From positions 97,401 to 161,400 of IMG/VR virus record IMGVR_UViG_3300025146_000011: a DNA stretch of 64,000 nt. One strand, given 5' to 3'. Made by a program: the position numbers and the translations under genes. How positions within the stretch are numbered: position 1 is the stretch's first letter; the number at the start of each line of letters is the position of its first letter. The stretch is from a virus. Below are positions 1 through 64,000 of the stretch, piece after piece. Under the pieces are notes generated by a model, which saw nothing but the letters and a program-made list of their open reading frames with translations, was not told where the DNA came from and did no database searches.

Positions 1-2061
1 ATTATCTATTGCTCTATCATAGTTAACTCTTATCTTAGCTGTTGGATCTAGCGAAGCATTAAGTACTAGTCTATTGGCTAGGTGTATATATCCTAGCTCT
101 CCAACTTCTCTATCATATTCTGGTAGTGTAACATCTGATACTGCTATATAATCTGTTTCGTTATATACAAACGGTATCTCTACATCTGATTTCTTAGTAG
201 TATCTTGTGTAATCTTTTGTATTGTTGTATCTATGCCATCGATGATTACTGGTAAATTAGCGTTATCTACCATAACTTGTACGGGTACATAATCACCGCT
301 ATCTACCTTACCATTAGGGTTGTATCCAGAAGATATTAATCCATGATTAACATATGGTTCTCTCTTAAGCTGTAAGATTTGATTACGATCTGTTCCGCCT
401 GTAATTACCTCAGTTGTATGTTTTATCTTATCTATCTCTGTACCAAATACTAGGTCAGCAAATCTAGATACATCATCTGGTATATATTGAATAACATATT
501 CTTGGTCTGCTACTATGTTGGCTGATGTAATAGTAGTTCGATCATATGCATCTATATTTATAGTATTACCAGAGGTGTCCCACACTTGCATAACCGTCTT
601 AATAAATAAGCGAGGCAGTAATTTACCAGGAGCAATACCTGTTTGCTGTTCGTAGATAAATGCCTTATTAATGGGAGCAATTGGATAGAACGGATTACCA
701 TCATCAAAGGTAATATCGTACTCTATAGTTGCCTTGGGAAAACCATTGTTGTCTAGAGGTATATCTTCCTTAGTAAATAAAGCACCCTGTATTACATTAC
801 GTATCGTTTCATAGGGTCTAGAGACTATAACGCTATCACTAGCATATACTCTATGCCATACTCTTAGATCGTGTATGCCATATACGTAAACATATTGTAT
901 ATATGGCACTACTTGACTAGTGGTTGGCTTAATAGCCTCTAAGGCCAAGTCAAATGTGTCTTCTATTGTTTTACCAAGTTGTAATTTAGGCGTACCAACG
1001 ATAGGGTGTTCACCTATTATCTGTCTCCATAGTGTTGTCTGACGCTTTTGATCGTCAGTAATCAAGAAGACATCTTTTCTAAAGTGAGGTTGATGTAGGA
1101 TTATATTGAGATATTGTACTCCATCTACTGATGGAAAATTAAAAGTAGTAGTTTGATTAATATATTCTTGACCTATATAAACATATTTAATTAGTTGTCC
1201 TGCTGCATCTAATGCAGCTATCCCCATAATACGCACAGGATACTCTGTAAATGGAGCTATTTGAATAGTATTAAGTATCTGCATGTTTTTAAACTCTATT
1301 TGTAGTACGGCTACCGCACCACGGTCAATAGTTACATCATTATTATTAAATTGTGGGTAATTATATTTCTCTGTTAGATTAACATACAAGCTTATAGGTT
1401 CTTCAGTTACGGCAACTTCTCCCCAGAAATTATCTGTTGAATTATCTATGGCATTCTTAGGTTCACGTAACGATTGAAATACTTTAGATACATAGCCGTA
1501 CTGATCTATAACCTTGACATTAGCTATGTTGATTTCATCTACTGGAGCATGTATTCTATCAAATTCATTAACTACTTGTAGGGTTACTATTTGTTCATCA
1601 ACATTAACAGTCCCCTTACGATCAGTTGTATTATACCAAATATCACTATCTTCTACTTTGGTATTGTCTGCAAATGTTTCATGAAATGCTAATGAGTATC
1701 CTTCTCTAGCTGCCCATTGTCTGAAATATCCTTCTTCGACTAGGTTCTCTAAGCGAGTAAGATCACGCTCCAGATTAAGGAGCGTATCACTACCTAAACG
1801 CTCAAGAGTAGTAATTTTGCCTCGTAAAAAGTTAGATGACGCAAATAGAGATTTAATATCCACAGCAGTTGTTGACATTAAACCATTCATTGCTTCTGAA
1901 GATAGGCGTGTTATCTCGGTAGAAGATATTTTCGTTATGGTGATCGTGGGATTCTCTGATTGAAGAGGGATTGAAATAGCTGTATCTAACGAGAATGCTA
2001 AATCTATCTCGTTAGCTTGGAATTTAGGTATGATAGTTTTGTATTGATCTAATATGGACAT
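1..2061 (-). CDS. Large virion tail/baseplate-associated protein, C-terminus beyond window
   Basis: An open frame of 687 codons runs from an ATG at 2061 to the left edge without a stop, so the protein is at least 687 residues. The first ~100 residues are helical; residues ~170-280 are beta-rich and contain an FWGEVAVTEEPISLYVNL-type segment reminiscent of a galactose-binding (F5/8 C-like) fold. The rest resembles beta-rich phage tail proteins with no clear enzyme motif. No good ribosome binding site is visible in the 21 nt after the upstream gene, so coupling to it is likely. It is the most downstream visible member of the late tail operon. Function is inferred from position only. Confidence 0.75.
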   Translation of the reverse strand, partial: MSILDQYKTIIPKFQANEIDLAFSLDTAISIPLQSENPTITITKISSTEITRLSSEAMNGLMSTTAVDIKSLFASSNFLRGKITTLERLGSDTLLNLERDLTRLENLVEEGYFRQWAAREGYSLAFHETFADNTKVEDSDIWYNTTDRKGTVNVDEQIVTLQVVNEFDRIHAPVDEINIANVKVIDQYGYVSKVFQSLREPKNAIDNSTDNFWGEVAVTEEPISLYVNLTEKYNYPQFNNNDVTIDRGAVAVLQIEFKNMQILNTIQIAPFTEYPVRIMGIAALDAAGQLIKYVYIGQEYINQTTTFNFPSVDGVQYLNIILHQPHFRKDVFLITDDQKRQTTLWRQIIGEHPIVGTPKLQLGKTIEDTFDLALEAIKPTTSQVVPYIQYVYVYGIHDLRVWHRVYASDSVIVSRPYETIRNVIQGALFTKEDIPLDNNGFPKATIEYDITFDDGNPFYPIAPINKAFIYEQQTGIAPGKLLPRLFIKTVMQVWDTSGNTINIDAYDRTTITSANIVADQEYVIQYIPDDVSRFADLVFGTEIDKIKHTTEVITGGTDRNQILQLKREPYVNHGLISSGYNPNGKVDSGDYVPVQVMVDNANLPVIIDGIDTTIQKITQDTTKKSDVEIPFVYNETDYIAVSDVTLPEYDREVGELGYIHLANRLVLNASLDPTAKIRVNYDRAIDN

Positions 2062-2082
2062 ATCTTTATCTAGTATAGCATA

Positions 2083-3762
2083 TTAAAATGCCGATTTCAA
2101 TTCGGGTTCTAGGAGAGTACCTGACGTTTTAGTTAGTAAGGGATATGTTCCAGCTGCTTTCCACTTATTGGCAATAGACAATATATAGTCTCTTGAGAAA
2201 TTCTGTGTATTAACATCTACAACAAAAGAACCGTGCATAGGAAATGGATCCCCATCAAAGAAGTGTATATCCCAATACATGCGTGCATCTTTAGGCAGCT
2301 GTACTCGTTCATTTATTCCACCACCACGAGACCTAGTATCTATCACAATAGGGTCTTGTATTTGGTATTGCAATCTAACTTGGGCAATCTCAACATCCTT
2401 ATTGTAATCAGCCCATAGTACATTAGTTATATTACCTACTTGGTGCCACATCATCTTACGTGTTGCGTCATAATACAGATGGATAGTGTTGTTAATTAAC
2501 TTCCATGTAGGTTCTTGGATACCACCTGCTTGGGAGGTGGATGGTTGTTCTAATTGTTTTAACCATAAGTCTGTAAATGTATGTTGTGAATTAAGATTAA
2601 CATCTAGGTGTATAAATTGTCCTGACATGTCTATGTACCCACGATAATCTAAATAGTCTTCCAGGTATGAATACGTAACCTTAATATGATCTTCTGGACT
2701 TAGAAATATTCTAGATAATTCTATAACACCATTAGCTCCGTCTATATCTTTAATCTTAATCTCGGGAACGACAACACCATTACGAGTTACTGTAATAGGG
2801 AAGTCTGGATCAATCAATATGTTAAGGTGTGCTACTTGTATTTTATGTTCTGTAATAACAGAAGATTCTTCTTCTATGGATTTCATAATGGGCACGTAAG
2901 CATTAAAGTTTTGTTTGTAATAATCTGTATTCCAAAAGCTACCATCACTTAGTTGTCCCCTACGTATGCGTACATACCATGTATTAAATGGATCTCTGGT
3001 AATAGGAGATAGGGTAAATATCTGAGGGCCATTAATAACCTTAGCTGCGTATGTTTTAGTCGTATCAAATACTTGTACAGCAAATCCATGTCCGACACGT
3101 ATTAATTGTACTGCATTCTCATCAGCATACTTAGCTATAAAGAAAGATGGCCTAACATTAAGTAATTCTTCATATCCAAACTTAGGCTTGTTCTTAATAC
3201 TATCCCATGGATTATAACGCACCTTAAATCTGGTACCTTCACTACCTGTAAAGTTTGTATAAACAACTGGTTGCATTAAATTAGGTGCCTCAGGGATAGA
3301 TACTAATGGTTCTAAGGTGAATTTGTATAAGTATCCAGGTGGTAATGGATCCCCACCCTCCATCACAACAGATGCGGGATGTTGCTTAAAAAAATCTTCT
3401 TCACTATTAACCTGAACTAGTTGTCTGGTTTTATATTTATAATAAAGAGGTAATCCACTTTGATGAAATATATTTGTAACTAGTATGTTTTCTGATTTGA
3501 ATATTACTTCTCCACCTAATGGTGTAGATAATATGCCATCTATCACTTCAAGATTGATGTTTTCATATCCATAGTTATTTTTCTCATCAGCACGTAATAG
3601 ATCAAGTACTTCTACTGAGGATGGAAGAATAGGAGGAATAGATATGTAAGCTAAATTAACTGCATTGATAGGAGAAATATTACCAAACTTAGCACGCACA
3701 CCTAGTGTGCGTGCGCCATAAACATCTAGGCCGTATCTTGCGATATCATAGGAGTTTCCCAT
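2083..3762 (-). CDS. Tail/baseplate structural protein, 559 aa, unrecognised
   Basis: Begins 9 nt after the previous stop with no clear Shine-Dalgarno, suggesting translational coupling. The protein is rich in beta-strand-forming residues, Tyr, Thr and Asn, without cysteine clusters, signal peptide or membrane segments, as expected for a virion component. A segment near residues 305-370 (ITVTRNGVVV ... VTYSYLEDY) resembles the short beta repeats (VNGQL-type) seen in the 1373-residue neighbour. I do not recognise a named family. Its position downstream of the baseplate genes and next to a fibre-like protein suggests a peripheral baseplate or fibre-connector role. Confidence 0.7.
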   Translation of the reverse strand: MGNSYDIARYGLDVYGARTLGVRAKFGNISPINAVNLAYISIPPILPSSVEVLDLLRADEKNNYGYENINLEVIDGILSTPLGGEVIFKSENILVTNIFHQSGLPLYYKYKTRQLVQVNSEEDFFKQHPASVVMEGGDPLPPGYLYKFTLEPLVSIPEAPNLMQPVVYTNFTGSEGTRFKVRYNPWDSIKNKPKFGYEELLNVRPSFFIAKYADENAVQLIRVGHGFAVQVFDTTKTYAAKVINGPQIFTLSPITRDPFNTWYVRIRRGQLSDGSFWNTDYYKQNFNAYVPIMKSIEEESSVITEHKIQVAHLNILIDPDFPITVTRNGVVVPEIKIKDIDGANGVIELSRIFLSPEDHIKVTYSYLEDYLDYRGYIDMSGQFIHLDVNLNSQHTFTDLWLKQLEQPSTSQAGGIQEPTWKLINNTIHLYYDATRKMMWHQVGNITNVLWADYNKDVEIAQVRLQYQIQDPIVIDTRSRGGGINERVQLPKDARMYWDIHFFDGDPFPMHGSFVVDVNTQNFSRDYILSIANKWKAAGTYPLLTKTSGTLLEPELKSAF

Positions 3763-3771
3763 ATTTTAATA

Positions 3772-4650
3772 TTAACCTAATGCGAGGTAATAGTAGGTAT
3801 TGCTAAAGTTATTGAGAATCTGAGGGTATTGAAAGGTTGTAAAATCAGAAAGCGTAAACCCATTGGTAGTTAGAGTTAGATCACTGGACGTGCTATGTGT
3901 AGTGCCTTCAATAGCAAACCCTGATGGTGAATCTGTTATAAATACCATATCATGACTTCTAGATCCTGCATTATTAAAAATTGCAACTAATTTAGGTGTA
4001 AATGATAAACTAATAGTTCTAGGGTATACGTTATTTCCTGCATATGAACCAGATGTAAATTTAAGAGCATCAGGCGCAGGTATTAAACCTACAACATCTG
4101 CCATGATTTCAGACAAATGCTTGCCATCTAATTTATCTACGTCAGCACCAGAGTTGTTGGTGGTGTGTCCACTTATTAAACTCATCACAACATTACCACT
4201 CGCAAGTACTACATCACCATTGGCTCGTAATCCATTGCCGCCTGTAGATATTGCTGTAACACCAGGATTTACAGTAGCTGTAGAGTTGATAGTAACTATA
4301 CCAGTACCAGCAGTTGGGTTAATTGTAATATTGGTACCAGCTACGATTTGTGTTACGCCTGTGCCACCTGGCCCAGGACCACCAACTGGGATTCTACTAA
4401 GTAGATCATTGTAAAGTCTACATAATTCTTCTTCTAACTTATCTATTCGCTTCTTTACTGTGCGTGGACTAATTTGTTCTACACATACCGCAGTAGGGTT
4501 CTGATCCATAGGACGAACGCCTAATGTCTTTTGTATCTTAAGAAGAGCATCCTCTAGGTGATTAACATGATCTGCCATCACCTTGTCGATATCATCTTGA
4601 CGCGCTATAAAGCCAGGATCTATATTATCAGGATAATTAGAAGTTGACAT
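3772..4650 (-). CDS. Tail fibre-like protein, 292 aa
   Basis: Start ATG at 4650 has GGAG six bases upstream. Residues 1-90 form a predicted alpha-helical coiled coil (HLEDALLKIQKTLG, RIDKLEEELCRLYNDL). A Gly/Pro hinge (GGPGPGGTG) follows, then repetitive Thr/Asn/Gly beta segments (AGTNITINPTAGTG, then a second copy-like stretch). A VDKLDGKHLSEIM motif matches the D-x-LDGKH signature common in phage tail fibres. The C-terminal ~100 residues resemble a small receptor-binding beta domain. The family is known for trimeric fibres; the exact receptor cannot be inferred. Confidence 0.75.
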   Translation of the reverse strand: MSTSNYPDNIDPGFIARQDDIDKVMADHVNHLEDALLKIQKTLGVRPMDQNPTAVCVEQISPRTVKKRIDKLEEELCRLYNDLLSRIPVGGPGPGGTGVTQIVAGTNITINPTAGTGIVTINSTATVNPGVTAISTGGNGLRANGDVVLASGNVVMSLISGHTTNNSGADVDKLDGKHLSEIMADVVGLIPAPDALKFTSGSYAGNNVYPRTISLSFTPKLVAIFNNAGSRSHDMVFITDSPSGFAIEGTTHSTSSDLTLTTNGFTLSDFTTFQYPQILNNFSNTYYYLALG

Positions 4651-4651
4651 A

Positions 4652-4882
4652 TTAAGCTCCTATACGATATGTTCCATTAGAAATAATTAATGTTTTATCT
4701 CTGTAAGCATTCATAACCCTAAACATATCACTATCTGTAACAGGTATGATATTGTTGTCTGGTATATTAAATTGTTCTATATATAGTTCTACTTCTATAC
4801 GAGTCATAGGATCTGGCATGCGCCTAGGTGATAGTCCCCATACTGTATTACCACTACATATAATATAAATTGGAATACTCAT
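4652..4882 (-). CDS. Small tail-associated protein, 76 aa
   Basis: AAGGAG lies seven bases upstream of the ATG at 4882 and the stop is 1 nt from the fibre gene, so the two are surely co-translated. The sequence has an N-terminal MSIPIYIICSGNTVWGLSP stretch and a C-terminal YRDKTLIISNGTYRIGA. The family is not recognised. Short proteins next to fibre genes are sometimes fibre caps or chaperones, but nothing here proves that. Confidence 0.65.
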   Translation of the reverse strand: MSIPIYIICSGNTVWGLSPRRMPDPMTRIEVELYIEQFNIPDNNIIPVTDSDMFRVMNAYRDKTLIISNGTYRIGA

Positions 4883-4893
4883 GTAATATCTCC

Positions 4894-5430
4894 TTAACCA
4901 AATGCTACTACTACCGCATCAACACCATCATTTGCACAAGTACCAGCTTGTTCATACTTTACCGTAACATCACTACCAGACCAACTTATAGTTTGTACCG
5001 ACCTTGTAGCACAAGGATCGGCACCACGTAAGGCTATATAAGCATGTGTAATTGTAAAACCAAAACTATATGTTACCTGCAATTCATGTACTCCCCCAAC
5101 TAATGGAGCACCATTCATAGGTGGTGATTGCACATCCATGTGGGATACTTGTTTGATGAGCTCTGCTTTAAGTTCAGCCCATGTTTTACAAACATCAGAT
5201 TCATCTTTTAGTTTGTTGGAGCACTCAGCTAAATCAGCATTAAAAGCATACTTTGCTACAACCCTATCATTGCGCCTCTCACCTGTATCGTTCATATCAA
5301 TAGGTGCTAAAGCATTGGCACGTGTATCATCTACAGCACCGCGTATATCATTCATATGACGACCACGTATGATGGTCTCATCATTAACGACTGGATTGGG
5401 TGATGGGTGATTCCATGGAGGTAACGGCAT
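4894..5430 (-). CDS. Putative tail fibre/appendage protein, 178 aa
   Basis: Strong AAGGAG precedes the ATG at 5430. Residues 1-105 are helical and polar and contain the MNDIRGAVDDTRANAL helix. The C-terminal 70 residues are a compact beta domain with two cysteines (C137, C163), beginning ELQVTYSFGFTITHAYI. It sits at the head of the small fibre cluster (178, 76 and 292 residues). No recognised family; the virion appendage role is inferred from context. Confidence 0.65.
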   Translation of the reverse strand: MPLPPWNHPSPNPVVNDETIIRGRHMNDIRGAVDDTRANALAPIDMNDTGERRNDRVVAKYAFNADLAECSNKLKDESDVCKTWAELKAELIKQVSHMDVQSPPMNGAPLVGGVHELQVTYSFGFTITHAYIALRGADPCATRSVQTISWSGSDVTVKYEQAGTCANDGVDAVVVAFG

Positions 5431-5509
5431 AACTATGTCTCCTTAATTCTATGTATAATAATAGCTAGCTATAGTCCGAATTACTTAGCTTGGATTATAG
5501 AACTCACTC

Positions 5510-5716
5510 TCAAGACTTAAATATGCATTCATCTATTTCTCTACGTGCTGTTGATTTATCTCTACGAGTAATATTATATCTTCTAAGTAAACGCAGTATA
5601 GTAGACTTATCAACTAAATATTTCAATGCTAACTTTGTTGATGCCATGCCAGAATTATATTCTATTATTATTGATTTAATTTGTTCTGCTGTTAGCTTAC
5701 ATGAGTGTTTATTCAT
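5510..5716 (-). CDS. Small helix-turn-helix DNA-binding protein
   Basis: 68 residues. The ATG overlaps the TAA stop of the 1373-residue gene by 8 nt, so it is translationally coupled. Residues 8-52 look like a Hin/resolvase-type or homing-endonuclease-associated HTH: LTAEQIKSIIIEYNSGMAS, then TKLALKYLVDKSTILRLLRRYNI, with the second helix as the recognition helix. The basic C-terminus (RRDKSTARREID) fits DNA binding. A lone HTH inside a tail operon is odd. It could be a remnant of a free-standing homing endonuclease, whose N-terminal nuclease would be missing, or a late regulator. The opposite-strand frame over this gene looks like a shadow. Confidence 0.6.
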   Translation of the reverse strand: MNKHSCKLTAEQIKSIIIEYNSGMASTKLALKYLVDKSTILRLLRRYNITRRDKSTARREIDECIFKS

Positions 5717-8700
5717 ATTTCAGGTACCGACCTCCTGCTGTATCTATAGCGCTGTCTGGGGCGTATACAGGCAATGACAGAAATGTCATAGAGGGTTCAT
5801 ATATCTCTATAGCTAAACCACAATTAAAGGTATAACCTACGGTGAAGTCTGGGTTATATGTTGTTACATTAACTTCTATTGGCATAATACCATAGGTGTT
5901 CTCGTATATATCCATATACCAATAAGCCCTACCATATTCATCTGTGGCCGTATCATTAACTTCATCTATTGTAATAAGTTGTCTATCTGGATCAATAGGA
6001 TTACCAACCTCTGGACTATCCACGGCAGGTACATATTGCCTAACAAACACCCAATCACTAATGTTCAATTTATAATTAAACTTAATAGATGATGTGTTTG
6101 CTTCAATATAATCCTTATTTAATCTTTGAAGCTGTCCGTTAACATATACCATAAGCAACCCCTTACCAGGAACAAATGGAGTTACATTAACTATTTGTTG
6201 ATTTGCCGCATAGATATAAGTACTGTCATATATCGTATCAGAAACTATATGTGTTTCTATTGTATCATCTTCATTAAGTTCGTAATTAAACATAACAGTT
6301 GTGTTATCAACTTCTACATAGTCGGCATTTAAACGCTGCAGTTGTCCGTTAACATACACCATTAATTTCCATGTATCTAATTCAAATGTATTAGATAGGA
6401 ATATTTCTGTCTGTCCACCCACTACTGTGTGTTTCTCACGCTTAACATCATCAAGGCGTATTCTTGTATAGATCCAATCTCCTGCATTTAATAGATTAGT
6501 AAATTCTATAGTGTTAATATCTAATTCAGTATAATCTCTATTAATGATTTGTAGTTGGCCATTAACCCATACAAATAATGTATCAGTACCCAATTCATAT
6601 GGGTGAAAGAGTTTAAGTTTCTTATTGGTTGGATCACTAAGTAAATTATCTGATACTACTTTAATTGGGCTGGGTGATGTAACTGGGGTAGGTAGTCCAA
6701 CTATAGTTTCTAATACTCTACTTCTCGTGCGTCTAAAGTTAACTACCGCATTAGGTATTGGTGTCCCATTAACATCAAGTAGTTCTACTGTAACTATCGC
6801 AACTTGCCTTACGTTTGTTCTAAATGAATTAGGACTAACCCTACAGGTTAATTTAGTTGGTATAGCATCTTCGTCTGTAAGATAAACAAATCCATTAGTG
6901 TGTGGATTAAACAGAGGGTTTAGTGCTAGATTAGTATTGTGTAATCCATCCGATGTTTCATGAGTAACTTCAATCCTTGAATAGGACTGACTTAAATTAA
7001 CTAAGCCTGATTCATAATTTACAATATAACTATCCCTTAATCGATAGTTAGCCGTAAAACAAGCTGATGTCGGTATACATTCATAGCTATCTAAGGTAAT
7101 TATATTATCTATTGCCGATGTATTTACACCATCCAGTGTAAGAGCTTCTATATCGGTGAACGATAAATACAATTGATTATCTCTGCCATTGCCACATATC
7201 TCTTCTGTAAACCATAGTGTTGGATTATAGTTCTCATCACAAAAATTAACTTGACGTAGAGGTGTTTTAATGGTATTGCCGCTTGTGTCTATATCTACTA
7301 ATGATACCAATACTGGAAAGTTATCCTGTAAGTCCTTGGTAGAGATAGTAAAACTATCTATGTTTTCAAACGTGAGGGTATTGGGTTCTGCAAACATATA
7401 AGACTTCTGATCATTGATGTAGTACCACCCACGATTAAGCATTACCCACCATTTAGCTAGGTAGTCTGTGTAATCTACGTGATAAGCAATATCTTTAACT
7501 ATGTCTGTGGGGAATTCGTCTAGATGTCTTTTTTTGAGTAGTTGATCGACACTAACTAATAAATCATCAAAGTCACCTACACCACTATGAAAATCCCTCT
7601 TACGACCTATATCTAAATACTTAAAGATATTAATAGGACCTACTGGTGGAGACGGAGGTATTACAACACTTGTATCAGCGAGTTCTAAACCTAGTGCGCC
7701 GTCATTATCCACTACCACTTCCCAAAAAGAACCATCGGGACTAATAAGAAAGTCGCCTATGGATTCTGGCAATACAACTATATCCTCAACGGTTGCTGTA
7801 AACAACAATGGTATAAGTAGATTATCTATTGGAAAGCTGGATAAATCAGGATCTATTGCATTTGGAGTAAAACCTATTGTTTGTACTCGCTCTTTAAGTG
7901 AACCCCAGTAGCTCTTATCCCATATAACCTGTCCCCATATTAATGGGGAAGCCTGTGTTAGTTCATGAGCAAAGCCCCTAAGCTCACGAGTAGTAGTCCC
8001 ATCTGCATTTAATAGTGTTGACTTATAGTAATCTTGATCTGAGAAATCATGTACTGTTATATCTTCACAACTAATATAGCGTATTTCTCTATCTCGTAGT
8101 TGTAGGTTATCTGTAAGGGTAATACTGGTTGGGCATGTTGGTGTAATAGAACATTCATTAGCTGAAGTAGAGGTTGTAGTAACTTCTATTGGATCCCATA
8201 GATGTACTGTTACGGCTACATTAGTAGCGTCTACTCGTCCCAGATTAAGAAGGCTTATGGTTGTTTTTGCTATATGATCTAGACGTAATTCATTTGGATT
8301 AAACGCGAGTTTATGTTCGAGATCTAATTGAGGATACGTAGTATTTACATAAATATCTGCACGAGTAGATATTATAGGCTTAGTTAATAAAGCAATATTA
8401 CAATGCCGCTCATCTAAATCTACCATTAATCTATCATTGGCAGATATATATGTGCAAGATATTATTTGATCTTCATCTAAATCGTTATTTAATTCAAATG
8501 TGTTATATCCTAATTCAACAGTATTTACCTCAATACCATCTACAAAGACACGAAGTGTTCCCTGTATGTAATTGTTATTAGTTCTAAATATGTTTTGTGT
8601 TGGTAGTATTCTAATAGGCACATCAACTGGCGTAATATAAGCTATGTTTATCATCTTATTCATAGAGATAGGTATATAGCTAGTATGAAGTGGTGTTTCT

Positions 8701-9830
8701 CCGCTATACTCTATATTAAAATTTAACTCCACTGGAGTGTGTGAGGCTGGCACTAATGGGACTATCCACGTTATGGAGTTGTCTGGATTTAATACTCCAC
8801 CTGAAGATATATCTTGAACAGTAAGATATTTAAACACTTCTATTGGTGTAAAGTTAATATAGATTGGATGCTCATATGGATGATTTATAGTAATTGAGTC
8901 TTGAGTGTTAGGCCACTCCGTATGATGTATTAGGAATAGAGAGTTAGCTAATGCATGCCTTAAGCCAGCTTCCGTAGCATTACGATTAAATAAATAAGCA
9001 TCGCTTAATCGCTTTTGATATTGTTCGTTAGTCTCTCCACTAACACGAGGTTCGCTTAATAGTAATCCTATTTCATCATATTCGTTGAAGATATGATGTC
9101 TTACTGGCTTATATGATATAGAATTTATCTTAATATCAGTGTATGACTTACGAAATACTAGTTGTAAACTACTGGCTCCAAATACCTCTTGCTTGAACGC
9201 GATATCGTATGTGGTGTAATGAACTTTAAATTCCTGGTCTAACGGAATAGAGCCGTCCGTAATAACTATTCTACCACGATACTTGCCGCCAGTTAATATA
9301 TTACTAATTGTGTATTGCGACGAGGAGAGATATATGTCGTTAAATGATACCCACTCTACTAGAAGATTATCTGTTAGTATATCTATGCCTATTTGTCTGT
9401 CAAGAATTAAAGTAGCTGTGCCAGGAGATGTAAAAGTTTGTATGCTTGCTTTACCGTAGATAAAATCGTGGAACCGATCTACTACATCTATATCAATTGT
9501 ATCTGTATTACCAGTTAATGTAGTAATACTGAGTGTGGCTGCAATAATTACACTATATATAATGTCTAAAGATGTATTTGTGTAATTGGGAAATCTAATA
9601 TATGGATTACGTACGATCTCCTTAATATCTTGTCTTAACTCTTCTTGAGTGAGAGCTATAGCATTTACAAGTTTAATTGCATTGGACGTAATTGTTGAAG
9701 GAATAATTATATCAGTAAAGGGAAAGTTCTTACGCGCTGCCGTAAATGCAGGTAAGGCGCCAATAAGTGCCTGGAGTTCCTTAGATACAGGATATTCTGT
9801 AGATGATAATGTGCGAATGTTATGAGGCAT
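5709..9830 (-). CDS. Large baseplate/tail fibre-connector protein, 1373 aa
   Basis: Starts at 9830 with AGGGA upstream and follows the J-like gene by 8 nt. It is a long beta-rich virion protein. Near residues 690-705 is GDFLISPDGSFW followed by VVDNDGALG, a motif shared with the second sheath-like protein of this phage. Residues ~1080-1265 hold three repeats built on a (V/M)VYVNGQLQRLN.DY core followed by a strand and a hydrophobic F.Y.LN segment; a weaker copy (LRVFVDGIEV) lies near residue 430. Such repeats are common in phage tail and baseplate proteins. There is no enzyme motif. By position it connects the J-like wedge protein to fibres; this is inference. Confidence 0.8.
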   Translation of the reverse strand: MPHNIRTLSSTEYPVSKELQALIGALPAFTAARKNFPFTDIIIPSTITSNAIKLVNAIALTQEELRQDIKEIVRNPYIRFPNYTNTSLDIIYSVIIAATLSITTLTGNTDTIDIDVVDRFHDFIYGKASIQTFTSPGTATLILDRQIGIDILTDNLLVEWVSFNDIYLSSSQYTISNILTGGKYRGRIVITDGSIPLDQEFKVHYTTYDIAFKQEVFGASSLQLVFRKSYTDIKINSISYKPVRHHIFNEYDEIGLLLSEPRVSGETNEQYQKRLSDAYLFNRNATEAGLRHALANSLFLIHHTEWPNTQDSITINHPYEHPIYINFTPIEVFKYLTVQDISSGGVLNPDNSITWIVPLVPASHTPVELNFNIEYSGETPLHTSYIPISMNKMINIAYITPVDVPIRILPTQNIFRTNNNYIQGTLRVFVDGIEVNTVELGYNTFELNNDLDEDQIISCTYISANDRLMVDLDERHCNIALLTKPIISTRADIYVNTTYPQLDLEHKLAFNPNELRLDHIAKTTISLLNLGRVDATNVAVTVHLWDPIEVTTTSTSANECSITPTCPTSITLTDNLQLRDREIRYISCEDITVHDFSDQDYYKSTLLNADGTTTRELRGFAHELTQASPLIWGQVIWDKSYWGSLKERVQTIGFTPNAIDPDLSSFPIDNLLIPLLFTATVEDIVVLPESIGDFLISPDGSFWEVVVDNDGALGLELADTSVVIPPSPPVGPINIFKYLDIGRKRDFHSGVGDFDDLLVSVDQLLKKRHLDEFPTDIVKDIAYHVDYTDYLAKWWVMLNRGWYYINDQKSYMFAEPNTLTFENIDSFTISTKDLQDNFPVLVSLVDIDTSGNTIKTPLRQVNFCDENYNPTLWFTEEICGNGRDNQLYLSFTDIEALTLDGVNTSAIDNIITLDSYECIPTSACFTANYRLRDSYIVNYESGLVNLSQSYSRIEVTHETSDGLHNTNLALNPLFNPHTNGFVYLTDEDAIPTKLTCRVSPNSFRTNVRQVAIVTVELLDVNGTPIPNAVVNFRRTRSRVLETIVGLPTPVTSPSPIKVVSDNLLSDPTNKKLKLFHPYELGTDTLFVWVNGQLQIINRDYTELDINTIEFTNLLNAGDWIYTRIRLDDVKREKHTVVGGQTEIFLSNTFELDTWKLMVYVNGQLQRLNADYVEVDNTTVMFNYELNEDDTIETHIVSDTIYDSTYIYAANQQIVNVTPFVPGKGLLMVYVNGQLQRLNKDYIEANTSSIKFNYKLNISDWVFVRQYVPAVDSPEVGNPIDPDRQLITIDEVNDTATDEYGRAYWYMDIYENTYGIMPIEVNVTTYNPDFTVGYTFNCGLAIEIYEPSMTFLSLPVYAPDSAIDTAGGRYLKYE
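6020..6600 (-). repeat. Three ~70-codon VNGQL repeats within the 1373-aa gene
   Basis: Three in-frame protein repeats are also visible at DNA level: the stretch reading ctgtccgttaacata on the plus strand recurs near 6132 and 6342 with flanking similarity, and a more diverged copy lies near 6550. They encode VYVNGQLQRLN (twice) and VWVNGQLQIIN. Confidence 0.75.
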
Positions 9831-9838
9831 ACGTTCCC

Positions 9839-10651
9839 TTAAGTTACGTTAATAGTCCCAGGTATTAAAAGTTCATCCTCATTAGGGATGTAATCTCTAA
9901 ATAAAACCAGGTCTTCGTTAATACGCATCTCTGTTATATTAATATCTAGAATATCAGAAGAAGTATTGAGTGAAATACTAATAAGCTGATCAAAAATAAT
10001 TGTATCGCCAAGAGATAGTGTATCTATGTAATTAATAATATTTAATTTAACAGCTTCTCTTAATGCTGGTCTACTTGCAAGATTAGTGTCTTTTCTAAAC
10101 AATACTTGTAGGTTAATGTCTACTGCCATCTCTATGGGCTTAGTAGCTATGCCATATACACCAAGAGCCTTATGTTCATCTATAACCTGTTGAGTATTGG
10201 CTAGTTCCATATCAGATAATGGACCTGTTTCTGGCAGCACAAATACCTGAAAGCTTCCAATACCAAATGTGAAATCTCTTACGATAGCATCTCTGATATT
10301 ATCCAAAACAAGTATTTGTAATCTTATGGCTGTAGCATTAGTATCAGCGAGTTCAAGTACTTGGTTGGTAATTCTAAATCTGAAGTTATCATCACGCTCG
10401 TTAGGCATACGCTTGATAGCAAATAAGTCACCTAGACCATCTAAGAATACACCCTCAGCTCTAGATATTAGACTTTGTGCTAAGCCTATATCAAAATCTG
10501 TATATAGTTGTCCAAGAGTAGTATTAATACTGCGAAGTATCTCTCTAACAAATGTACCTCGTGTATTTATTTTCTGTAGATCAGTGTTTGCGATTATGCG
10601 AGCTATTGCATTAGCATCTAATTCTTCTACGCTTCTTCTGATTATAGCCAT
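9839..10651 (-). CDS. Baseplate J-like protein (gp6-like wedge)
   Basis: 270 residues. The N-terminus (RGTFVREILRSINTTLGQLYTDFD, then LDGLGDLFAIKRMPNERDDNFRFRI) carries the typical baseplate J features: an early helix pair, L..LG..FGI.R and D..FR.RI. The C-terminal half (ALGVYGIA...MAVDINLQV, then REAVKLNIINYIDTL.LGDTI.FDQL) matches the conserved J-like core. J proteins form the baseplate wedge ring around the tail hub in contractile phages. The ATG overlaps the TAA of the gp25-like gene (TAATG), implying coupled, stoichiometric synthesis. This is one of the safer functional calls in the tail block. Confidence 0.85.
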   Translation of the reverse strand: MAIIRRSVEELDANAIARIIANTDLQKINTRGTFVREILRSINTTLGQLYTDFDIGLAQSLISRAEGVFLDGLGDLFAIKRMPNERDDNFRFRITNQVLELADTNATAIRLQILVLDNIRDAIVRDFTFGIGSFQVFVLPETGPLSDMELANTQQVIDEHKALGVYGIATKPIEMAVDINLQVLFRKDTNLASRPALREAVKLNIINYIDTLSLGDTIIFDQLISISLNTSSDILDINITEMRINEDLVLFRDYIPNEDELLIPGTINVT

Positions 10652-11076
10652 TAGACTACGTCCTCTCCCACTGGCTTAAAGCTTATACCTGTATTAAGAT
10701 CAACAACAGCTACTACTGTTACTGTATTTTCAAATAGATCTGATACACTAGTTAGTAAATAAAATGCTAATGTATTGGGTGTTAGAGGTACTGGTTCGAT
10801 ACGTAAATCAGATGGATTAACTAGATTATCAAATGACATTGCTTGGGTAAGGAGTTCTACTCCTTCCATACCCGTCTCAGCACTATTGTGTTTGCCCATA
10901 AGACTTTCTAAATTAGAACCTAGCGTAGGATAAAATTTATAATCACCCTTATTAGCTAAAGCACGAAGGGTCATGTTTTGTTTGAGAGCTGCTTCAGGAG
11001 GGGCAAGAACAAAGTCACCATCCTGAACAACAAAGTCAAAGTCATCTGTTAGAAGTAGGTCTTGGACATTTATCAT
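10651..11076 (-). CDS. gp25/XkdS-like baseplate protein
   Basis: 141 residues, GGAG before the ATG at 11076. The pattern D-F-V-x-D-G-D-F-V-L near residues 14-24, followed by ALKQNMTLRALANKGDYKFYPTLGSNLESLMGK (residues 30-62), is characteristic of the gp25/XkdS group: an early acidic strand, then a helix, then a P-x-L-G-x-x-L loop. These proteins connect baseplate wedges to the tube/hub. Order and overlap with the J-like gene agree with this. The C-terminal FKPVGEDVV runs directly into the start of the next gene. Confidence 0.8.
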   Translation of the reverse strand: MINVQDLLLTDDFDFVVQDGDFVLAPPEAALKQNMTLRALANKGDYKFYPTLGSNLESLMGKHNSAETGMEGVELLTQAMSFDNLVNPSDLRIEPVPLTPNTLAFYLLTSVSDLFENTVTVVAVVDLNTGISFKPVGEDVV

Positions 11077-11099
11077 CGGAGTTCTCCATAAATAATAGC

Positions 11100-11936
11100 T
11101 TATTTACCGAATATTTTCAACGGATTAAAGGGTATACTTGGAAGGGGAATTCCTCCACCACCTATACCAGGGATGCCTATCTTACCTAAACTACCTAATG
11201 ATTGTTGTAGAGTATTAGTAATATTAGATAGGGGGTTAGCCTTCATTAGACCACCAAAGCTACCCAGGATGTTAGTGGGTAAGACATTACTCAATGATTT
11301 CATTAAGCTACTAGAGAAGAGATTAGTTGTCCCTCCTCCTATAAAAGGAACAATACTGTTTACATTAAATCCAGGGAAAGGTAACTTAATACCAAGTATT
11401 TTTTCAAATGCTCCTGAGCCATTAAACATGGACTGCATATTTTGTACAAACTGAGGAGCTGCGTCCAAGAACTTAAATGGTCCACCACTAGGACTCTCTG
11501 TTGCGATAGCTGGATTAACATATTTAAAGTTCCACAGGAAACCCTTGGGATCTGTAATTAAATGGAACTTATGATGCAGATGTATACCTAAATCTGCCAT
11601 CTCTAGTAGAGATGTGGGTCGTTTGCTGTCAACCTTAATACCAGTAACTGGATCCACATATATATCAGCAATAGACTTTTTGTTTGCATGCTGATGGAGT
11701 CTAAAGACGGAGCCACTGTCTTCATCAAGTACACCAACATCATCTCTGTTAAATTGTTCAATCTCAGATGGATCAGTACTATTGACGTACCATAGCTTTT
11801 CAAGAGCAAGTTTCTTTTCGTAATCTAATCCTTCAGATTTAGATATCTGATCTAAAACATTAGTAATGCGAGCTTTGTCTTGAGCTAACTGTTGTTGTTC
11901 TTCCTGTAGGCTTTGAGTAGCTTTAGAATCCGCCAT
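11100..11936 (-). CDS. Baseplate-associated protein with Gly-rich C-terminus, 278 aa
   Basis: Start ATG at 11936 overlaps the previous gene by 14 nt; the best ribosome binding site, GGAGG, lies 11 nt upstream inside that gene. Residues 1-60 are a charged coiled coil (QSLQEEQQQLAQDKARITNVLDQI). The middle has HQHANKK and LHHKFHLITDP. The C-terminal ~110 residues are Gly/Pro/Ile-rich and hydrophobic (GIPGIGGGGIPLPSIPFNPL). The family is not recognised. Its position next to a small OB-like protein and the tail lysin suggests a hub or spike accessory component. Confidence 0.65.
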   Translation of the reverse strand: MADSKATQSLQEEQQQLAQDKARITNVLDQISKSEGLDYEKKLALEKLWYVNSTDPSEIEQFNRDDVGVLDEDSGSVFRLHQHANKKSIADIYVDPVTGIKVDSKRPTSLLEMADLGIHLHHKFHLITDPKGFLWNFKYVNPAIATESPSGGPFKFLDAAPQFVQNMQSMFNGSGAFEKILGIKLPFPGFNVNSIVPFIGGGTTNLFSSSLMKSLSNVLPTNILGSFGGLMKANPLSNITNTLQQSLGSLGKIGIPGIGGGGIPLPSIPFNPLKIFGK

Positions 11937-12312
11937 TTAGATTACTGCCTCCAGCTATGTCTATAAGTGGTTCAGTAACTGCGCCATGAGCTTTCTGCTG
12001 GGCGTTTACTGGATTCTCTGGTAACATCTTATGTGGTAGGTTAATAGATGTAATTCTAGCTGCTGTCGCATTACCACCCTCAAATGTAATTGTAACAGGT
12101 GTACCTATAGTTGGCAACTTATGCATCATACCGCGGTCAAAGACCGTATATGGTAATGGTGATTCATGTTCTATGGCAGAACCTGGAATTCTGTATTTAA
12201 CCATAAAGTAGCCGTTGGTATACTTTGATGTTATATAACCAACAGTAGTAGGTGGTTTATTAGTAATCTGTTCTGATATTAATGAGTTTAGGGCTTGCTG
12301 TATTTTATTCAT
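11923..12312 (-). CDS. Small OB-fold-like baseplate spike/hub protein candidate
   Basis: 129 residues. An N-terminal helix (KIQQALNSLISEQI) is followed by a compact beta sequence, TVGYITSKYTNGYFMVKYRIPGSAIEHESPLPY and then GTPVTITFEGGNATAARITSIN. This is the spacing expected of an OB-fold, as in gpV/gp5-type spike N-domains. No needle or metal-binding C-terminal repeat is present. No Shine-Dalgarno is visible upstream of ATG 12312. It lies between the lysin and gp25-like gene, where spike proteins normally map. The call is inference from fold-like pattern and context. Confidence 0.5.
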   Translation of the reverse strand: MNKIQQALNSLISEQITNKPPTTVGYITSKYTNGYFMVKYRIPGSAIEHESPLPYTVFDRGMMHKLPTIGTPVTITFEGGNATAARITSINLPHKMLPENPVNAQQKAHGAVTEPLIDIAGGSNLNGGF

Positions 12313-12329
12313 AAATTAATATTAAACAA

Positions 12330-15300
12330 CTAACATATTCCAAAAGTACTACACGGATCTACGGTATCTCCACTAAGTCCACTTAATACTTTGTTTGGTC
12401 CTAATGCGGCTTCAAAATGAAGATGTGGTTGACCAGGTGCTCCTGATACCCCTGAGCGAGCTACTACTTGTCCTTTGATAATACGTACTTTTTCACCGCG
12501 TCTAATGCGAGCCATAGTGGTTGGATCAAATTCGTAGTTCTGTAAGTGAGCATATCCAGCAGCAGTGCCATCATCATGATTAATAGCTAACCAGTTTCCA
12601 TATCCCCTACCACTAGAACCTATCTGAGTACCTAGGGCTTCTACATATCCATCTGAAATTGCACGTATAGCTGAGCCCTCAGGAACACCTATGTCTATGC
12701 CTTGATGAATATGATCTCCTCGGTTAACACCGAAGGAGCTAGTGGTGGGTCCATTGCCTGGACGCACATACTGACCAGACTTAACGGGTACGGGTTTAGA
12801 CGTATCAGCGGGTTGTTTAGATGTAGATGGAGGCAATGATTTAGTACCTCCTCGCGCACCCTGAGGAGCCAACTCCTCATTATTGGTATTGGGTTGTTTA
12901 CCCTTATACTCATCCTCAGCTTGCTTACCAGCTTCTCTTATTTGTTTTATTTGTTGAGTAAAGTCATCACTAGATGCATTAGGTATATCATCTCCACCAA
13001 GGGTAACTACGGTACCCTGTCTATGACCTGCTATACCTGCAGTATATTCTCTACCTCTAAAGTTAAGAGGTGCTATAATAAGTGAATATTTACTAGATTG
13101 CCAGTATTCTATTGATAAGAATATACGATCAACTACTAGCCATACTAGTATATCTAGTACTAGAGATACTGCGAATTGTACAGCTGCCACAGGAGCACCA
13201 ACACCCGTAGCTGCTTCACCTACTGCCGTAGCCTTAAGAACCACACTGCCTGCTTTAATTAGCTGTATAATGTTTTTGCCCGCACTAGTTGTTGTCTTAC
13301 CAGCTTTGATCATCTTACCAAGTGTATTTAGACGCTTGGCTCTAGCAATAATGTGTATCATGCCTTTGATTTTATTTAGGGCATCGCCGCCAGATTTAGA
13401 AAATTTATTAATAAGATCTTTGCCTTTAGATAAGGTAGATGTAGTAGGATTTTCAAAACCGTCAACAATGGCTGTTGCTTGAGCTGAGTTAGCAGTTTGG
13501 AATAGTTGTTTTGTTTTATTTAATGTATTGCCTGCCTTCAATAAGGTATTTTTGAGTTTAGCAGCACTATGTGCTAACCATGTAGTAACCGCATTTCTTA
13601 CAACAACAGTAGCACCTATGGCTGCTATGCCCACTAAATAGTTAGCCCATAACCTATCACCTTTTACAGCACAGGCTATATCAGGCGTAATATCTGTAAC
13701 AAATCCCGTATCAAATCCAAAGTGGTGAGTAACTGCTTTTATATCAGCAACACCATTCATCTCTACATATGAATCGGCTAAGTAGAATTTATCACATGGG
13801 AACGCCCACGGTGTACCCATAACTAATAGGCTTCCTTGATACATCTCTCTTGCAGAATCACGAAGTAATGATCTAGTTATCTTGATAGCTTGTCTATGTG
13901 CAGAACTGAGTGGCCAACCATTAATGGTATTGTTAATTAAATCTTTAATTCCACCCCATATACCAGCTGTAAGAAAGTTTAAAAACAAATTAGGTATACC
14001 AAATCCAGCATGATCCCAAGGGTCACTAAACTTAGTAGCTAAGAATCTAGTATCAACTACTTGGTTCTTGCGATATTGAGGGAAGATGGCGCTATCTATT
14101 ACTTGAGGTTCTATTTTAGGTTCACTGTCAGATACATACCATACAGCGTGCATATCTGTATAAACAAGATCATTATTAACTTGTATGTCATTAGCTATAA
14201 TATTACCCGAGGTAAATATATGAGCTTGAGAAAAGGTTTTGATTTTATATGCTACAGGTAGCCCAAAACGAGGGTCATTGATGTAAGCAGGATTAGGGTC
14301 GGTATTAGATACAGTTGTGCTTCCTGGAGCAGTTTGAGCATTCTGAGCTAGTGTTTGGTTAAGCTCTCTACCGCGAGCTATAAGTGATTGCTCCATTAAT
14401 ACTTTTTCTAGTTGTGCACGGACTTCATCTGTATTGGGATGATCAATATTACCGTTAAATATGGGTTTATATTTTTGATTTGTTAATTGTTGTAATTCTA
14501 CTTCCTTTAGGATAATATCATTAGCAAGTAATGTCATTGCAACATCTGAAATAAGTATGTTTTGAGTGGATTGAATCATACGTAGTGAATTGAGGATGGT
14601 CCGAGTTAAATCTTTAATTCTTTGAATATCTTTAACACCTACTTGACTAGTAGATGTTTGGGTTACATTTATATTGTGTTCTTTATTATTTTGTATGTCC
14701 TTAGAGCTAACTCTATGATATGCATACCTAAAGTCATAGTATCCTTCTCCAAAGAAAAGGGTTGATCTATATTCAAATGGACGTACTTGTAAGTAAAAGT
14801 TGGGGCTTGTTTGCATACACAGGGTCATAACATCCCATGGGTTCTTATTGAATATAAACATATTAAGTTTATGGCCACCTGAACGAAGGAAGTCCTCCTG
14901 TGTAGGTGTATCTTCCTTCTTAGCTAATCTGGCTACATCAGCTGGTGAATATATATTCTCGCCTATTTCACCATAAAAGGCTTTAGGATCTGTGGATGCT
15001 AAGTAGAAACCCCTTAGGGGTTCTATTAAATCCATAGTTGTCCTTCCGAAAAAAGTTAAATTATCAAAGTTAATAGCTACACTTGCTAATATTAGTTGAT
15101 CTGGTAATGGTATTCCTTTAGCATTTATTCTTTCTAGTGTTTCTTGCATGGATTGCACTAAAAATCGTTTATTGCTATTTACTTGAGCTTTCATGGCATT
15201 CATTATTGGTTCTGGATATACGGGCCTACCGAAATGTACAACTTTCCAGCCCTTCCCTATTAGGGACATTGATTGACCAGCTGTTGATTTGCTGAGTGCG

Positions 15301-18300
15301 TCTTTTAAGTGTACCCAGAAATCTCCCATAAGAGTTTCAGCCATGTCACTTTCATCTTCAGCACTAGCTGCTCCATAGGGCATCATCATATTAACCATGA
15401 GATCTCTATGTTCATATAGCTGTATGTCTTTAATTTTGGCATTAGGCTTAGCAACGGGGAATATATTCATTAATTCTCTACCATCACCTTCGGCTATAAC
15501 CTCTACTACTTCTCCTACCTCTGTAGCTACTACCGTTCCATTAAACACAACGGGCAACCGCAATCCATTGGAACCATATCCCAATCTAAAATGTATGCGT
15601 ATACCTGGGCGTATTGCTGTTTGCTCCCACTGGCGCGTGCGCTGTTCATTTATGTATTCTATTATCTCTCTATTAGGAATAAGATAAGCTAGATATGAAG
15701 CGCCCAACCATGCAAAGTAATCACCTATCATAGCAGGGAATCCACCTAATGCATTATTGTTTGCTCCAGCATTAGTGGTTTGAAGAACATGTCTACCGTA
15801 ATCAGCACCTAGATCTTGCCATCCACCCTGTACCATACTGTGGTATGCATTAGCAAATGTGAATGTAGCTATATGCACTGGTTCTCGACGATCCATACGG
15901 ACCGTAGCATCCATAAGAGAATTTAGGCTAGCAAAGATAGGTATGCATTTAAACCACCATATCATTGGTCCTTCATCGAGTAACTGAAGAACATATGTAG
16001 GGAATGCTAATACCAATCTTCCTGTTTGATCATAGGTTAATAAATCATGGTAAGCAGCTCTATCTGACTTACCAGGTTTATATCTAGGAACAGGGGCTGT
16101 TGCAGCTATAACATCATTTACTGTATTGGATTCTGTATCTGTCTCTGCTAATATCTGTCTAACAGATCTGTTGGGTATTTCTATTTTCATCTGAGCGGAA
16201 TTATTATCTCCATGTGTACCACTCTTTGTTTGCACACCACCAGTTAACTGAGCATTGGCCTTAAATTTACCTGATGCACCAAGAATATTATTAATATATG
16301 CTTGAACTGTAGGTTTTTTAAATGCTGCTCCTGATAGTACGTTACCTAGACCATCGTTATATGCAGCAAGAGCTTGCTGATAGTCTCCCTTAGTTGCTTT
16401 AAGTTGTAATCCTAAATACTTAGCCGATAGGCGTATATTGATTTCTGGATCGTAAAGCTTATTAAGTAATCGCTGGTTGTTGATTTTCCCCGTATTACTA
16501 AATGTATTAATTATATTGGGATCACAAGCAGCCTTCTCCTCAGCTCCAAGAAAACCACCTAGAGCTCTAGATGCATCACATGCAGCGGCAGGTCCTAGCT
16601 GACCCATACCCACATATCCAGTTGGGCTCTTAGCATGAGCCTGAAAATTACTCTCTGTTCTAAATAATTCTGTTAGTACAACTGGATCTATATTATTTTC
16701 TTTAGCAGCAGAAACAATAGTATCTTTTATTTTTGACATTTGTAATTCATCTTGCACCGAATTGTTAGCATAAGTATCTATAGCTCTTGATGGTATAGAT
16801 ATATTATTGGTTTTAGATTCTATAGCTACTAGTGTAATAGGAGTTGGTTTAGTTGATGCTGGTAAACCTAAAGATGTTTCTATTTTACCTGTTATACTTT
16901 GAGGTACTGGTTGTGGCCCTAAAGCTGCTGAATTAAATCTTTCTATTTCATCTAGTTTAGCTTTAAGATCATCTGCCCTAGCATTAAATATATGCTGCTC
17001 AAATTTATCTATACGCTCTCGCTCTTCTTTAGTGGTTGCATTTGCTTTTGCTTCTTCTAGTATCTTACGAGCTTCAGCATCTGTCTCTTGAACTAGCCTA
17101 GCATTCTCACTAACTCCTATTGATGTTGTATCTATAATGGAGTTAACCATTTCATTCATAGGTAAACCATCATGATGCGGATGAGTAATTATACTCCCGT
17201 ATTTCTGCCTACCTATAGCTTTTGCTGTCATCCTATCGTTTGTACCATCAGGATTAACCGAGAAGTTAGAAGCATAGGTCATTTCTAAACCATCGATCTC
17301 AGCATCATTGAGAGCATCTAATATGTGTGCTTGAAGTAATCCTACCCATGTAGTTTTATCCTGAGATAGTGGCCATGCCATATAGAAATCAGGATCAACA
17401 TACAAACCATTATTTTCTTTAATATGTCTAACTAAGATAGCTCGTTGTTCTGTAAACTCAGGAACTAGTTTGATGATATCAAGTAATCCCTGACTAAATT
17501 CTTTAAAAGTAGGTAATTGAAGATCTGGATAGAGTTGCAAGGTTTGCATACTCTCTAAAGCCATCTCTATTAATTCTTTATCTATACTACGACCAGCACT
17601 TTCAACATTGGTATTGTTTTCTAAGTACTTCTTAAATTCATCTGATGCAAAGAAGTCGCTTTGAAATACGTGTTTAACATCTTTAAATGCTCTTTCGGCG
17701 CGATTGAAAGAAGCGAAACTCATAGTAATCTGACGCCAGCCAGGGAAACCCTGTACGTCATCCATAAGGATGACTTGTGGTACTACATATCTGATACCTA
17801 ATAACTTTAAGATAGGATGATCTATGGTCATAAAACCATCGTTTATTTCAAAGCGATATTCTCTAGCATATTTCTGAGCATTCTTAAATAAGTTTACTAA
17901 GTCTGTTATGAGATTATTGTCATTATTAGCAATTAAGGTAACAACTATTCTATCTTCTTGTGAACCCATAAATTGGTGAGGGGCAATCTCTTGATCGTGC
18001 ATACGCATAAGAGTAATCTGATTTTCCATTGTTACGCTCATCTGCGTGATAATAATAGGTTCTTGTGTATTTAAGGTTAAGAGATGATCTGAGATACCAT
18101 TTTCTATCCATTGAGTTCTTAATTTCTTTAGTGCATCTTCTAGATCTGCGACTTGTTCTCTAGCACGGGATAGTTCTTGTACACGAAGTAATGCACCTAT
18201 GCGCTTACGTTGCTCTAATGCCTCTTCTGCAACTAGACTAAAGGATATCTCACTATTCCACTGTGACTTAAGCAATTCTGCTCCACTAGCTATATCGTCC

Positions 18301-19442
18301 CAATAAGAAGTTAATTTGGCATTATTGGGATTTGTACCTAGTGGTGTATGTTTAAATGCATTGCTTTCTGGATCTATGGTATGTTTAATTAGATTAGCTG
18401 TAATAGATTTGTGATAGTTTGTCCAGTGCCATCTAAATACAGGCCATATAAATGCATCTGTAAAAAAATGTACGTGAGGCATATATACTTTATAGTTAAA
18501 AGCAAGCATAGATAAACGCACCTTTAATGCTTGAGGTAATCCAGGTACGGTGCCTATTTGCATACTCATTAATGTAATGGCATCTATTTCATAATCTATG
18601 GTTAGCTTACTATTGAGCACTGGTAAGAAGGGTGTCTGTCTGAATTGAGCTACTAATGAAGCTAAACAATTAGGATCTCCGAATACTACTTCTTCACCAC
18701 TATCTCTTTTAATCTTTTTAACATTACTTGCATTACCAAATATCTCATTAAGGTTAGAAAAAGTTAATTCTATCTCTATGCGAATATCAGATCTACCAGC
18801 AAAGTGTTGTTGTGCACCAGGCGTACGAATCGTACTAAGAGCCGTTGTTTGAAATACTTTATTGACAGATATATTCTCTGGTGGTATATGAAATATACTA
18901 TCTCCTAATCTAAAATAAGTAGGATCACCCAGTAGGTCCTCTCTATCAGGAAAATCAAATGCCTCAGGAAAGTCATTGTTTTCAAAGAGAGCTTCGTAAT
19001 TTCCACTAAAACCACCTATATTTAATCCTAATGTTTCCTTACCTTCTTGGCGAAACTCTCGATTGGCTTCTGCAACTATTAATTTACCACCAAGTCTCTC
19101 TGCATTAGTTATTGCACTTTGAACAGTAGAAATACCATTATCAGGCATGGCTACTAACTTACTCACAAAGCCCACAGCACCCATAGCTTCTTGTCTAAAG
19201 AGGGGTAATATAACTGGGGAGAAGAATTGATCGCGAGTAAGAGATAAGTTGCTTTCGCCATCAACTATATCAGATACATATTGTCGTGCTTTGCGAACCA
19301 GTTCTTGATTGGGATTTTGTTTTCTAAGTTCTGGAAGGATAGTAATAAGAGCATTACCACTATCAATTATCTTAAGAAGATCCTTACGATCTTGACTGGT
19401 AAGTAATTTAGATGCTTCGTTAGGATTAGTATCTCTAGACAT
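12330..19442 (-). CDS. Giant tail lysin: lytic transglycosylase plus M23 endopeptidase, 2370 aa
   Basis: AAAGG precedes the ATG at 19442, which lies 2 nt after the stop of the upstream gene. Residues ~1-700 are tail-hub-like; a YFRLGDSIFHIPPENISVNK segment opens a beta region near 177. Residues ~905-1050 form an SLT-type transglycosylase: FRTESNF with catalytic Glu near 931, then GYVGMGQLGPAAA and AAYNDGLGNV. Residues ~1920-2130 contain several hydrophobic stretches. Residues ~2225-2370 are an M23/LytM peptidase with HxxxD (HQGID, ~2248), AGYAHL and the terminal HLHFE. The family is known for local peptidoglycan digestion during infection by tail-borne enzymes. Both active sites look intact. 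The protein may be tape-measure-linked or part of the hub. Confidence 0.85.
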   Translation of the reverse strand: MSRDTNPNEASKLLTSQDRKDLLKIIDSGNALITILPELRKQNPNQELVRKARQYVSDIVDGESNLSLTRDQFFSPVILPLFRQEAMGAVGFVSKLVAMPDNGISTVQSAITNAERLGGKLIVAEANREFRQEGKETLGLNIGGFSGNYEALFENNDFPEAFDFPDREDLLGDPTYFRLGDSIFHIPPENISVNKVFQTTALSTIRTPGAQQHFAGRSDIRIEIELTFSNLNEIFGNASNVKKIKRDSGEEVVFGDPNCLASLVAQFRQTPFLPVLNSKLTIDYEIDAITLMSMQIGTVPGLPQALKVRLSMLAFNYKVYMPHVHFFTDAFIWPVFRWHWTNYHKSITANLIKHTIDPESNAFKHTPLGTNPNNAKLTSYWDDIASGAELLKSQWNSEISFSLVAEEALEQRKRIGALLRVQELSRAREQVADLEDALKKLRTQWIENGISDHLLTLNTQEPIIITQMSVTMENQITLMRMHDQEIAPHQFMGSQEDRIVVTLIANNDNNLITDLVNLFKNAQKYAREYRFEINDGFMTIDHPILKLLGIRYVVPQVILMDDVQGFPGWRQITMSFASFNRAERAFKDVKHVFQSDFFASDEFKKYLENNTNVESAGRSIDKELIEMALESMQTLQLYPDLQLPTFKEFSQGLLDIIKLVPEFTEQRAILVRHIKENNGLYVDPDFYMAWPLSQDKTTWVGLLQAHILDALNDAEIDGLEMTYASNFSVNPDGTNDRMTAKAIGRQKYGSIITHPHHDGLPMNEMVNSIIDTTSIGVSENARLVQETDAEARKILEEAKANATTKEERERIDKFEQHIFNARADDLKAKLDEIERFNSAALGPQPVPQSITGKIETSLGLPASTKPTPITLVAIESKTNNISIPSRAIDTYANNSVQDELQMSKIKDTIVSAAKENNIDPVVLTELFRTESNFQAHAKSPTGYVGMGQLGPAAACDASRALGGFLGAEEKAACDPNIINTFSNTGKINNQRLLNKLYDPEINIRLSAKYLGLQLKATKGDYQQALAAYNDGLGNVLSGAAFKKPTVQAYINNILGASGKFKANAQLTGGVQTKSGTHGDNNSAQMKIEIPNRSVRQILAETDTESNTVNDVIAATAPVPRYKPGKSDRAAYHDLLTYDQTGRLVLAFPTYVLQLLDEGPMIWWFKCIPIFASLNSLMDATVRMDRREPVHIATFTFANAYHSMVQGGWQDLGADYGRHVLQTTNAGANNNALGGFPAMIGDYFAWLGASYLAYLIPNREIIEYINEQRTRQWEQTAIRPGIRIHFRLGYGSNGLRLPVVFNGTVVATEVGEVVEVIAEGDGRELMNIFPVAKPNAKIKDIQLYEHRDLMVNMMMPYGAASAEDESDMAETLMGDFWVHLKDALSKSTAGQSMSLIGKGWKVVHFGRPVYPEPIMNAMKAQVNSNKRFLVQSMQETLERINAKGIPLPDQLILASVAINFDNLTFFGRTTMDLIEPLRGFYLASTDPKAFYGEIGENIYSPADVARLAKKEDTPTQEDFLRSGGHKLNMFIFNKNPWDVMTLCMQTSPNFYLQVRPFEYRSTLFFGEGYYDFRYAYHRVSSKDIQNNKEHNINVTQTSTSQVGVKDIQRIKDLTRTILNSLRMIQSTQNILISDVAMTLLANDIILKEVELQQLTNQKYKPIFNGNIDHPNTDEVRAQLEKVLMEQSLIARGRELNQTLAQNAQTAPGSTTVSNTDPNPAYINDPRFGLPVAYKIKTFSQAHIFTSGNIIANDIQVNNDLVYTDMHAVWYVSDSEPKIEPQVIDSAIFPQYRKNQVVDTRFLATKFSDPWDHAGFGIPNLFLNFLTAGIWGGIKDLINNTINGWPLSSAHRQAIKITRSLLRDSAREMYQGSLLVMGTPWAFPCDKFYLADSYVEMNGVADIKAVTHHFGFDTGFVTDITPDIACAVKGDRLWANYLVGIAAIGATVVVRNAVTTWLAHSAAKLKNTLLKAGNTLNKTKQLFQTANSAQATAIVDGFENPTTSTLSKGKDLINKFSKSGGDALNKIKGMIHIIARAKRLNTLGKMIKAGKTTTSAGKNIIQLIKAGSVVLKATAVGEAATGVGAPVAAVQFAVSLVLDILVWLVVDRIFLSIEYWQSSKYSLIIAPLNFRGREYTAGIAGHRQGTVVTLGGDDIPNASSDDFTQQIKQIREAGKQAEDEYKGKQPNTNNEELAPQGARGGTKSLPPSTSKQPADTSKPVPVKSGQYVRPGNGPTTSSFGVNRGDHIHQGIDIGVPEGSAIRAISDGYVEALGTQIGSSGRGYGNWLAINHDDGTAAGYAHLQNYEFDPTTMARIRRGEKVRIIKGQVVARSGVSGAPGQPHLHFEAALGPNKVLSGLSGDTVDPCSTFGIC

Positions 19443-19444
19443 AT

Positions 19445-22400
19445 TTACCTTTTATGAAGTAGATGTAGTAATTCATCTTCAACTGTTTCTTTGATTTTCT
19501 TGCGGTGATCTTGTGATGTGATATGAATATTGGTTGGCATTTGAACTTGAGATAGTGATTGACCAACCAATTGATGTAGTTGATCGGGGTCTATATCTCC
19601 TCTGTCGCGGGCCCTAATGCGCACTTTATACGCATTACCTCCCTTACCTGGTACTGTCTCATCCATAATACGTGTTGTGCCACCTACTGATGGACTAGCT
19701 GGAGGTGTGTAAGAACCATCGGGCATAGGTGTCATGTCTGGACCAGGTGCTATCATATCTGGTTTGAGTTCACGTTGACCTAGTTGTAGTGAAGAAGAAA
19801 GTAATCCCGCACCTACGACAGCTGTAGCTAAACCACCTAATCCCCATCGCGCGGAACGAGGTAAGCGCATAAAAGCATTCTCTATCATATCAATAGCTTT
19901 TCCTGGCTTAGGACGAATTGTTTCAGCAGCCTCAGCTACTCCAGAGGCTGCATGAGCCCCTACACTACCAGCAACTTCTTCTGTGATATCAGCTGCAGCA
20001 GTGAAGCTACCCATAAGATCTTGTAGCTTAGCTCCAGAACGTATCTGGCGTAATCTTTCTGACATAGGTAGATGAGCGTATTGTTCTGTTAGATTACCTA
20101 TTAGAGAACTTGTTTGTTGATAGTGGCTTTCTATTACACCTTGTTCTGCGCCATGCTGAATACCTCTATCTAATCTACGTCTCCATAAATCTGCTTCACT
20201 AATAATAGTTTTTGCTTTAACTTCTTCTATAGCTGATTCAGGAGCTATACCTTCTACAAATGCCTGGGCTTGAGCAGAACGCAGTTTCTCATTTAGCTCT
20301 TCTGCTGTACCTACCATTTTAAACTTAGCTCCGTGGGTTTCCATAGACTGTAGGATTAACTCATGCATACCTCCAGTTTCCCCAAGGGGTTTTACTTTAG
20401 CATAGTATCCTACTCCACGACTAAGAGCATATAGCTTCTCTTGATTCTGGCGCATAAGTTCTGCAGACTTCTCAGGTATGGCTGCCCATGGACCTGCTTC
20501 AAGTGAAGCACCTGCCGATAAGATCTTTCTACGACCTGGCTCACTCGTAAGAACGTCCATAATATTCTGGGCTCTAGACGGTGAAGGTATTGCAGTAGCT
20601 TGAGGACCTGTTGGTATTGCTGTTATTGGTGTTGTTGTTATTGGTGTTGTTGGTATTATTGGTGCTGTTGATGGTGCTGTTGGTAATGCTGTTCGTAGTG
20701 CTGTTGATAATGCTGTTGGTAATGCTGTTGATGGTGCTGTTCGTCGTGCTGATGGTGCTACTGTTGGTGTTGGTATTATTGGTGTTGTGGATTTTATTGT
20801 AGATTTTAGATGTGTTGTTGTAATAAACTTTTCTCTAGCTCTTTGCTGTATACTAGTCATCTGCTTCGCAGCTATATTGTATTGCTCTATACCCACCTGT
20901 TCAAATGCTGCAGACTGAGCACTCATTATATCATGTAGTACGGCTACGTCTCTGGCTGCATACTGGTATCGTTGTTTTGATAGCCTACCACCCCACTTAG
21001 ATTTTTGTGCTTCTTTAGGCAAGGAAATGTTTAAATATTTAGACGCAAGATATCCTAGGTTAGATTTACCATACTTAGTTTGACTAAGAACCTGCTCTGC
21101 CACCATAGGATCGTATATCTGCCCACCGATTTTATATCCTTCGCCTAATAAAGCTTTGATATCAAATGGAGCATTTTGTATTATTTTAGGTCTAGAACTA
21201 GCGAGGAACTCAGTTAAAATAGATCTACCCTTTTTAGGTAGTTTAAGGAGATCTACAATACCAACAGGTCCGCCCTCAGCTGAAAGCTGAAGCAATCTAA
21301 CTCTCTCTATTGCTTCAGAAAATGCTGTTGTTTCTGTATCTAATGCAATATGACCAGATGATGGTAGACTCTTAAGGAATTCTTGTAACCCCTTAGCTGT
21401 AGTAATACGCTTGTATTGAACTGACTTAGGCTGTAATACTTGTTGAGGCATTGGCCCAACAAAAGGTTTAGCATAGGATTCAAGAGGGTTTGTAGGTTGA
21501 CTGGGTAAATTTACAATGTCTTTGGGTGATTTACCACTAGCTAATATTCTCTCATGCCCTACAAATTGCTTAGCTATATCTTCACGCTGTTCAAAAAGAG
21601 CTTGCATTTTAGGTGTGCCATATAGCTCACCAGCTTCGCGATGTTGTTGTATTAGTTGCTCTATGTTGGCTAACTCTTTAGATGCTTGCGATGCTTTAGC
21701 ACCAAACTCAGATACTGTTTCTATTTCTGACATACCAGATCTTATATAATCCTGCCATGCTGCCATTTGTTGAGCAAAATCTAATGTAGTAGATTTTGCT
21801 AGCTTGAGATATGCTTTAGATCTATATCCTGGTGCTTGCGTAGCAGCACGAGTTGCAATTTTCTGTATTACTTTACGAAATTCATCAAACTCCGCAACCT
21901 CAGCAGTATGACCCTTAACTAGTTTTAATATGTCTTCAGAGTGTCTAAATTTCTGATAGGAATATATTGCTTGTGGGTGTGTCTGACGCATGTAGGACTC
22001 GAATGCTGTTCCAAATACATCAGCTTCTGATAGTTGTGTGGGTAGGGCTGTTTCTGCAAGAGGAGATATGGACTTAGGACTAAACTGAAAAACTGTTCCC
22101 ATACCAGATTGTATTTCCCTTTCTCGTTGAGAAAGGGGTCGTAAGACATCCATTGCCTCCATCTTTTCACGAGACATCACATTAGCAGAAGCCAATTCTT
22201 GTGTTAAATCTCTTTTTGCACCAGCTTCTATTATATTACTTGTTTGAGCCAATAAGTTACGATCTACCTTAGGAGAAGATGTAAACTGAGCTAACCACGA
22301 ACCCATCATCTTAAGAGGACGCTCGTGTATCTCCCAGGCCATACGCGCCTTACTAGAACCAGTCACTACTGTACGGTACCCCTTAAGAGTTTCCTGTACT

Positions 22401-23173
22401 TCTTCTCCAAAAGAGGGTAAGATTTTCTCAAAGATATGTTGTTCCATAGTATATATATCTTTGATAGTATTAGGTAAGGATATATTAGCACCAAAAGAAG
22501 CCTTAAGTAATTGCTTAGTTTTTATGACTACATCTTTGGTAGATGTCTTTTCTATTTGTTGATATGCTTGCAAGAATTCCTGAACAGATAATTCTCGGTG
22601 AAAAAGATTTGCCTGAAGTTGTTTAATTTGATCTAGTGTATATCCTCCACTAGGCATTGCACCTGTTACGTCTTGCCATAGCTTCCATTTTTCAGTTCTA
22701 GTCATGTTTTCTAGCTGTGTTTGCCAAGAACCAGAAGGAGGTATAATAGTTGGTAGTGATGTCTTTACAGGAAGACCAGTTAATCCTTCGTGATAAGCAG
22801 AAGCGGTAAATCTAATAGTTGGTAATTGTGGACCACCTGTACCACCTATATGACCCAAACTAATCATTTTACTGATCTTAGATCTAATGCTTACATTATG
22901 TGGTGTATGGAGATACTGTCCAAAATAGGATGGTGTGCTTAATGAGGTAGATAGTGCTCGTTGGATTTCTTTGTGTGTTGTGTAGGTCTGATTAGTAAGA
23001 GGAGCAATAAGAATATTCTCTCCTGTAAATGGATCTAGTATAAGATTACTAGATCTAGTGGTTTGGTTGTGAAGATGCTCGCTCCACGCAGGATTACTAA
23101 CTGACCTAGCTATGTGAAGAGATTCTCTTGCGCTCTCTTCTCCGTGATTAATTGGAAAGGGTCCAAATGCCAT
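19445..23173 (-). CDS. Tape-measure-position protein with embedded DEDDy 3'-5' exonuclease domain, 1242 aa
   Basis: Residues 1-590 are mainly helical and rod-like. Residues ~600-760 carry an RNase D/DNA polymerase I-type exonuclease with all motifs: ExoI ALDTETTAF (D~611, E~613), ExoII QNAPFDIKAL (D~672) and ExoIII YAARDVAVL (Y/D~741). This is preceded by RVRLLQLSAEGG as in the family. Residues ~770-850 are a Thr/Ala/Pro-rich linker. The C-terminal region has a short membrane-like stretch (GLGGLATAVVGAGLLSSS). Nuclease domains are not a normal part of tape measures. The protein could be packaged and delivered, or could process DNA in the virion. Activity and localisation are inference; the motifs are directly visible. 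Confidence 0.8.
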   Translation of the reverse strand: MAFGPFPINHGEESARESLHIARSVSNPAWSEHLHNQTTRSSNLILDPFTGENILIAPLTNQTYTTHKEIQRALSTSLSTPSYFGQYLHTPHNVSIRSKISKMISLGHIGGTGGPQLPTIRFTASAYHEGLTGLPVKTSLPTIIPPSGSWQTQLENMTRTEKWKLWQDVTGAMPSGGYTLDQIKQLQANLFHRELSVQEFLQAYQQIEKTSTKDVVIKTKQLLKASFGANISLPNTIKDIYTMEQHIFEKILPSFGEEVQETLKGYRTVVTGSSKARMAWEIHERPLKMMGSWLAQFTSSPKVDRNLLAQTSNIIEAGAKRDLTQELASANVMSREKMEAMDVLRPLSQREREIQSGMGTVFQFSPKSISPLAETALPTQLSEADVFGTAFESYMRQTHPQAIYSYQKFRHSEDILKLVKGHTAEVAEFDEFRKVIQKIATRAATQAPGYRSKAYLKLAKSTTLDFAQQMAAWQDYIRSGMSEIETVSEFGAKASQASKELANIEQLIQQHREAGELYGTPKMQALFEQREDIAKQFVGHERILASGKSPKDIVNLPSQPTNPLESYAKPFVGPMPQQVLQPKSVQYKRITTAKGLQEFLKSLPSSGHIALDTETTAFSEAIERVRLLQLSAEGGPVGIVDLLKLPKKGRSILTEFLASSRPKIIQNAPFDIKALLGEGYKIGGQIYDPMVAEQVLSQTKYGKSNLGYLASKYLNISLPKEAQKSKWGGRLSKQRYQYAARDVAVLHDIMSAQSAAFEQVGIEQYNIAAKQMTSIQQRAREKFITTTHLKSTIKSTTPIIPTPTVAPSARRTAPSTALPTALSTALRTALPTAPSTAPIIPTTPITTTPITAIPTGPQATAIPSPSRAQNIMDVLTSEPGRRKILSAGASLEAGPWAAIPEKSAELMRQNQEKLYALSRGVGYYAKVKPLGETGGMHELILQSMETHGAKFKMVGTAEELNEKLRSAQAQAFVEGIAPESAIEEVKAKTIISEADLWRRRLDRGIQHGAEQGVIESHYQQTSSLIGNLTEQYAHLPMSERLRQIRSGAKLQDLMGSFTAAADITEEVAGSVGAHAASGVAEAAETIRPKPGKAIDMIENAFMRLPRSARWGLGGLATAVVGAGLLSSSLQLGQRELKPDMIAPGPDMTPMPDGSYTPPASPSVGGTTRIMDETVPGKGGNAYKVRIRARDRGDIDPDQLHQLVGQSLSQVQMPTNIHITSQDHRKKIKETVEDELLHLLHKR
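20600..20805 (-). repeat. Low-complexity repeat encoding a Thr/Ala/Pro linker
   Basis: About 200 nt of imperfect short tandem units (plus strand: ggtgctgttggtaatgctgtt variants) encode alternating TALPTALSTAL, TAPSTAP and PITTTPIT segments immediately after the exonuclease domain. The unit length is about 12-15 nt and irregular. It likely forms a flexible tether, and such repeats are prone to length change. Confidence 0.75.
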
Positions 23174-23189
23174 TTTATTTAACTAACTC

Positions 23190-26100
23190 CTACCTAAGTA
23201 ACATATGTCCATCTTTGCGGATGAACTCACGTATTTGATCTTCTCGTTCGTGCTTAACTCTCATATCTATTTGTATATCTGGATTTTCACTGGGTGTATC
23301 TTCTACGGTAATAAATAGATTTTCTAAACCCTGCCCTCCAAGTATGTGATGTAAGTAATCTTTTAAATGTCCGCCGTCTCTAGGAACAAAGGGTTGTATA
23401 TCAAGTACGCCTTGTCGCTCTGCTGCTTCTACACGAGGACCATAATATCCCATCTCTGCCATATCTAATCCTTCATTCTTCATAACCTTTATCTTATAGT
23501 CTTCTAGATTAGCATCAGGACTCCAACCATGCCAGTCTGGGGGAGGTAGAAAATGATTTTTGAAGTACTCTTCTAAATCTGGGCGATCCTCTATGGGCAT
23601 CCTCCACTTAGCCTCAAGTACTCGTCGCATATTGTGAGGTACTAAGTTGAGTATTTCTGACCGTTCCTTGGGAGGAGCTTTCATGAATTCAACCATGAAC
23701 TCTCGTTCACGAGAAGGAATAGCTCTAAATATATCCAGCATTGCGCCATGAGGATCTACACCATATAGAGTTGTCTTAGCTAGATCTCTATACTGTATCG
23801 CTCTAGCTATCTCTTCTGTTAGAGGTATAACTTGTGTTTCTTTACTAAGATCGCCTAAGCGTTTAGTGTATTTACGTGATATGTGTTCTCTCAAGTGCTT
23901 ATCTTTACTGGCTATACGCTTGCGGATTTTCCGCAACTGTTTAATATGATGTTTATCTTCTTTAGTTTTTTCTGACTTAGCTGTTAGTTGTTGAAGTTCT
24001 CGTTCTGTTTTAAGAAGCTCTAATAGATGAGAACCATGGAGTCCACGCCTAAGAAAATGTCGTTTATGAGAGGTTAGTCTACGTTGCTCATTCTTACGAG
24101 CTTCACCCTGTCCTTCTAATAAGTTAAGTAATCTATCTACATCTATTCCTGTGGTATCTTTAATATTACTTATGGCAGCTCCATATAATCTCTGATATTT
24201 CATATATCTAAGTATATCAAAGTATTCTTCCGTATCTCTTCTATGTTGTAGTTTACCAGGTATGGCGTGAGTAGCCTTAAGATATAAGCTATACGATAAC
24301 CCAGCTATACCTCCGATAGCACCTAATACACCCTTAGACCTACCCATGCGTACATACCACCGCTCTAATGTAGAGAGCGTTCTTTGCTCCAAGTACTTGG
24401 CAGCAACGGGACCTGTACGTCCTAAGAATAAACCCAAAGTAGCTCCGCCTATTAATCCATGTATAGGACTTTCTGCTGCCCAGCCTTGTATTGCTTGACC
24501 TATAATACCTAATGGATTTGTCCAGTTATAGAAGTTAGCACCATATACCATTCGTCTTCTATAGTATTCTAGCGCTGAATCTGTCTGTAGAAATTTTTGC
24601 TTAATTGTACCCACAATTGGTATGGGTATGGTCATATGCGAAAACCACTCAAGTGATTTACCTAGACCTATTTCCATTCCACTAAATCTGGCTTGTATGC
24701 CTGTTGGTGAGTAGTCGGTTACCTTCTCCTTAGCTACTCCTGCATCCAATAGGGCTTGCTGTAATTTTCTACCTTGCTCGTCAAATACAACAGCATGCAT
24801 AGTTTGTAGTGTATCGTCTGCTACTTGAATAAGCGGATCTTTATTAAGTATTACTTTTATCTTACCGCCTATTGGAGCAAACTGTTGAGTAATCTCTAAC
24901 GCCTGTAATCCTTCCTTGTCCTTACCTATAGCCGCACGTATTCCCGCTAATCTAATGGGATTAGCTAATTCTTCTGTAAGTATTGTTTGTGAATCTATAA
25001 TCGATTTAACAGTTAATGTATGTTCTTCAACATCACCAGCATACCTAAATCTATATGGTGCAAAATTATAACGCTTCTTACGTTTTGCAACTTCTTTACG
25101 TATAGCAGCTATCCTAGTTCTTGCATTCTCTATGTTTATTCTATCTTGTCCTTGTAATCCTGTTGGTTCTAATACATGCGTAGCATAATCTAAATATGAC
25201 TTAAATGTTTTAGAATATGGAGCAACATCAGCTAATATCTCTAACCTATCCATAAGAGGATATTGTTCCATTGATATATCTTGAGGCAATCCATGGATAG
25301 AAGCATATCCTGGTCCAGGTAACCTAGCCTCACCCCTTGGCAGGGCTGAATAAGGATCCGCTCGATGGAAGTTGATAAAGTAATCTGGCTCAATACTACC
25401 AGTTCCAGGTAGCCAGCTTGGTTGTGTATTTAGTAGTGGATTAATTTCCTTGGCACGTTCTTCATATCCTCGCCTACTAAGTGCTCGTCTAAATATTTCA
25501 GAAAGCTCTCCCATTACAGGTAAATCAGGAGAGAAACCACCTATGTTTAGATCTCGATAAAGATAACGCTCTAATGAAGTGTATTCTGGTTGAGCCAATC
25601 TATATTGCTCTAATGTCTTATTGCCAACTAAGGTCTTACCTATGTATCCACGAAGACCAAATATATCCGCTATAGACTCCTGTTCTCTAGCAAACTGTAC
25701 ACCTATCCCTGCGGGATGAATTAGTTGATCTATAATATCTGGTGTTAATTGATTAATATCTGTGACTTCAGATAGGGGTCTTAGGTTCTCAAGTACTCCC
25801 TCATCTAATACCCTACCTGAACGTGTGCCTTCATTAGCTTGCGCTAGAGCATCTAAAACACGTTCTCTGGATACATATCTAGGAGTAGTTCCTTGTTGTT
25901 CGGGTATGGGTGCCACTGCTCTTGCACCAGCTTGACGTATATTTAGATTGATGTCAGCTAATTGATCTGTGACGTGTCCGCTTGTTGTAGGTATGGGTTT
26001 TGTTGGACCTGCTCCCGTAGGTGTTGGTTGTAATTGTGTAACTTGTACCTGACCACCAGGGGTTACATACCCATATAAGTCCTCATCCCTAACCTTACGA

Positions 26101-27767
26101 GTAGTTTCGTTTTGTTCCGCAAGGGTATTAAAATACTCCTTAAGTTCATTAACATGCATAGGACGTACGGGTTTAATAAGTTGTCCTATGGTAGCATTAA
26201 CTATTGGTCCATAGAAAGCTGTTGATTCTACTAATGGAGCAGTAAGAGGTGTGGGTCTAGATTCATAAAACTTCTTTTCCCAGTGATAAGGATCTAGATA
26301 ATGAGGTAGTGGTATTCCTAAATTTTCTAATGTTGGTAGACTGGCATATTTATAATATTCACTAGGAGGGAAGAAAGCCTCTCTTGGATGTTCATGAGCT
26401 CTACGTACCCATGGAGATTGATATGATTCTATTCTCCCACCTCTGAAGAGCTCAGGCGACATAGCTGCCCACCATCTACCCTTACGTACAGGTTCCCTAC
26501 CTTTCTCGTAATACTCTTCTAGTTCATCCCTGCTTAAGCCTACGGGTTGATCTACAAATGGATGTGCTACAAGAGATGTTAATTCTGGAGCAATAGAATG
26601 TAAGCGTTTAACAAAGGGGGTTATTCCTGTAATGTCCTTGAGCCATGCTAATCCTAAATTAGCATGCTTATATCCTTCTGCTAATACATCATATGGAGAC
26701 GTACCAAATACATCTCTAGATTTAGTGTTTAAATAGTTTAGATAAAATGCTCCTAGAGCTAGAGGAGCAACGCGGCCAAATACTACATTAAGTACAAAGT
26801 CAGCAGGCGAAGACATTGCTCCTTCGCCTAAAGCTAGGTACTTACCAAACGGAAGGGCTTGGCGTACTTGTTCATTTAGCTTTATGGCCGTACGCATAAA
26901 GCCTAAGGATATATCACTAACTTCCCCTGGGTATGCTCTAGCTTTCCATAGCTCTTTACCTAATCCTCTTACATCTTCCCAGATGGACTGTTGACCAGTG
27001 AAGCGTTCACGTATAGTTGACCATTGATTAATCTTAGAACGTTCAAAATAATCCGTCCCATGTATTAGATTCTTCCAGAATCCATGTTGTTTAACTTGTT
27101 GTTGGAAAGTAAAATCAGATAATTCAGGTACAGCCTGACTAAATAGAACACTAAATTCTTTAGAATAGGTGCCAGTAAATTGTTCCTCAGTAGATGTTGC
27201 ACCTACGAAACCACCACGAGTTAGTTTAAAGCCCTTACCAAGAACCTCTTTGCTACGAGTACCATATATAGCACCCCTAATATAGATAAGTTCTTCGTCT
27301 ACATTTTTACTTAAGAAGCGGAGAGAAGGATGTCTTACTGCCTTACTAAGATTAACTACAAAGGGAGTTTGTGCTTCCTGTACTGCATGACGCAAGCCAA
27401 CCATACCAGATAGGATATGTCCTGGCCATGTTTCCTCTAGAACAGTTGTAGCTTTTTGAATAAATGGATGTTTGAGTGCTTGATATCTTAGAGATTCAAG
27501 AAGACTCAGTGGACGCTCAGATGCTTCTTGTATACCGCGTCTGATAGCCTCGGTAGCAGCCCTAGTTGAAGGACCATATCGTAGTTTGCCACCTTGCTCC
27601 AAGATCTCAGTAGTAAATTGCTTAGTTACTGCAGCTGATCTTCCCCGCAACAATAAAGCAGCTCCTCCTGCTAGGAGGAGCCCACCCATACTCCATTTAA
27701 GAAGAGCGCTTCTGCGCTCTTCTGCATCTGGGTCTCGATAGACCCCATATTCTTTAAACATGGTCAT
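23190..27767 (-). CDS. Tape-measure-position protein, 1525 aa, with degenerate SNase-like domain
   Basis: Starts at ATG 27767, overlapping the 201-residue gene by 4 nt (ATGA). Residues ~20-43 form a membrane-like helix (WSMGGLLLAGGAALLL). Most of the protein is helical or rod-like with Pro-rich breaks (~600-650). Residues ~915-1025 resemble the staphylococcal-nuclease OB fold: VKSIIDSQTI, IRLAGIRAAI and LLDAGVAK in the correct order. However, the DGD, APE and second Arg positions of active enzymes are replaced. Residues ~1290-1345 are a highly charged Lys/Arg/Glu helix. It lies directly after the chaperone-like genes, the canonical tape-measure location. Assignment as tape measure is by order and size. 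Confidence 0.7.
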   Translation of the reverse strand: MTMFKEYGVYRDPDAEERRSALLKWSMGGLLLAGGAALLLRGRSAAVTKQFTTEILEQGGKLRYGPSTRAATEAIRRGIQEASERPLSLLESLRYQALKHPFIQKATTVLEETWPGHILSGMVGLRHAVQEAQTPFVVNLSKAVRHPSLRFLSKNVDEELIYIRGAIYGTRSKEVLGKGFKLTRGGFVGATSTEEQFTGTYSKEFSVLFSQAVPELSDFTFQQQVKQHGFWKNLIHGTDYFERSKINQWSTIRERFTGQQSIWEDVRGLGKELWKARAYPGEVSDISLGFMRTAIKLNEQVRQALPFGKYLALGEGAMSSPADFVLNVVFGRVAPLALGAFYLNYLNTKSRDVFGTSPYDVLAEGYKHANLGLAWLKDITGITPFVKRLHSIAPELTSLVAHPFVDQPVGLSRDELEEYYEKGREPVRKGRWWAAMSPELFRGGRIESYQSPWVRRAHEHPREAFFPPSEYYKYASLPTLENLGIPLPHYLDPYHWEKKFYESRPTPLTAPLVESTAFYGPIVNATIGQLIKPVRPMHVNELKEYFNTLAEQNETTRKVRDEDLYGYVTPGGQVQVTQLQPTPTGAGPTKPIPTTSGHVTDQLADINLNIRQAGARAVAPIPEQQGTTPRYVSRERVLDALAQANEGTRSGRVLDEGVLENLRPLSEVTDINQLTPDIIDQLIHPAGIGVQFAREQESIADIFGLRGYIGKTLVGNKTLEQYRLAQPEYTSLERYLYRDLNIGGFSPDLPVMGELSEIFRRALSRRGYEERAKEINPLLNTQPSWLPGTGSIEPDYFINFHRADPYSALPRGEARLPGPGYASIHGLPQDISMEQYPLMDRLEILADVAPYSKTFKSYLDYATHVLEPTGLQGQDRINIENARTRIAAIRKEVAKRKKRYNFAPYRFRYAGDVEEHTLTVKSIIDSQTILTEELANPIRLAGIRAAIGKDKEGLQALEITQQFAPIGGKIKVILNKDPLIQVADDTLQTMHAVVFDEQGRKLQQALLDAGVAKEKVTDYSPTGIQARFSGMEIGLGKSLEWFSHMTIPIPIVGTIKQKFLQTDSALEYYRRRMVYGANFYNWTNPLGIIGQAIQGWAAESPIHGLIGGATLGLFLGRTGPVAAKYLEQRTLSTLERWYVRMGRSKGVLGAIGGIAGLSYSLYLKATHAIPGKLQHRRDTEEYFDILRYMKYQRLYGAAISNIKDTTGIDVDRLLNLLEGQGEARKNEQRRLTSHKRHFLRRGLHGSHLLELLKTERELQQLTAKSEKTKEDKHHIKQLRKIRKRIASKDKHLREHISRKYTKRLGDLSKETQVIPLTEEIARAIQYRDLAKTTLYGVDPHGAMLDIFRAIPSREREFMVEFMKAPPKERSEILNLVPHNMRRVLEAKWRMPIEDRPDLEEYFKNHFLPPPDWHGWSPDANLEDYKIKVMKNEGLDMAEMGYYGPRVEAAERQGVLDIQPFVPRDGGHLKDYLHHILGGQGLENLFITVEDTPSENPDIQIDMRVKHEREDQIREFIRKDGHMLLR

Positions 27768-28369
27768 GGCCCTATGTTGTTAGCTCCAAACATCTTTTGG
27801 ATGATTGCTTCGCGTTCCTGATCTCTACTGCGAGGTGATGGATTATTGACTTCAGATCTGATTCGTCTACGATATATATCTTCAGCTGTTGGAGGGGGTT
27901 TGAGTTGTACTGGATTGAGCACTAGGTTCTCATGCATCCACTCTGCACGGCTATAATGATATAATAGCTCTTGCATAGACATCTTTTTTATTTCCCACAA
28001 TGGCATTACAAAGTATCTAGCAACTATAGCTTCTATCTTATCTTGAAATGAACCGTTAGCTTCTAGCTCATCTCTATAGGCACAAAGCAAACTAGTTGCT
28101 TTAGGTCCCCATCCTGATGCTGTAAGTATTGCTTCTGATAACCCTGAAGCAACTCCCATAGGAAGCTCTAGTAAATCTATATCTTTTGGGTATAAAATAC
28201 ATAACTTACATAGTAACTCTTCTCGTTCACACTCATTAGTAAATCCCATAAGAGCTTGTTGCTCAAATAGCTTAAGAGATCTAAAAATAAAATTCCATTG
28301 TAGAATTTTAACTTGGTAGATCCCTCTATATTCAAGTTTCCAATTAAGGATCTGTTCGGGAGTAATCAT
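27764..28369 (-). CDS. Second tail assembly chaperone candidate, 201 aa
   Basis: A helical protein with an LNWKLEYRGIYQVKIL N-terminus, two cysteines (ELLCKLCIL) and a Pro-rich basic tail. The start at 28369 has no clear Shine-Dalgarno, and an in-frame TAA lies just upstream, so this is not a frameshift extension of the 133-residue gene. Its 3' end overlaps the tape-measure-position gene by 4 nt. Gene order (tube, two small helical proteins, tape measure) is that of gpG/gpGT-like chaperones, but the usual programmed frameshift is absent. Confidence 0.55.
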   Translation of the reverse strand: MITPEQILNWKLEYRGIYQVKILQWNFIFRSLKLFEQQALMGFTNECEREELLCKLCILYPKDIDLLELPMGVASGLSEAILTASGWGPKATSLLCAYRDELEANGSFQDKIEAIVARYFVMPLWEIKKMSMQELLYHYSRAEWMHENLVLNPVQLKPPPTAEDIYRRRIRSEVNNPSPRSRDQEREAIIQKMFGANNIGP

Positions 28370-28391
28370 TACATATTATTTTAATTAAGTA

Positions 28392-28793
28392 TTAAAGTGG
28401 GATTGGGGGTGGCGCATTAAAACCTGAGACCTCTAGTAATTGTTTAACTATCGTACCAGGTATACCTGCTTTTTTACCAATTAGATCTGTTTGAGTAATA
28501 GCTGGCCATAAAATCACTTTTGAAGTCAATATCTCTTCAAATAATAATTCATCTGTCCCAGAATTCTCACTAAACAATCTCTTATATTCAGCTCGGTTAA
28601 TACCACGCCAGATTATAACCTCATCCATAAAATCCGTAGCATAGATATTAGTATGTACTTGTTTCCAATAATCTCTCTGAGCAATAGTTGGACCTCCTGG
28701 AAACAAAACCTCCTGTCCAGCTTCATTGTAATACTTCTTAGGTTCTGGAACAACTTGAGGAACCTGCTCTATTACAGTAGTATCTTCTGACAT
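28392..28793 (-). CDS. Tail assembly chaperone candidate, 133 aa
   Basis: AAAAGGAG sits six bases before the ATG at 28793, and a candidate promoter lies in the 88-nt gap upstream. The protein has an acidic N-terminus (MSEDTTVIEQVPQVVPEPK), a central helical region and an FNAPPPIPL tail. No enzymatic motif. It occupies the first position between tail tube and tape measure, typical of tail assembly chaperones. I searched its 3' end for a slippage site leading into the next frame; an intervening stop excludes a simple -1/+1 fusion there. Confidence 0.55.
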   Translation of the reverse strand: MSEDTTVIEQVPQVVPEPKKYYNEAGQEVLFPGGPTIAQRDYWKQVHTNIYATDFMDEVIIWRGINRAEYKRLFSENSGTDELLFEEILTSKVILWPAITQTDLIGKKAGIPGTIVKQLLEVSGFNAPPPIPL

Positions 28794-28843
28794 ATGATTC
28801 TCCTTTTAAAACAAATAAGATTCTAATAGGCTTTGCCTATCTT

Positions 28844-28873
28844 ATTATAGCATTACTAAAGAATATTATGCAA
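28844..28873 (-). promoter_or_regulatory. Candidate internal sigma70-type promoter before chaperone/tape-measure genes
   Basis: On the minus strand a perfect TATAAT (28849-28844) is preceded by TGC, an extended -10. A TTGCAT -35-like element lies at 28873-28868 with an 18-nt spacer. It lies wholly in the intergenic gap after the tube paralogue, and a small 6-bp hairpin follows. The elements are seen in sequence; use in vivo is inferred. Confidence 0.5.
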
Positions 28874-28881
28874 ATATATAG

Positions 28882-29676
28882 TTATGGTTCGGGGAAGGAA
28901 ATATTATTCTGTCGCTTACGCTCATCAGGTATACGAGCTCGCAGATTAATATCTTTAGCAAGAAAAGTAAATTGTTCCATAATAGGTTGTCCTGTTATGT
29001 CAGTAACTTGCTGTACTGACATAGGATAGATATAGTCTATTGATCTAACATCGGCAAATCTGTTATTGATATCATTATGTAGATTACTAGTATCTTCCCT
29101 ATATCCATATGTAATAAAAATATGTAGTGGTGGAAATTGTATGGATTTGGGATCGTCTTCTTGAATATCTTGGAAGTAGGGTGTTTGTCTTGCAAATTGT
29201 TGTAAGTTAGTAGTTGAACCTTGAGATACCGACCAATATCTTCCGCGTTGTCTATCTAAGAAGTCTTGGAAGTCTACATCTACTGGTCCATCAAAAGCAC
29301 TACTAGCACTAGTGTTTAAATCATATATGTTGGTGGATTCATTTGCTATGCTGGTTAAATCATTACCTAGATCATTAATATAACTAGATGGTTCTGGGAA
29401 GCTCTTACCGTAGTTATAAAGATATTCATGTAAGTATAGTGCTCCTCTTAAATTGATGTGAAACGTACCACGCACCAATCTAGTACCGCGTATGATTCTA
29501 TTCGCTATATAATCCGCATGTCCATAGATTGGTTGTAGCTGTTCTTCTAGTGAAAATTGTAAGTTAACCACATCACTTACCCATTGATCGTTAAGGAAGA
29601 TAGCTACATCCGCACCTGAGAAATACTGAGCGGGATATGCTCTACTTATGGGTATGGGATTATATTCGATAGCCAT
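28882..29676 (-). CDS. Third tail-tube paralogue, 264 aa
   Basis: Start overlaps the stop of the 227-residue tube gene (TAATG). It shares the order of features of the two neighbouring tube proteins: FSGADVAIFLNDQWVSDVVNLQFSLEE, then RGTRLVRGTFHINL, and late PPLHIFITYGY and MEQFTFLAKDI. It is the most diverged of the three, with an insert near residues 95-160. Tail-tube proteins polymerise under the sheath. A specialised copy at the tape-measure-proximal end may cap or initiate the tube at the baseplate; this is inference. Confidence 0.7.
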   Translation of the reverse strand: MAIEYNPIPISRAYPAQYFSGADVAIFLNDQWVSDVVNLQFSLEEQLQPIYGHADYIANRIIRGTRLVRGTFHINLRGALYLHEYLYNYGKSFPEPSSYINDLGNDLTSIANESTNIYDLNTSASSAFDGPVDVDFQDFLDRQRGRYWSVSQGSTTNLQQFARQTPYFQDIQEDDPKSIQFPPLHIFITYGYREDTSNLHNDINNRFADVRSIDYIYPMSVQQVTDITGQPIMEQFTFLAKDINLRARIPDERKRQNNISFPEP

Positions 29677-30359
29677 TAGGCTATACCACCCGTGCTAGGT
29701 ATATCGACTGTTTTATCTGTAAATATAGTATTGCCTGGATTAATATATATGGGTATAAGTGGTTTATATGCAAGTGCCTGGTAGGTCATAGTTTGCTCTG
29801 TCATTAAATCATCTATGGATATTGTCATGCCATCATCTACTATTGTAATACCCTTAATCGTAGCCGTACACATCTGCCCGTATTCATTAGCTACTGTCAT
29901 GGTAATATCAAATGGGGGTAGTGAATCTGCCATAAGATAATTAGGTGGTGTAATTACACTTTTAGGATAATAAACCGACTTTGTATTCCACATATTAAGT
30001 AATTCTTGACGAATATCATGCAGAGCATATTTATCAAATACGGCAAAAATTAACGTGCCTGCGTAGGTGCGATGCCCACTAGTAAATCCCTTTGGACTTC
30101 TAAAGCCTAATGCGCGAACAGGTATCTTATCTGTATGTGTAGAAATAGATAGTGTTTGTAGATTACCTATGATATAGGTCTTTCCACTAGCCTTACCAGC
30201 AGGAATACCTTTAATTTCTAATTCCTGACTACGTAGAGGAATAGTAATAGATGCCACCATATCAACACCAGCAAAAGACGAGTAATTGCCAATAGCCTTA
30301 TACATAGCATCTTTACTGTTATAGAATCTGGTTTGTTGGCTAAGAGAACCACTTGCCAT
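29676..30359 (-). CDS. Second tail-tube paralogue, 227 aa
   Basis: CTAAGGAG precedes the ATG at 30359. The core YIIGNLQTLSISTHTDK, RSPKGFTSGHRTYAGTL and FAVFDKYAL aligns by eye with the 262-residue neighbour (VIANLQSVTVSTNREK, TRGKRGIAGTL, FVTFDRDAL). Both then share PPFDITMTVANEYGQ / PPLDITITFANEYGA. The homology is clear even without alignment software. The protein is most likely a tube or tube-terminal subunit. Separation from the first tube gene by two hairpins suggests lower expression. Confidence 0.75.
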   Translation of the reverse strand: MASGSLSQQTRFYNSKDAMYKAIGNYSSFAGVDMVASITIPLRSQELEIKGIPAGKASGKTYIIGNLQTLSISTHTDKIPVRALGFRSPKGFTSGHRTYAGTLIFAVFDKYALHDIRQELLNMWNTKSVYYPKSVITPPNYLMADSLPPFDITMTVANEYGQMCTATIKGITIVDDGMTISIDDLMTEQTMTYQALAYKPLIPIYINPGNTIFTDKTVDIPSTGGIA

Positions 30360-30421
30360 ATAAGCTCCTTAGGGGAATAGTTACTTAGCTAGGCTTAGCT
30401 AATAAGTTCTTAGGTGTGCAC

Positions 30422-30445
30422 TATACTACTTATCTAAGTAGTATA
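30422..30445 (-). other. 10-bp inverted repeat hairpin in tube intergenic region
   Basis: A 10-bp perfect stem with loop ATCT. It lies just beyond the terminator-like hairpin at 30450-30476, and both are downstream of the first tube gene. It may slow exonucleases or act as a backup terminator. Confidence 0.6.
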
Positions 30446-30449
30446 ATAG

Positions 30450-30476
30450 AAGGAGCGGGATAATATCCCGCTCCTT
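30450..30476 (-). terminator. Terminator-like hairpin after the main tail-tube gene
   Basis: An 11-bp perfect stem (aaggagcggga / tcccgctcctt) with a 5-nt loop lies 22 nt after the stop of the 262-residue tube gene. It is followed on the minus strand only by a weak T-rich stretch (CTATTATAC). Partial termination or 3'-end stabilisation would raise tube protein relative to downstream genes. Confidence 0.65.
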
Positions 30477-30497
30477 CCCTGTAATTTATATTACCTA

Positions 30498-31286
30498 TTA
30501 TCCGAGGCTATTATTACTGAACTGAGATGACTGAGGTGAAGTTAAGGGAAGTCTTGAATGGGTTAGGTTATTGAGCATATCAATACCGCTAGGTTGTTTA
30601 GCACCATGGACTTCGATAAGATTACCAACCCTACCCTTACCAGCTGTTTTAAACCCAGGTCTCATTCGATCAATACCACGAGCAACATATGTGTATGCTT
30701 GATTGATTTGAAGATCGTCGATAGATATACCTGTGCCATTATTTAAGATTTCCATCTTATATATTGTCATATAAGAAGCCGCACCATATTCATTAGCAAA
30801 AGTAATGGTAATATCAAGCGGAGGTAATTGGTCGGCGTAGTTATACTCTAGTTGAACAAATGGATTTCCAACAAAATCCTTCTGAGCATTAGCTGCTTGC
30901 TGGTTAACACGAGTATAATCATCTATACTATATATTCTATTAAACTCAGGAACATTGTTGCGTAGTGAGGTATATGCAGCTATATTACCAGCTGCTGTAA
31001 ATCCAGGTACAAGATCTTTATCTATAGCACCAAGTACCTCACTCATTAATGCATCCCTATCAAATGTAACAAATACTAATGTTCCAGCTATTCCACGCTT
31101 ACCTCTTGTGAAGGAAACTGGATCTGGTGAACCCATAACGAATACTGGTCCCTTTTCACGGTTAGTAGAAACCGTTACGCTTTGTAAATTAGCTATAACC
31201 ACACCATTAAACGAAGCTACTGCATCAGCACCCGAATATGATGTATAGGTACCAGTAGCCGCATCTTGTAACGCAATGTTTGCCAT
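30498..31286 (-). CDS. Major tail-tube protein, 262 aa
   Basis: The strong AGGAGGAG Shine-Dalgarno and the following terminator-like hairpin fit a highly expressed structural gene. The sequence begins ALQDAATGTYTSYSGADAVASFNGVV, continues VIANLQSVTVSTNREKGPVFVMG, TRGKRGIAGTLVFVTFD and PPLDITITFANEYGA, and ends in a Gly/Ser-rich tail. This matches tube proteins of contractile jumbo-type phages that are followed by paralogues. It directly follows the sheath gene, the canonical sheath-tube order. Tube subunits stack as rings inside the sheath. Confidence 0.8.
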   Translation of the reverse strand: MANIALQDAATGTYTSYSGADAVASFNGVVIANLQSVTVSTNREKGPVFVMGSPDPVSFTRGKRGIAGTLVFVTFDRDALMSEVLGAIDKDLVPGFTAAGNIAAYTSLRNNVPEFNRIYSIDDYTRVNQQAANAQKDFVGNPFVQLEYNYADQLPPLDITITFANEYGAASYMTIYKMEILNNGTGISIDDLQINQAYTYVARGIDRMRPGFKTAGKGRVGNLIEVHGAKQPSGIDMLNNLTHSRLPLTSPQSSQFSNNSLG

Positions 31287-31301
31287 TGACTACTCCTCCT
31301 C

Positions 31302-32945
31302 TTACGATTGTCTAACGATTACTGGTCTTAAGGATACTCTTGCGCGTATTTTCTTAAGTTCAAGCGCTGGTACTAAGATAAGGTCGATAAAACATTGTCC
31401 TAGAATCTTATCATTAATGGATTGTATGATTTCAAACTCGAAATCCTCTAATACACCAGCGTCTTTCAGGGAGTTTAAAACCCCTTCTATATTTGTTGCC
31501 ATTGCATTCTTTTGTATATTATTAAATACTTCGCCAATAAATGGTTCGCATACACGCCTTACCATACCAACTGTAACTTGTGTAATACGTAGAGTAGAAG
31601 CATTATGGTAGTCGGAAGTAAAACCTACACCTGTAGGATCCCACAGTCCATATGTTACGCCATCTACAACAGAAGGATTACCTGACGTACTCTGGAATGT
31701 AACTATACGAGCTGTTGCTATCTTATTGGCATTATGTGCTCCATAGTGAAAGTGTAATCCACGAGAGTTCCGAATAGGTTTTCGTGTGGAACCACTACTT
31801 AGCAACATACTAGCAAGTAATCCTGCATATGCAGCTTCTGATGTAGATAGTGTTTCTCCAAAATTACGCAGTCTGTATGATTGTCTTCCTTCAAGTAAGC
31901 TTATGTAGAACCCCATATGAAATGTATTGCCTGATTCTGGATCTAGAAGTTCAGATGGAGTTGGAGTAGCTGTTGTAGTATAATCATCCGTAGCATCCAT
32001 ATTAAAATCTAATGTTGATAGTAAATCTGCTCTATCTGTGATACGTTGAAGAGTAGGGTTCTCTAGCGGGTCCATAGATAGTGCACCCATTAATTCATTG
32101 TTTCGTCCACTAGCTCTGAAGCAGAAGAGAGCAAGATTCCTTGCGTTTCTAAGATCGTCACCATTAGCACTTGGACCTACATATGCACCAAGAGGCACTA
32201 CGTAATCAACATCTGCAAAGTCTTCTAAGTTCTTATAGGCTTGAACTAAAGCATCTCTGTAATCTACATCTGTAACATCTAATTGGTTAGAACCACCTGA
32301 TAGTACTGTTGATGCCATAATATCTAATGGGGCAGAAATAATGGTTTCGCCAGGGTTAGTAGCGATTAAACGTGCTTTGGCTAAAAATGCTTTTCTGTCT
32401 ACAGCGTCTGTAAGATCTGACCAGTAAACATAATCAGATAAAGTAAACGTTTGTGTATTGGCAGCATCTAACACGAAGGTTAATACGCCACCAACTACTA
32501 ATTTCTTAAACGGTGTAATCTTTAATTGTGTAGCAGTTACCTCTACTTCTATTGTATTGTATCTTTCACCAGGATATACTGATTGAGCAAGTAATGGTGT
32601 TGGATTACCAATAGTAGATGAAGCAAGTGTAAGTTCAGCGAATGTTCCTGTAGCACGCATAAGCCAAATATCCGTACAACCAGCCATATAGGTTTCATTC
32701 ATATGGAGTGTAAGGGCTTTTGATTTTTCGCGCTTGGTCATTGTAGTTCTTGGTAAACCAAAAACCTGGTCTCCAAACTCTAAGCTAGTTAATCTAACTG
32801 GAGTAAGTAACGGTCCATCCTCTGATGTTCCAATTAATACAACAGCCTGTGTTAGTGTTGAAGGCGGTGGAATTAATTTAAGACCACCGTCATTTACTTC
32901 GGCAACAAACCCTGGTAGGTTTGGAAAGATATCTGGGTTAGCCAT
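31302..32945 (-). CDS. Tail sheath protein
   Basis: 547 residues with AAGGAGGAAG upstream of ATG 32945. The N-terminus (FPNLPGFVAEVNDGGLKLIPPPSTLTQAVVLIGTSEDGP) has the sheath signature in which a strand is followed by VVLIGTS. The C-terminal RITQVTVGMVRRVCEPFIGEVFNNIQKNAMATNIEGVLNSL and the terminal ELKKIRARVSLRP match the conserved sheath C-terminal domain that joins neighbouring subunits. The sheath contracts during infection. A truncated-looking second paralogue lies one gene upstream at 33717-34979. Confidence 0.85.
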   Translation of the reverse strand: MANPDIFPNLPGFVAEVNDGGLKLIPPPSTLTQAVVLIGTSEDGPLLTPVRLTSLEFGDQVFGLPRTTMTKREKSKALTLHMNETYMAGCTDIWLMRATGTFAELTLASSTIGNPTPLLAQSVYPGERYNTIEVEVTATQLKITPFKKLVVGGVLTFVLDAANTQTFTLSDYVYWSDLTDAVDRKAFLAKARLIATNPGETIISAPLDIMASTVLSGGSNQLDVTDVDYRDALVQAYKNLEDFADVDYVVPLGAYVGPSANGDDLRNARNLALFCFRASGRNNELMGALSMDPLENPTLQRITDRADLLSTLDFNMDATDDYTTTATPTPSELLDPESGNTFHMGFYISLLEGRQSYRLRNFGETLSTSEAAYAGLLASMLLSSGSTRKPIRNSRGLHFHYGAHNANKIATARIVTFQSTSGNPSVVDGVTYGLWDPTGVGFTSDYHNASTLRITQVTVGMVRRVCEPFIGEVFNNIQKNAMATNIEGVLNSLKDAGVLEDFEFEIIQSINDKILGQCFIDLILVPALELKKIRARVSLRPVIVRQS

Positions 32946-32981
32946 TTACCGACTTCCTCCTTCTTATTATTTCTTATTAAC

Positions 32982-33704
32982 TTATGGTGCAGGCACAATT
33001 GGCGATCTATCTATACCACCTATATCGGTTAAGATAGTCTCGTTCTCTGTTCCTCCCAATTTATCCGATATACCTGTTTTTATAATTACTTCACGCAATC
33101 TGGCTACAGATTGCGGAACTAGTTCATCAAACACTATCATATATTGTACTGGACGCACATGTATTTCTGATGCTCCTTCACTGCGCCTAACTGTTTCATC
33201 AGACTCTTGTGAAAGAAATATCATTTGCTGCACGCCGTGAGCCATAATCATACCTTGATATATAATCATAAACTCTTTAAATCGCTTAACCAATAGGTTT
33301 GATTCCCTATTCGTGTCAGCATGCACCCTAAACTCTATAATAGCTTGCTTCCATTGACCCCATACCTGAATCCAATCATCTTTGGAGTTGGGATCAGGAA
33401 CAATTTCACGTATGCGTGGCTTCAAATCCTTACGTCCTGAGCCATCATGTGGTACTTCCTTAATTAGTTTCATTGTAATAATAGGTAGTGGTATATCTTT
33501 TGCGTTATTATCTTTTGGATCGCTTTCTGTAAAAGTCACTGGCTTCTGTAGGTCTTCAAAATCTATGGCAATTATCTTAGCAAGTAGATCTAGTAGACCT
33601 GTGAAATCAGCAGCAGTACGATCTTGCGACCTCTGTAGGGGAGGACGTGTTTCTATGTGTAGTGATGATGTCTTATAAAAGTGTTGCTCTGATGCGTGTG
33701 ACAT
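32982..33704 (-). CDS. Tail terminator/completion protein candidate, 240 aa
   Basis: AAAGGGAG precedes ATG 33704. It lies between the two sheath-like genes. The core IQVWGQWKQAIIEFRVHADTNRESNLLVKRFKEFM (~residues 105-145) has the strand-helix arrangement of tail terminators and gp15/gp3-like neck proteins that cap the tube or sheath. The remaining sequence is polar with no enzyme motif. Function is inferred from location and this pattern. Confidence 0.55.
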   Translation of the reverse strand: MSHASEQHFYKTSSLHIETRPPLQRSQDRTAADFTGLLDLLAKIIAIDFEDLQKPVTFTESDPKDNNAKDIPLPIITMKLIKEVPHDGSGRKDLKPRIREIVPDPNSKDDWIQVWGQWKQAIIEFRVHADTNRESNLLVKRFKEFMIIYQGMIMAHGVQQMIFLSQESDETVRRSEGASEIHVRPVQYMIVFDELVPQSVARLREVIIKTGISDKLGGTENETILTDIGGIDRSPIVPAP

Positions 33705-33716
33705 TTATAACTCCCT

Positions 33717-34979
33717 TTAAGCTACTCTCAATAATAGTTTAAGAGCTACCTGTATGGCTGTAACTTCAAATATAGGTACTATATCTAACATAATGGTTGC
33801 TTCTCCTCGTAACCTATCTATATCAATTCTAAAAGAATAGTCAATAATATATTTTAGTGATTTAATACGCTCTAAAGTATTGCGTACTTTCTCATTTAAT
33901 TTAATTGTATTCAATAATTCACCTATCATTGGTTCTACAGCATACTTCATTGTGTTTATAACATACTGTGTAATACGTAGATTAACAAAACTCCTATAAT
34001 CATATTCTGTACCAGTAACTCCTAAGTAAACTAGAGATTCCTTAGATGCACTCCACTTCGTTGCTGTGTATCCATAGTTGGCCAAGGTGGATAGATTAAT
34101 AGCACTTAGTAGTTCTTTAGGCTTAGATAGTAACTTCTTATTTGTGGGGCTAACTGAAGGCGTTAAAGAGGCTACTAGACCAGCATAGCTGTGTGCCATG
34201 TGATTTATGTATTGCCCAGCGGTACTCTGATTAATTACTAGATTGCCTACTGTCATAATTACATATTTAGCTGGATCAAATATGTCATCGCCTATATATA
34301 TAAGGTTAGTTACTAATTGATCTGATACATTAGCAACACTAAGATTTCTGAAAGTAAGATCCACTGGATTATTCTGTCTGGTTACTTTAGGCACTACAAC
34401 AGAAGAGCGGTGGTCTCCTAGAAACGCTATATAGTCTGCTGTACCAGGATCTACTACGGGGAATGTAACTAGTGGTCCATCATCATCTACAGTTAATCCA
34501 AAAAAGAAGCCCCCAGGACTTATTAGGAAATCACCAGATATACCTGTGTTATCTGGGGCCTGCATAATAGTATATGTGATGTACCCTAGGTTTTCTTTTA
34601 CATAACTATGGTTAGCAAATAACCTAATAATATTATCATCGGTATTACAATGTACGGGACACAATATATCCACAGGAAAGTCTAATAATGAATTGAGTAG
34701 TGTTGGTAAGTTGGCTGAATGAAATGTGCCTTCATCTATACCCATAGCGTATATGCGTCCTGGACCATAGTCTATTGCTTCACAAATAGCCTTAGATAGC
34801 TCACTATCACCAAATAGGCGTACCGCTTGTTCTAAGCTGTCTATGATATATATAGAACCAATTACTGAAGGATCGGATATTGCACTAGTAGATAGTTCCC
34901 CCAAGAACATAACTGTTTGACCAATACTAACGTCTCTAACTAAAACCTGATCTGCTATCCACTCTACTCTTACTGGCAT
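33717..34979 (-). CDS. Second sheath-like protein, 420 aa
   Basis: The C-terminal ~90 residues (NLRITQYVINTMKYAVEPMIGELLNTIKLNEKVRN, then ATIMLDIVPIFEVTAIQVALKLLLR) are clearly homologous to the C-terminal domain of the 547-residue sheath. The N-terminus has GQTVMFLGELS in place of the canonical VVLIG. Residues ~147-175 hold GDFLISPGGFFFG...VDDDGPLV, an element also present in the 1373-residue baseplate protein. AAAGG lies 10 nt upstream of ATG 34979. It may form the first or last sheath ring or a collar; this is inference. Confidence 0.7.
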   Translation of the reverse strand: MPVRVEWIADQVLVRDVSIGQTVMFLGELSTSAISDPSVIGSIYIIDSLEQAVRLFGDSELSKAICEAIDYGPGRIYAMGIDEGTFHSANLPTLLNSLLDFPVDILCPVHCNTDDNIIRLFANHSYVKENLGYITYTIMQAPDNTGISGDFLISPGGFFFGLTVDDDGPLVTFPVVDPGTADYIAFLGDHRSSVVVPKVTRQNNPVDLTFRNLSVANVSDQLVTNLIYIGDDIFDPAKYVIMTVGNLVINQSTAGQYINHMAHSYAGLVASLTPSVSPTNKKLLSKPKELLSAINLSTLANYGYTATKWSASKESLVYLGVTGTEYDYRSFVNLRITQYVINTMKYAVEPMIGELLNTIKLNEKVRNTLERIKSLKYIIDYSFRIDIDRLRGEATIMLDIVPIFEVTAIQVALKLLLRVA

Positions 34980-34981
34980 AA

Positions 34982-35620
34982 CTATTTACCTTTGTTTTTA
35001 AACTCGATTGTATAATTAACTAAGTTTCTATTCTTACGTACGTTAATCTTACGTACTGATCTATTAAGGTATTCTTCTTTGCATGCACAGGTATAATACT
35101 CTATACGCCCATTATCAGCTCGATTAGCATGAGAATAGTGTATTGAGTAAACCTCCACTATACTTTTGGGTATGCCATTATGTGGACTAGGGACCCAGGT
35201 TACTTCGTATATAATGTCTTGTATACTTGGATTAACCCAGTGTTTGAAGTAGAATACTTTATCGTGTTTAGCTATTCTACCTGGATTCTCTATGGTATCT
35301 GGGGACATAGAATCATCCCATCTACGTGTTAAAACCTTTTCTATTATAGGAACGTAACCTTCTCCATCACATATGGCACAGTCTCTAACTGCACTTTCTT
35401 GTGTGTGGAAATCAAAACAATCACAGTGGAGCTTCTTATTATTTCTACGTATTAAAACGTAATGTCCCCACTTATCTAATATTTCATTAATCTTCTGGCG
35501 TAAATCTAAACCCAAACCTCCACGAGATGTTTCAAATGCTTGTATGAGTGATGTTTGGTTGACCATATCACCTAAGGTATGGGTTTGTCTGCCTAAGTAG
35601 GTTGTTTGCTTAAATGTCAT
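34982..35620 (-). CDS. Neck/head-completion-like protein with zinc finger motif, 212 aa
   Basis: Residues ~64-90 contain CDCFDFHTQESAVRDCAICDGEGY: a CxC pair and a CxxCxGxG pair like a DnaJ-type zinc knuckle. A later YTCACKEEYL adds two more cysteines. The N-terminus is helical. The start at 35620 has AAAGGAG 13 nt upstream. It lies among neck genes, where head-tail joining proteins map, and small zinc-binding modules occur in some of these. Exact role is unknown. Confidence 0.6.
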   Translation of the reverse strand: MTFKQTTYLGRQTHTLGDMVNQTSLIQAFETSRGGLGLDLRQKINEILDKWGHYVLIRRNNKKLHCDCFDFHTQESAVRDCAICDGEGYVPIIEKVLTRRWDDSMSPDTIENPGRIAKHDKVFYFKHWVNPSIQDIIYEVTWVPSPHNGIPKSIVEVYSIHYSHANRADNGRIEYYTCACKEEYLNRSVRKINVRKNRNLVNYTIEFKNKGK

Positions 35621-35638
35621 TTATAAAGTGAAGCTCCT

Positions 35639-37390
35639 TTAGTATCTAGAACGACCAGGTGATCCAAATTTAGAACGCGAAGCAAATGGAAATAACCCAC
35701 CCCTAAAACCAACTACGGGTTGAGCGTAGCCACGTCTAGTGTGACCCATAATTCTGTCCCAAAGTTGCGCTAATTGTTTATCGAGGTGTTTAATAATATC
35801 TAGGAAATCCCTACCACTAAATCTTCCTTCGGTAATAGTTAAATCCCCTAGGTGTTTTTCTTCTCCTGATGTGCGCAATAAGTATAAATACACACCATTA
35901 ATTGCATCTCTAGCAGACTTAAGGCGTACATATTCTTTGATATAGTATGGAGGATTTAAGTAATCAAAAGGAGCTGGGTATGTAAATGCATATTGCGTAG
36001 GTTGGGCAAATGTCTGATATATCATGGTGTTATAGAATGGTACTGGGAAAATAAAGAATGATAATGTCTGTTGTCTATATGTTAAATAGTCTATAGCATT
36101 GAATTGTGCCCAGAATCCATTTTGTCTAATTAACATAAGCAAGTCTTCATCTGTAGCATGACTAAGTATAAGAGGAGCTACTGAACGCACCAGTCTAGGT
36201 GTGGAGTAGTATGGAAACAACACAGTTGTAAAGTGCCACTCAAAATCTTCATCAGGGAACTTTAATGTAACCGTAATCTTATTATTAATCTTTAAGGCTG
36301 TAGTAGGAAATGTTTTTTTAATAGTAGTTTCATCTTTAACGGCATCATAAGTAACTGTAACAACAGCGTCTGGATCGACTAATATACCTGTTTTTTCTAT
36401 AGGAGATACATCATCTACATGAGTACGAGGTACTTCAAATATATCAGGTGGAAATATAAAGTCTCTAAGGCCACCATAATATGGTGTACCTTCAGGTTCA
36501 TCTGTAAAAGGAATACCATCTACTATAAAATTAGAATCATCAAATGACATACTGGTATAGTTGCCTTTTATTTTAATCCATACCTCTCCTATGTCTGGAG
36601 CTATATCATATACATCTGGTTTTGGATAAGTATCTATAACTTGTATAGGTGCAAATCCACCATATATTGCAGCAGAAGTGCTAACACTATCTTCTAGTGC
36701 TATACTACTTAAATCTATCTCACCTATATAGAATGTGTGGACATCGCTGTAGTGTCCTTTTTGAGTTGATGGACGTACGCCCCTAACTCGCCAGAAGTAT
36801 TGCTTATCCACATCAAAAGGTCTATCAGGCATTACCGTAGTTAGAGTATTGTCGATTGTATCTGAAGGTAATGGCCAGTAAATTACATCAAATGAATTAG
36901 TTTGAGATACTTCTATATCATAGTGATCTGCCCCTGGTATTGCATCCCATGAGAAAGTAGGTTGTACTTGTATGGCGCTTTGATTACTGGGTGAACGAAG
37001 AATTGTTTGAGGCAACATGCCTGAGGTATCTGTGGTAAATGTTGAAAAGAAATTGCCCATCATACCATTACCAAGTATGTCTTTAATACCATCTATAGGA
37101 GATGTTGTAGGCTTGTTATGTCCAACTACAGTAATACGATATGTAATACCTGGGTCAAAGTTGATTGTTGGTGTAAAGGTAAGGGTCTTGTTTAGAGCAG
37201 AGTAAGCTAAGCTACCAGGAACACGAATATCTGTACCTTCTTTTTCTACTATAAAAGTAGAAGCACCAAAGGTTAGTTGGTCCATTGCTCTAAAGAACTT
37301 AACTTCTATTTTACTGTCTAGAGCAACACCTACACTAAAAGACTTTGGTATTATCTTTTGTATTAGATTGCTTTCACTAAAATCAGCCAC
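35639..37390 (-). CDS. Virion protein with SbsA/Ig-like and fibronectin-like domains, 583 aa
   Basis: GTG start at 37390 preceded by GGAG (gtaggagtttgaGTG). Residues ~10-118 match a bacterial SbsA Ig-like (Big_5) pattern: VALDSKIEVKFFRAMD, then LTFTPTINFDPGITYRITVVG, GNGMMGNFFSTFTT. Residues ~125-225 look fibronectin type III-like (QPTFSWDAIPGADHYDIEVSQ, DKQYFWRVRGVRP). A basic Gly/Arg-rich C-terminus (FRGGLFPFASRSKFGSPGRSRY) ends the protein. Such domains usually decorate the virion surface and bind weakly to cell surfaces or mucus. It could be a collar or whisker protein. Confidence 0.7.
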   Translation of the reverse strand: MADFSESNLIQKIIPKSFSVGVALDSKIEVKFFRAMDQLTFGASTFIVEKEGTDIRVPGSLAYSALNKTLTFTPTINFDPGITYRITVVGHNKPTTSPIDGIKDILGNGMMGNFFSTFTTDTSGMLPQTILRSPSNQSAIQVQPTFSWDAIPGADHYDIEVSQTNSFDVIYWPLPSDTIDNTLTTVMPDRPFDVDKQYFWRVRGVRPSTQKGHYSDVHTFYIGEIDLSSIALEDSVSTSAAIYGGFAPIQVIDTYPKPDVYDIAPDIGEVWIKIKGNYTSMSFDDSNFIVDGIPFTDEPEGTPYYGGLRDFIFPPDIFEVPRTHVDDVSPIEKTGILVDPDAVVTVTYDAVKDETTIKKTFPTTALKINNKITVTLKFPDEDFEWHFTTVLFPYYSTPRLVRSVAPLILSHATDEDLLMLIRQNGFWAQFNAIDYLTYRQQTLSFFIFPVPFYNTMIYQTFAQPTQYAFTYPAPFDYLNPPYYIKEYVRLKSARDAINGVYLYLLRTSGEEKHLGDLTITEGRFSGRDFLDIIKHLDKQLAQLWDRIMGHTRRGYAQPVVGFRGGLFPFASRSKFGSPGRSRY

Positions 37391-37421
37391 TCAAACTCCT
37401 ACTTAAGAAATTTATAGCTCG

Positions 37422-37862
37422 TTAAGAACATATAGTAGATAGTTGTTTTTTTGTGTCTTTTATAGTTAATCTAACTCTACATCTAAGACATGGTTTTCCA
37501 CTATATCTCTTGCTACATCCACAGATTTCATTTTCTTTGTTACGCGAAAATATAGATAGAAGAAAATCAACGAGAAACAATACAAGCAACCAATTGAAAA
37601 CCAAAACGCGGGCATGGGCGATAGATGAAGCAATCTCAGGCCTATCATAAAGCATCCCATTTGAATCCAGTCGTATCCTAAAGGAAGAAAGAAGAATCCT
37701 GCTGTCCAATAAAACATTTTCTGATTCTCCAGGTTTACGAACCAAGAGGAAATTATCTGTAATTTTTCTTTTATCCTTTTTGTTGTTGACCTTAACACTA
37801 GATACACCCCTACTGTTGCCATCACTTGGCAAAGATAAACCCTCTTCCATTCTTCCCTTCAC
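37422..37862 (-). CDS. Small membrane/zinc-knuckle protein, up to 146 aa
   Basis: Three reading frames are open here. I favour this one: AAAGGAG lies just upstream of GTG 37862, and the ATG at 37850 (MEEGLSLPSDG) is a likely alternative start. The protein has a hydrophobic helix (FNWLLVLFLVDFLLSIF, ~residues 89-105) followed by a CGCSKRYSGKPCLRCR motif (CxC...CxxC) typical of a metal knuckle. The alternative minus-strand frame at 37466-37825 (119 codons) is also hydrophobic and cannot be excluded. Function is unknown; a membrane-inserting protein beside the patatin gene is notable. Confidence 0.5.
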   Translation of the reverse strand: MKGRMEEGLSLPSDGNSRGVSSVKVNNKKDKRKITDNFLLVRKPGESENVLLDSRILLSSFRIRLDSNGMLYDRPEIASSIAHARVLVFNWLLVLFLVDFLLSIFSRNKENEICGCSKRYSGKPCLRCRVRLTIKDTKKQLSTICS

Positions 37863-37877
37863 GTCTCCTTTATAGGA

Positions 37878-37994
37878 CTAGCGTCCTGTTGTGCCATATG
37901 GACTCCACCAGTTATCACAGCGACCCTGTGGACGAATAAACCCATCTACTACATGGCAACGATTAACCCCATCAAAGAACCTAAAAAGCTTTAT
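37878..37994 (-). pseudogene. Orphan protein-like segment without a start codon
   Basis: After an in-frame TAG (37997-37995) a 38-codon frame reads IKLFRFFDGVNRCHVVDGFI and continues through RPQGRCDNWWSPYGTTGR to a TAG at 37880-37878. It has no ATG, GTG or TTG. The composition (C, H, WW, aromatic-Gly) looks like real protein rather than chance translation of AT-rich DNA. It may be the tail of a gene that lost its 5' part or be read by frameshifting after the patatin stop. Low confidence. Confidence 0.3.
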
Positions 37995-38013
37995 CTAGCT
38001 TAGCTATATCAAC

Positions 38014-38847
38014 TTACTTAATAGCTAAAAGCGGCTCTAGCACAGCTTTGGCATTCTGATAACCAGCTTCTATAAATTCAGGTATACGCTTAACATCAAA
38101 GATAGTGCCACCCCTCATCTTAGGGGTAAGAAGTGTGAGCTTATCTTCTAGAAGATACTGTGCTTCAGATATGGATTTGTCAATGTGACTATCCCATAGA
38201 GATTCGTAAGCAGAAAATATAGCATCTATCTTACCACGAACAATATCTTCATCTACACCAGAAGCAACATTCGATACCAATATTCTATCTACTTGATCGT
38301 TGTAGCAATAGTGTATGGGTAAGCAATCAGCTATACCACCATCATAGAAGTGATCACCACCATATCCTGACATAGGAATGGGCCGTGTCCTGAATATAGC
38401 AGGTATGGCTGAACTAGCAGCTATAAGATCTGCTAGATTAATATATGCATGGGAAGTATTTCTGGTTGTAAATAGTATTGGATCTCCCGTACGAACATGA
38501 GTGGTAACTATGGATAAATCTATTTGTTTTATATTGACCATATATTGGTCTTTTAGAAATCGATTAAGTTTATTGCGTAACTTCTTACCAGGAAACAATC
38601 CAGTGCCATTAAATAGTGACCATAGATCATATTCTATAAAGAAACCTGGATTCTTAATATCTAGAAATATCTTTTTAATTTCGGCGGGTGATAATCCTGA
38701 TGCATATAACCCACCAATTACTGCACCACCAGAGGAACCTACTATGTGTTTTATATTTATATTATTATGTTCTAAGAGATAAGTAAGTAGACCGATATGT
38801 GCTGCGGCTCTAATTCCTCCTGACGAGAGAACCAGAGTGATATCCAA
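38014..38847 (-). CDS. Patatin-like phospholipase
   Basis: 277 residues from a TTG start at 38847 directly after the stop of the upstream gene, with GGGAG 11 nt upstream. All patatin hallmarks are visible: oxyanion-hole SSGGIRAAAHIG (residues 8-19), nucleophile elbow GSSGG (Ser39) and the catalytic YDGG (Asp169) of the Ser-Asp dyad. The family hydrolyses acyl groups of membrane lipids. A lipase inside the late structural operon suggests use at entry through a membrane or at lysis. It has no signal peptide. Either a virion-borne or a lysis role is inference. Confidence 0.85.
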   Translation of the reverse strand: MDITLVLSSGGIRAAAHIGLLTYLLEHNNINIKHIVGSSGGAVIGGLYASGLSPAEIKKIFLDIKNPGFFIEYDLWSLFNGTGLFPGKKLRNKLNRFLKDQYMVNIKQIDLSIVTTHVRTGDPILFTTRNTSHAYINLADLIAASSAIPAIFRTRPIPMSGYGGDHFYDGGIADCLPIHYCYNDQVDRILVSNVASGVDEDIVRGKIDAIFSAYESLWDSHIDKSISEAQYLLEDKLTLLTPKMRGGTIFDVKRIPEFIEAGYQNAKAVLEPLLAIK

Positions 38848-39063
38848 TTAATTTATACTCCCTTCTATCGGTGTATTAAGCTTAATACCTATTGAATAAT
38901 CTAAGGCAATCCCTACCCCATATTTAGCTAGTAAGTCAAATACTTCTTGACGTACAGAAGCAAGGTATTCTTCTTTGTCTTTCTTGGTCATTTGAGCTAT
39001 ATCAGGAAGGATTCCTTCCATAGCTGCTGCAAGGAACTTATTAGGCTTCTTTTTTCTAGGCAT
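38848..39063 (-). CDS. Small protein upstream of patatin, 71 aa
   Basis: I choose ATG 39063 (MPRKKKPNKFLAAAMEG) because GGGAG lies 8 nt before it; the in-frame ATG at 39078 would place that motif inside the gene. A basic N-terminus is followed by an amphipathic helix (TKKDKEEYLASVRQEVFDLLAKYGV). The stop abuts the TTG start of the patatin gene, so they are coupled and may function together, for instance as a partner or inhibitor. No family recognised. Confidence 0.6.
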   Translation of the reverse strand: MPRKKKPNKFLAAAMEGILPDIAQMTKKDKEEYLASVRQEVFDLLAKYGVGIALDYSIGIKLNTPIEGSIN

Positions 39064-39155
39064 TTGTATTTCTCCCATAGTTATTTATTCATTTAAAAAT
39101 CTATTATTATTTTTTGTGTTTTTTCCACAGCCACATAAGCATAATGACACTTTAA

Positions 39156-40181
39156 TTATAAATCCTCCGACAACATATATAAGGTTGCAGTAGCAAAATT
39201 ATTTTTATTATAGGTAGGCCATGTAAAAGGTTGATTATCCATCAATCTAACAACTAATTTCATATTCAGTGAAGACTTTAGAATGGTAGTGGAGATATAG
39301 TTCCAAGGAAACACAGTGACATCACTTACTAGCTCTCCAAACTTAGGAGAAATAGAGGGGGCATTAGCCCAATTATGAATATCCTGCGCGGATTTATACC
39401 TCTGTCCTCCAACTTTATATGGCCCAACATAAACTTCAAATAAAATAATATCATTAAATACTTGCATGTCATTGCTAAATTGTCCCTCAACTTTATCAAT
39501 AACAAGCATCTTACCAGGAGAAGGAGAGATTTCCCATTCACTCGTGGTAGCATACCAATAATTAGCAGTAATATTTGCACTAGTTGGCGTATCAAATAAT
39601 ACAGATCCGTTCTCATAATTAATAGTTAGATTAGAATTAGTTTGCTTATCTTGACTGTTGTATTGCATCTGGGGCACACCATCTATATATATTTGAGGTC
39701 TTTTACCTAAATTACTATCGCTAGTTACCCTATAGGTATCTATCCAATATGGGTAAGCACTTGTAAATGTTAGATTGTCACCTGAATTAATGAGGGTTTC
39801 TCCAGTAATCTGTAAGCTCTTAAGGTGCCATGTGCATTTATCTCCTAGATTGTGTGAAACAGCATATACTTTAGTTGAATCTGTTTTTTCAGTTACGCTT
39901 CGTATTAATCCCAACCCTGTGAAAGGTTTAAATTTTATAAACTGATCAACAATTCCATCTTGCAAATCATTATATGATATTGCTGTTGGTTTAATATTAG
40001 TCTCAAAATCAACAATGTCAGTATTGGAATCTTGAATTAACTTAGTATAGTAGTAAACATCTTTGGGATTATCAACAAGAAATATAGTATAGATTAATCC
40101 GTCTTCTATATAACAATAACTTAAATTGCGCTGTGTCTTTATTGTTTTTAATTTACTATACGATACTACAAATGATTTCAT
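39156..40181 (-). CDS. Capsid/fibre decoration protein, 341 aa
   Basis: GAGGAG is upstream of ATG 40181, which overlaps the previous gene by 4 nt. The N-terminal ~85 residues (SYCYIEDGLIYTIFLVDNPKDVYYYTKLIQD, then VDFETNIKPTAIS) are homologous by eye to the N-termini of the next two upstream proteins. This suggests a shared anchoring domain. The remainder is a beta-rich domain (WEISPSPGKMLVIDKVEGQF) of unknown specificity. Likely one of several interchangeable surface appendages. Confidence 0.65.
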   Translation of the reverse strand: MKSFVVSYSKLKTIKTQRNLSYCYIEDGLIYTIFLVDNPKDVYYYTKLIQDSNTDIVDFETNIKPTAISYNDLQDGIVDQFIKFKPFTGLGLIRSVTEKTDSTKVYAVSHNLGDKCTWHLKSLQITGETLINSGDNLTFTSAYPYWIDTYRVTSDSNLGKRPQIYIDGVPQMQYNSQDKQTNSNLTINYENGSVLFDTPTSANITANYWYATTSEWEISPSPGKMLVIDKVEGQFSNDMQVFNDIILFEVYVGPYKVGGQRYKSAQDIHNWANAPSISPKFGELVSDVTVFPWNYISTTILKSSLNMKLVVRLMDNQPFTWPTYNKNNFATATLYMLSEDL

Positions 40182-41581
40182 AATAACTCCTCACCAAACA
40201 TAACCGTAACTGTTCCATTGGAGTTAGAATTATTTCCTTTTTTACCAACTACCAATAGATTTTCACCTGGATTTATATATAGGGCTAATTCAAAATTAAA
40301 TACAAAAAATTCTTCATCAGAGTTGACTGATTCAATTAGTTTGGTGCCATAACTAGAAGTAGTAGGAGTACGATAAACCAACATACTAGAAGAGATAGCA
40401 AGATCTTTCAAGTTATTAATTGCAACATATGTTCCATTGGATGTAATAGTTCCGTTCTTATATATGAAAATAATATTTTCTTCATCTGTTGAAGTAATAT
40501 GTATAGATTTAACCCTCATTATCTTATCTGTACTTGGATTTTTCAATAGAAATATTGGAGCTGTTTGGCTTGGAATTACAACAGAAGTAGTTGTAATAAA
40601 AGCTTTTGATTGCGAAGACATAACTTGCCAGACATCTCCACTAGAAACTACCGTAATATCTCCAAGCCTATCTACTATATCCTTTAGTCTTCCTAATACA
40701 GTATAATCTGTTGGATTTAATTGAACCTCACCAATTCTATTATCAAAATCCACTTCTGATAGACGTGTTGATAAATCAACATCCAATTTATCTGTATTCA
40801 AAGCTATTTCGTCGAGATTATTGTTGGCTGCCAACAATGTTGTTTCTGTAGAAGCACCTGTAGGCAAAGACACCGTACCTGTAATGTCTGTAATATTCCA
40901 AGTACCTGCTTGATTAATACTACCTATTGTGTTATTTCCTATAGGCAATGGAAAATTGAGAAACACACCGCTGGTTTCATTGGTTACTGATGTGACAATA
41001 TTAGTAGAGCCAGACCCCACACCTAATAATCTTATCCTAACTTGGGTAAATCCCGCTACAGTACATCTAAATACAGAACCAGATGTTGGATTGATAAATG
41101 TGGTTGAAGACTGACCTGTACCAGCCACATATCCGAATATAGGAGTCCACACCCCACTATTATCAACAGTAGCTTCAAATATTATTGTCCCCGTGAATGC
41201 GGTATGTATTAATTGAAAAACCACATTTCTTCTTTTACTTGTTCGAATCGAAACCATATCATTAATATTAGTCAGCATGCCTGTGTGAGAGTAAGACTGA
41301 TAATCATAAATCGCATTTGCAATACAGTCATCAATACTTTCACATAACATAGCCGTAGGTAGTATATTATTAATAAAATCATTATAACTATCTAATTGTA
41401 ACTGATCTATGACAATCCCATTGTTGGGTTTAGTAAGATTTATTTTATATATATTATTAGATAGTACATCTACAACCATTAAACTATAGGTATCAACTAA
41501 ATCTATATATCCTATCTTCAGATCTAAAAGTAGGGATAGGTATTTTAGTTGCGTATATTTTACAAATAACTCTTGCATCAT
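40178..41581 (-). CDS. Fibre/decoration protein, 467 aa
   Basis: I place the start at ATG 41581 (TAATG with the upstream stop; GGGGAG 10 nt before). An upstream ATG at 41605 would put the ribosome site inside the gene. An N-terminal domain similar to its neighbours (LKIGYIDLVDTYSLMVVD) is followed by helix-plus-repeat fibre sequence: GTWNITDITGTVSLPTGAS, then TTLLAANNNLDEIALNTDKL. The C-terminal domain is beta-rich. Such SLPTGASTE.TL motifs are common in virion fibres of many phages. Surface role inferred. Confidence 0.65.
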   Translation of the reverse strand: MMQELFVKYTQLKYLSLLLDLKIGYIDLVDTYSLMVVDVLSNNIYKINLTKPNNGIVIDQLQLDSYNDFINNILPTAMLCESIDDCIANAIYDYQSYSHTGMLTNINDMVSIRTSKRRNVVFQLIHTAFTGTIIFEATVDNSGVWTPIFGYVAGTGQSSTTFINPTSGSVFRCTVAGFTQVRIRLLGVGSGSTNIVTSVTNETSGVFLNFPLPIGNNTIGSINQAGTWNITDITGTVSLPTGASTETTLLAANNNLDEIALNTDKLDVDLSTRLSEVDFDNRIGEVQLNPTDYTVLGRLKDIVDRLGDITVVSSGDVWQVMSSQSKAFITTTSVVIPSQTAPIFLLKNPSTDKIMRVKSIHITSTDEENIIFIYKNGTITSNGTYVAINNLKDLAISSSMLVYRTPTTSSYGTKLIESVNSDEEFFVFNFELALYINPGENLLVVGKKGNNSNSNGTVTVMFGEELL

Positions 41582-42207
41582 TATTTGATTACTCCCCTGA
41601 TCCACGCACTTAATGTATTACTATTTTGTAATGAAGTTAGTATTACTCTAATAGGTATTACACCGTCTCCTAACATTTCATGATCTATATGTGCTTCGGT
41701 AAAACCAGCATCACTATGTGATATTTTAACAATCAATATATTATCACCAACGGGATCATGTATTAATTTAATATTACCCCTATACTCTGTATTCAGTTGT
41801 AGACTGTGTAAATTCCATTTAACACCATTATCAGGTATGAAATCTATTTGATGAGTTTTACCGCTTTCTAAACTAATTTCTCCTGTAGTTAATTCTATTT
41901 TTTCAAATAATTCGGAAATAGGAACAACTGTTGGAAAATCTCTATAAAAAGGTCTATTAAGTACTAATTGAGCAGTAATAAAATCCTCTAATATATTAGA
42001 GGATGTTGCAGATGGCCTTAGATTGGTATCAAAATCTATATTATCAACACCCTGATCTTTAAGAGCCCTAGTTAAATAAACAATATCTTTATTACGATCT
42101 ACTACACAAATATCGTAATAATTACTATACTCGACATAACCTACTTGTAAATTAAGAGAGTTATTAATTTCCTTAAATAAACTATAGGTTATATGATTTA
42201 TCTGCAT
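41581..42207 (-). CDS. Fibre/decoration protein, 208 aa
   Basis: GGAG precedes ATG 42207 by 13 nt. The first 85 residues (LNLQVGYVEYSNYYDICVVDRNKDIVYLTRALKDQ, then IDFDTNLRPSATS) match the N-terminal domain of the 341-residue protein, with the F[DE]TN[LI][KR]P.A.S motif in both. The C-terminal 100 residues are a different beta domain. The shared N-terminus and divergent C-terminus fit modular appendages anchored to one site. Confidence 0.65.
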   Translation of the reverse strand: MQINHITYSLFKEINNSLNLQVGYVEYSNYYDICVVDRNKDIVYLTRALKDQGVDNIDFDTNLRPSATSSNILEDFITAQLVLNRPFYRDFPTVVPISELFEKIELTTGEISLESGKTHQIDFIPDNGVKWNLHSLQLNTEYRGNIKLIHDPVGDNILIVKISHSDAGFTEAHIDHEMLGDGVIPIRVILTSLQNSNTLSAWIRGVIK

Positions 42208-42216
42208 TTTATTCTA

Positions 42217-43398
42217 TTACTCCAAATCATAAGCTACAAGAATAAACAGTTTCTTATTAGCGCCCATACCGTAAGCACTAAGTGAAAGCACTTCGTTTGG
42301 AGCACCCTCAATATGCATAACGCCAGACTGATTAAAATTATTACCACCACTATATATTCTATATACTTTTATAGCAGAAGTTAAGAAGTCTACTTCTACC
42401 GTTCCATTAGACTCTATATTTATTACTATGTTCTTAATACTAATTTTTTTACCTGAAGTGGGAGTTATAATTGTTTGAGATGGAACAATTCCACCTGCTC
42501 CTGAAGTGAACTCACTAGAAAAAGTAAGCATCCCCTCTGTCAGAAGAGAGTTAGTGGTGTTAAGATCGGCATCATTGGATGCTCCTAGTCGTAATATCAT
42601 ACCACTACGAGCATATAGGTGAACATCGATAGTACTTGAATTAAGATTCGTATTTTCAAACCTAACTAAAAACGTTAATGTTGAGGTTAATGTAGTAGTA
42701 GTAGGAGTAACTTTATGTATTAACTTTTTATCTTGAAGAAATATTATAGCACCTTGTGTATAGTATATCTCATATAAGTGATAATTAATATCTAATACAA
42801 AAGAATTACCTCCATTAAAACTACTAACAACCGTATCCGAACTACCTTTTCTTATGCCAATATTAACCGTTGTTCCATTTATCTCATAGTAGGCTGCATC
42901 GGCTAAATCGCTTGAGAATACTCCCCACCTACGCCTATTATTGGTTGTTCCTATATCTGGTAGTCTTACCCCTGCTATATAAATATTAGCTGAACCAGAG
43001 GAAAAAATACCTATATCTTGCGAATAAATAGAGACAGAACCATTGGCAGTAGTTCCTGTATGACAAACAAGCTCACCACCTGATACTGTTTGAGAACCTC
43101 CATTAACCAGTGAAGATAACCATATTCCAACATCAAGAGGAGTGACTGAAAAATTACCACCCGCTAGTTTTATTGTGCTAGCTGTTTTAATCTCACCAAA
43201 TGTACTAACTATATTATCATAGCTAAATACATAATCAGTAATGCCAACCTTGGGATTATTACCTAAGGTAACATTTAAGTTGTTGTCCGTTACACCTACT
43301 GTATTGGTACCATCTGTAACCACAACAGGCCAGGCATTAGCCAGGGAAGTTGGACTTCCCTGGTCTGCAGCACCATCATTAAATGAATTTATTCCCAT
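42217..43398 (-). CDS. Virion surface protein with lectin-like jelly-roll candidate domain, 393 aa
   Basis: TAGGA precedes ATG 43398. The N-terminus has WPVVVTDGTNTVGVTDNNLNV, a motif shared with the 294-residue protein. Residues ~70-265 show alternating strands with SSLVNGGSQTVSGGELV, RRRWGVFSS and YEINGTTVNIGIRKG that suggest a concanavalin/LamG-like sandwich. The C-terminal ~90 residues are another beta domain (SGKKISIKNIVINIESNG). No catalytic residues are evident. Carbohydrate binding is possible but unproven. Confidence 0.6.
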   Translation of the reverse strand: MGINSFNDGAADQGSPTSLANAWPVVVTDGTNTVGVTDNNLNVTLGNNPKVGITDYVFSYDNIVSTFGEIKTASTIKLAGGNFSVTPLDVGIWLSSLVNGGSQTVSGGELVCHTGTTANGSVSIYSQDIGIFSSGSANIYIAGVRLPDIGTTNNRRRWGVFSSDLADAAYYEINGTTVNIGIRKGSSDTVVSSFNGGNSFVLDINYHLYEIYYTQGAIIFLQDKKLIHKVTPTTTTLTSTLTFLVRFENTNLNSSTIDVHLYARSGMILRLGASNDADLNTTNSLLTEGMLTFSSEFTSGAGGIVPSQTIITPTSGKKISIKNIVINIESNGTVEVDFLTSAIKVYRIYSGGNNFNQSGVMHIEGAPNEVLSLSAYGMGANKKLFILVAYDLE

Positions 43399-43418
43399 AC
43401 TATCCTATAATATTAAGT

Positions 43419-43826
43419 TTATGATATTTCCATAACTCTGACTTCATTACCAGCACTTCCTGCGATAGCATATAATACAACACTACCTATATCTATAGAG
43501 AAAGAATCTCCCTTAAGTACTTTAATACCATCGGCAGTGGTAACCGCACTACCACCAAGATATATGGTAGTATTACTGTTATTTTGTAAGAATATAGTTT
43601 TTCTATCAGTTAAAGTAGATGCAGGCAGTGCAACCGCTGATGTTCCAACCGTAACTGCAGTAGTCTGCATACTACCACTATATCCACCAAATGTAACTGT
43701 GTTATTGGCTGGATCTATTTTAATAGTATTAGCACTAGTATCTAGTCCAACCTCACCTATAATCTGACTACCAGCAGGTAACTCTGCTATTACCTCAACA
43801 TCATGATTGGTAATAAATCCTGACAT
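43419..43826 (-). CDS. Small decoration protein, 135 aa
   Basis: AGGGAG precedes ATG 43826. Residues 55-135 (TDRKTIFLQNNSNTTIYLGGSAVTT, then DSFSIDIGSVVLYAIAG) are clearly paralogous to the C-terminal domain of the 294-residue gene directly upstream. The fold is likely a small beta sandwich often found as capsid or tail decoration. Two copies side by side suggest duplication and specialisation. Confidence 0.7.
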   Translation of the reverse strand: MSGFITNHDVEVIAELPAGSQIIGEVGLDTSANTIKIDPANNTVTFGGYSGSMQTTAVTVGTSAVALPASTLTDRKTIFLQNNSNTTIYLGGSAVTTADGIKVLKGDSFSIDIGSVVLYAIAGSAGNEVRVMEIS

Positions 43827-43862
43827 ATCACATCATCTCCCTTATAACTACATTAATTACAA

Positions 43863-44747
43863 CTAAGAAACTTCCATTATAACAGCTGGAATGCTAGCAG
43901 AAGTAGATATACCATACAGACTAGCAGATCCGATATCCATTGACCAGCTATCCCTAGGACCTATCCTAAATCCGTTGGTTGTAGTAACACCACTTCCACC
44001 TACATAAATAGCCGTAGATGTAGATTTGTTCTGTACCATTATTGTTTTCCTATCAATCAATACGGATGAGGGAAGAAGAGACGCAATCATACCTATGGTT
44101 ATATCTGTTGTTAGGATAGTGCCGCTTAAACCTGGTGACGCTTGCTCTATATTAACTATAAGAGGATTACTGTCTATGCCTAGTTCATTACCATCATTAT
44201 CTCTGAGATTAGTGTGTATGGCACGCTTGGGCGTTATACGGGCTGCTGCTGCTTGATCTTCAGTAGGATCACTAGCAATTGTATCGTTGAGTATGCCACC
44301 AATAGGTATGAATTCATCTACGCCTTCTGCAAATGATGTTTCGTCTATTTGACCTGTTAGTGTTCCGCCTACGATATCAACCTTTAGAGCTTTATCTGTA
44401 CCTATGGTTGATATACCTACCGTATCAACTCCGTTTGTTATCTTAACTTCTGCGGTACCATTTGTAAGAGTTAGATCTATGGTGTCTAACTTATCTTCCA
44501 CCTCATCAGCATTGTTTCTGATTGTGGTTAATAAGGCAATGATATCATCTAACTTAAGTTCTAACTCGTCTGTATTAATATTTAATTCGTCTAAATCAAT
44601 ATTAATAGGTAAATCTTCTAAGAGATCTATGATGGTTTGAAGCTTGGTTTTAATATCATCATCAAATACTAGTTCTTCGCGTTCGTCATTTAAAAAAGCT
44701 TGGCCAACAAGATGTTGGCCTCCCAATATTATTTCTTCATCTGCCAT
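43863..44747 (-). CDS. Decoration protein with coiled coil, 294 aa
   Basis: An N-terminal helical region rich in Leu/Asp heptads (IIDLLEDLPINIDLDELNIN, TDELELKLDDIIAL) is followed by VKITNGVDTVGISTIGTDKAL and then a C-terminal domain DRKTIMVQNKSTSTAIYVGGS...DSWSMDIGSASLY. The last part is paralogous to the 135-residue protein. AGGA is upstream of ATG 44747. The coiled coil likely trimerises the terminal beta domain. Confidence 0.65.
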   Translation of the reverse strand: MADEEIILGGQHLVGQAFLNDEREELVFDDDIKTKLQTIIDLLEDLPINIDLDELNINTDELELKLDDIIALLTTIRNNADEVEDKLDTIDLTLTNGTAEVKITNGVDTVGISTIGTDKALKVDIVGGTLTGQIDETSFAEGVDEFIPIGGILNDTIASDPTEDQAAAARITPKRAIHTNLRDNDGNELGIDSNPLIVNIEQASPGLSGTILTTDITIGMIASLLPSSVLIDRKTIMVQNKSTSTAIYVGGSGVTTTNGFRIGPRDSWSMDIGSASLYGISTSASIPAVIMEVS

Positions 44748-44772
44748 AGTAATAATCCTATGTTGTATATTA

Positions 44773-45405
44773 TTATTTTAAACGGTAGGCTTCCTTCATA
44801 GTAGTATTTATAGATACTACGGTATCCTTCAGTGCTTTAAGTTCTGTTATCATACTTGTAGCAGCTTTATCTTCCGACTGAGCAATAACATTAGCCACTG
44901 AATTAATTGAGGTTACTGTATTAGAGGCTAGTTGATTAGTAGCACCTATTAATTGTTTTTGTAACTCCATCATAGAATCTATCTTAGATACCATCGTTGT
45001 TAATGGTACTATTATATCCTTGTTGTCCTTACCAACGATGGAAGTACTAAGGCTTTGAAGCGCCGTAAGACAACCCATCATAGCATTTAATTTATGAACC
45101 ATCTCTTGTTCTTGAGCAAACATAGATCCTGCAATGTCTACAAGGGAATTATGAATTTCATCTAATTTGGATACCATAGTTATATTCATAGATTGCAATG
45201 TATTCTTAACTATATCTATCATAGTACTCTTCATACTATCTATAGAATAACTTGTTTGTTTGGTGAGAGCGTCTACAGCCTCTATAGTTTTACCGAGGAG
45301 CGCTTCCATCCTATCTAATCTAACGTACGTACCTAAGTCCTGATAAGTAGTGATGGTATTATCGGCTCCGCCTTGTTGACCACCAACTGTTATTTCTTTA
45401 GCCAT
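44773..45405 (-). CDS. Coiled-coil virion protein, 210 aa
   Basis: TAGGAG precedes ATG 45405. Almost the whole protein from residue 30 on is helical with recurrent hydrophobic spacing (IDIVKNTLQSMNITMVSKLDEIHNSLVDI). It ends in the basic tail EAYRLK. It is rich in Met and Ser, with one cysteine. It lies in the decoration cluster and could be a fibre shaft. No named family. Confidence 0.6.
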   Translation of the reverse strand: MAKEITVGGQQGGADNTITTYQDLGTYVRLDRMEALLGKTIEAVDALTKQTSYSIDSMKSTMIDIVKNTLQSMNITMVSKLDEIHNSLVDIAGSMFAQEQEMVHKLNAMMGCLTALQSLSTSIVGKDNKDIIVPLTTMVSKIDSMMELQKQLIGATNQLASNTVTSINSVANVIAQSEDKAATSMITELKALKDTVVSINTTMKEAYRLK

Positions 45406-45421
45406 TTATTTCACGCTCCTA

Positions 45422-45946
45422 TTATATCCTTACGTGTAATGTAACTAATGCGTGTTTTGTTGTTACATCAGCATTAGCGCATGTAATTCGTATATAAAGA
45501 GATGGCATATCAAAACCTATGATAGCCCTGTTATTGTTAACACTTACTGTGTCATATACATACCATTCCTCGCCATCTGGCGAGAGTTCTAACTGAATAG
45601 AAAAGTTACCTGTTGTTACTACATAACCTACTACCTTGTTTACATCTCCTACACTTACCACAGCACTTTGAACTGATGAAGAACCATTTACATCTGTATC
45701 TATAATACGCTCTGTACGTACTCTAGTTTCTCCACCAAACTCTAATGTCATCTCACCTGTAACCTTGACAATAATACCATCTAAGATAGCTTTAGCAATA
45801 TTGGTAAGATCCTTACCGCGTAGATCTCCAGATATGGGGTTTAAATGACTTAGATTAGTCCCTGTAATAGGGTCCCAATAATGGGCATATCGAATATGCT
45901 TAGGTGCATCTTCATTTAATGCTACTGTTAAGGGAATATGAGGCAT
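45422..45946 (-). CDS. Capsid-associated protein, 174 aa
   Basis: CTAGGAGGG precedes ATG 45946. The N-terminal half (HYWDPITGTNLSHLNPISGDLRGKDLTNIAKAILDG) is homologous to the 107-residue protein upstream: YFDTLTQTNLSLGSPVSSDL...DLSGIKVAINTG. The C-terminal half is an extra beta domain (YVVTTGNFSIQLELSPDGEEWYVYDTV). Position next to the capsid gene suggests a decoration or minor capsid protein. Confidence 0.65.
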   Translation of the reverse strand: MPHIPLTVALNEDAPKHIRYAHYWDPITGTNLSHLNPISGDLRGKDLTNIAKAILDGIIVKVTGEMTLEFGGETRVRTERIIDTDVNGSSSVQSAVVSVGDVNKVVGYVVTTGNFSIQLELSPDGEEWYVYDTVSVNNNRAIIGFDMPSLYIRITCANADVTTKHALVTLHVRI

Positions 45947-45963
45947 ATTGCTTGCCCTCCTAG

Positions 45964-46287
45964 TTAAGCTGTTGTTGCTTCAGCCTTAGCTGAAAGCCTA
46001 CTGATCGTATCATTCCACTTCTTCATAATTTTATCCATATCATGTTTCTGTTTAGCTTCATCACTCCACCTGCAGCGTGTTGGAATTACATTGGGTGGTT
46101 TAATACCATCTATTTTACCTTCAATAACTACTAATACTCCTGTATTTATAGCTACCTTAATACCGCTTAAATCCATTTGATCGTTAAGATCGGATGATAC
46201 AGGTGAACCAAGAGATAGGTTTGTTTGCGTTAATGTATCAAAATAAGAAGCTGCTGACGGATTATATGGATGTAGTGCTACCTTCAT
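45964..46287 (-). CDS. Small capsid-associated protein, 107 aa
   Basis: I place the start at ATG 46287 (MKVALHPYNPSA). A TTG at 46305 would include the GGAGG Shine-Dalgarno as codons. The N-terminal 60 residues match the N-terminal half of the 174-residue neighbour, indicating duplication. The C-terminus is helical and charged (CRWSDEAKQKHDMDKIMKKWNDTISRL). It is the first gene after the capsid terminator. Confidence 0.65.
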   Translation of the reverse strand: MKVALHPYNPSAASYFDTLTQTNLSLGSPVSSDLNDQMDLSGIKVAINTGVLVVIEGKIDGIKPPNVIPTRCRWSDEAKQKHDMDKIMKKWNDTISRLSAKAEATTA

Positions 46288-46381
46288 AAAAATTATATCC
46301 TCCAAGAAGTTGTAATTTACTTAGGTAGCAGCCAGCTAACATATATCTTGTTTCCTACTAAGAAATAATAGCGATATAAAC

Positions 46382-46416
46382 AAGAAGAACAGGGCTGGAG
46401 CAGCCCTGTTCTTCTT
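46382..46416 (-). terminator. Strong hairpin after the major capsid gene
   Basis: A 16-bp perfect stem with loop GAG (plus strand) lies 30-64 nt after the capsid stop and is followed on the minus strand by TTGTTT. This is a classic position for partial termination or mRNA 3' protection to raise capsid output. Confidence 0.8.
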
Positions 46417-46445
46417 TTGCTTCTTAATTATACTTGTTAAACTAA

Positions 46446-47576
46446 TTATATCGTTTTGACGAGAAGAGCAGGATTGTAAGAAGGTTGTAGGGATATATTC
46501 TTAGCAACAGATATTGCACGACCTTCATTGAATATACCAGGAGCTCTCCGTTCACGAATACGCATAGACTGAACATCCTTGCGAGGATCTTTGAATTCTT
46601 CAATTTCCATATCGGATTTAACTACCCAACATCCAACTGCATTGCGATCAATTAAATACATATCGAATGTTTTATTGATTAGGTCGATAGGCGCAAAAGG
46701 TGTAGGGATGACTTCTAGAGGTAATGGTAAGTTTCTAGAGATAACTTCTGCACCATCATTAGCTCTTGCAAAAGCAGTAGGTAACTGGTTAGCACCTACT
46801 GATGGTAGTTTCAGATCTCTGATGGGCTTAGCAAGATTCTGTGTAACATGAACAATTTGCTGTCCAAGAGAGCCAAGTATTTCGTTTTTGGCAAATACAG
46901 ACCATGCTAATGGATGAATAAGTAGTGTGGTGGGTATAAAACCATTTGCATGCATTGCATAGTACATATCAATAAAATCAAATGGGCTCAAGGTATTATT
47001 GGGTGAACCTGTTGGACCTACACCTGTAGTATGAGCATCCGTTCCAGGTAAGCTGTTGTCAAATACAACATGACCGAATTTATTAAATTCGTGGAATAAC
47101 CACTCTTCTTTAAACCGAGCCATAGCTTGACCTGCAGCTTTCATATGAAGACCCACAACATCCCACTGAGCATCTTCAATTAACTCGTCAGAGAGTTCAA
47201 TCATAAGACCAAACTTACGCACTCTCACATCGAGACTTTGACGATGACGTTGAATATCAAGATAGTCTTGCCTATATTCTCCAAGTTCATCTACAAAATG
47301 TGCCCGTAATACACCAATAGAGGGGAACTCTATAGATACACCTTTCTCTAATGTAATCTCAGGAAGCATAGACCCGAGTACGTAAAGGGGTTCCATTGCT
47401 TCACGGATAGCACCAATAACTATATTGGGAACTATTACTGCAGCATCAGTTGAAGTTAAAACTTCGTTTATTGTATATCTGCTTGATGGATTAAGAGTAT
47501 TACGAGACCGCATTTCGAGGTGAGCTTTTACGATCTCATACTTTTCCTCTAGTTTTAGACTATCAATCCTAGACAT
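46446..47576 (-). CDS. Major capsid protein (HK97-like fold)
   Basis: 376 residues, AAGGAGGAAG upstream, hairpins on both sides. HK97-type features: a helical N-terminal arm; VIVPNIVIGAIREAMEPLYVLGSMLPEITLEKGVSIEFP; the VRKFGLMIELSDELIEDAQWDVVGLHMKAAGQAMARFKEEWLF spine-helix region (~120-165); and the later PTTLLIHPLAWSVFAKN. A C-terminal VKSDMEIEEFKDPRKDVQSMRIRERRAPGIF is typical of capsid proteins of large myoviruses. It is processed and assembled with the scaffold and protease encoded upstream. Confidence is high from motif and context. Confidence 0.85.
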   Translation of the reverse strand: MSRIDSLKLEEKYEIVKAHLEMRSRNTLNPSSRYTINEVLTSTDAAVIVPNIVIGAIREAMEPLYVLGSMLPEITLEKGVSIEFPSIGVLRAHFVDELGEYRQDYLDIQRHRQSLDVRVRKFGLMIELSDELIEDAQWDVVGLHMKAAGQAMARFKEEWLFHEFNKFGHVVFDNSLPGTDAHTTGVGPTGSPNNTLSPFDFIDMYYAMHANGFIPTTLLIHPLAWSVFAKNEILGSLGQQIVHVTQNLAKPIRDLKLPSVGANQLPTAFARANDGAEVISRNLPLPLEVIPTPFAPIDLINKTFDMYLIDRNAVGCWVVKSDMEIEEFKDPRKDVQSMRIRERRAPGIFNEGRAISVAKNISLQPSYNPALLVKTI

Positions 47577-47623
47577 CTATTATTCTTCCTCCTTCGAGAT
47601 GACGCTCTCGTATTAACTTAGAA

Positions 47624-47652
47624 GAAGAGGCGAGCGATTAACTCGCCTCTTC
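47624..47652 (-). terminator. Hairpin between head protein and capsid genes
   Basis: An 11-bp perfect stem (gaagaggcgag / ctcgcctcttc) with a 7-nt loop, starting 7 nt after the stop of the 411-residue gene. On the minus strand it is followed by TTCTAAGTTAAT. Together with the hairpin at 46382 it isolates the capsid gene on its own transcript segment. Confidence 0.7.
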
Positions 47653-47658
47653 CTTATC

Positions 47659-48894
47659 TTACAGAGCATTTACTATTATTCTTATTGCACCAATAGATCC
47701 TTTAAAGTCTATATTTGTAGGTATACCTGCGACTACTTGTTTGAGAGAGGTATATTTTACGTGGTAGGTTTTAATGGAACTAGCACCAGCAATTAATATT
47801 TTACCTTTATATCTTTGAACTGTATAGCGATCATTTTCTCTTAACTGTACACCGTCTTCGTATACTTGTATTTCAGACATCTTTAATATTGGATTAAGAA
47901 TGTCCAGGTGACGAGCAAGACGATCATGAGTAAGTTTAACCGTACCAAGACCACCATCTACATATAGATTATCTGCTGATGCTAAACCATCTCCAGGATA
48001 TACACCAACTGATGTAGTAAGATCGACTTCATATACTTCTTTCTGAGACATTACACCGTCGGTTAATCCAGGGATACCATTTGCAGCACGAAGCTGTTCT
48101 GGGAATCCATAGAGAGGATCGAAGGGGAACGGCAACGGATAAGTATTATATGAAGGATCTGTGTGCCCTTGCAATCCTGTTAATCCAGGTGAAGGCGGTA
48201 GTGGTTGGTTTATGTCGTAGACATTGTAAGCCCAGTTTGATGGATCGAATGCATTCTTTTCGTTGATGGTCTGTACGCTTTCCCACATAACCCATTGCAA
48301 CCAACCTTCCAATGGTTTTTGTGTATCTAAACCCGTAACTTGACCCATTCTTTGTTCTATTGCATCTACGCCAGATACCCATTTTACGAAGTGACCGACT
48401 GTATCTGACTTTACCCAATCACCTTGTACTAAGTTGGGATCTGCACTAGACTCACGAGTTGCGCATGCCCATGCCATTTCTGATGCTAAAGCAACATCTG
48501 GTATGTAAGGTATTTCAATGTGAGCTCTCCTTAGTATTGAAGGGAAGTTCCCACGGAACCGTCCAGGAACCACTTGAAAGTAGTTGGTTTGAGCAATACC
48601 TAATGGTTTATTGGCTCCATTAGCTAATGTAACAACCGTTCTTGGATATCCTGTGTCAGGATCGGGAGCAACAGGACCAGGATCTCTTACTGCAACTATG
48701 CGACCCTTTGTAATTACGATACGCTCAGGTCTGAAGAAAGTACCTGCGAACGGAAATTCTAATATTACTGGTAATGTTGGATCTGTTACGAATCCACTTC
48801 CTAAAGAAACACCTTCACCAATAACTAATTTGTTCTGTGTGCGGGGATTTAGAAAAGTTTCCCCTACTGGAAAATTACCACCAATTAAACCCAT
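47659..48894 (-). CDS. Head-associated structural protein, 411 aa
   Basis: TTAGGAGGAA precedes ATG 48894. The N-terminus is Gly-rich and beta (GGNFPVGETFLNPRTQNKLVIGEG). The C-terminus has an IQVYEDGVQLRENDRYTVQRYKGKILIAG module like the VNGQL repeats of the tail proteins. No enzyme motif. Encoded between scaffold and capsid, it is likely an abundant minor capsid or decoration protein; hairpins flank it on the downstream side. Confidence 0.65.
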   Translation of the reverse strand: MGLIGGNFPVGETFLNPRTQNKLVIGEGVSLGSGFVTDPTLPVILEFPFAGTFFRPERIVITKGRIVAVRDPGPVAPDPDTGYPRTVVTLANGANKPLGIAQTNYFQVVPGRFRGNFPSILRRAHIEIPYIPDVALASEMAWACATRESSADPNLVQGDWVKSDTVGHFVKWVSGVDAIEQRMGQVTGLDTQKPLEGWLQWVMWESVQTINEKNAFDPSNWAYNVYDINQPLPPSPGLTGLQGHTDPSYNTYPLPFPFDPLYGFPEQLRAANGIPGLTDGVMSQKEVYEVDLTTSVGVYPGDGLASADNLYVDGGLGTVKLTHDRLARHLDILNPILKMSEIQVYEDGVQLRENDRYTVQRYKGKILIAGASSIKTYHVKYTSLKQVVAGIPTNIDFKGSIGAIRIIVNAL

Positions 48895-48942
48895 TTATTA
48901 TTCCTCCTAAAATTTTGTTCTAGGCACATTCGTTGCTGCATA

Positions 48943-50091
48943 CTAGCTACGTTTGGAGCGGTTTTCAAATTGTCCTAAGAACCACTTTACTTGTTCTAGA
49001 TCTTCCTTACAACCCTGTTTGGCTCGATCTAGTACATCTCCACTAAGTTCTGGTAACTTAGCTTCTGAAGCAGCCATTGCATTAGCTGTCAATTCGTTAT
49101 CCGTATCTGCGCTTAATGTTGGATCCTTAACCTCTGGTAGCACAACTTTCTTATTAAGTTCTGCCTTCTCATTCTTTAAGTCATTAAGTGCATCTACTAA
49201 TGAAGAGGCTTCGCGAGTAAGGTGTTCTTCAAGAGATTGTTCTCTCTCCTCAGGTAATAGCTTGTTGAGTTCTAGCTTTAGTTCTACAACTTGCTCGGCT
49301 ATACCGTGGTGAACAGATGCCTTAAGTTCATCACGTTCTGTTTTTAACTGCTCTATTTCCTCGATGAGAGCTTGATTTTCTTTCTGTAACTCACTAAAAT
49401 CTAATTCTAATTGTTTATAAAATTGTTTGGTATCTTCTATGGTTTTATCAATATCGCTGTTCTTAGTAACCACTACTTCTTCTTTTGTTTTTTCTGTAGA
49501 AGCTATCTCAGATACAATAGCTTGTTCTTTTTTCATACTTACAATATCATCTTGAAGTGCACATATTGATTTACTAATAGAAGTTAATGCATCACTATAT
49601 GCTTTCATGTCTTCTTTTGTTATGTAATCGGCTACAACTGCACTTATCTCTTTCACCTCTAAATCACTCTTTTCTATAGTTTCTTTATAAGAAGATAGAA
49701 GTGCCTTGGCATGTTTCTTAAGATGAGACAATGCTGAACCCTTCTTATCTCCTAAATCTGTCTTTGGTTGATTAGCGCGGACAAGCGCATTACGAAGGTG
49801 CGGTAAATCCACACTGCTATTATCATCTGGACTACTTACTTTTGCTGTGTGATGGGGTAGTTTACGTAAGCTGCGAGGAACCATTTTACCTTCCTTATCT
49901 TTCTTACCACCAGGTAATATGGCTGCAAAAGCAGCATCAGGTAAATTGTTTATATATTTACGATCCCATACGGCCTCATTGAGATTGGGGAATTGACTAA
50001 CTAAAGCTTGTTTAAGACTAACCAATGTTGCTGTAGTCTCATTACTTAACCGTTCTAATAATTCTATAAGTTGCTGTTCGGTAAATAACAT
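48943..50091 (-). CDS. Scaffold-like protein with PRSLR/DLPHLRNAL motif, 382 aa
   Basis: CGAGGAGG is upstream of ATG 50091. Residues ~45-107 (NLPDAAFAAILPGGKKDKEG, PRSLRKLPHH, VDLPHLRNALVRANQ) form a motif I recognise from head-morphogenesis and protease-linked proteins of several phages. The remaining protein is a long charged coiled coil (residues ~150-330; EKSDLEVKEISAVV, FYKQLELDFSELQKENQALIEEIEQLKTE), as in internal scaffolds. It lies between prohead protease and head genes. The scaffold role is inferred from this order. Confidence 0.7.
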   Translation of the reverse strand: MLFTEQQLIELLERLSNETTATLVSLKQALVSQFPNLNEAVWDRKYINNLPDAAFAAILPGGKKDKEGKMVPRSLRKLPHHTAKVSSPDDNSSVDLPHLRNALVRANQPKTDLGDKKGSALSHLKKHAKALLSSYKETIEKSDLEVKEISAVVADYITKEDMKAYSDALTSISKSICALQDDIVSMKKEQAIVSEIASTEKTKEEVVVTKNSDIDKTIEDTKQFYKQLELDFSELQKENQALIEEIEQLKTERDELKASVHHGIAEQVVELKLELNKLLPEEREQSLEEHLTREASSLVDALNDLKNEKAELNKKVVLPEVKDPTLSADTDNELTANAMAASEAKLPELSGDVLDRAKQGCKEDLEQVKWFLGQFENRSKRS

Positions 50092-50093
50092 AA

Positions 50094-51023
50094 TTATTCT
50101 GCCTCCTCGGATTCGTCTGAGGCATCAACATAATCATCTCTATCTAACAACTCCAAGTTTACTGCACTCCACAAATAAGACGCACCTTCTTGATCGCCAA
50201 GGTATGTTACATACCTATCTAATGCTTCCATAGGATGATCCTCCTTATAATAGGCTTCACTTAAGCGTAATGACAATAACCTATCTTCCTTGTAATATTC
50301 TTTCATTACAGCATCTAGATTAGGATGACGCACTTTAGCTGTGTCATCACTGGGTATATTAACAAATGAAACTTCTGCTATATAAAAGTCGCCTATGCGT
50401 CTATACATCATCTTACCACGAGGATCGTCAGGACCTACGGCTTCGCCTTTTGCATTGTAGAAATAACCACGCATATGATCACAAGCTTCATCGCTAGCTA
50501 TATTGGCTTCACATATAGAACACCTAGCTTCGTTCGTATCTGCACCAATAGATACTGTCAGGTATCGGCCATCTAATATTTTCTGTATTGCTCCTGGGTC
50601 TGTAATTCTGGGTACTATCATCATGGGAGCGTTCTTACCCTTTTTATCTCCATCTCCCATATATGCCTGTTCAATTCTACCAAGAGGTTCACTATCTATA
50701 TCATGATTACGAAGAATAGGTTTGGGTACGGGATGTGTAGCTGAGTATAAGCCACTCTTCTTTTTCTTATCTCCCATAACCTTTTCTAATGGGTAGTATG
50801 TATAATTACGCGTAATCTTATCACTATGAATGGCTTCTATTTCGGGGCGCAGCCCCTCACTACCTTTCATACTAGAAGTTGCTGGCATCATACCACCAAG
50901 CGAACCTTCATCTGAAGCTTCTAGTAACATAGACGATGACTGGGTTGCCTCATATATCTTAATATAGCGTTCAGGTAATGCCACCTGAAATCTTTCATAT
51001 ATACGAAATAGCTTATGTTTCAT
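50094..51023 (-). CDS. Prohead protease-like protein with zinc insertion
   Basis: 309 residues, GAGAGG before ATG 51023. The prohead-protease pattern is visible: RNHDIDSEPLGRI with candidate catalytic His107, YLTVSIGAD with candidate Ser158, and FYIAEVSFVNIPSDD. A CxxC...CxH insert (C168, C171, C181, H183) follows the serine, as in SPO1-type capsid proteases. The C-terminus is acidic (DASDESEEAE). It likely cleaves scaffold and capsid during maturation. The gene order portal-protease-scaffold-capsid supports this. Confidence 0.75.
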   Translation of the reverse strand: MKHKLFRIYERFQVALPERYIKIYEATQSSSMLLEASDEGSLGGMMPATSSMKGSEGLRPEIEAIHSDKITRNYTYYPLEKVMGDKKKKSGLYSATHPVPKPILRNHDIDSEPLGRIEQAYMGDGDKKGKNAPMMIVPRITDPGAIQKILDGRYLTVSIGADTNEARCSICEANIASDEACDHMRGYFYNAKGEAVGPDDPRGKMMYRRIGDFYIAEVSFVNIPSDDTAKVRHPNLDAVMKEYYKEDRLLSLRLSEAYYKEDHPMEALDRYVTYLGDQEGASYLWSAVNLELLDRDDYVDASDESEEAE

Positions 51024-51035
51024 ATATGACCTCTC

Positions 51036-53174
51036 TTAGTTAATTTCTACTGCGCATTTACACGCACGATGAAACGGTGGTAAATTATTAAATAATTCAC
51101 CATAGCTTACTAAAGTCAAGTCCTTATTAGCTAGGGTACTACATACACTACACTCATTGTTTTGTAGTGTATTGATTCTCAAACCCAACTCTCGCGATCT
51201 AAGCACTATACCATAGTAGTAACTGCGTTTAACTATATCTATTAAGTACTTAGATTTAGCTTCTATACGTATATGTTTATCTATATACTTATCTAGGCTT
51301 TCAGAAGAAAGCCCTCTGTGTTTTGGAATAGCACTATCAATCTCATCGAAGAATGCAGCAAGAACATCACGTATGTAGGAATTCATCCTCATACTCTCTT
51401 TAGTAGACATATCTCTATGAGATCCTAGATGGAATGATTCATTGGCAAAATATTTAATATGAGCTTGTAATTTCTCCTTACTTATGTGTGCTGATAGATG
51501 AGCTGTGATGGGTGCTCCCACCGTAATTGCATTGCGTATATTATGAGACATCTCTTGTGATATCTTTTCTATTCCACCTATGATTCTATCAAATCCATCT
51601 ACCGTATCACTTTCTTTTAATTCTTTCTTTATCTTAGGACCAAGACGAACACCGTGTTGATTTTGAGGTTGATTTTTATTATTAGTAGCTGGCGTACCAG
51701 CTTTGGCCTTACCTATTTGTTGATCACCTAAGACTACTAATGAAGCTTCTATGTCTTCTCCGCCATATCCAGACCTAGCTAGTCCCTCTGCAACCAACTG
51801 AGGTATCTTAACTTTATATGTTCGCATCTTATGTCTTTCATCTTCTTTGATTGGATCCATACCTATAGCTTGGCGCATTTCATCTTCGTCTATCGCATCG
51901 TGTTCGTATTTATATATTGTGTGATTTTGGAGTTTAACAAGTAGGTCTGTCTCTATTTCTTCAAATGATAATGCTACCATATTATTTACTGGATCTACAT
52001 AGAAAGAATAACCGCCTTCTTCGAGAAGCTCTCTAAATACGAAGTGGGTTATATATGTCTCTATAAGCTTCTGATATGACTTTACCTGATCATGCATTTC
52101 TGTGGTAAGGGTATCTGATGTACTACGATTAACTGTTTCTCCTAGGCCCATTTGAACGCCTGAAACACCCAATCCTGTGAAGACCCGTTCCCTAAAGTAT
52201 TTTAGGTAGGGTTCAACATCTAGTGCCTCACCTTGTACTCCAACTACCTTAATATCTGTGCGCTCATTAGTTACCCATGTTGCATCCGATGGAGCTTGAT
52301 CTAATCGATTCTTCATATCAAGTACTTCTTCTTCAGATGCAAATAGTGTTGGATCATTGGGTAGTCCCACTTTGATTTGCGTAAATGGATAAGTATAACG
52401 ATATATCAATCTAGCAACGTTCTCTTCTATTTCACGAAGTAATTTTATATCTTCCATAACAGGTATGAGATGACTATTACCCCATGTAAATCCATCTTCT
52501 GGATCTGCTTTAATGTGTATAACATCCTTAGGATGGAAGTGAGCTACATTTTCTTTAGTTGACCCTAATACTCTACCAAATTGATATCCATGTCTACTTT
52601 GAAGATATGATATAATCTTCCCACGGTCATCTTTAATAGGAGCTACTGTTGCAGGATGAGCTATGAAATATCCTGCTATTGGAAACTTCTCATCGTTTGT
52701 TGGTGAAATAGGAATGCGCTTAGGCATGCTTGAGTATTCTGCTCGTTGTTTAACTATAAATACATTACCATACAATACCACGTCTTTAGCTATACGATGT
52801 AGGAATATATCTGTTGGTTCTTTGGTGGCATCAGCTAACATCATCAATCTTATACGTAAGTAGTCAACTATCTTGGTATCCTTACCCTTCAAACTCCAAC
52901 CAGCCTTAAACATAAGATTAACAAATTTGGAAACCGACTGGCGGACATAGCTGTCATTATAGTATGACATCATTATCTGACGCATATCTAAGAATGGGCG
53001 ATCAACTACCGTACGTGTTCCCTTACCCGTACCATGACCTCTAGCTGTTAAAAAGAAGGCTTGCTGTAATCCGCCTAAAAAAGCAGTTGGATTAGCATAA
53101 GCTTGTTCTAATTGTGATGGTGTACTGGAATTGGTTGAAAGAATGTCCTTTATGTTTTTAATTTTCGGAACCAT
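51036..53174 (-). CDS. Portal protein with C-terminal MuF-like tail
   Basis: 712 residues; GAGGT before ATG 53174. The portal core includes DRPFLDMRQIMMSYYNDSYVRQSVSKFVNLMFKAGW, RIAKDVVLYGNVFIVKQR and VIHIKADPEDGFTWGNSHLIPVMEDIKLLREIEENV, all typical. The extra C-terminal ~150 residues end in NECSVCSTLANKDLTLVSYG...NNLPPFHRACKCAVEIN, the CxxC...PPxHxxCxC signature of MuF-type minor head proteins. Portal and MuF functions thus appear fused. The protein forms the packaging vertex, and the MuF part may be injected or stabilise the neck. Confidence 0.85.
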   Translation of the reverse strand: MVPKIKNIKDILSTNSSTPSQLEQAYANPTAFLGGLQQAFFLTARGHGTGKGTRTVVDRPFLDMRQIMMSYYNDSYVRQSVSKFVNLMFKAGWSLKGKDTKIVDYLRIRLMMLADATKEPTDIFLHRIAKDVVLYGNVFIVKQRAEYSSMPKRIPISPTNDEKFPIAGYFIAHPATVAPIKDDRGKIISYLQSRHGYQFGRVLGSTKENVAHFHPKDVIHIKADPEDGFTWGNSHLIPVMEDIKLLREIEENVARLIYRYTYPFTQIKVGLPNDPTLFASEEEVLDMKNRLDQAPSDATWVTNERTDIKVVGVQGEALDVEPYLKYFRERVFTGLGVSGVQMGLGETVNRSTSDTLTTEMHDQVKSYQKLIETYITHFVFRELLEEGGYSFYVDPVNNMVALSFEEIETDLLVKLQNHTIYKYEHDAIDEDEMRQAIGMDPIKEDERHKMRTYKVKIPQLVAEGLARSGYGGEDIEASLVVLGDQQIGKAKAGTPATNNKNQPQNQHGVRLGPKIKKELKESDTVDGFDRIIGGIEKISQEMSHNIRNAITVGAPITAHLSAHISKEKLQAHIKYFANESFHLGSHRDMSTKESMRMNSYIRDVLAAFFDEIDSAIPKHRGLSSESLDKYIDKHIRIEAKSKYLIDIVKRSYYYGIVLRSRELGLRINTLQNNECSVCSTLANKDLTLVSYGELFNNLPPFHRACKCAVEIN

Positions 53175-53180
53175 GTAAGA

Positions 53181-54227
53181 TTATACCTCTTCTTCCCCAT
53201 CATCTAATAATGGGTATGAACCTATCCGTTTTAATAGCAATTTAGGAGAAGATCCTATGGTTGAAGGTGATAATTTTATTAATACTAGACTATCACTTTT
53301 AAGATCTCCAGCCAGAATAATATCTGACATAGGGTTAATTATGTATCTAGTAAATACTCGATACAATTCTCTTGCATTATATTCTGGATTAAATCCTATT
53401 TTAATTAGATGTTCTATAACTTCATCACTAGGTTCTAGTTTAATCTCTAGTCGTTGAAGTTTTTTATTTAGTTCTTTAAAATACTTGCCTAATATAAGTT
53501 TGATCTCCACTTCAGTTAATGGTTTAAAATAAAGCATAGCTGTTAGTCTATTAATTAGTTCTGGTCTAAGTAATGCCTTTATTTCTTTATTAACTGATTT
53601 CTCTATATCAACTATGCGATTATTGTTTCTAAATCCAAGTGTTTGATTGTTGCTATAGTTTTTAGAGCCAATATTGGATGTCATAATTATTATTGATTTA
53701 GAGAAGTCTGCTTGGGTGCCCGAACCATCTGTAAGAACAGCTTCATCTAGTATCTGAAGAAATAAATCAAAGAAAGTAGGGTGTGCTTTTTCTACTTCAT
53801 CAAAGAGAATTATAGTACCCTTATCCTTACGTTGTTGCATCATACGTATTAATACTGAACCATTTTCGTGTCCAATATAGCCAGGAGGAGCACCTATTAA
53901 TCTAGTAGCCATAAATTCTTGAGCATATTCAGAACAGTCTATTTTAATAAGTCCTTCTTTTCCAAATGCATGTTCCGCTAATACCTTTGCAGTTTGTGAC
54001 TTGCCTGAACCTGTAGGACCAACAAATAAAAAAGCACCTATGGGTTTGTTGGGTTCGTTTAATCCAACTAAATATCTTTTAAAGGTCTGTAGAACAACAT
54101 CTATTGCATTGTTTTGTCCAAATATGTGATTATTGACTTGGCTTCTTAGGTCGCCATAGAATTTATTTGCATCATAAATTGTATTTAGGAATGGTAGAGA
54201 GTTAGGTGATGGCGCTGACATTGTCAT
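53181..54227 (-). CDS. Clp/Hsp100-type AAA+ unfoldase (ClpA/B/C D2-like), 348 aa
   Basis: I place the start at ATG 54227 (MTMSAPS) with AAAAGGAG 6 nt upstream. A longer frame to 54329 would overlap the next gene. Walker A GPTGSGKS (70-77), pore loop GAPPGYIG (112-119), Walker B IILFDEVEKAHP (139-150), sensor 1 TSNIG, RPELINR (221-227) and sensor 2 YNAREL (~283-288) are all intact. LGF at 197-199 sits where ClpA/ClpC carry the IGL/VGF ClpP-docking loop. It lacks an N-domain and a first AAA ring. A protein-remodelling ATPase between portal and terminase is unusual; a role in capsid maturation, or use of host ClpP, is inference. Confidence 0.85.
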   Translation of the reverse strand: MTMSAPSPNSLPFLNTIYDANKFYGDLRSQVNNHIFGQNNAIDVVLQTFKRYLVGLNEPNKPIGAFLFVGPTGSGKSQTAKVLAEHAFGKEGLIKIDCSEYAQEFMATRLIGAPPGYIGHENGSVLIRMMQQRKDKGTIILFDEVEKAHPTFFDLFLQILDEAVLTDGSGTQADFSKSIIIMTSNIGSKNYSNNQTLGFRNNNRIVDIEKSVNKEIKALLRPELINRLTAMLYFKPLTEVEIKLILGKYFKELNKKLQRLEIKLEPSDEVIEHLIKIGFNPEYNARELYRVFTRYIINPMSDIILAGDLKSDSLVLIKLSPSTIGSSPKLLLKRIGSYPLLDDGEEEV

Positions 54228-54258
54228 AGTAACTCCTTTTAAAGTAGTTTCTAGATAG

Positions 54259-55548
54259 TTAATCCATAAGCCGTGGAAAAGGACTAGACTGAAATACTCT
54301 TTTTTGTTCACCAAATAACTTATTGCCAAATGAAGATAATATGTCTTTAACTGTATTAGACATGTTGAAATCTTTATTTTTTAAACCCTTAAGTTTAGTA
54401 TTAATAGAATCTAAAGCTCCATGCATTAATCTTTTACTATCCTTATCATGCAGGAAATCATAGCGATTGTCAAATAATTGATTTTTAAGAGCAAATAACC
54501 TAGCCATATTTATCATTTTCTCTGTTTGGTATTGATGTACTACTCTGGCTGATGAAGTAATTTGAGAAGCCATCATATTAAAATCTTGGTTAGGTGGAGC
54601 TAAATTCAATAAGTCTGTTAAGAAAGATGCGCCAGGTTTCTTTATCTTATCACCCAAAAAAGATATCCCGAGAGCCATCTTAGGATCTATCTCTAGATTA
54701 CCTACTGTACCAACTACTCTTTGAATATTGCTGTCCCCTATTGGTTCACTTGAGCGCTTAATATCATTAGCTAATGTGATTATACCCATAAGTTGACTAA
54801 TACCTTGTATAAAACTTGAGATTGACTTAGGACTATCTTTAATTGATTGTAATATAGGAGTAGTCATATTAGCAATCTGTTGTCTTACTACCGCCTTCTT
54901 ACGAAGGGCTATGTAATTAGATATTGCTATAGCTAGCTTATCCATACCATCGCGCATTACGTTTACATAGTCGGCTATGCCTGGAGGTAATTGAGTACTA
55001 TGGTATCTATCTAAATCATTTGTATTGCTTAATAGATCGCTTTGTAAAAGAGTAATGATTCCACTTACTGCATTTGCATATACATATAGTTCTATATTTC
55101 GTATGCCAAATAGATCTGCATATATCTCAGCATCTATATTGCCTGTAATGTCAGAAGCCCCTTTTTGGAAAGTATTTACTATGGTTTGAGATAGTGGTTG
55201 TGTTCTAGTAAGATAATAATTCTTTAGGTCTTGTATGGTTAGAGAACTAATTCCTTGTAGGTAAGTTAGATCTTCGTCTGTAAGATCTAACTCAGATATA
55301 TTAATTGAGAAGTGAGCAAGAGATAATTCTATATCATTCAATTGTTCATCTAAGATTCCAGCCGTGTCCTTAACAGCATCCTTTAGGTAAATAATCTCTT
55401 GAACAGTTGGAATAAATACAAGAGGTAATTCTGCTGCTTGCTCACGCTCACCTAAAGTTTCACCGTCACGTATAGCTGGTGGTGGATGATATGTAATATC
55501 AGGAGCAAAACCTAATAATTCCTCATCATTACTCTTAAAGTCATTCAT
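54259..55548 (-). CDS. Helical head/packaging-associated protein, 429 aa
   Basis: The ATG at 55548 overlaps the terminase stop (TAATG), with GAGGT 6 nt upstream. Mostly alpha-helical with long amphipathic stretches (ILDEQLNDIELSLAHFSI, IQDLKNYYLTRTQPLSQTI, SISSFIQGISQLMGIITLANDIKR). No enzymatic motif. The protein sits between terminase and the Clp-type ATPase and may be a partner or substrate of that ATPase. The family is not recognised. Confidence 0.65.
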   Translation of the reverse strand: MNDFKSNDEELLGFAPDITYHPPPAIRDGETLGEREQAAELPLVFIPTVQEIIYLKDAVKDTAGILDEQLNDIELSLAHFSINISELDLTDEDLTYLQGISSLTIQDLKNYYLTRTQPLSQTIVNTFQKGASDITGNIDAEIYADLFGIRNIELYVYANAVSGIITLLQSDLLSNTNDLDRYHSTQLPPGIADYVNVMRDGMDKLAIAISNYIALRKKAVVRQQIANMTTPILQSIKDSPKSISSFIQGISQLMGIITLANDIKRSSEPIGDSNIQRVVGTVGNLEIDPKMALGISFLGDKIKKPGASFLTDLLNLAPPNQDFNMMASQITSSARVVHQYQTEKMINMARLFALKNQLFDNRYDFLHDKDSKRLMHGALDSINTKLKGLKNKDFNMSNTVKDILSSFGNKLFGEQKRVFQSSPFPRLMD

Positions 55549-57263
55549 TAGCTACCTCGCGTAAAACTTCTACGTCTTATACCTGAACCACCAAATCTAG
55601 ATACTGTAGGATTAAAGCTGTCGAATCCCCCTCCTCGCAATCCATACTGATTGGATGGTATAAACCCAGGCGGAGGGGGCTCATAATCTATATTGGTGTT
55701 GCGTTTTTGTAATGGTGAGGTTTTGTTTTCAGGTACGCGCTTTAAGATATTGCTAATAGGCTGCATCTCAGCATAAGATTCTACCTTGCCCATATTTAAA
55801 AAGTGTTCGGTAATACCATATACTGCTAACATAAGAGCGTCTATGGCATGTTCGTTCTTAGAAGAGAAAATGGGTTGTCCATTTTGGCTCATACGCTTAA
55901 CTCGATATTCGTTTAACTCTAGGGTCATGAAGTGATCATGAGGACTTAGTATAAGTACTTCGTCATCAAACATCTGAGTTAATCTATTTACCATTAGTGG
56001 TTTGATTGGCGTTGATGATCTTACCCTAGTATGCGGATCTAGAATATCTACTGACTGTCCAAAATGTACACCAATTACTTTATCGTGAAGTTTGGTTTCT
56101 GGATTCTCCAAACCAACTACTTTTAAGTTTTCTATCTGACCTTCTCCATAACCACGATCACAATAGATATAATCTGGTTGATAGAAATCATTAAGCATAA
56201 CTATTTTCTTAGTAGCGTTATGTAGGGTATATTCTCCTATTGGTATTTCATGTCTTGCTATTACGCGCATATAATAGTCTTTATCATCATATCTTTCAAA
56301 CTGCACAACAACTATCTGAGTAGCAGCATGATACTTATCCCAATCTACTCCTATTACGATAGGATGTTCTTTGCTATAAAGCTTAGACATAAGATACCCA
56401 TAATTAGGATGAGATTTGGGAGAATGAGTATACCATGGTGTATCGCGATTTTTAGCAGTATCTATTTTTTCTTTCTTAAATACCGCAAATGATTCAGAAC
56501 CAAAATCAGCTAGTTGTTCATGTTCATACCTAACTGGCCCAATGAGCATACGTATCTGCCTATCACGTTCTTCATTCCAATCTGGTATTGCTTCCCAGCA
56601 ATTATAGTGAAATGATTTGAAGCCTCTGGGTTCTGGATCAACACATGTCTCGTAGTATATACCTCTTTTACCTGATGGAGTAGATGTCATTATAAACCTA
56701 ATGTCATCTGATTGACCCAAGATAGCTAAAGCTGATGTCATGTCATCATCCGTACAATAGTCTGCTTCTTCTACCCATATTAAATCACCCCACTTACCAC
56801 GAATACCCATGGCTGCCATTCCCGACTTGGTACCTGCTGTTAAGAATTGTATAACAGCACCGTTTTTAAAACGCAAAAATGCAGGTGCTTTAGCGGGCTT
56901 CTCTATACTCTCTTGAAAATCTTTAGAGGTATTTATGAGTGTTAGCATATTCTGATAAATATCATTAAGATGGGTTTCTAGTGGAGCCATCACAATAACT
57001 TTGTATCGTTGCTTGCGGGTAGGATCTATGACCTTACCATTAGTAAAACATAACCATAAAACCATCATACATACTAATTCGGTTTTACCACCACGACGTG
57101 CTACGCGTAACGCAAAACGTTTAGCATTTGTTGCAACAACTGTTTGTTGCCAATCACGAAGAGTTTTATCGAAAAATTCTTTTGCGAAGAGAGGAAAGGT
57201 CTTAAGAACTTCTATATACCTACTGCGTTGTTCTGGAGTAAAACGAGTTATATCTATACCCAT
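55548..57263 (-). CDS. Terminase large subunit
   Basis: 571 residues. ATPase domain: Walker A-like RVARRGGKTE (~53-62), Walker B LIWVEEAD (161-168) and a motif III-like TSTPSGKRG (~193-201). Nuclease domain: VIGVDWDKYHA (~303-313), YIYCDRGYGEGQ (~365-376) and a late HAIDALMLA, giving the acidic triad of RNase H-fold nucleases. The C-terminus is a Gly/Arg-rich tail. No clear Shine-Dalgarno precedes ATG 57263. It drives headful-type packaging through the portal encoded downstream. High confidence. Confidence 0.9.
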   Translation of the reverse strand: MGIDITRFTPEQRSRYIEVLKTFPLFAKEFFDKTLRDWQQTVVATNAKRFALRVARRGGKTELVCMMVLWLCFTNGKVIDPTRKQRYKVIVMAPLETHLNDIYQNMLTLINTSKDFQESIEKPAKAPAFLRFKNGAVIQFLTAGTKSGMAAMGIRGKWGDLIWVEEADYCTDDDMTSALAILGQSDDIRFIMTSTPSGKRGIYYETCVDPEPRGFKSFHYNCWEAIPDWNEERDRQIRMLIGPVRYEHEQLADFGSESFAVFKKEKIDTAKNRDTPWYTHSPKSHPNYGYLMSKLYSKEHPIVIGVDWDKYHAATQIVVVQFERYDDKDYYMRVIARHEIPIGEYTLHNATKKIVMLNDFYQPDYIYCDRGYGEGQIENLKVVGLENPETKLHDKVIGVHFGQSVDILDPHTRVRSSTPIKPLMVNRLTQMFDDEVLILSPHDHFMTLELNEYRVKRMSQNGQPIFSSKNEHAIDALMLAVYGITEHFLNMGKVESYAEMQPISNILKRVPENKTSPLQKRNTNIDYEPPPPGFIPSNQYGLRGGGFDSFNPTVSRFGGSGIRRRSFTRGS

Positions 57264-57268
57264 ATAAA

Positions 57269-57742
57269 TTAATAAGATGCTCCATAAAAAGAATTATAAC
57301 CAGCACCACCAATAGAACCTGCTCCTGAATATCTTGCTGACATAAGGGCGGCTTCTTGGCCGATAATATTACGAGCATTTAGCTTAGATTGATTTATAGC
57401 TGTAAGAGCTCTTGCTCTATTAGTAGCCAAATAGGCATTATCTAATACATCTCTAGGTCCAAAGGTTTGGGCACCAAACATCATAGTGCCTGCAGCTTGT
57501 CGCCTGTTGGCTTCCATAGCTGTGCCTGCAGCTGATAAGAAAGGAGCGGCGTGAATTGCTGTCATAGCGGCTGGGTAAAGATACCATAAGGCTTGGGAAC
57601 CTATTGTTTTAAGAGCTGCTGTAACGGGTTTATCACGCTCTCCCAAGTGAGAGCGATACTCCATAACCCCACCAATACCAACAGCAGTTGCTGGCAACCA
57701 TTTAGCTTTAAAATGCTTTGCTATACTTGAAATTAAAGACAT
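57269..57742 (-). CDS. Ala/Gly-rich virion protein, 157 aa
   Basis: AGAGGA precedes ATG 57742. One of three consecutive short proteins rich in Ala, Gly, Met and aromatic residues. It carries hydrophobic helices (ALWYLYPAAMTAIHAAPFLSAAG) and an Arg/Ala helix (NRARALTAINQSKLNARNI), ending in a Gly/Tyr/Ser-rich tail. The amphipathic composition suggests membrane interaction or an internal head protein. No named family. Confidence 0.65.
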   Translation of the reverse strand: MSLISSIAKHFKAKWLPATAVGIGGVMEYRSHLGERDKPVTAALKTIGSQALWYLYPAAMTAIHAAPFLSAAGTAMEANRRQAAGTMMFGAQTFGPRDVLDNAYLATNRARALTAINQSKLNARNIIGQEAALMSARYSGAGSIGGAGYNSFYGASY

Positions 57743-57766
57743 AGATCGAATCCTCTAAATAACCTT

Positions 57767-58159
57767 CTAAAGAAACATATAAGCAGCCGCCATTGGAGAT
57801 ATATTAACATCTGGTGTTTTATTTAAACCAAAAACAAGATCTCCTTGAGCACTTGCTTGGAAACGTTGCATAGGAGAATGTCCTCGCACCTCGGCGTACT
57901 GTTTAGGATCCACACTAGGATAGTTCATAGCACCAAAAGCAAAAGCTCCTGCTGCTATTCCAAAACCAATAGGTGCTTGATACTTATGGGCAAATTTACC
58001 TAAGCTCCAAGCTCCTTGAGCTAAACCCATACCTGTTTGTAGGGTTCCCCTGTTAAACACAGCTCCTGTTACACCCCTAGTAATACCCCATCCTGTACGA
58101 GCCCCAAACTTAGTAGTGCTCCATACACCTTTTAATAATGAACCCAATAAACTTGGCAT
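57767..58159 (-). CDS. Gly/Ala-rich virion protein, 130 aa
   Basis: The Shine-Dalgarno is weak. The sequence begins SLLGSLLKGVWSTTKFGARTGWGITRG and has a hydrophobic middle (PIGFGIAAGAFAFGAMNY), then a polar C-terminus ending NISPMAAAYMFL. The composition resembles the two neighbours more than any other gene here. It may be a membrane-active or internal virion peptide. Function is unknown. Confidence 0.6.
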   Translation of the reverse strand: MPSLLGSLLKGVWSTTKFGARTGWGITRGVTGAVFNRGTLQTGMGLAQGAWSLGKFAHKYQAPIGFGIAAGAFAFGAMNYPSVDPKQYAEVRGHSPMQRFQASAQGDLVFGLNKTPDVNISPMAAAYMFL

Positions 58160-58173
58160 TTGTTATTTTAGCC

Positions 58174-58590
58174 CTATAATCCTATTGGTCCTCTTGACCT
58201 ACCTCTTTGAAAGTTCTCTGCGGGACCACCAAAAGCTACTCCACCTAAGTCTCCTAAGGTACCTACGGTAGCACCTAATCCTCGAGCAATAAGATTAGTT
58301 CCCATCCAACCTCCACCTAAGCCCATACCTACACCTGCTACTTTGCCAGCAGTAGACATCCCACCCCATGCTTCAGCTATACCACCACCAAAACCACTCA
58401 TTGAACCACCAACTCTACCTAAAAAAGATGGACTTGCAAGATTACCCATAAGACTAGGCGAACCAGCCCAACCACTTCTCATACCACCAAATCCTGCACC
58501 AAACATCCCTGCTCCTTGTTTGATAGCAGCATAAGCTGAAGGGGCATATCTCGTCATATTATTCCATATACTACCAACAAAATTAGGCAT
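58174..58590 (-). CDS. Gly-rich virion protein, 138 aa
   Basis: AAAGGA precedes ATG 58590. About one quarter glycine with Met/Ser/Trp interspersed (GMFGAGFGGMRSGW, GFGGGIAEAWGGMSTAGKVAGVGMGLGGGW) and a terminal basic tail (RGRSRGPIGL). It is the first of a three-gene series between small and large terminase. No catalytic motif. The opposite-strand open frame is a composition artefact. Confidence 0.6.
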   Translation of the reverse strand: MPNFVGSIWNNMTRYAPSAYAAIKQGAGMFGAGFGGMRSGWAGSPSLMGNLASPSFLGRVGGSMSGFGGGIAEAWGGMSTAGKVAGVGMGLGGGWMGTNLIARGLGATVGTLGDLGGVAFGGPAENFQRGRSRGPIGL

Positions 58591-58592
58591 GC

Positions 58593-59261
58593 CTAATCAT
58601 CCTTTCGAATATCAGTAACTTCAGCATCAAGGGTAAGCAACCGATCAGCTACCTCAGCACCTGTATTACCTGATAGTTGCTTCTTATCAGCTCTCGTAGC
58701 TTGTAATAGCCTAAGGATTTCATGTCTACGGCGCATATGCTTATCGCGAATATCTAGTGATGCATTAACTTCTTTCTTAGTGTAAACCTCACTGTTCTTC
58801 GTAGCTAGAACAGGAACATCCACTACTTCATATTCAAGAGATAATCTCTTCTCGCATCGCTCGATCATAACCTCTATAGCTACTAACTCCTTCACTAACG
58901 TGAAGTCGGCAAAGTGGTCGTCCTTATTTGGATCTATACCAAACTCACGGAGATACCTATCTGTATTGGTCATAACCAATGCTATCTCAGGCACACACCT
59001 GTCACCTATGTGTGCCTCTTGTGCCTGCCACGCACCACATATAAGAGCAAAAGGACATTGCTCGCCATTACATAACATGGGTACATTAGCAAACATACCA
59101 TGAGTACTACGTCGTTGTTGAAGTTCTACTGTTATAGCATCAACCTTACGTTGATCTAAATTCCACTCTCGAGGAAATTTCCATCCAGGAGGAGGAGCTG
59201 GAAGCTCCCTATTATTCTTAACTAATGATTCTATATTTGGCTTACGATAATTTCTTCGCAT
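58593..59261 (-). CDS. Small terminase subunit candidate with cysteine cluster, 222 aa
   Basis: I place the start at ATG 59261 (MRRNYRKPN), which has GGAG 8 nt upstream; ATG 59297 has none. Residues ~65-95 hold CNGEQCPFALICGAW and GDRCVPE, a four-cysteine arrangement that could bind zinc or an iron-sulphur cluster. The C-terminal half is helical and charged (KHMRRRHEILRLLQATRADKKQL), suitable for DNA binding and oligomerisation. As first gene of the late operon it occupies the usual small-terminase place. The identity is inferred, not motif-proven. Confidence 0.5.
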   Translation of the reverse strand: MRRNYRKPNIESLVKNNRELPAPPPGWKFPREWNLDQRKVDAITVELQQRRSTHGMFANVPMLCNGEQCPFALICGAWQAQEAHIGDRCVPEIALVMTNTDRYLREFGIDPNKDDHFADFTLVKELVAIEVMIERCEKRLSLEYEVVDVPVLATKNSEVYTKKEVNASLDIRDKHMRRRHEILRLLQATRADKKQLSGNTGAEVADRLLTLDAEVTDIRKDD

Positions 59262-59297
59262 TACAATATCTCCGTTTAATTGATGCATTAGATCCAT

Positions 59298-59523
59298 AGG
59301 TTATTAGGTGCTAACTAATTATATACTGTATATGGTTTTTCCGCAACCTTAATGGATTGCTTATTACTGACAGAGATCTCTGTATGTAATATTACATACA
59401 GTAATATCTTATAAGAGAACTACTTTTAGTAGTTCTCTGTATTATAATATTACTGACAGTGATGTTATATATATTATATAAAAGAATTAATATATAACAT
59501 ATATTGATCTTTTTGTCAAGTGA
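59298..59523 (-). promoter_or_regulatory. Late-operon leader region with promoter, operators and dyads
   Basis: No gene is visible. On the minus strand TTGACA (59519-59514), a 17-nt spacer and TATATA (59496-59491) preceded by TGT form a strong sigma70-like promoter pointing to the terminase genes. Downstream lie a 12-bp palindrome (59371-59382), a 20-bp palindrome (59381-59400), an 11-bp hairpin with a 3-nt loop (59414-59438) and TATTACTGACAG repeated at 59362-59373 and 59448-59459. The repeats look like operator sites for a phage regulator. The structured leader is about 220 nt. Confidence 0.6.
59491..59519 (-). promoter_or_regulatory. Candidate extended -10 promoter for the late block
   Basis: TTGACA at the -35 position, a 17-nt spacer, then TGT-TATATA. 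Orientation is toward the terminase and structural genes. It is the best-matching promoter I found in the window. Confidence 0.6.
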
Positions 59524-59920
59524 TCAGGAATGCCATAAATCCATGGGTGAGGTATTAACTTGAGGAATATGTTCTTCCCGCTTACGCTTATTACCCTTAC
59601 CAGCTTTATCCATGGCTACCGCTTGAACTTTGCTTTTACCTGATCTAATTAACTCAGCTTAACTCAGTAATGTTATCTGCAATAGTTTGTTTGCTAGATC
59701 CTTTCTTAAGGGGTATAGATCTAATACCTCTTTCTGCTTTCCATTTTCCGATCATCGAATCGTCTAGGATGTGGTCTCCTGTATATGCCTCAGGAAACAG
59801 CTCTAATTGGTCATATAGCGCAGAAGTTACTCCAAGTTGGTCTAAGATACCTGTCACCTCTAACTCATGTGTTTTAGGCCCATCTGAGATGATAATACAT
59901 ACATAGGTTATACTATCCAA
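59524..59920 (-). pseudogene. Small gene apparently frameshifted by a 10-bp tandem duplication
   Basis: The visible frame from 59920 (88 codons, MDSITYVCIIISDGPKTHEL...) stops at 59654. At 59649-59667 the 9-mer TTAACTCAG (plus strand) occurs twice with period 10. Removing one copy joins NITEL directly to IRSGKSKVQAVAMDKAGKGN and on to PMDLWHS with a TGA at 59526-59524, a frame of 128 residues. Both halves look protein-like. The start overlaps the upstream gene by 13 nt. Function is unknown. It may be a decayed gene, a reversible switch or a sequence error. Confidence 0.55.
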
Positions 59921-60147
59921 GAACTATTTGTCCATCGATCTAGAATAGTCATCGTACCTGGTTGAAATTTCTCAGCGTAAGCTACAGCATCATTACTGGT
60001 ATCAAAGATGTGCCTAATAGGATTATTTATGCTACCTACTTCAAATCTACCTTCGGTAATAAATACCTTATCCACCGCCGTTAGGAACGGCGATACCTTA
60101 TTAGGTAAATCATTATATTTATTACTTCTAATGTTTGGTACTATCAT
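59908..60147 (-). CDS. Small unrecognised protein, 79 aa
   Basis: I choose ATG 60147 (MIVPNIRSNKYNDL) because GGGAG is 8 nt upstream; the ATG at 60168 lacks one. The sequence continues KVFITEGRFEVGSINNPIRHIFDTSNDAVAYAEKFQPGTMTILDRW, compact and plausible. It is intact while its two neighbours both carry frame-disrupting duplications. No motif recognised; its AT-rich codons resemble the late genes, but a short GC-rich hairpin (cgccgtt-agg-aacggcg) is present inside. Confidence 0.55.
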   Translation of the reverse strand: MIVPNIRSNKYNDLPNKVSPFLTAVDKVFITEGRFEVGSINNPIRHIFDTSNDAVAYAEKFQPGTMTILDRWTNSSWIV

Positions 60148-60443
60148 CAGGTGTACTCCCTTGGACATCAGTTGTTATATCTCCCCACCCTAACTTGTTA
60201 GGGTAATATACCTTTTGGATCGAAGCCAGTATTTGATCACCACTTAAGTTACGGGGGAAGGCAATACCTTCCCTGTTGTATATTGGGGGATACTCTATCT
60301 TAGCTAATCTAATGTTTCCTCTGCACATCCATATCTCTTTTGTTAATTCGGGGAAACCATCGTCAATAGATTCATTGAGAATAAGTTGTCCGTTATAACA
60401 ACACCATCTTTCAAGCAAGGTTACTATTTCTTGGAATATTCAT
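60128..60443 (-). pseudogene. Small gene with (CTTG)2 frame disruption near its start
   Basis: AAGAGG stands 8 nt before ATG 60443, but that frame reads only MNIPRNSNLA then stops. A tandem CTTGCTTG (minus strand, ~60419-60412) lies exactly there. Dropping one CTTG gives MNIPRNSNLERWCCYNGQL and an open frame to 60128. Without correction a TTG at 60418 (no ribosome site) could start a 96-codon product. The protein is Cys/Trp-rich at the N-terminus (RWCCYNG, WMCRGN). Function is unknown. Confidence 0.5.
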
Positions 60444-60748
60444 GATATATACCTCTTGTTAGATATAAAAGCTGTTAAAGCCCTGGCGAAAGCTAAATAA
60501 GAGAAGGTTCCACTAAAAATTTTAGAAGGCTTCTTAAAGCTAGGGGTAATTACCCCTAGCTTCCAGTACCCACCCCTTCCCCTACGATGTGTTCTAGGCT
60601 CATTTATTTGCTTGTGGTGCGAGCAGGTAACCCCGTTAGGGTGAGTGTATGTGTGTGTGGGTGGTAATGCAGATAATATCACAGGGGATTTATCGTTTGG
60701 TGCCCCACCCCCCCCTGTGAACTATGTGGCTGAAAGGAGGTGAAATAT
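60444..60748. promoter_or_regulatory. Divergent intergenic region with 26-bp perfect palindrome
   Basis: Between the minus-strand small genes and the plus-strand cassette. It contains a self-complementary 26-mer at 60537-60562 (aagctaggggta / taccccTAGCTT arms, no loop), then a GT-rich stretch (60640-60665). I see no convincing coding sequence; the 80-codon minus-strand frame here begins in simple-sequence DNA and lacks a ribosome site. Promoters for both directions probably lie here but none matches consensus well. Confidence 0.5.
60537..60562. repeat. 26-bp perfect palindrome, candidate operator
   Basis: Every base pairs with its mirror, including the centre (TAATTA), so it is unlike the looped hairpins to its right. 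A location between divergent gene sets fits a dimeric repressor site. Confidence 0.6.
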
Positions 60749-60823
60749 ATGATATTTGAACTTTGGATTTGTGTCGCCTATTGTTGGGCGATACTGAACG
60801 CTGAGTTCGCAACCATAGAGTAA
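60749..60823 (+). CDS. 24-aa minigene
   Basis: AAAGGAGGTGA lies 8 nt before ATG 60749. The peptide is MIFELWICVAYCWAILNAEF plus ATIE: hydrophobic with two cysteines and two tryptophans. Its stop TAA sits in the loop of an 11-bp stem (60808-60835). Two more small stems (60774-60791; gaac/gttc near 60795) lie inside the gene. It could be a membrane micropeptide or a leader peptide whose translation controls the next gene. Small size makes the call uncertain, but the ribosome site is one of the best in the window. Confidence 0.5.
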   Translation: MIFELWICVAYCWAILNAEFATIE

Positions 60824-60826
60824 TCT

Positions 60827-60931
60827 ATGGTTGCGGGCTTAACCCCAACCACGGGGTGTAGGTGGGAGGTGGCTTGCGACACCGATGATGAGGTCTATGT
60901 AAGACCTGACCGTGAGGCAGGCTGTAGATGA
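60827..60931 (+). CDS. 34-aa coupled minigene candidate
   Basis: ATG 60827 is 3 nt after the previous stop with no own ribosome site, so expression would need reinitiation. The peptide is basic then acidic (MVAGLTPTTGCRWEV, ACDTDDEVYVRPDREAGCR), with three cysteines. Its ATG lies in the 3' arm of the same stem that loops the preceding stop codon, which would couple both. Without supporting data it may be just leader sequence. Confidence 0.35.
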   Translation: MVAGLTPTTGCRWEVACDTDDEVYVRPDREAGCR

Positions 60932-60943
60932 AAGGAGTATAAT

Positions 60944-61180
60944 ATGAGTATTTGTAAAGGTAGAGAGCTTTACGACGCCATCATGGAATGGTGTCAGAAC
61001 CCGCCCGCGGGGTTCACTGGATGGGTAGGCTATGCCTACCCGTCCAGCTGCGCAGCGTGCGCAGCTGAAAAGATTGAATGCACGAGTTTTTACATTCACA
61101 GTAACCTCGGCCAGTGCGTTAATGTTGTAATAAAGGGGAAGGAGGATCTCGGCGCATTCTACGCCGAGGTCTCTGAGTAA
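60944..61180 (+). CDS. Small cysteine-containing protein, 78 aa
   Basis: AAAGGAG six bases before ATG 60944. The sequence MSICKGRELYDAIMEWCQNPP, GYAYPSSCAACAAEKIECTSFYIHSN has five cysteines in the first 46 residues, including CAAC, and may bind metal. Family not recognised. The DNA is packed with hairpins: an 8-bp stem at 60974-60995, a 14-bp stem at 61017-61047, a 10-bp perfect stem at 61045-61067 and a 7-bp stem at 61148-61168. A strong terminator follows. Confidence 0.75.
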   Translation: MSICKGRELYDAIMEWCQNPPAGFTGWVGYAYPSSCAACAAEKIECTSFYIHSNLGQCVNVVIKGKEDLGAFYAEVSE

Positions 61181-61188
61181 AGTAAGTT

Positions 61189-61230
61189 GGGGGGAAGGGA
61201 GAGCTTACAAGCTCTCCCTTCCCCTTTTTT
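61189..61230 (+). terminator. Rho-independent terminator after the 78-aa gene
   Basis: A 15-bp G/A-rich perfect stem (61191-61224) with a tiny loop and TTTTTT at 61225-61230. It closes the first early transcription unit. Confidence 0.9.
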
Positions 61231-61287
61231 GCACCCACCAAGTGGGTGACATTACGCCGCTTAACAGCGGCAGAAAGTAGGTATTAT

Positions 61288-61455
61288 ATGATGAGTTTTG
61301 AAAGTTGGATCGAAAAGAGATACTCGGGTTGGGAACCCGAGTTAGTCTGGGGGCTTTTGGACAAGCTCCCAGAGTATGTCTGGGAGTTACGCTCGCGATA
61401 TCATCGCGAGCAGCTTTCAGAAGCTGTTCGCCTTCGAAAGGAGGTGAGCAAATGA
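61288..61455 (+). CDS. Small acidic/aromatic protein, 55 aa
   Basis: ATG 61288 (MMSFESWIEKRYSGW) is preceded by a weak AGTAGGT. An in-frame GTG at 61246 lies in a hairpin and is less likely. The helix WGLLDKLPEYVWELRSRYHREQLSEAVRLRKE fills the C-terminal half. Hairpins: 9-bp at 61322-61342, 10-bp at 61347-61372, a competing 8-bp at 61366-61386, 9-bp at 61391-61411 and 6-bp at 61411-61426. The stop overlaps the next ATG (ATGA). Confidence 0.7.
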   Translation: MMSFESWIEKRYSGWEPELVWGLLDKLPEYVWELRSRYHREQLSEAVRLRKEVSK

Positions 61456-61616
61456 TCAGGGACCTGATTGATGAGTTGTACCTGGAGGCAGCCCCTTGCT
61501 GGGGCTGCCTCCAGCAGGTAGACCAGGACTATGAGTCCTGGTCGGAAGACCTCGTTCTTACGGACGAGGATATCAACGCGATGTACGATGAGTACATCGC
61601 GCGAAAGGAGGGATAG
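61452..61616 (+). CDS. Small acidic protein, 54 aa
   Basis: AAAGGAGGTGAG stands 4-6 nt before ATG 61452, inside the 3' end of the previous gene. The acidic helical peptide is MIRDLIDELYLEAAPCWGC, then DQDYESWSEDLVLTDEDINAMYDEYIA. A CWGC pair is present. The gene is almost entirely stems: 14-bp perfect 61482-61514, 10-bp 61521-61543, 8-bp 61550-61569 and 10-bp 61577-61601. The net charge could suit a DNA-mimic or anti-defence protein, but that is speculation. Confidence 0.7.
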   Translation: MIRDLIDELYLEAAPCWGCLQQVDQDYESWSEDLVLTDEDINAMYDEYIARKEG

Positions 61617-61686
61617 TTAGGACTGAGCTTACGAGGTAGTGACCGCCTCGTTAAATAATGGTCACGAGAAAGAGAGGTGAGTAAAT

Positions 61687-61890
61687 ATGTTAAGGTTGTT
61701 AATTTGTATTTTTATAGCAGTACTAGGTTGGTTCCTTCGAAAGAAGGACAACCTAATTGGTACCACCCTCTTATGGGTGGGGTTGGTGGGAGCAGCTTGT
61801 GTGCTGCTCCCATGGTTGGGAGGAGTGCTTGTAGTACTCCTCCTATTAGGAGGAGCAGGGTTTGTTGTTGATATATGCAGCAAGCGGTAG
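61687..61890 (+). CDS. Small integral membrane protein, 67 aa
   Basis: AGAGGTGA precedes ATG 61687. MLRLLICIFIAVLGWFL, then a short KK loop, TTLLWVGLVGAACVLLPW and GGVLVVLLLLGGAGFVV give three hydrophobic segments. A second frame starting at 61677 is a shadow. Hairpins include a GAAA-tetraloop stem (61724-61755), a 10-bp stem at 61787-61812 and an 11-bp stem at 61819-61843 that competes with a 7-bp one at 61837-61855. The stop codon is partly in the loop of a 7-bp stem (61879-61896). Confidence 0.7.
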   Translation: MLRLLICIFIAVLGWFLRKKDNLIGTTLLWVGLVGAACVLLPWLGGVLVVLLLLGGAGFVVDICSKR

Positions 61891-61918
61891 CTTGCTAGAT
61901 TAGAAAGGAGGGATATTA

Positions 61919-62137
61919 ATGGAATACTTGTTTAAGTTCGTGCGCTGTCAGTACAGCGCACGAATGATGTTTATCACTAACCCAGAATGGGTTAGTGATC
62001 TAGGATACAACCCTGAAGTAATAAAGGGTTGTATCCTGAAAGCAATCTGGGCACTTTATTTGCCCAGATTGTATGATGGAGCCCTAATAAGATGTGACTG
62101 GATATGGTATCTAAGTCACGTCTCAACAAACAACTAA
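61919..62137 (+). CDS. Small unrecognised protein, 72 aa
   Basis: AAAGGAGGG is 7 nt before ATG 61919. The peptide (MEYLFKFVRCQYSARMMFIT, EVIKGCILKAIWALYLPRLYDGALIRCDWIWYL) is aromatic and partly amphipathic, with three cysteines. Stems: 12-bp perfect 61937-61964, 12-bp perfect 61973-61999, 13-bp 62002-62037, 11-bp 62043-62071 and 10-bp 62090-62123 with an inner 4-bp stem. These cover about 150 of 219 nt. Function is unknown. Confidence 0.75.
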   Translation: MEYLFKFVRCQYSARMMFITNPEWVSDLGYNPEVIKGCILKAIWALYLPRLYDGALIRCDWIWYLSHVSTNN

Positions 62138-62153
62138 AGAAAGGAGGTGAAAT

Positions 62154-62333
62154 ATGAGAATATTATCATCAACTTCTATGGTGGAAGTTGATGATATAGA
62201 CTTCTGCACTGTATGTGGAGAAGTAGGTCTCCTGACATCTTGTCAGGAGATGGGCGTATGCGTTGATTGTGCATACGATTGGGGGTGGGTAATAGCCTGC
62301 CCCCTGGAAGACGACTACGAGGATTACTCGTAG
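62154..62333 (+). CDS. Zinc-ribbon-like small protein, 59 aa
   Basis: AAAGGAGGTGA lies 6 nt upstream of ATG 62154. The peptide MRILSSTSMVEVDDIDFCTV, CGEVGLLTSCQEMGVCVDCAYDWG has CxxC (18, 21) and CxxC (36, 39) with additional C30 and C49, a typical zinc-ribbon spacing. The C-terminus is acidic (EDDYEDYS). Stems: 13-bp 62164-62196, 10-bp 62228-62250, 7-bp 62255-62277 and 9-bp 62313-62335 with the TAG stop in its 3' arm. A terminator follows. It may bind RNA polymerase or nucleic acid; that is inference. Confidence 0.7.
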   Translation: MRILSSTSMVEVDDIDFCTVCGEVGLLTSCQEMGVCVDCAYDWGWVIACPLEDDYEDYS

Positions 62334-62338
62334 TCTTC

Positions 62339-62379
62339 GGAGCGGTAGAGGCTTGTTTAGCTCTACCGCTCCCCTTTTT
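62339..62379 (+). terminator. Rho-independent terminator after the zinc-ribbon gene
   Basis: A 12-bp perfect stem (62339-62350 / 62361-62372) followed by CCTTTTT. It ends the second early transcription unit. Confidence 0.9.
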
Positions 62380-63050
62380 CCTCCCAACAGGGGTGCTTCG
62401 CACCCCCCTCCCTACTTCCTCTTACCTCAAGCCTTCGGCTCCCCTTGTCTATTCCTATTCCAACCTACCCTTATCTACTACGCCTTCGGCGCCCAACGTT
62501 GATAATACAACATCCGTTTGAAAAACCACATCCAATAGCCACGCCAGTTTTTGACCACGTAGCAGAGCCATTTTTTGCCTGTCCTTTAGATGTCGTTCCC
62601 TGTAGCTGAGGTAGTCTCAAGTCAATGGTAGAGCCATTCTTAAAAACCACCTTATTGGTACTCATCTCTCAAAAACAAATGGCTTTAATCCAGGGTTTTC
62701 TTTCAAGGCTTATATAGGGAGTTATTTTATGCCTCATATATAACCCTTAAAGAACCTCTTAGTGCTCCCATCAGGGGCCTTCGGCCCCTCTTCCCTATCC
62801 AACTTAACCTTATAGTATAAGTTGATAGCCTATACATGAGGATACTATTCCCCCCCACTAACCTTGATGTTGTAATAATAGTGTCCCGACCAGAGGGGCT
62901 AAACCCCCTCTGCTCTCCAGCTACAACACCTAAAAGAGGGAGGGGAGGTGCCACCATCAACTCGCCTCCTCGAGCCCCCCTCTTTAGCTTCCCTCTGTCT
63001 CATGCCTCTTTCTTCCCCTTACTTCTCCTCATCTCTTTACCTCTTTCTTT
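62380..63050. other. Region with scattered hairpins and a pyrimidine-rich tract
   Basis: Only one doubtful gene (62471-62665 minus) is seen here. Small stems with TTC/TTCG loops occur at ggggtgc-ttc-gcacccc (~62391), near 62478 and at ~62776, and cagagggg-ctaaac-cccctctg near 62893. From about 62970 to 63050 the plus strand is strongly pyrimidine-rich (purine-rich on the minus strand). No promoter of good quality was found. This may be a long leader or 3' region. Confidence 0.4.
62471..62665 (-). CDS. Doubtful small protein, 64 aa
   Basis: MSTNKVVFKNGSTIDLRLPQ, LQGTTSKGQAKNGSATWSKT and a Cys/Gly-rich then Arg-rich end. The first 40 residues look like a real protein, but the Shine-Dalgarno is absent and the end is composition-driven. 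It is opposite in direction to its neighbours. Low confidence. Confidence 0.3.
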   Translation of the reverse strand: MSTNKVVFKNGSTIDLRLPQLQGTTSKGQAKNGSATWSKTGVAIGCGFSNGCCIINVGRRRRSR

Positions 63051-63054
63051 TAGT

Positions 63055-63192
63055 CAGCAGCTGCCTGCTGCCTTAAAAAGCAAAGCACATGGGGCAGACA
63101 TTGTCAAGACAAACAGCGTATCTTGACAATTCAGTTCCTTGTCTGCCCCATGTGCACCTACAATATCCAAGGCAGCAGGCATCTAGCTGCTG
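63055..63192 (+). ncRNA. 138-nt nested stem structure in the leader of the 121-aa gene
   Basis: Four collinear stems pair perfectly: 7 bp (63055-63061 / 63186-63192), 13 bp (63062-63074 / 63169-63181), 16 bp (63085-63100 / 63140-63155) and 9 bp (63101-63109 / 63121-63129), with an 11-nt apical loop. Total 45 pairs. It ends 3 nt before the AAAAGGAGG ribosome site. It may be a cis-regulatory element or a processed small RNA; no known riboswitch is recognised. Confidence 0.7.
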
Positions 63193-63210
63193 CCAAAAGG
63201 AGGTAAAAAA

Positions 63211-63576
63211 ATGAGCTTTATAGAAGTTAAAGGGAAAAAAGAAGCGAGCCTTATCGGGCTCGCTAAGGGTTTATTGGCTCGCCCTTTGGGCGAGCTAATA
63301 GAAAGATTTAATGCTGAGAAAGGGAGCGTAAGCTCTCCTGTAATTATTACAGGAGAGCTGGCTGAGATCTTTGATCTCAGCCCAGATGCGTGCGTCTGGA
63401 CTGGGATCGGACTTGGTCCCAGGGACACGGGGAACCCGTCCCCGTGGATTACAATAAAGGACGGTGAAGAGTTCAAACTCTACACCGTCCAGTTTGGACG
63501 GTACGGAGGAGCTCGCGTGAGTGAGCTCCTCCAGGAGCCTAAAAAGGCTCCTGGAAAAATCAAGCCTAGTTTCTAG
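63211..63576 (+). CDS. Unrecognised soluble protein, 121 aa, hairpin-encoded
   Basis: AAAAGGAGGT lies 6 nt before ATG 63211. The peptide MSFIEVKGKKEASLIGLAKG, ELIERFNAEKGSVSSPVIITGELAEIF, GPRDTGNPSPWITIKDGEEFKLYTVQFGRYGGARVSELL looks like a compact alpha/beta domain with a basic tail; the family is not recognised. By hand count eleven consecutive stems cover about 260 of the 366 nt, for example 13-bp 63272-63300, 13-bp 63331-63359, 12-bp 63505-63532, 11-bp 63530-63555 and 13-bp 63557-63585 containing the stop. Confidence 0.8.
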   Translation: MSFIEVKGKKEASLIGLAKGLLARPLGELIERFNAEKGSVSSPVIITGELAEIFDLSPDACVWTGIGLGPRDTGNPSPWITIKDGEEFKLYTVQFGRYGGARVSELLQEPKKAPGKIKPSF

Positions 63577-63585
63577 GCTTGATTT

Positions 63586-63613
63586 AGCCGAGGGCATTAG
63601 CCCTCGGCTTTTT
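63586..63613 (+). terminator. Rho-independent terminator after the 121-aa gene
   Basis: A 9-bp perfect stem (agccgaggg / ccctcggct) with a 6-nt loop and TTTTT. An A-run of 14 follows shortly after (63619-63632). Confidence 0.9.
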
Positions 63614-63646
63614 AATTCAAAAAAAAAAAAAGAAAGAAGGCGTAAA

Positions 63647-63683
63647 GTTTCAATCCCTTACTGATCAGGTCTCATTTTTCTAC
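63647..63683. other. Single CRISPR-repeat-like 37-mer
   Basis: Begins GTTTCAATCCCTTA, the conserved end of many type I/III CRISPR repeats, and extends to TTTTTCTAC, about 37 nt, a common repeat length. Only one copy is visible in the window, so this is not an array. It might be a solitary repeat carried by the phage or coincidence. Confidence 0.3.
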
Positions 63684-63705
63684 TTTTTCTACGGAAGATG
63701 AGAGT

Positions 63706-63737
63706 GGGCGGGTAGGATATCTACCACCTGCCCTTTT
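63706..63737 (+). terminator. Hairpin with TTTT in the leader of the right-edge gene
   Basis: Stem GGTAG/CTACC extended by GGGC/GCCC across an internal loop, followed by TTTT. It lies about 140 nt upstream of the next start codon and may be an attenuator or the terminator of a small transcript. Further stems lie at ~63767-63807 and 63821-63846. Confidence 0.55.
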
Positions 63738-63877
63738 CTGTTCGTGGGGAAGATAAGTCTGTGGATGACAGGGTGTTTTGCATACGGTGTGCAAGCATCC
63801 TGTTATGTATCTTGGTAAGACCACCTAAGTTTGTATTGTTTAGGTGGATATTATGGATAAAGAAAGGAAGTGTAAAT

Positions 63878-64000
63878 ATGTTTATTAATATCAGCAACCA
63901 CCCATATGGGAAATGGTCAATAGAACAAAGAGAAGGGGTAAAAGGGGATATATTAGATATGCCGTTTCCGCAAGTTGACCCCTCCTTAGACAAGGAGGGG
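63878..64000 (+). CDS. Small protein with SNHP..W...Q / PFP.VDP signature, truncated by window end
   Basis: AAAGGAAGTG is 6 nt before ATG 63878; 41 codons are visible and open at the right edge. MFINISNHPYGKWSIEQREG, then DILDMPFPQVDPSLDKEG. I recall short Rossmann-like proteins with this N-terminal pattern (SNHP, W, Q, then I.D.PFP.VDP) that occur near type III CRISPR loci; the exact family name cannot be verified here. A perfect 9-bp stem (63979-64000) lies in the coding sequence, as in the other genes of this cassette. Confidence 0.65.
   Translation, partial: MFINISNHPYGKWSIEQREGVKGDILDMPFPQVDPSLDKEG

What the first reader, a model, noticed from the sequence alone, without database searches (positions are those of the whole stretch)
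60749..64000. Early-type genes encoded almost wholly by consecutive, unrelated hairpins
Seen directly: at least eight small plus-strand genes consist of back-to-back inverted repeats, mostly perfect 7-14 bp with 3-10 nt loops, each with different arms. By hand count stems plus loops cover about 115/165 nt (61452 gene), 154/219 (61919), 100/180 (62154) and 260/366 (63211). The late genes to the left show nothing like it. Because arm sequences differ, this is not a spreading palindromic element; it looks like selection for local pairing itself. Possible reasons (inference): mRNA stability, heat stability, control of ribosome speed, binding of a phage RNA-binding protein, or shielding of early transcripts from RNA-guided or RNA-cleaving defence.
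Basis: seen in the sequence. Interest (0 to 1): 0.88.

Follow-up and report, generated by a model that had tools for sequence, protein, structure and literature searches.

The report
Phage early genes packed with hairpins
A short block of small genes in a large bacterial virus is written largely as back-to-back RNA hairpins, a distantly related virus shows the same style in the same place, and the kinds of base pairs point to selection on the folded messenger RNA itself.

Summary
Window 60749-63640 has 39 perfect hairpins (stem 7+, loop 3-12) against 1.7 expected; 12 have stems of 11+, none in 200 shuffles. No other part of 171 kb is comparable. Of 188 genes, the seven with most excess folding energy per length over synonymous shuffles lie here or just right of it. 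The block diverges from the terminase operon. A remote relative (G009, terminase 36% identical) has a second such block of unrelated small genes in the same place. Inside ORFs, stems with wobbles carry coding-strand G.U far more often than A.C (32 against 9; shuffles 5.5 and 4.3), pointing to selection on sense RNA. The structured block runs on into a csx20 gene (type III CRISPR ring-nuclease family), over-structured unlike three bacterial csx20 genes. Function is inferred: stable hairpins most likely protect early mRNA from attack on single-stranded RNA, perhaps RNA-guided CRISPR. Covariation could not be tested: no diverged homologue of the zone was found.

The parts
60749..63640 (+). Hairpin-dense zone: 39 non-overlapping perfect hairpins (stem 7-15, loop 3-11), 33% of bases in perfect hairpins
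60749..60823 (+). g1, 24-aa ORF with AAAGGAGG ribosome site; a 12-bp perfect hairpin (60808-60835) spans its stop codon
   Evidence: sequence
60944..61180 (+). g2, 78-aa orphan ORF, 3 perfect hairpins, z(syn) -4.3
61191..61230 (+). 15-bp perfect hairpin followed by a T-run: likely terminator closing a first transcription unit
   Evidence: inference (not among the sites listed)
61288..61455 (+). g3, 55-aa orphan ORF, 3 perfect hairpins, z(syn) -6.2; overlaps g4 start
61452..61616 (+). g4, 54-aa orphan ORF, 3 perfect hairpins incl. 14 bp, z(syn) -6.3
61687..61890 (+). g5, 67-aa hydrophobic orphan ORF, 2 perfect hairpins (3 stems with G.U allowed), z(syn) -7.1
61919..62137 (+). g6, 72-aa orphan ORF, 4 consecutive hairpins of 11-13 bp, z(syn) -7.4
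62154..62333 (+). g7, 59-aa orphan ORF, 4 hairpins, z(syn) -7.3
62339..62378 (+). 12-bp perfect hairpin plus T-run: likely terminator of a second unit
   Evidence: inference (loop of 10 is outside the limits of the scan)
63048..63194 (+). Nested stems outside ORFs (16-bp outer stem 63085-63155, inner 63100-63130, GCAGCAG arms) before g8; possible structured leader
63211..63576 (+). g8, 121-aa orphan ORF, 7 perfect hairpins inside the ORF, z(syn) -8.4
63586..63614 (+). 10-bp hairpin plus T-run: likely terminator of a third unit
63647..63683 (+). 37-nt solitary direct repeat resembling a CRISPR repeat; second copy (35 of 37) 1.0 kb further right, outside the window
   Evidence: CRISPR likeness recalled, no array found
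63878..64000 (+). Start of csx20 homologue (125 aa, ends at 64255 beyond the window; L022:10668-11045); over-structured mRNA, z(syn) -6.7 and -5.5 in two runs, -3.4 with 100-nt tiles

Best explanation
The first mRNAs to the right of the late block of this phage are under selection, on the RNA strand itself, to consist of dense, short, very stable local hairpins, while ribosome-binding sites stay relatively open. Shown: the enrichment, its near-confinement to this gene block, its independence of protein sequence and codon usage, the coding-strand G.U preference, and a second case in a remote relative at the same place. Inferred: that the block is expressed early, and that the hairpins work as a physical shield. 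Short hairpins should refold quickly behind RNA polymerase and ribosomes, and opening a 36-nt stretch is predicted to cost 1.5 times as much as in synonymous shuffles and about twice as much as in late genes, so the first phage transcripts would resist whatever attacks single-stranded mRNA: host ribonucleases, mRNA-cutting toxins, or RNA-guided CRISPR complexes (the last hinted at by the csx20 gene at the end of the structured block). I hold RNA-level selection at about 0.85, shielding as the function at about 0.45, and RNA-guided defence as the specific agent at about 0.15-0.2.
For: 39 hairpins against 1.7 expected; one such zone in the genome-wide scan. Of 188 genes (first 600 nt, 15 synonymous shuffles each) the seven with the largest excess of folding energy per 100 nt lie in 158.3-161.9 kb of the record: six in the zone, one just right of it; g1 and g3 were not in that set. 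Synonymous-shuffle z of -4.3 to -8.4 for g2-g10. Intragenic stems with a wobble: sense G.U 15 (G000) and 17 (G009), A.C 5 and 4; shuffles expect 2.0, 3.5, 1.2 and 3.1; binomial P of 32 or more in 41 is 0.003. Second phage. Ribosome sites on average less paired (0.44 unpaired, range 0.17-0.63) than ORF bodies (0.22). Opening 36 nt: 19.7 kcal in g2-g8, 13.4 in their synonymous shuffles, 10.1 in six late genes. csx20 homologue; over-structured, unlike three bacterial csx20 genes. RNA secondary structure is reported as an important factor lowering the sensitivity of a type III Cmr complex (PMC8682760, passages).
Against: No diverged homologue, so no covariation test (for G009). Stems in this phage have few wobbles (20 of 311 pairs), fewer than I would expect of an old RNA structure. 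Mean unpaired probability per base is hardly lower than in ordinary genes (0.22 against 0.22-0.28), and the chance that an 8-nt seed is open is not reduced (0.074 against 0.058 in shuffles), so short seeds are not hidden. Four late genes also have sites more open than bodies (0.32 and 0.22). MFE z-scores alone are about equally strong on both strands. In G011 there is no strand preference (4 against 4), and in G010 the excess is mostly between genes. Late genes, which could also be attacked, are not structured as a group. Some genes elsewhere are over-structured too: by z the fifth-ranked gene is at 16.6-17.8 kb (z -5.6), and late gene 58593 has z -4.0. Consensus promoters are no more frequent than chance, so 'early' rests on gene order and content.
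Confidence: 0.55

Rival explanations
1. Translation control: hairpins in the ORF bodies with open ribosome sites tune ribosome traffic or protect dense polysomes, giving high but metered output of tiny takeover proteins; protection from attack is not the point.
For: AAAGGAGG in front of five of eight ORFs (g1, g4, g6, g7, g8), sites on average more open than bodies; mild 5' opening with a tendency to stronger folding downstream is known in dsDNA viruses (PMC3072339, passages).
Against: The strength in single genes (z -4 to -8) is far beyond a weak genome average, and hairpins also fill intergenic stretches.
Confidence: 0.22
2. Mutational origin: template switching during replication keeps writing perfect inverted repeats here, with no selection for RNA folding.
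For: Stems are strikingly perfect, loops short, and all three codon registers are used about equally (10, 8 and 11 stems in this phage).
Against: Decay of such stems should give A.C about as often as G.U on the coding strand; observed 9 against 32 stems. Ribosome sites are on average spared. It recurs at the same place in a remote phage with 29 of 287 pairs wobbled.
Confidence: 0.1
3. DNA-level function: cruciforms or single-stranded-DNA hairpins at an origin, packaging site or injection stop next to the terminase operon.
For: The zone lies 3.5-6.4 kb upstream of the terminase gene, a region where termini and packaging sites can lie (general knowledge); perfect stems.
Against: Coding-strand G.U preference; structure spread over 3.7 kb of separate genes and also in csx20; apparent terminators divide it into units.
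Confidence: 0.08
4. Passive by-product: G+C-rich genes acquired from a host whose RNA is simply more structured.
For: Zone G+C 0.46-0.51 per kb against 0.37 overall.
Against: Dinucleotide, codon-order and synonymous shuffles of the same genes lose the hairpins; G+C-rich relatives at 0.50-0.58 show no comparable zone in what was fetched.
Confidence: 0.05

Closest known systems
Selection on mRNA folding in viral coding regions (conserved coding structures; genome-scale ordered RNA structure of RNA viruses)
   Same: Folding energy lower than codon-preserving shuffles; coding-strand specific; RNA structure and protein encoded together.
   Different: Described cases are conserved local elements in coding regions (PMC6563262, passages) or genome-wide order in RNA viruses (PMC3695492, listing); here one 3.7-kb block of a dsDNA phage consists largely of short perfect hairpins.
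Weak 5' opening and downstream folding trend in dsDNA virus genes (PMC3072339)
   Same: Start region more open, body folded (passages).
   Different: That trend is a weak genome average; here single genes reach z -4 to -8.
Bacillus phage SPO1 host-takeover block
   Same: Block of many small genes, some noted as host shut-off or regulation (takeover role partly recalled).
   Different: No clear hairpin excess: 28 stems against 23 expected in SPO1 1-30 kb.
Csx20 ring nucleases / viral ring nucleases as anti-CRISPRs
   Same: The gene at 63878 matches a Csx20 profile over its full length; Csx20 degrades cA4 and was found in 4 of 28,114 phage genomes (PMC12409355, passages).
   Different: Concerns one neighbouring protein, not the hairpins; three bacterial csx20 mRNAs are not or only weakly over-structured.
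REP-type palindromic repeats
   Same: Short palindromes, many per kb.
   Different: REPs are extragenic palindromes in high copy that sort into shared families (PMC3733652, abstract start in the listing); here every arm differs and many are inside ORFs.

Membership tests
Selected coding-region mRNA structure | Lower folding energy than synonymous-codon shuffles | tested here: met
   g2-g10 z -4.3 to -8.4; six G009 early genes -2.8 to -6.3
Selected coding-region mRNA structure | Coding-strand specificity (G.U tolerated, A.C not) | tested here: met
   32 against 9 stems in G000 and G009 ORFs, shuffles 5.5 and 4.3; 7 G.T against 1 A.C among 15 single interruptions; not met in G011 (4 against 4)
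Selected coding-region mRNA structure | Compensatory changes between homologues | not testable with these tools
   Only copies of the same phage found for the zone and only itself for G009
Genome-scale ordered RNA structure | Structure along the whole genome | tested here: not met
   One zone in 171 kb
Described RNA families (Rfam 15) | Covariance-model match above gathering score | tested here: not met
   0 matches in the window
Spreading palindromic repeat (REP, MITE-like) | Shared sequence among copies | tested here: not met
   39 hairpins listed, no two with the same arm
Csx20 (gene 63878-64255) | Full-length family profile match | tested here: met
   PADLOC PDLC01397 residues 1-124, E 1.8e-22; tblastn to four plasmid records, 98-99% coverage, 32-37% identity
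Csx20 (gene 63878-64255) | NCBI curated cut-off (70 bits) | tested here: not met
   NF040559, 40 bits, residues 65-124: at best a divergent member
Csx20 (gene 63878-64255) | Cleavage of cyclic tetra-adenylate | not testable with these tools
   Needs a biochemical assay
Solitary CRISPR repeat (RNA anti-CRISPR) | Identity to the repeat of a real CRISPR array | tested here: inconclusive
   No array: 0 of 398 genomes of one phylum at up to 3 mismatches; only single hits with E of 1 or more in plasmids and phages

The most novel reading that the evidence does not exclude
The block is a layered counter-defence locus against RNA-targeting immunity: early mRNAs are armoured by hairpins so that type III CRISPR (or Cas13-like) guides bind poorly, a Csx20 ring nuclease removes the alarm signal if they do, and solitary CRISPR-like repeats act as RNA decoys. 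Hairpin armour of mRNA would be a form of immune evasion written into protein-coding sequence.
Probability: 0.13. Interest if true: 0.92.

Novelty: new variant of a known kind. Interest (0 to 1): 0.74.

Why it matters
RNA folding is rarely the dominant constraint on a coding sequence, and I know of no dsDNA phage gene block written as serial hairpins; my full-text searches (listings only, open-licence papers only) showed none that I recognised. It gives a natural system for asking what mRNA structure in ORFs is for, it can be tested by recoding single genes, and it offers a possible way in which phages hide transcripts from RNA-guided defence.

Tried and rejected
Seven zone proteins (g2-g8) against Pfam and PHROGs and six of them against PADLOC: no credible family; g1 was not searched. 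Zone DNA against phages and plasmids: only a 29-base match at E 0.3 in phages, none in plasmids; g8 protein against phages: best E 0.6. Five protein-guided scans of viral contigs from inside the zone and both its sides led, where the zone is covered, only to the same three records of this phage; the one diverged close relative reached (L013, 73-77% DNA identity in its matching stretches) stops just before it. Scan with the 558-aa G009 protein: itself only. Other phage records and contigs surveyed for zones: no strong zone in the Alicyclobacillus, Paenibacillus (200 of 206 kb), Oceanobacillus and BC.035 contigs, in G017 and G024, in SPO1 1-30 kb or in 100 of 217 kb of KLEB27-3. G024 has 9 stems against 1.3 expected on one strand in its first 2 kb. 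MTATph1 (12 stems against 2.9 at 164-168 kb) and G010 (13 against 5.0 at 220-224 kb) have their best 4-kb bin near the corresponding place, but mild; a stem-by-stem look at MTATph1 gave scattered stems on both strands.

Rows left out before counting: of the 80 loci, L012 and L013 were not in the survey; one search left out seven loci (L091, L092, L099, L100, L101, L114, L154), and one search left out L091, L092, L099, L100, L101, L114 and L154; both left out the copies of this phage L088-L090. All these lie in longer records that were included. Many of the remaining loci are near-duplicates of each other, and ORFs may overlap. G011 40,001-60,000 was not fetched. AlphaFold2 single-sequence models of g8 (pLDDT 44.8) and a G009 protein (36.9) are uninformative. 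The CRISPR-repeat likeness of the 37-nt repeat was tested and left open.
Full report
WHAT WAS CHECKED. The window is the right end (97,401-161,400) of a 161.4-kb virus record. Another record of the same phage (L022) extends it by 9.6 kb. The portal protein is 32% identical to that of Moorella phage MTATph1 over 91% of its length; four terminase relatives (33-35%) lie in contigs of Alicyclobacillus, Paenibacillus, Oceanobacillus and an unnamed bacterium's MAG. The host is unknown. The left part of the window is a leftward block with portal and terminase; the zone lies just upstream of it and is read rightward.

THE OBSERVATION. In 60749-63640 there are 39 non-overlapping perfect hairpins (stem 7 or more, loop 3-12), covering 953 of 2892 nt. 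Dinucleotide shuffles give 1.66 on average and 5 at most in 200; stems of 11 or more occur 12 times and never in the shuffles. Coverage in each of ORFs g2-g8 exceeds all 200 synonymous-codon shuffles of that ORF. Per 1-kb bin, hairpins cover 28-34% in the three zone bins and at most 15% in any other bin of the 171 kb. Ranked by excess folding energy per 100 nt over 15 synonymous shuffles (first 600 nt of each gene), the top seven of 188 genes lie in 158.3-161.9 kb of the record: six zone genes and the ORF at window 64260. By z-score four of these lead, and a gene at 16.6-17.8 kb (z -5.6) comes fifth. csx20 has z -3.4 in this measure, and g1 and g3 were not in the set. In the fuller run, g2-g8 have z -4.3 to -8.4; structure continues into csx20 and the next ORF (-6.7, -5.0), falls away for the next four genes (0.2, -1.1, -2.1, -0.6), and reappears in a DUF4326 gene at 69840 (-5.0; family). 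Ten late genes range from 2.0 to -4.0.

RNA, DNA OR MUTATION. Folding energies alone cannot tell the strands apart, since both are low. Wobble appositions can: G.U pairs are stable in the coding-strand RNA, whereas A.C appositions are G.U only on the other strand. Allowing G.U or A.C in turn in ORF stems of 8 or more pairs, stems with a wobble number 15 (G.U) and 5 (A.C) in this phage, and 17 and 4 in the remote relative G009; shuffles expect 2.0, 1.2, 3.5 and 3.1. The split 32 to 9 has binomial P 0.003 given the shuffled ratio. Among 15 stems with a single interruption, 7 are G.T and 1 is A.C. Over whole zones, intergenic parts included and stems of 9 or more, the numbers are 13 and 5 in this phage (shuffles 1.7 and 1.2), 18 and 2 in G009 (2.1, 1.6), 11 and 1 in G010 (2.3, 1.7), and 4 and 4 in G011 (1.1, 2.0); a late control stretch has 4 and 2 (2.8, 1.5). 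So two phages with intragenic hairpins, and one with mainly intergenic ones, lean to the RNA; one does not. Stems in this phage pair in all three codon registers about equally (10, 8, 11), so amino-acid sequence itself has probably yielded to pairing (inference).

RELATIVES. A scan with a seven-member terminase alignment returned 80 loci, the kept best of 472; 78 of them, 1.13 Mb, were surveyed. Apart from three copies of this phage, one locus stood out: L101 (record G009, 26.5 kb, terminase 36% identical), with 11 hairpins in 1 kb and 28 in its last 4.6 kb, again in genes with ribosome sites that diverge from the late block. Its proteins show no credible similarity to g1-g8 (best E 0.03 in a search of eight proteins). 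Of eight ORFs scored there, four are never matched in 200 synonymous shuffles, including a 558-aa ORF; the others are reached or exceeded by 1, 2, 5 and 14 of 200. In 3056 ORFs from 80 records, 17 have at least three stems and more than 22% coverage: 9 are in this phage between 158.3 and 167.1 kb, 4 in G009, and 4 are singletons elsewhere. In observed-to-expected stems per 4-kb bin, MTATph1 (12 against 2.9 at 164 kb; corresponding place if its ends are joined) and G010 (13 against 5.0 at 220 kb) have their highest bin 8-13 kb upstream of the terminase, but weakly; in the remaining records the best bin is weak or elsewhere.

ANATOMY. Three stem-loops followed by T-runs (61191, 62339, 63586) probably divide the zone into three transcription units; only the third is among the sites of the scan. 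Ribosome-binding sites and start codons have mean unpaired probability 0.44 (0.17 to 0.63 over ten genes) against 0.22 for ORF bodies; for four late genes the values are 0.32 and 0.22. Opening a 36-nt stretch costs 19.7 kcal on average in g2-g8, 13.4 in their synonymous shuffles, 10.1 in six late genes and 17.9 in five G009 early genes. The mean chance of finding 8 nt open is not reduced (0.074 against 0.058). Thus invasion of long stretches is predicted to be costly but short seeds are not hidden.

NEIGHBOURING COUNTER-DEFENCE. The ORF at 63878-64255 matches Csx20 over its full length in PADLOC (E 1.8e-22) and below the curated cut-off in NCBIfam (40 of 70 bits), and is 32-37% identical to genes beside type III CRISPR-associated genes on plasmids of Rhodothermus, Aureispira and Runella. 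Csx20 is a confirmed cA4 ring nuclease and was found in four of 28,114 phage genomes (PMC12409355, passages). The phage gene is over-structured (z -5.5; 0 of 60 shuffles as low); the three bacterial genes have z -2.2, 1.0 and -1.7, with 2, 48 and 4 of 60 shuffles as low. Among 12 records searched, the two records of this phage have it and the other ten do not. A 37-nt direct repeat lies on each side of csx20 (37/37 and 35/37) and begins like many CRISPR repeats (recalled), but no array with it was found.

INTERPRETATION. RNA-level selection on these mRNAs is well supported, short of covariation. The function is inferred. Shielding of the first transcripts from agents that need single-stranded RNA fits the near-confinement to this block, the filling of both ORFs and gaps, and the csx20 neighbour; a reported effect of target structure on a type III system makes the CRISPR variant plausible (PMC8682760, passages; the same passages contrast this with a thermophilic Csm complex, where structure may matter less). 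Against it stand the open short seeds, the unstructured late genes and the absence of csx20 in the G009 fragment. Translation control is the main rival. Literature searches listed no report that I recognised as describing such gene blocks; the library holds open-licence papers only.

Noticed in passing
63878-64000 and beyond (L022:10668-11045): Divergent Csx20 (type III CRISPR ring nuclease family) gene in the phage, a candidate anti-CRISPR.
   Followed up: yes
63647-63683 and L022:11464-11500 (extension position 64674-64710): Two solitary 37-nt repeats (GTTTCAATCCCTT...) bracketing csx20, resembling a CRISPR repeat; possible RNA decoy or shared upstream element.
   Followed up: partly
L022, extension 66429-67298 and 67993-69270: Proteins with long NAVGNAVDDAV-type tandem repeats; their DNA also matches a stretch near record position 118,008-118,192.
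   Followed up: no
G009 (record of L101) 12,953-15,202: Terminase frame of 847 aa whose profile match is split at about position 68 by an extra in-frame stretch; may hold an intein (inference).
   Followed up: no
62380-63045: Pyrimidine-rich stretch without clear plus-strand genes between the second and third hairpin units, with a few UUC/UUCG-type hairpins.
   Followed up: no
G010 215.9-219.9 kb: Series of tiny ORFs with hairpins mostly between genes, at the place corresponding to the zone.
   Followed up: partly
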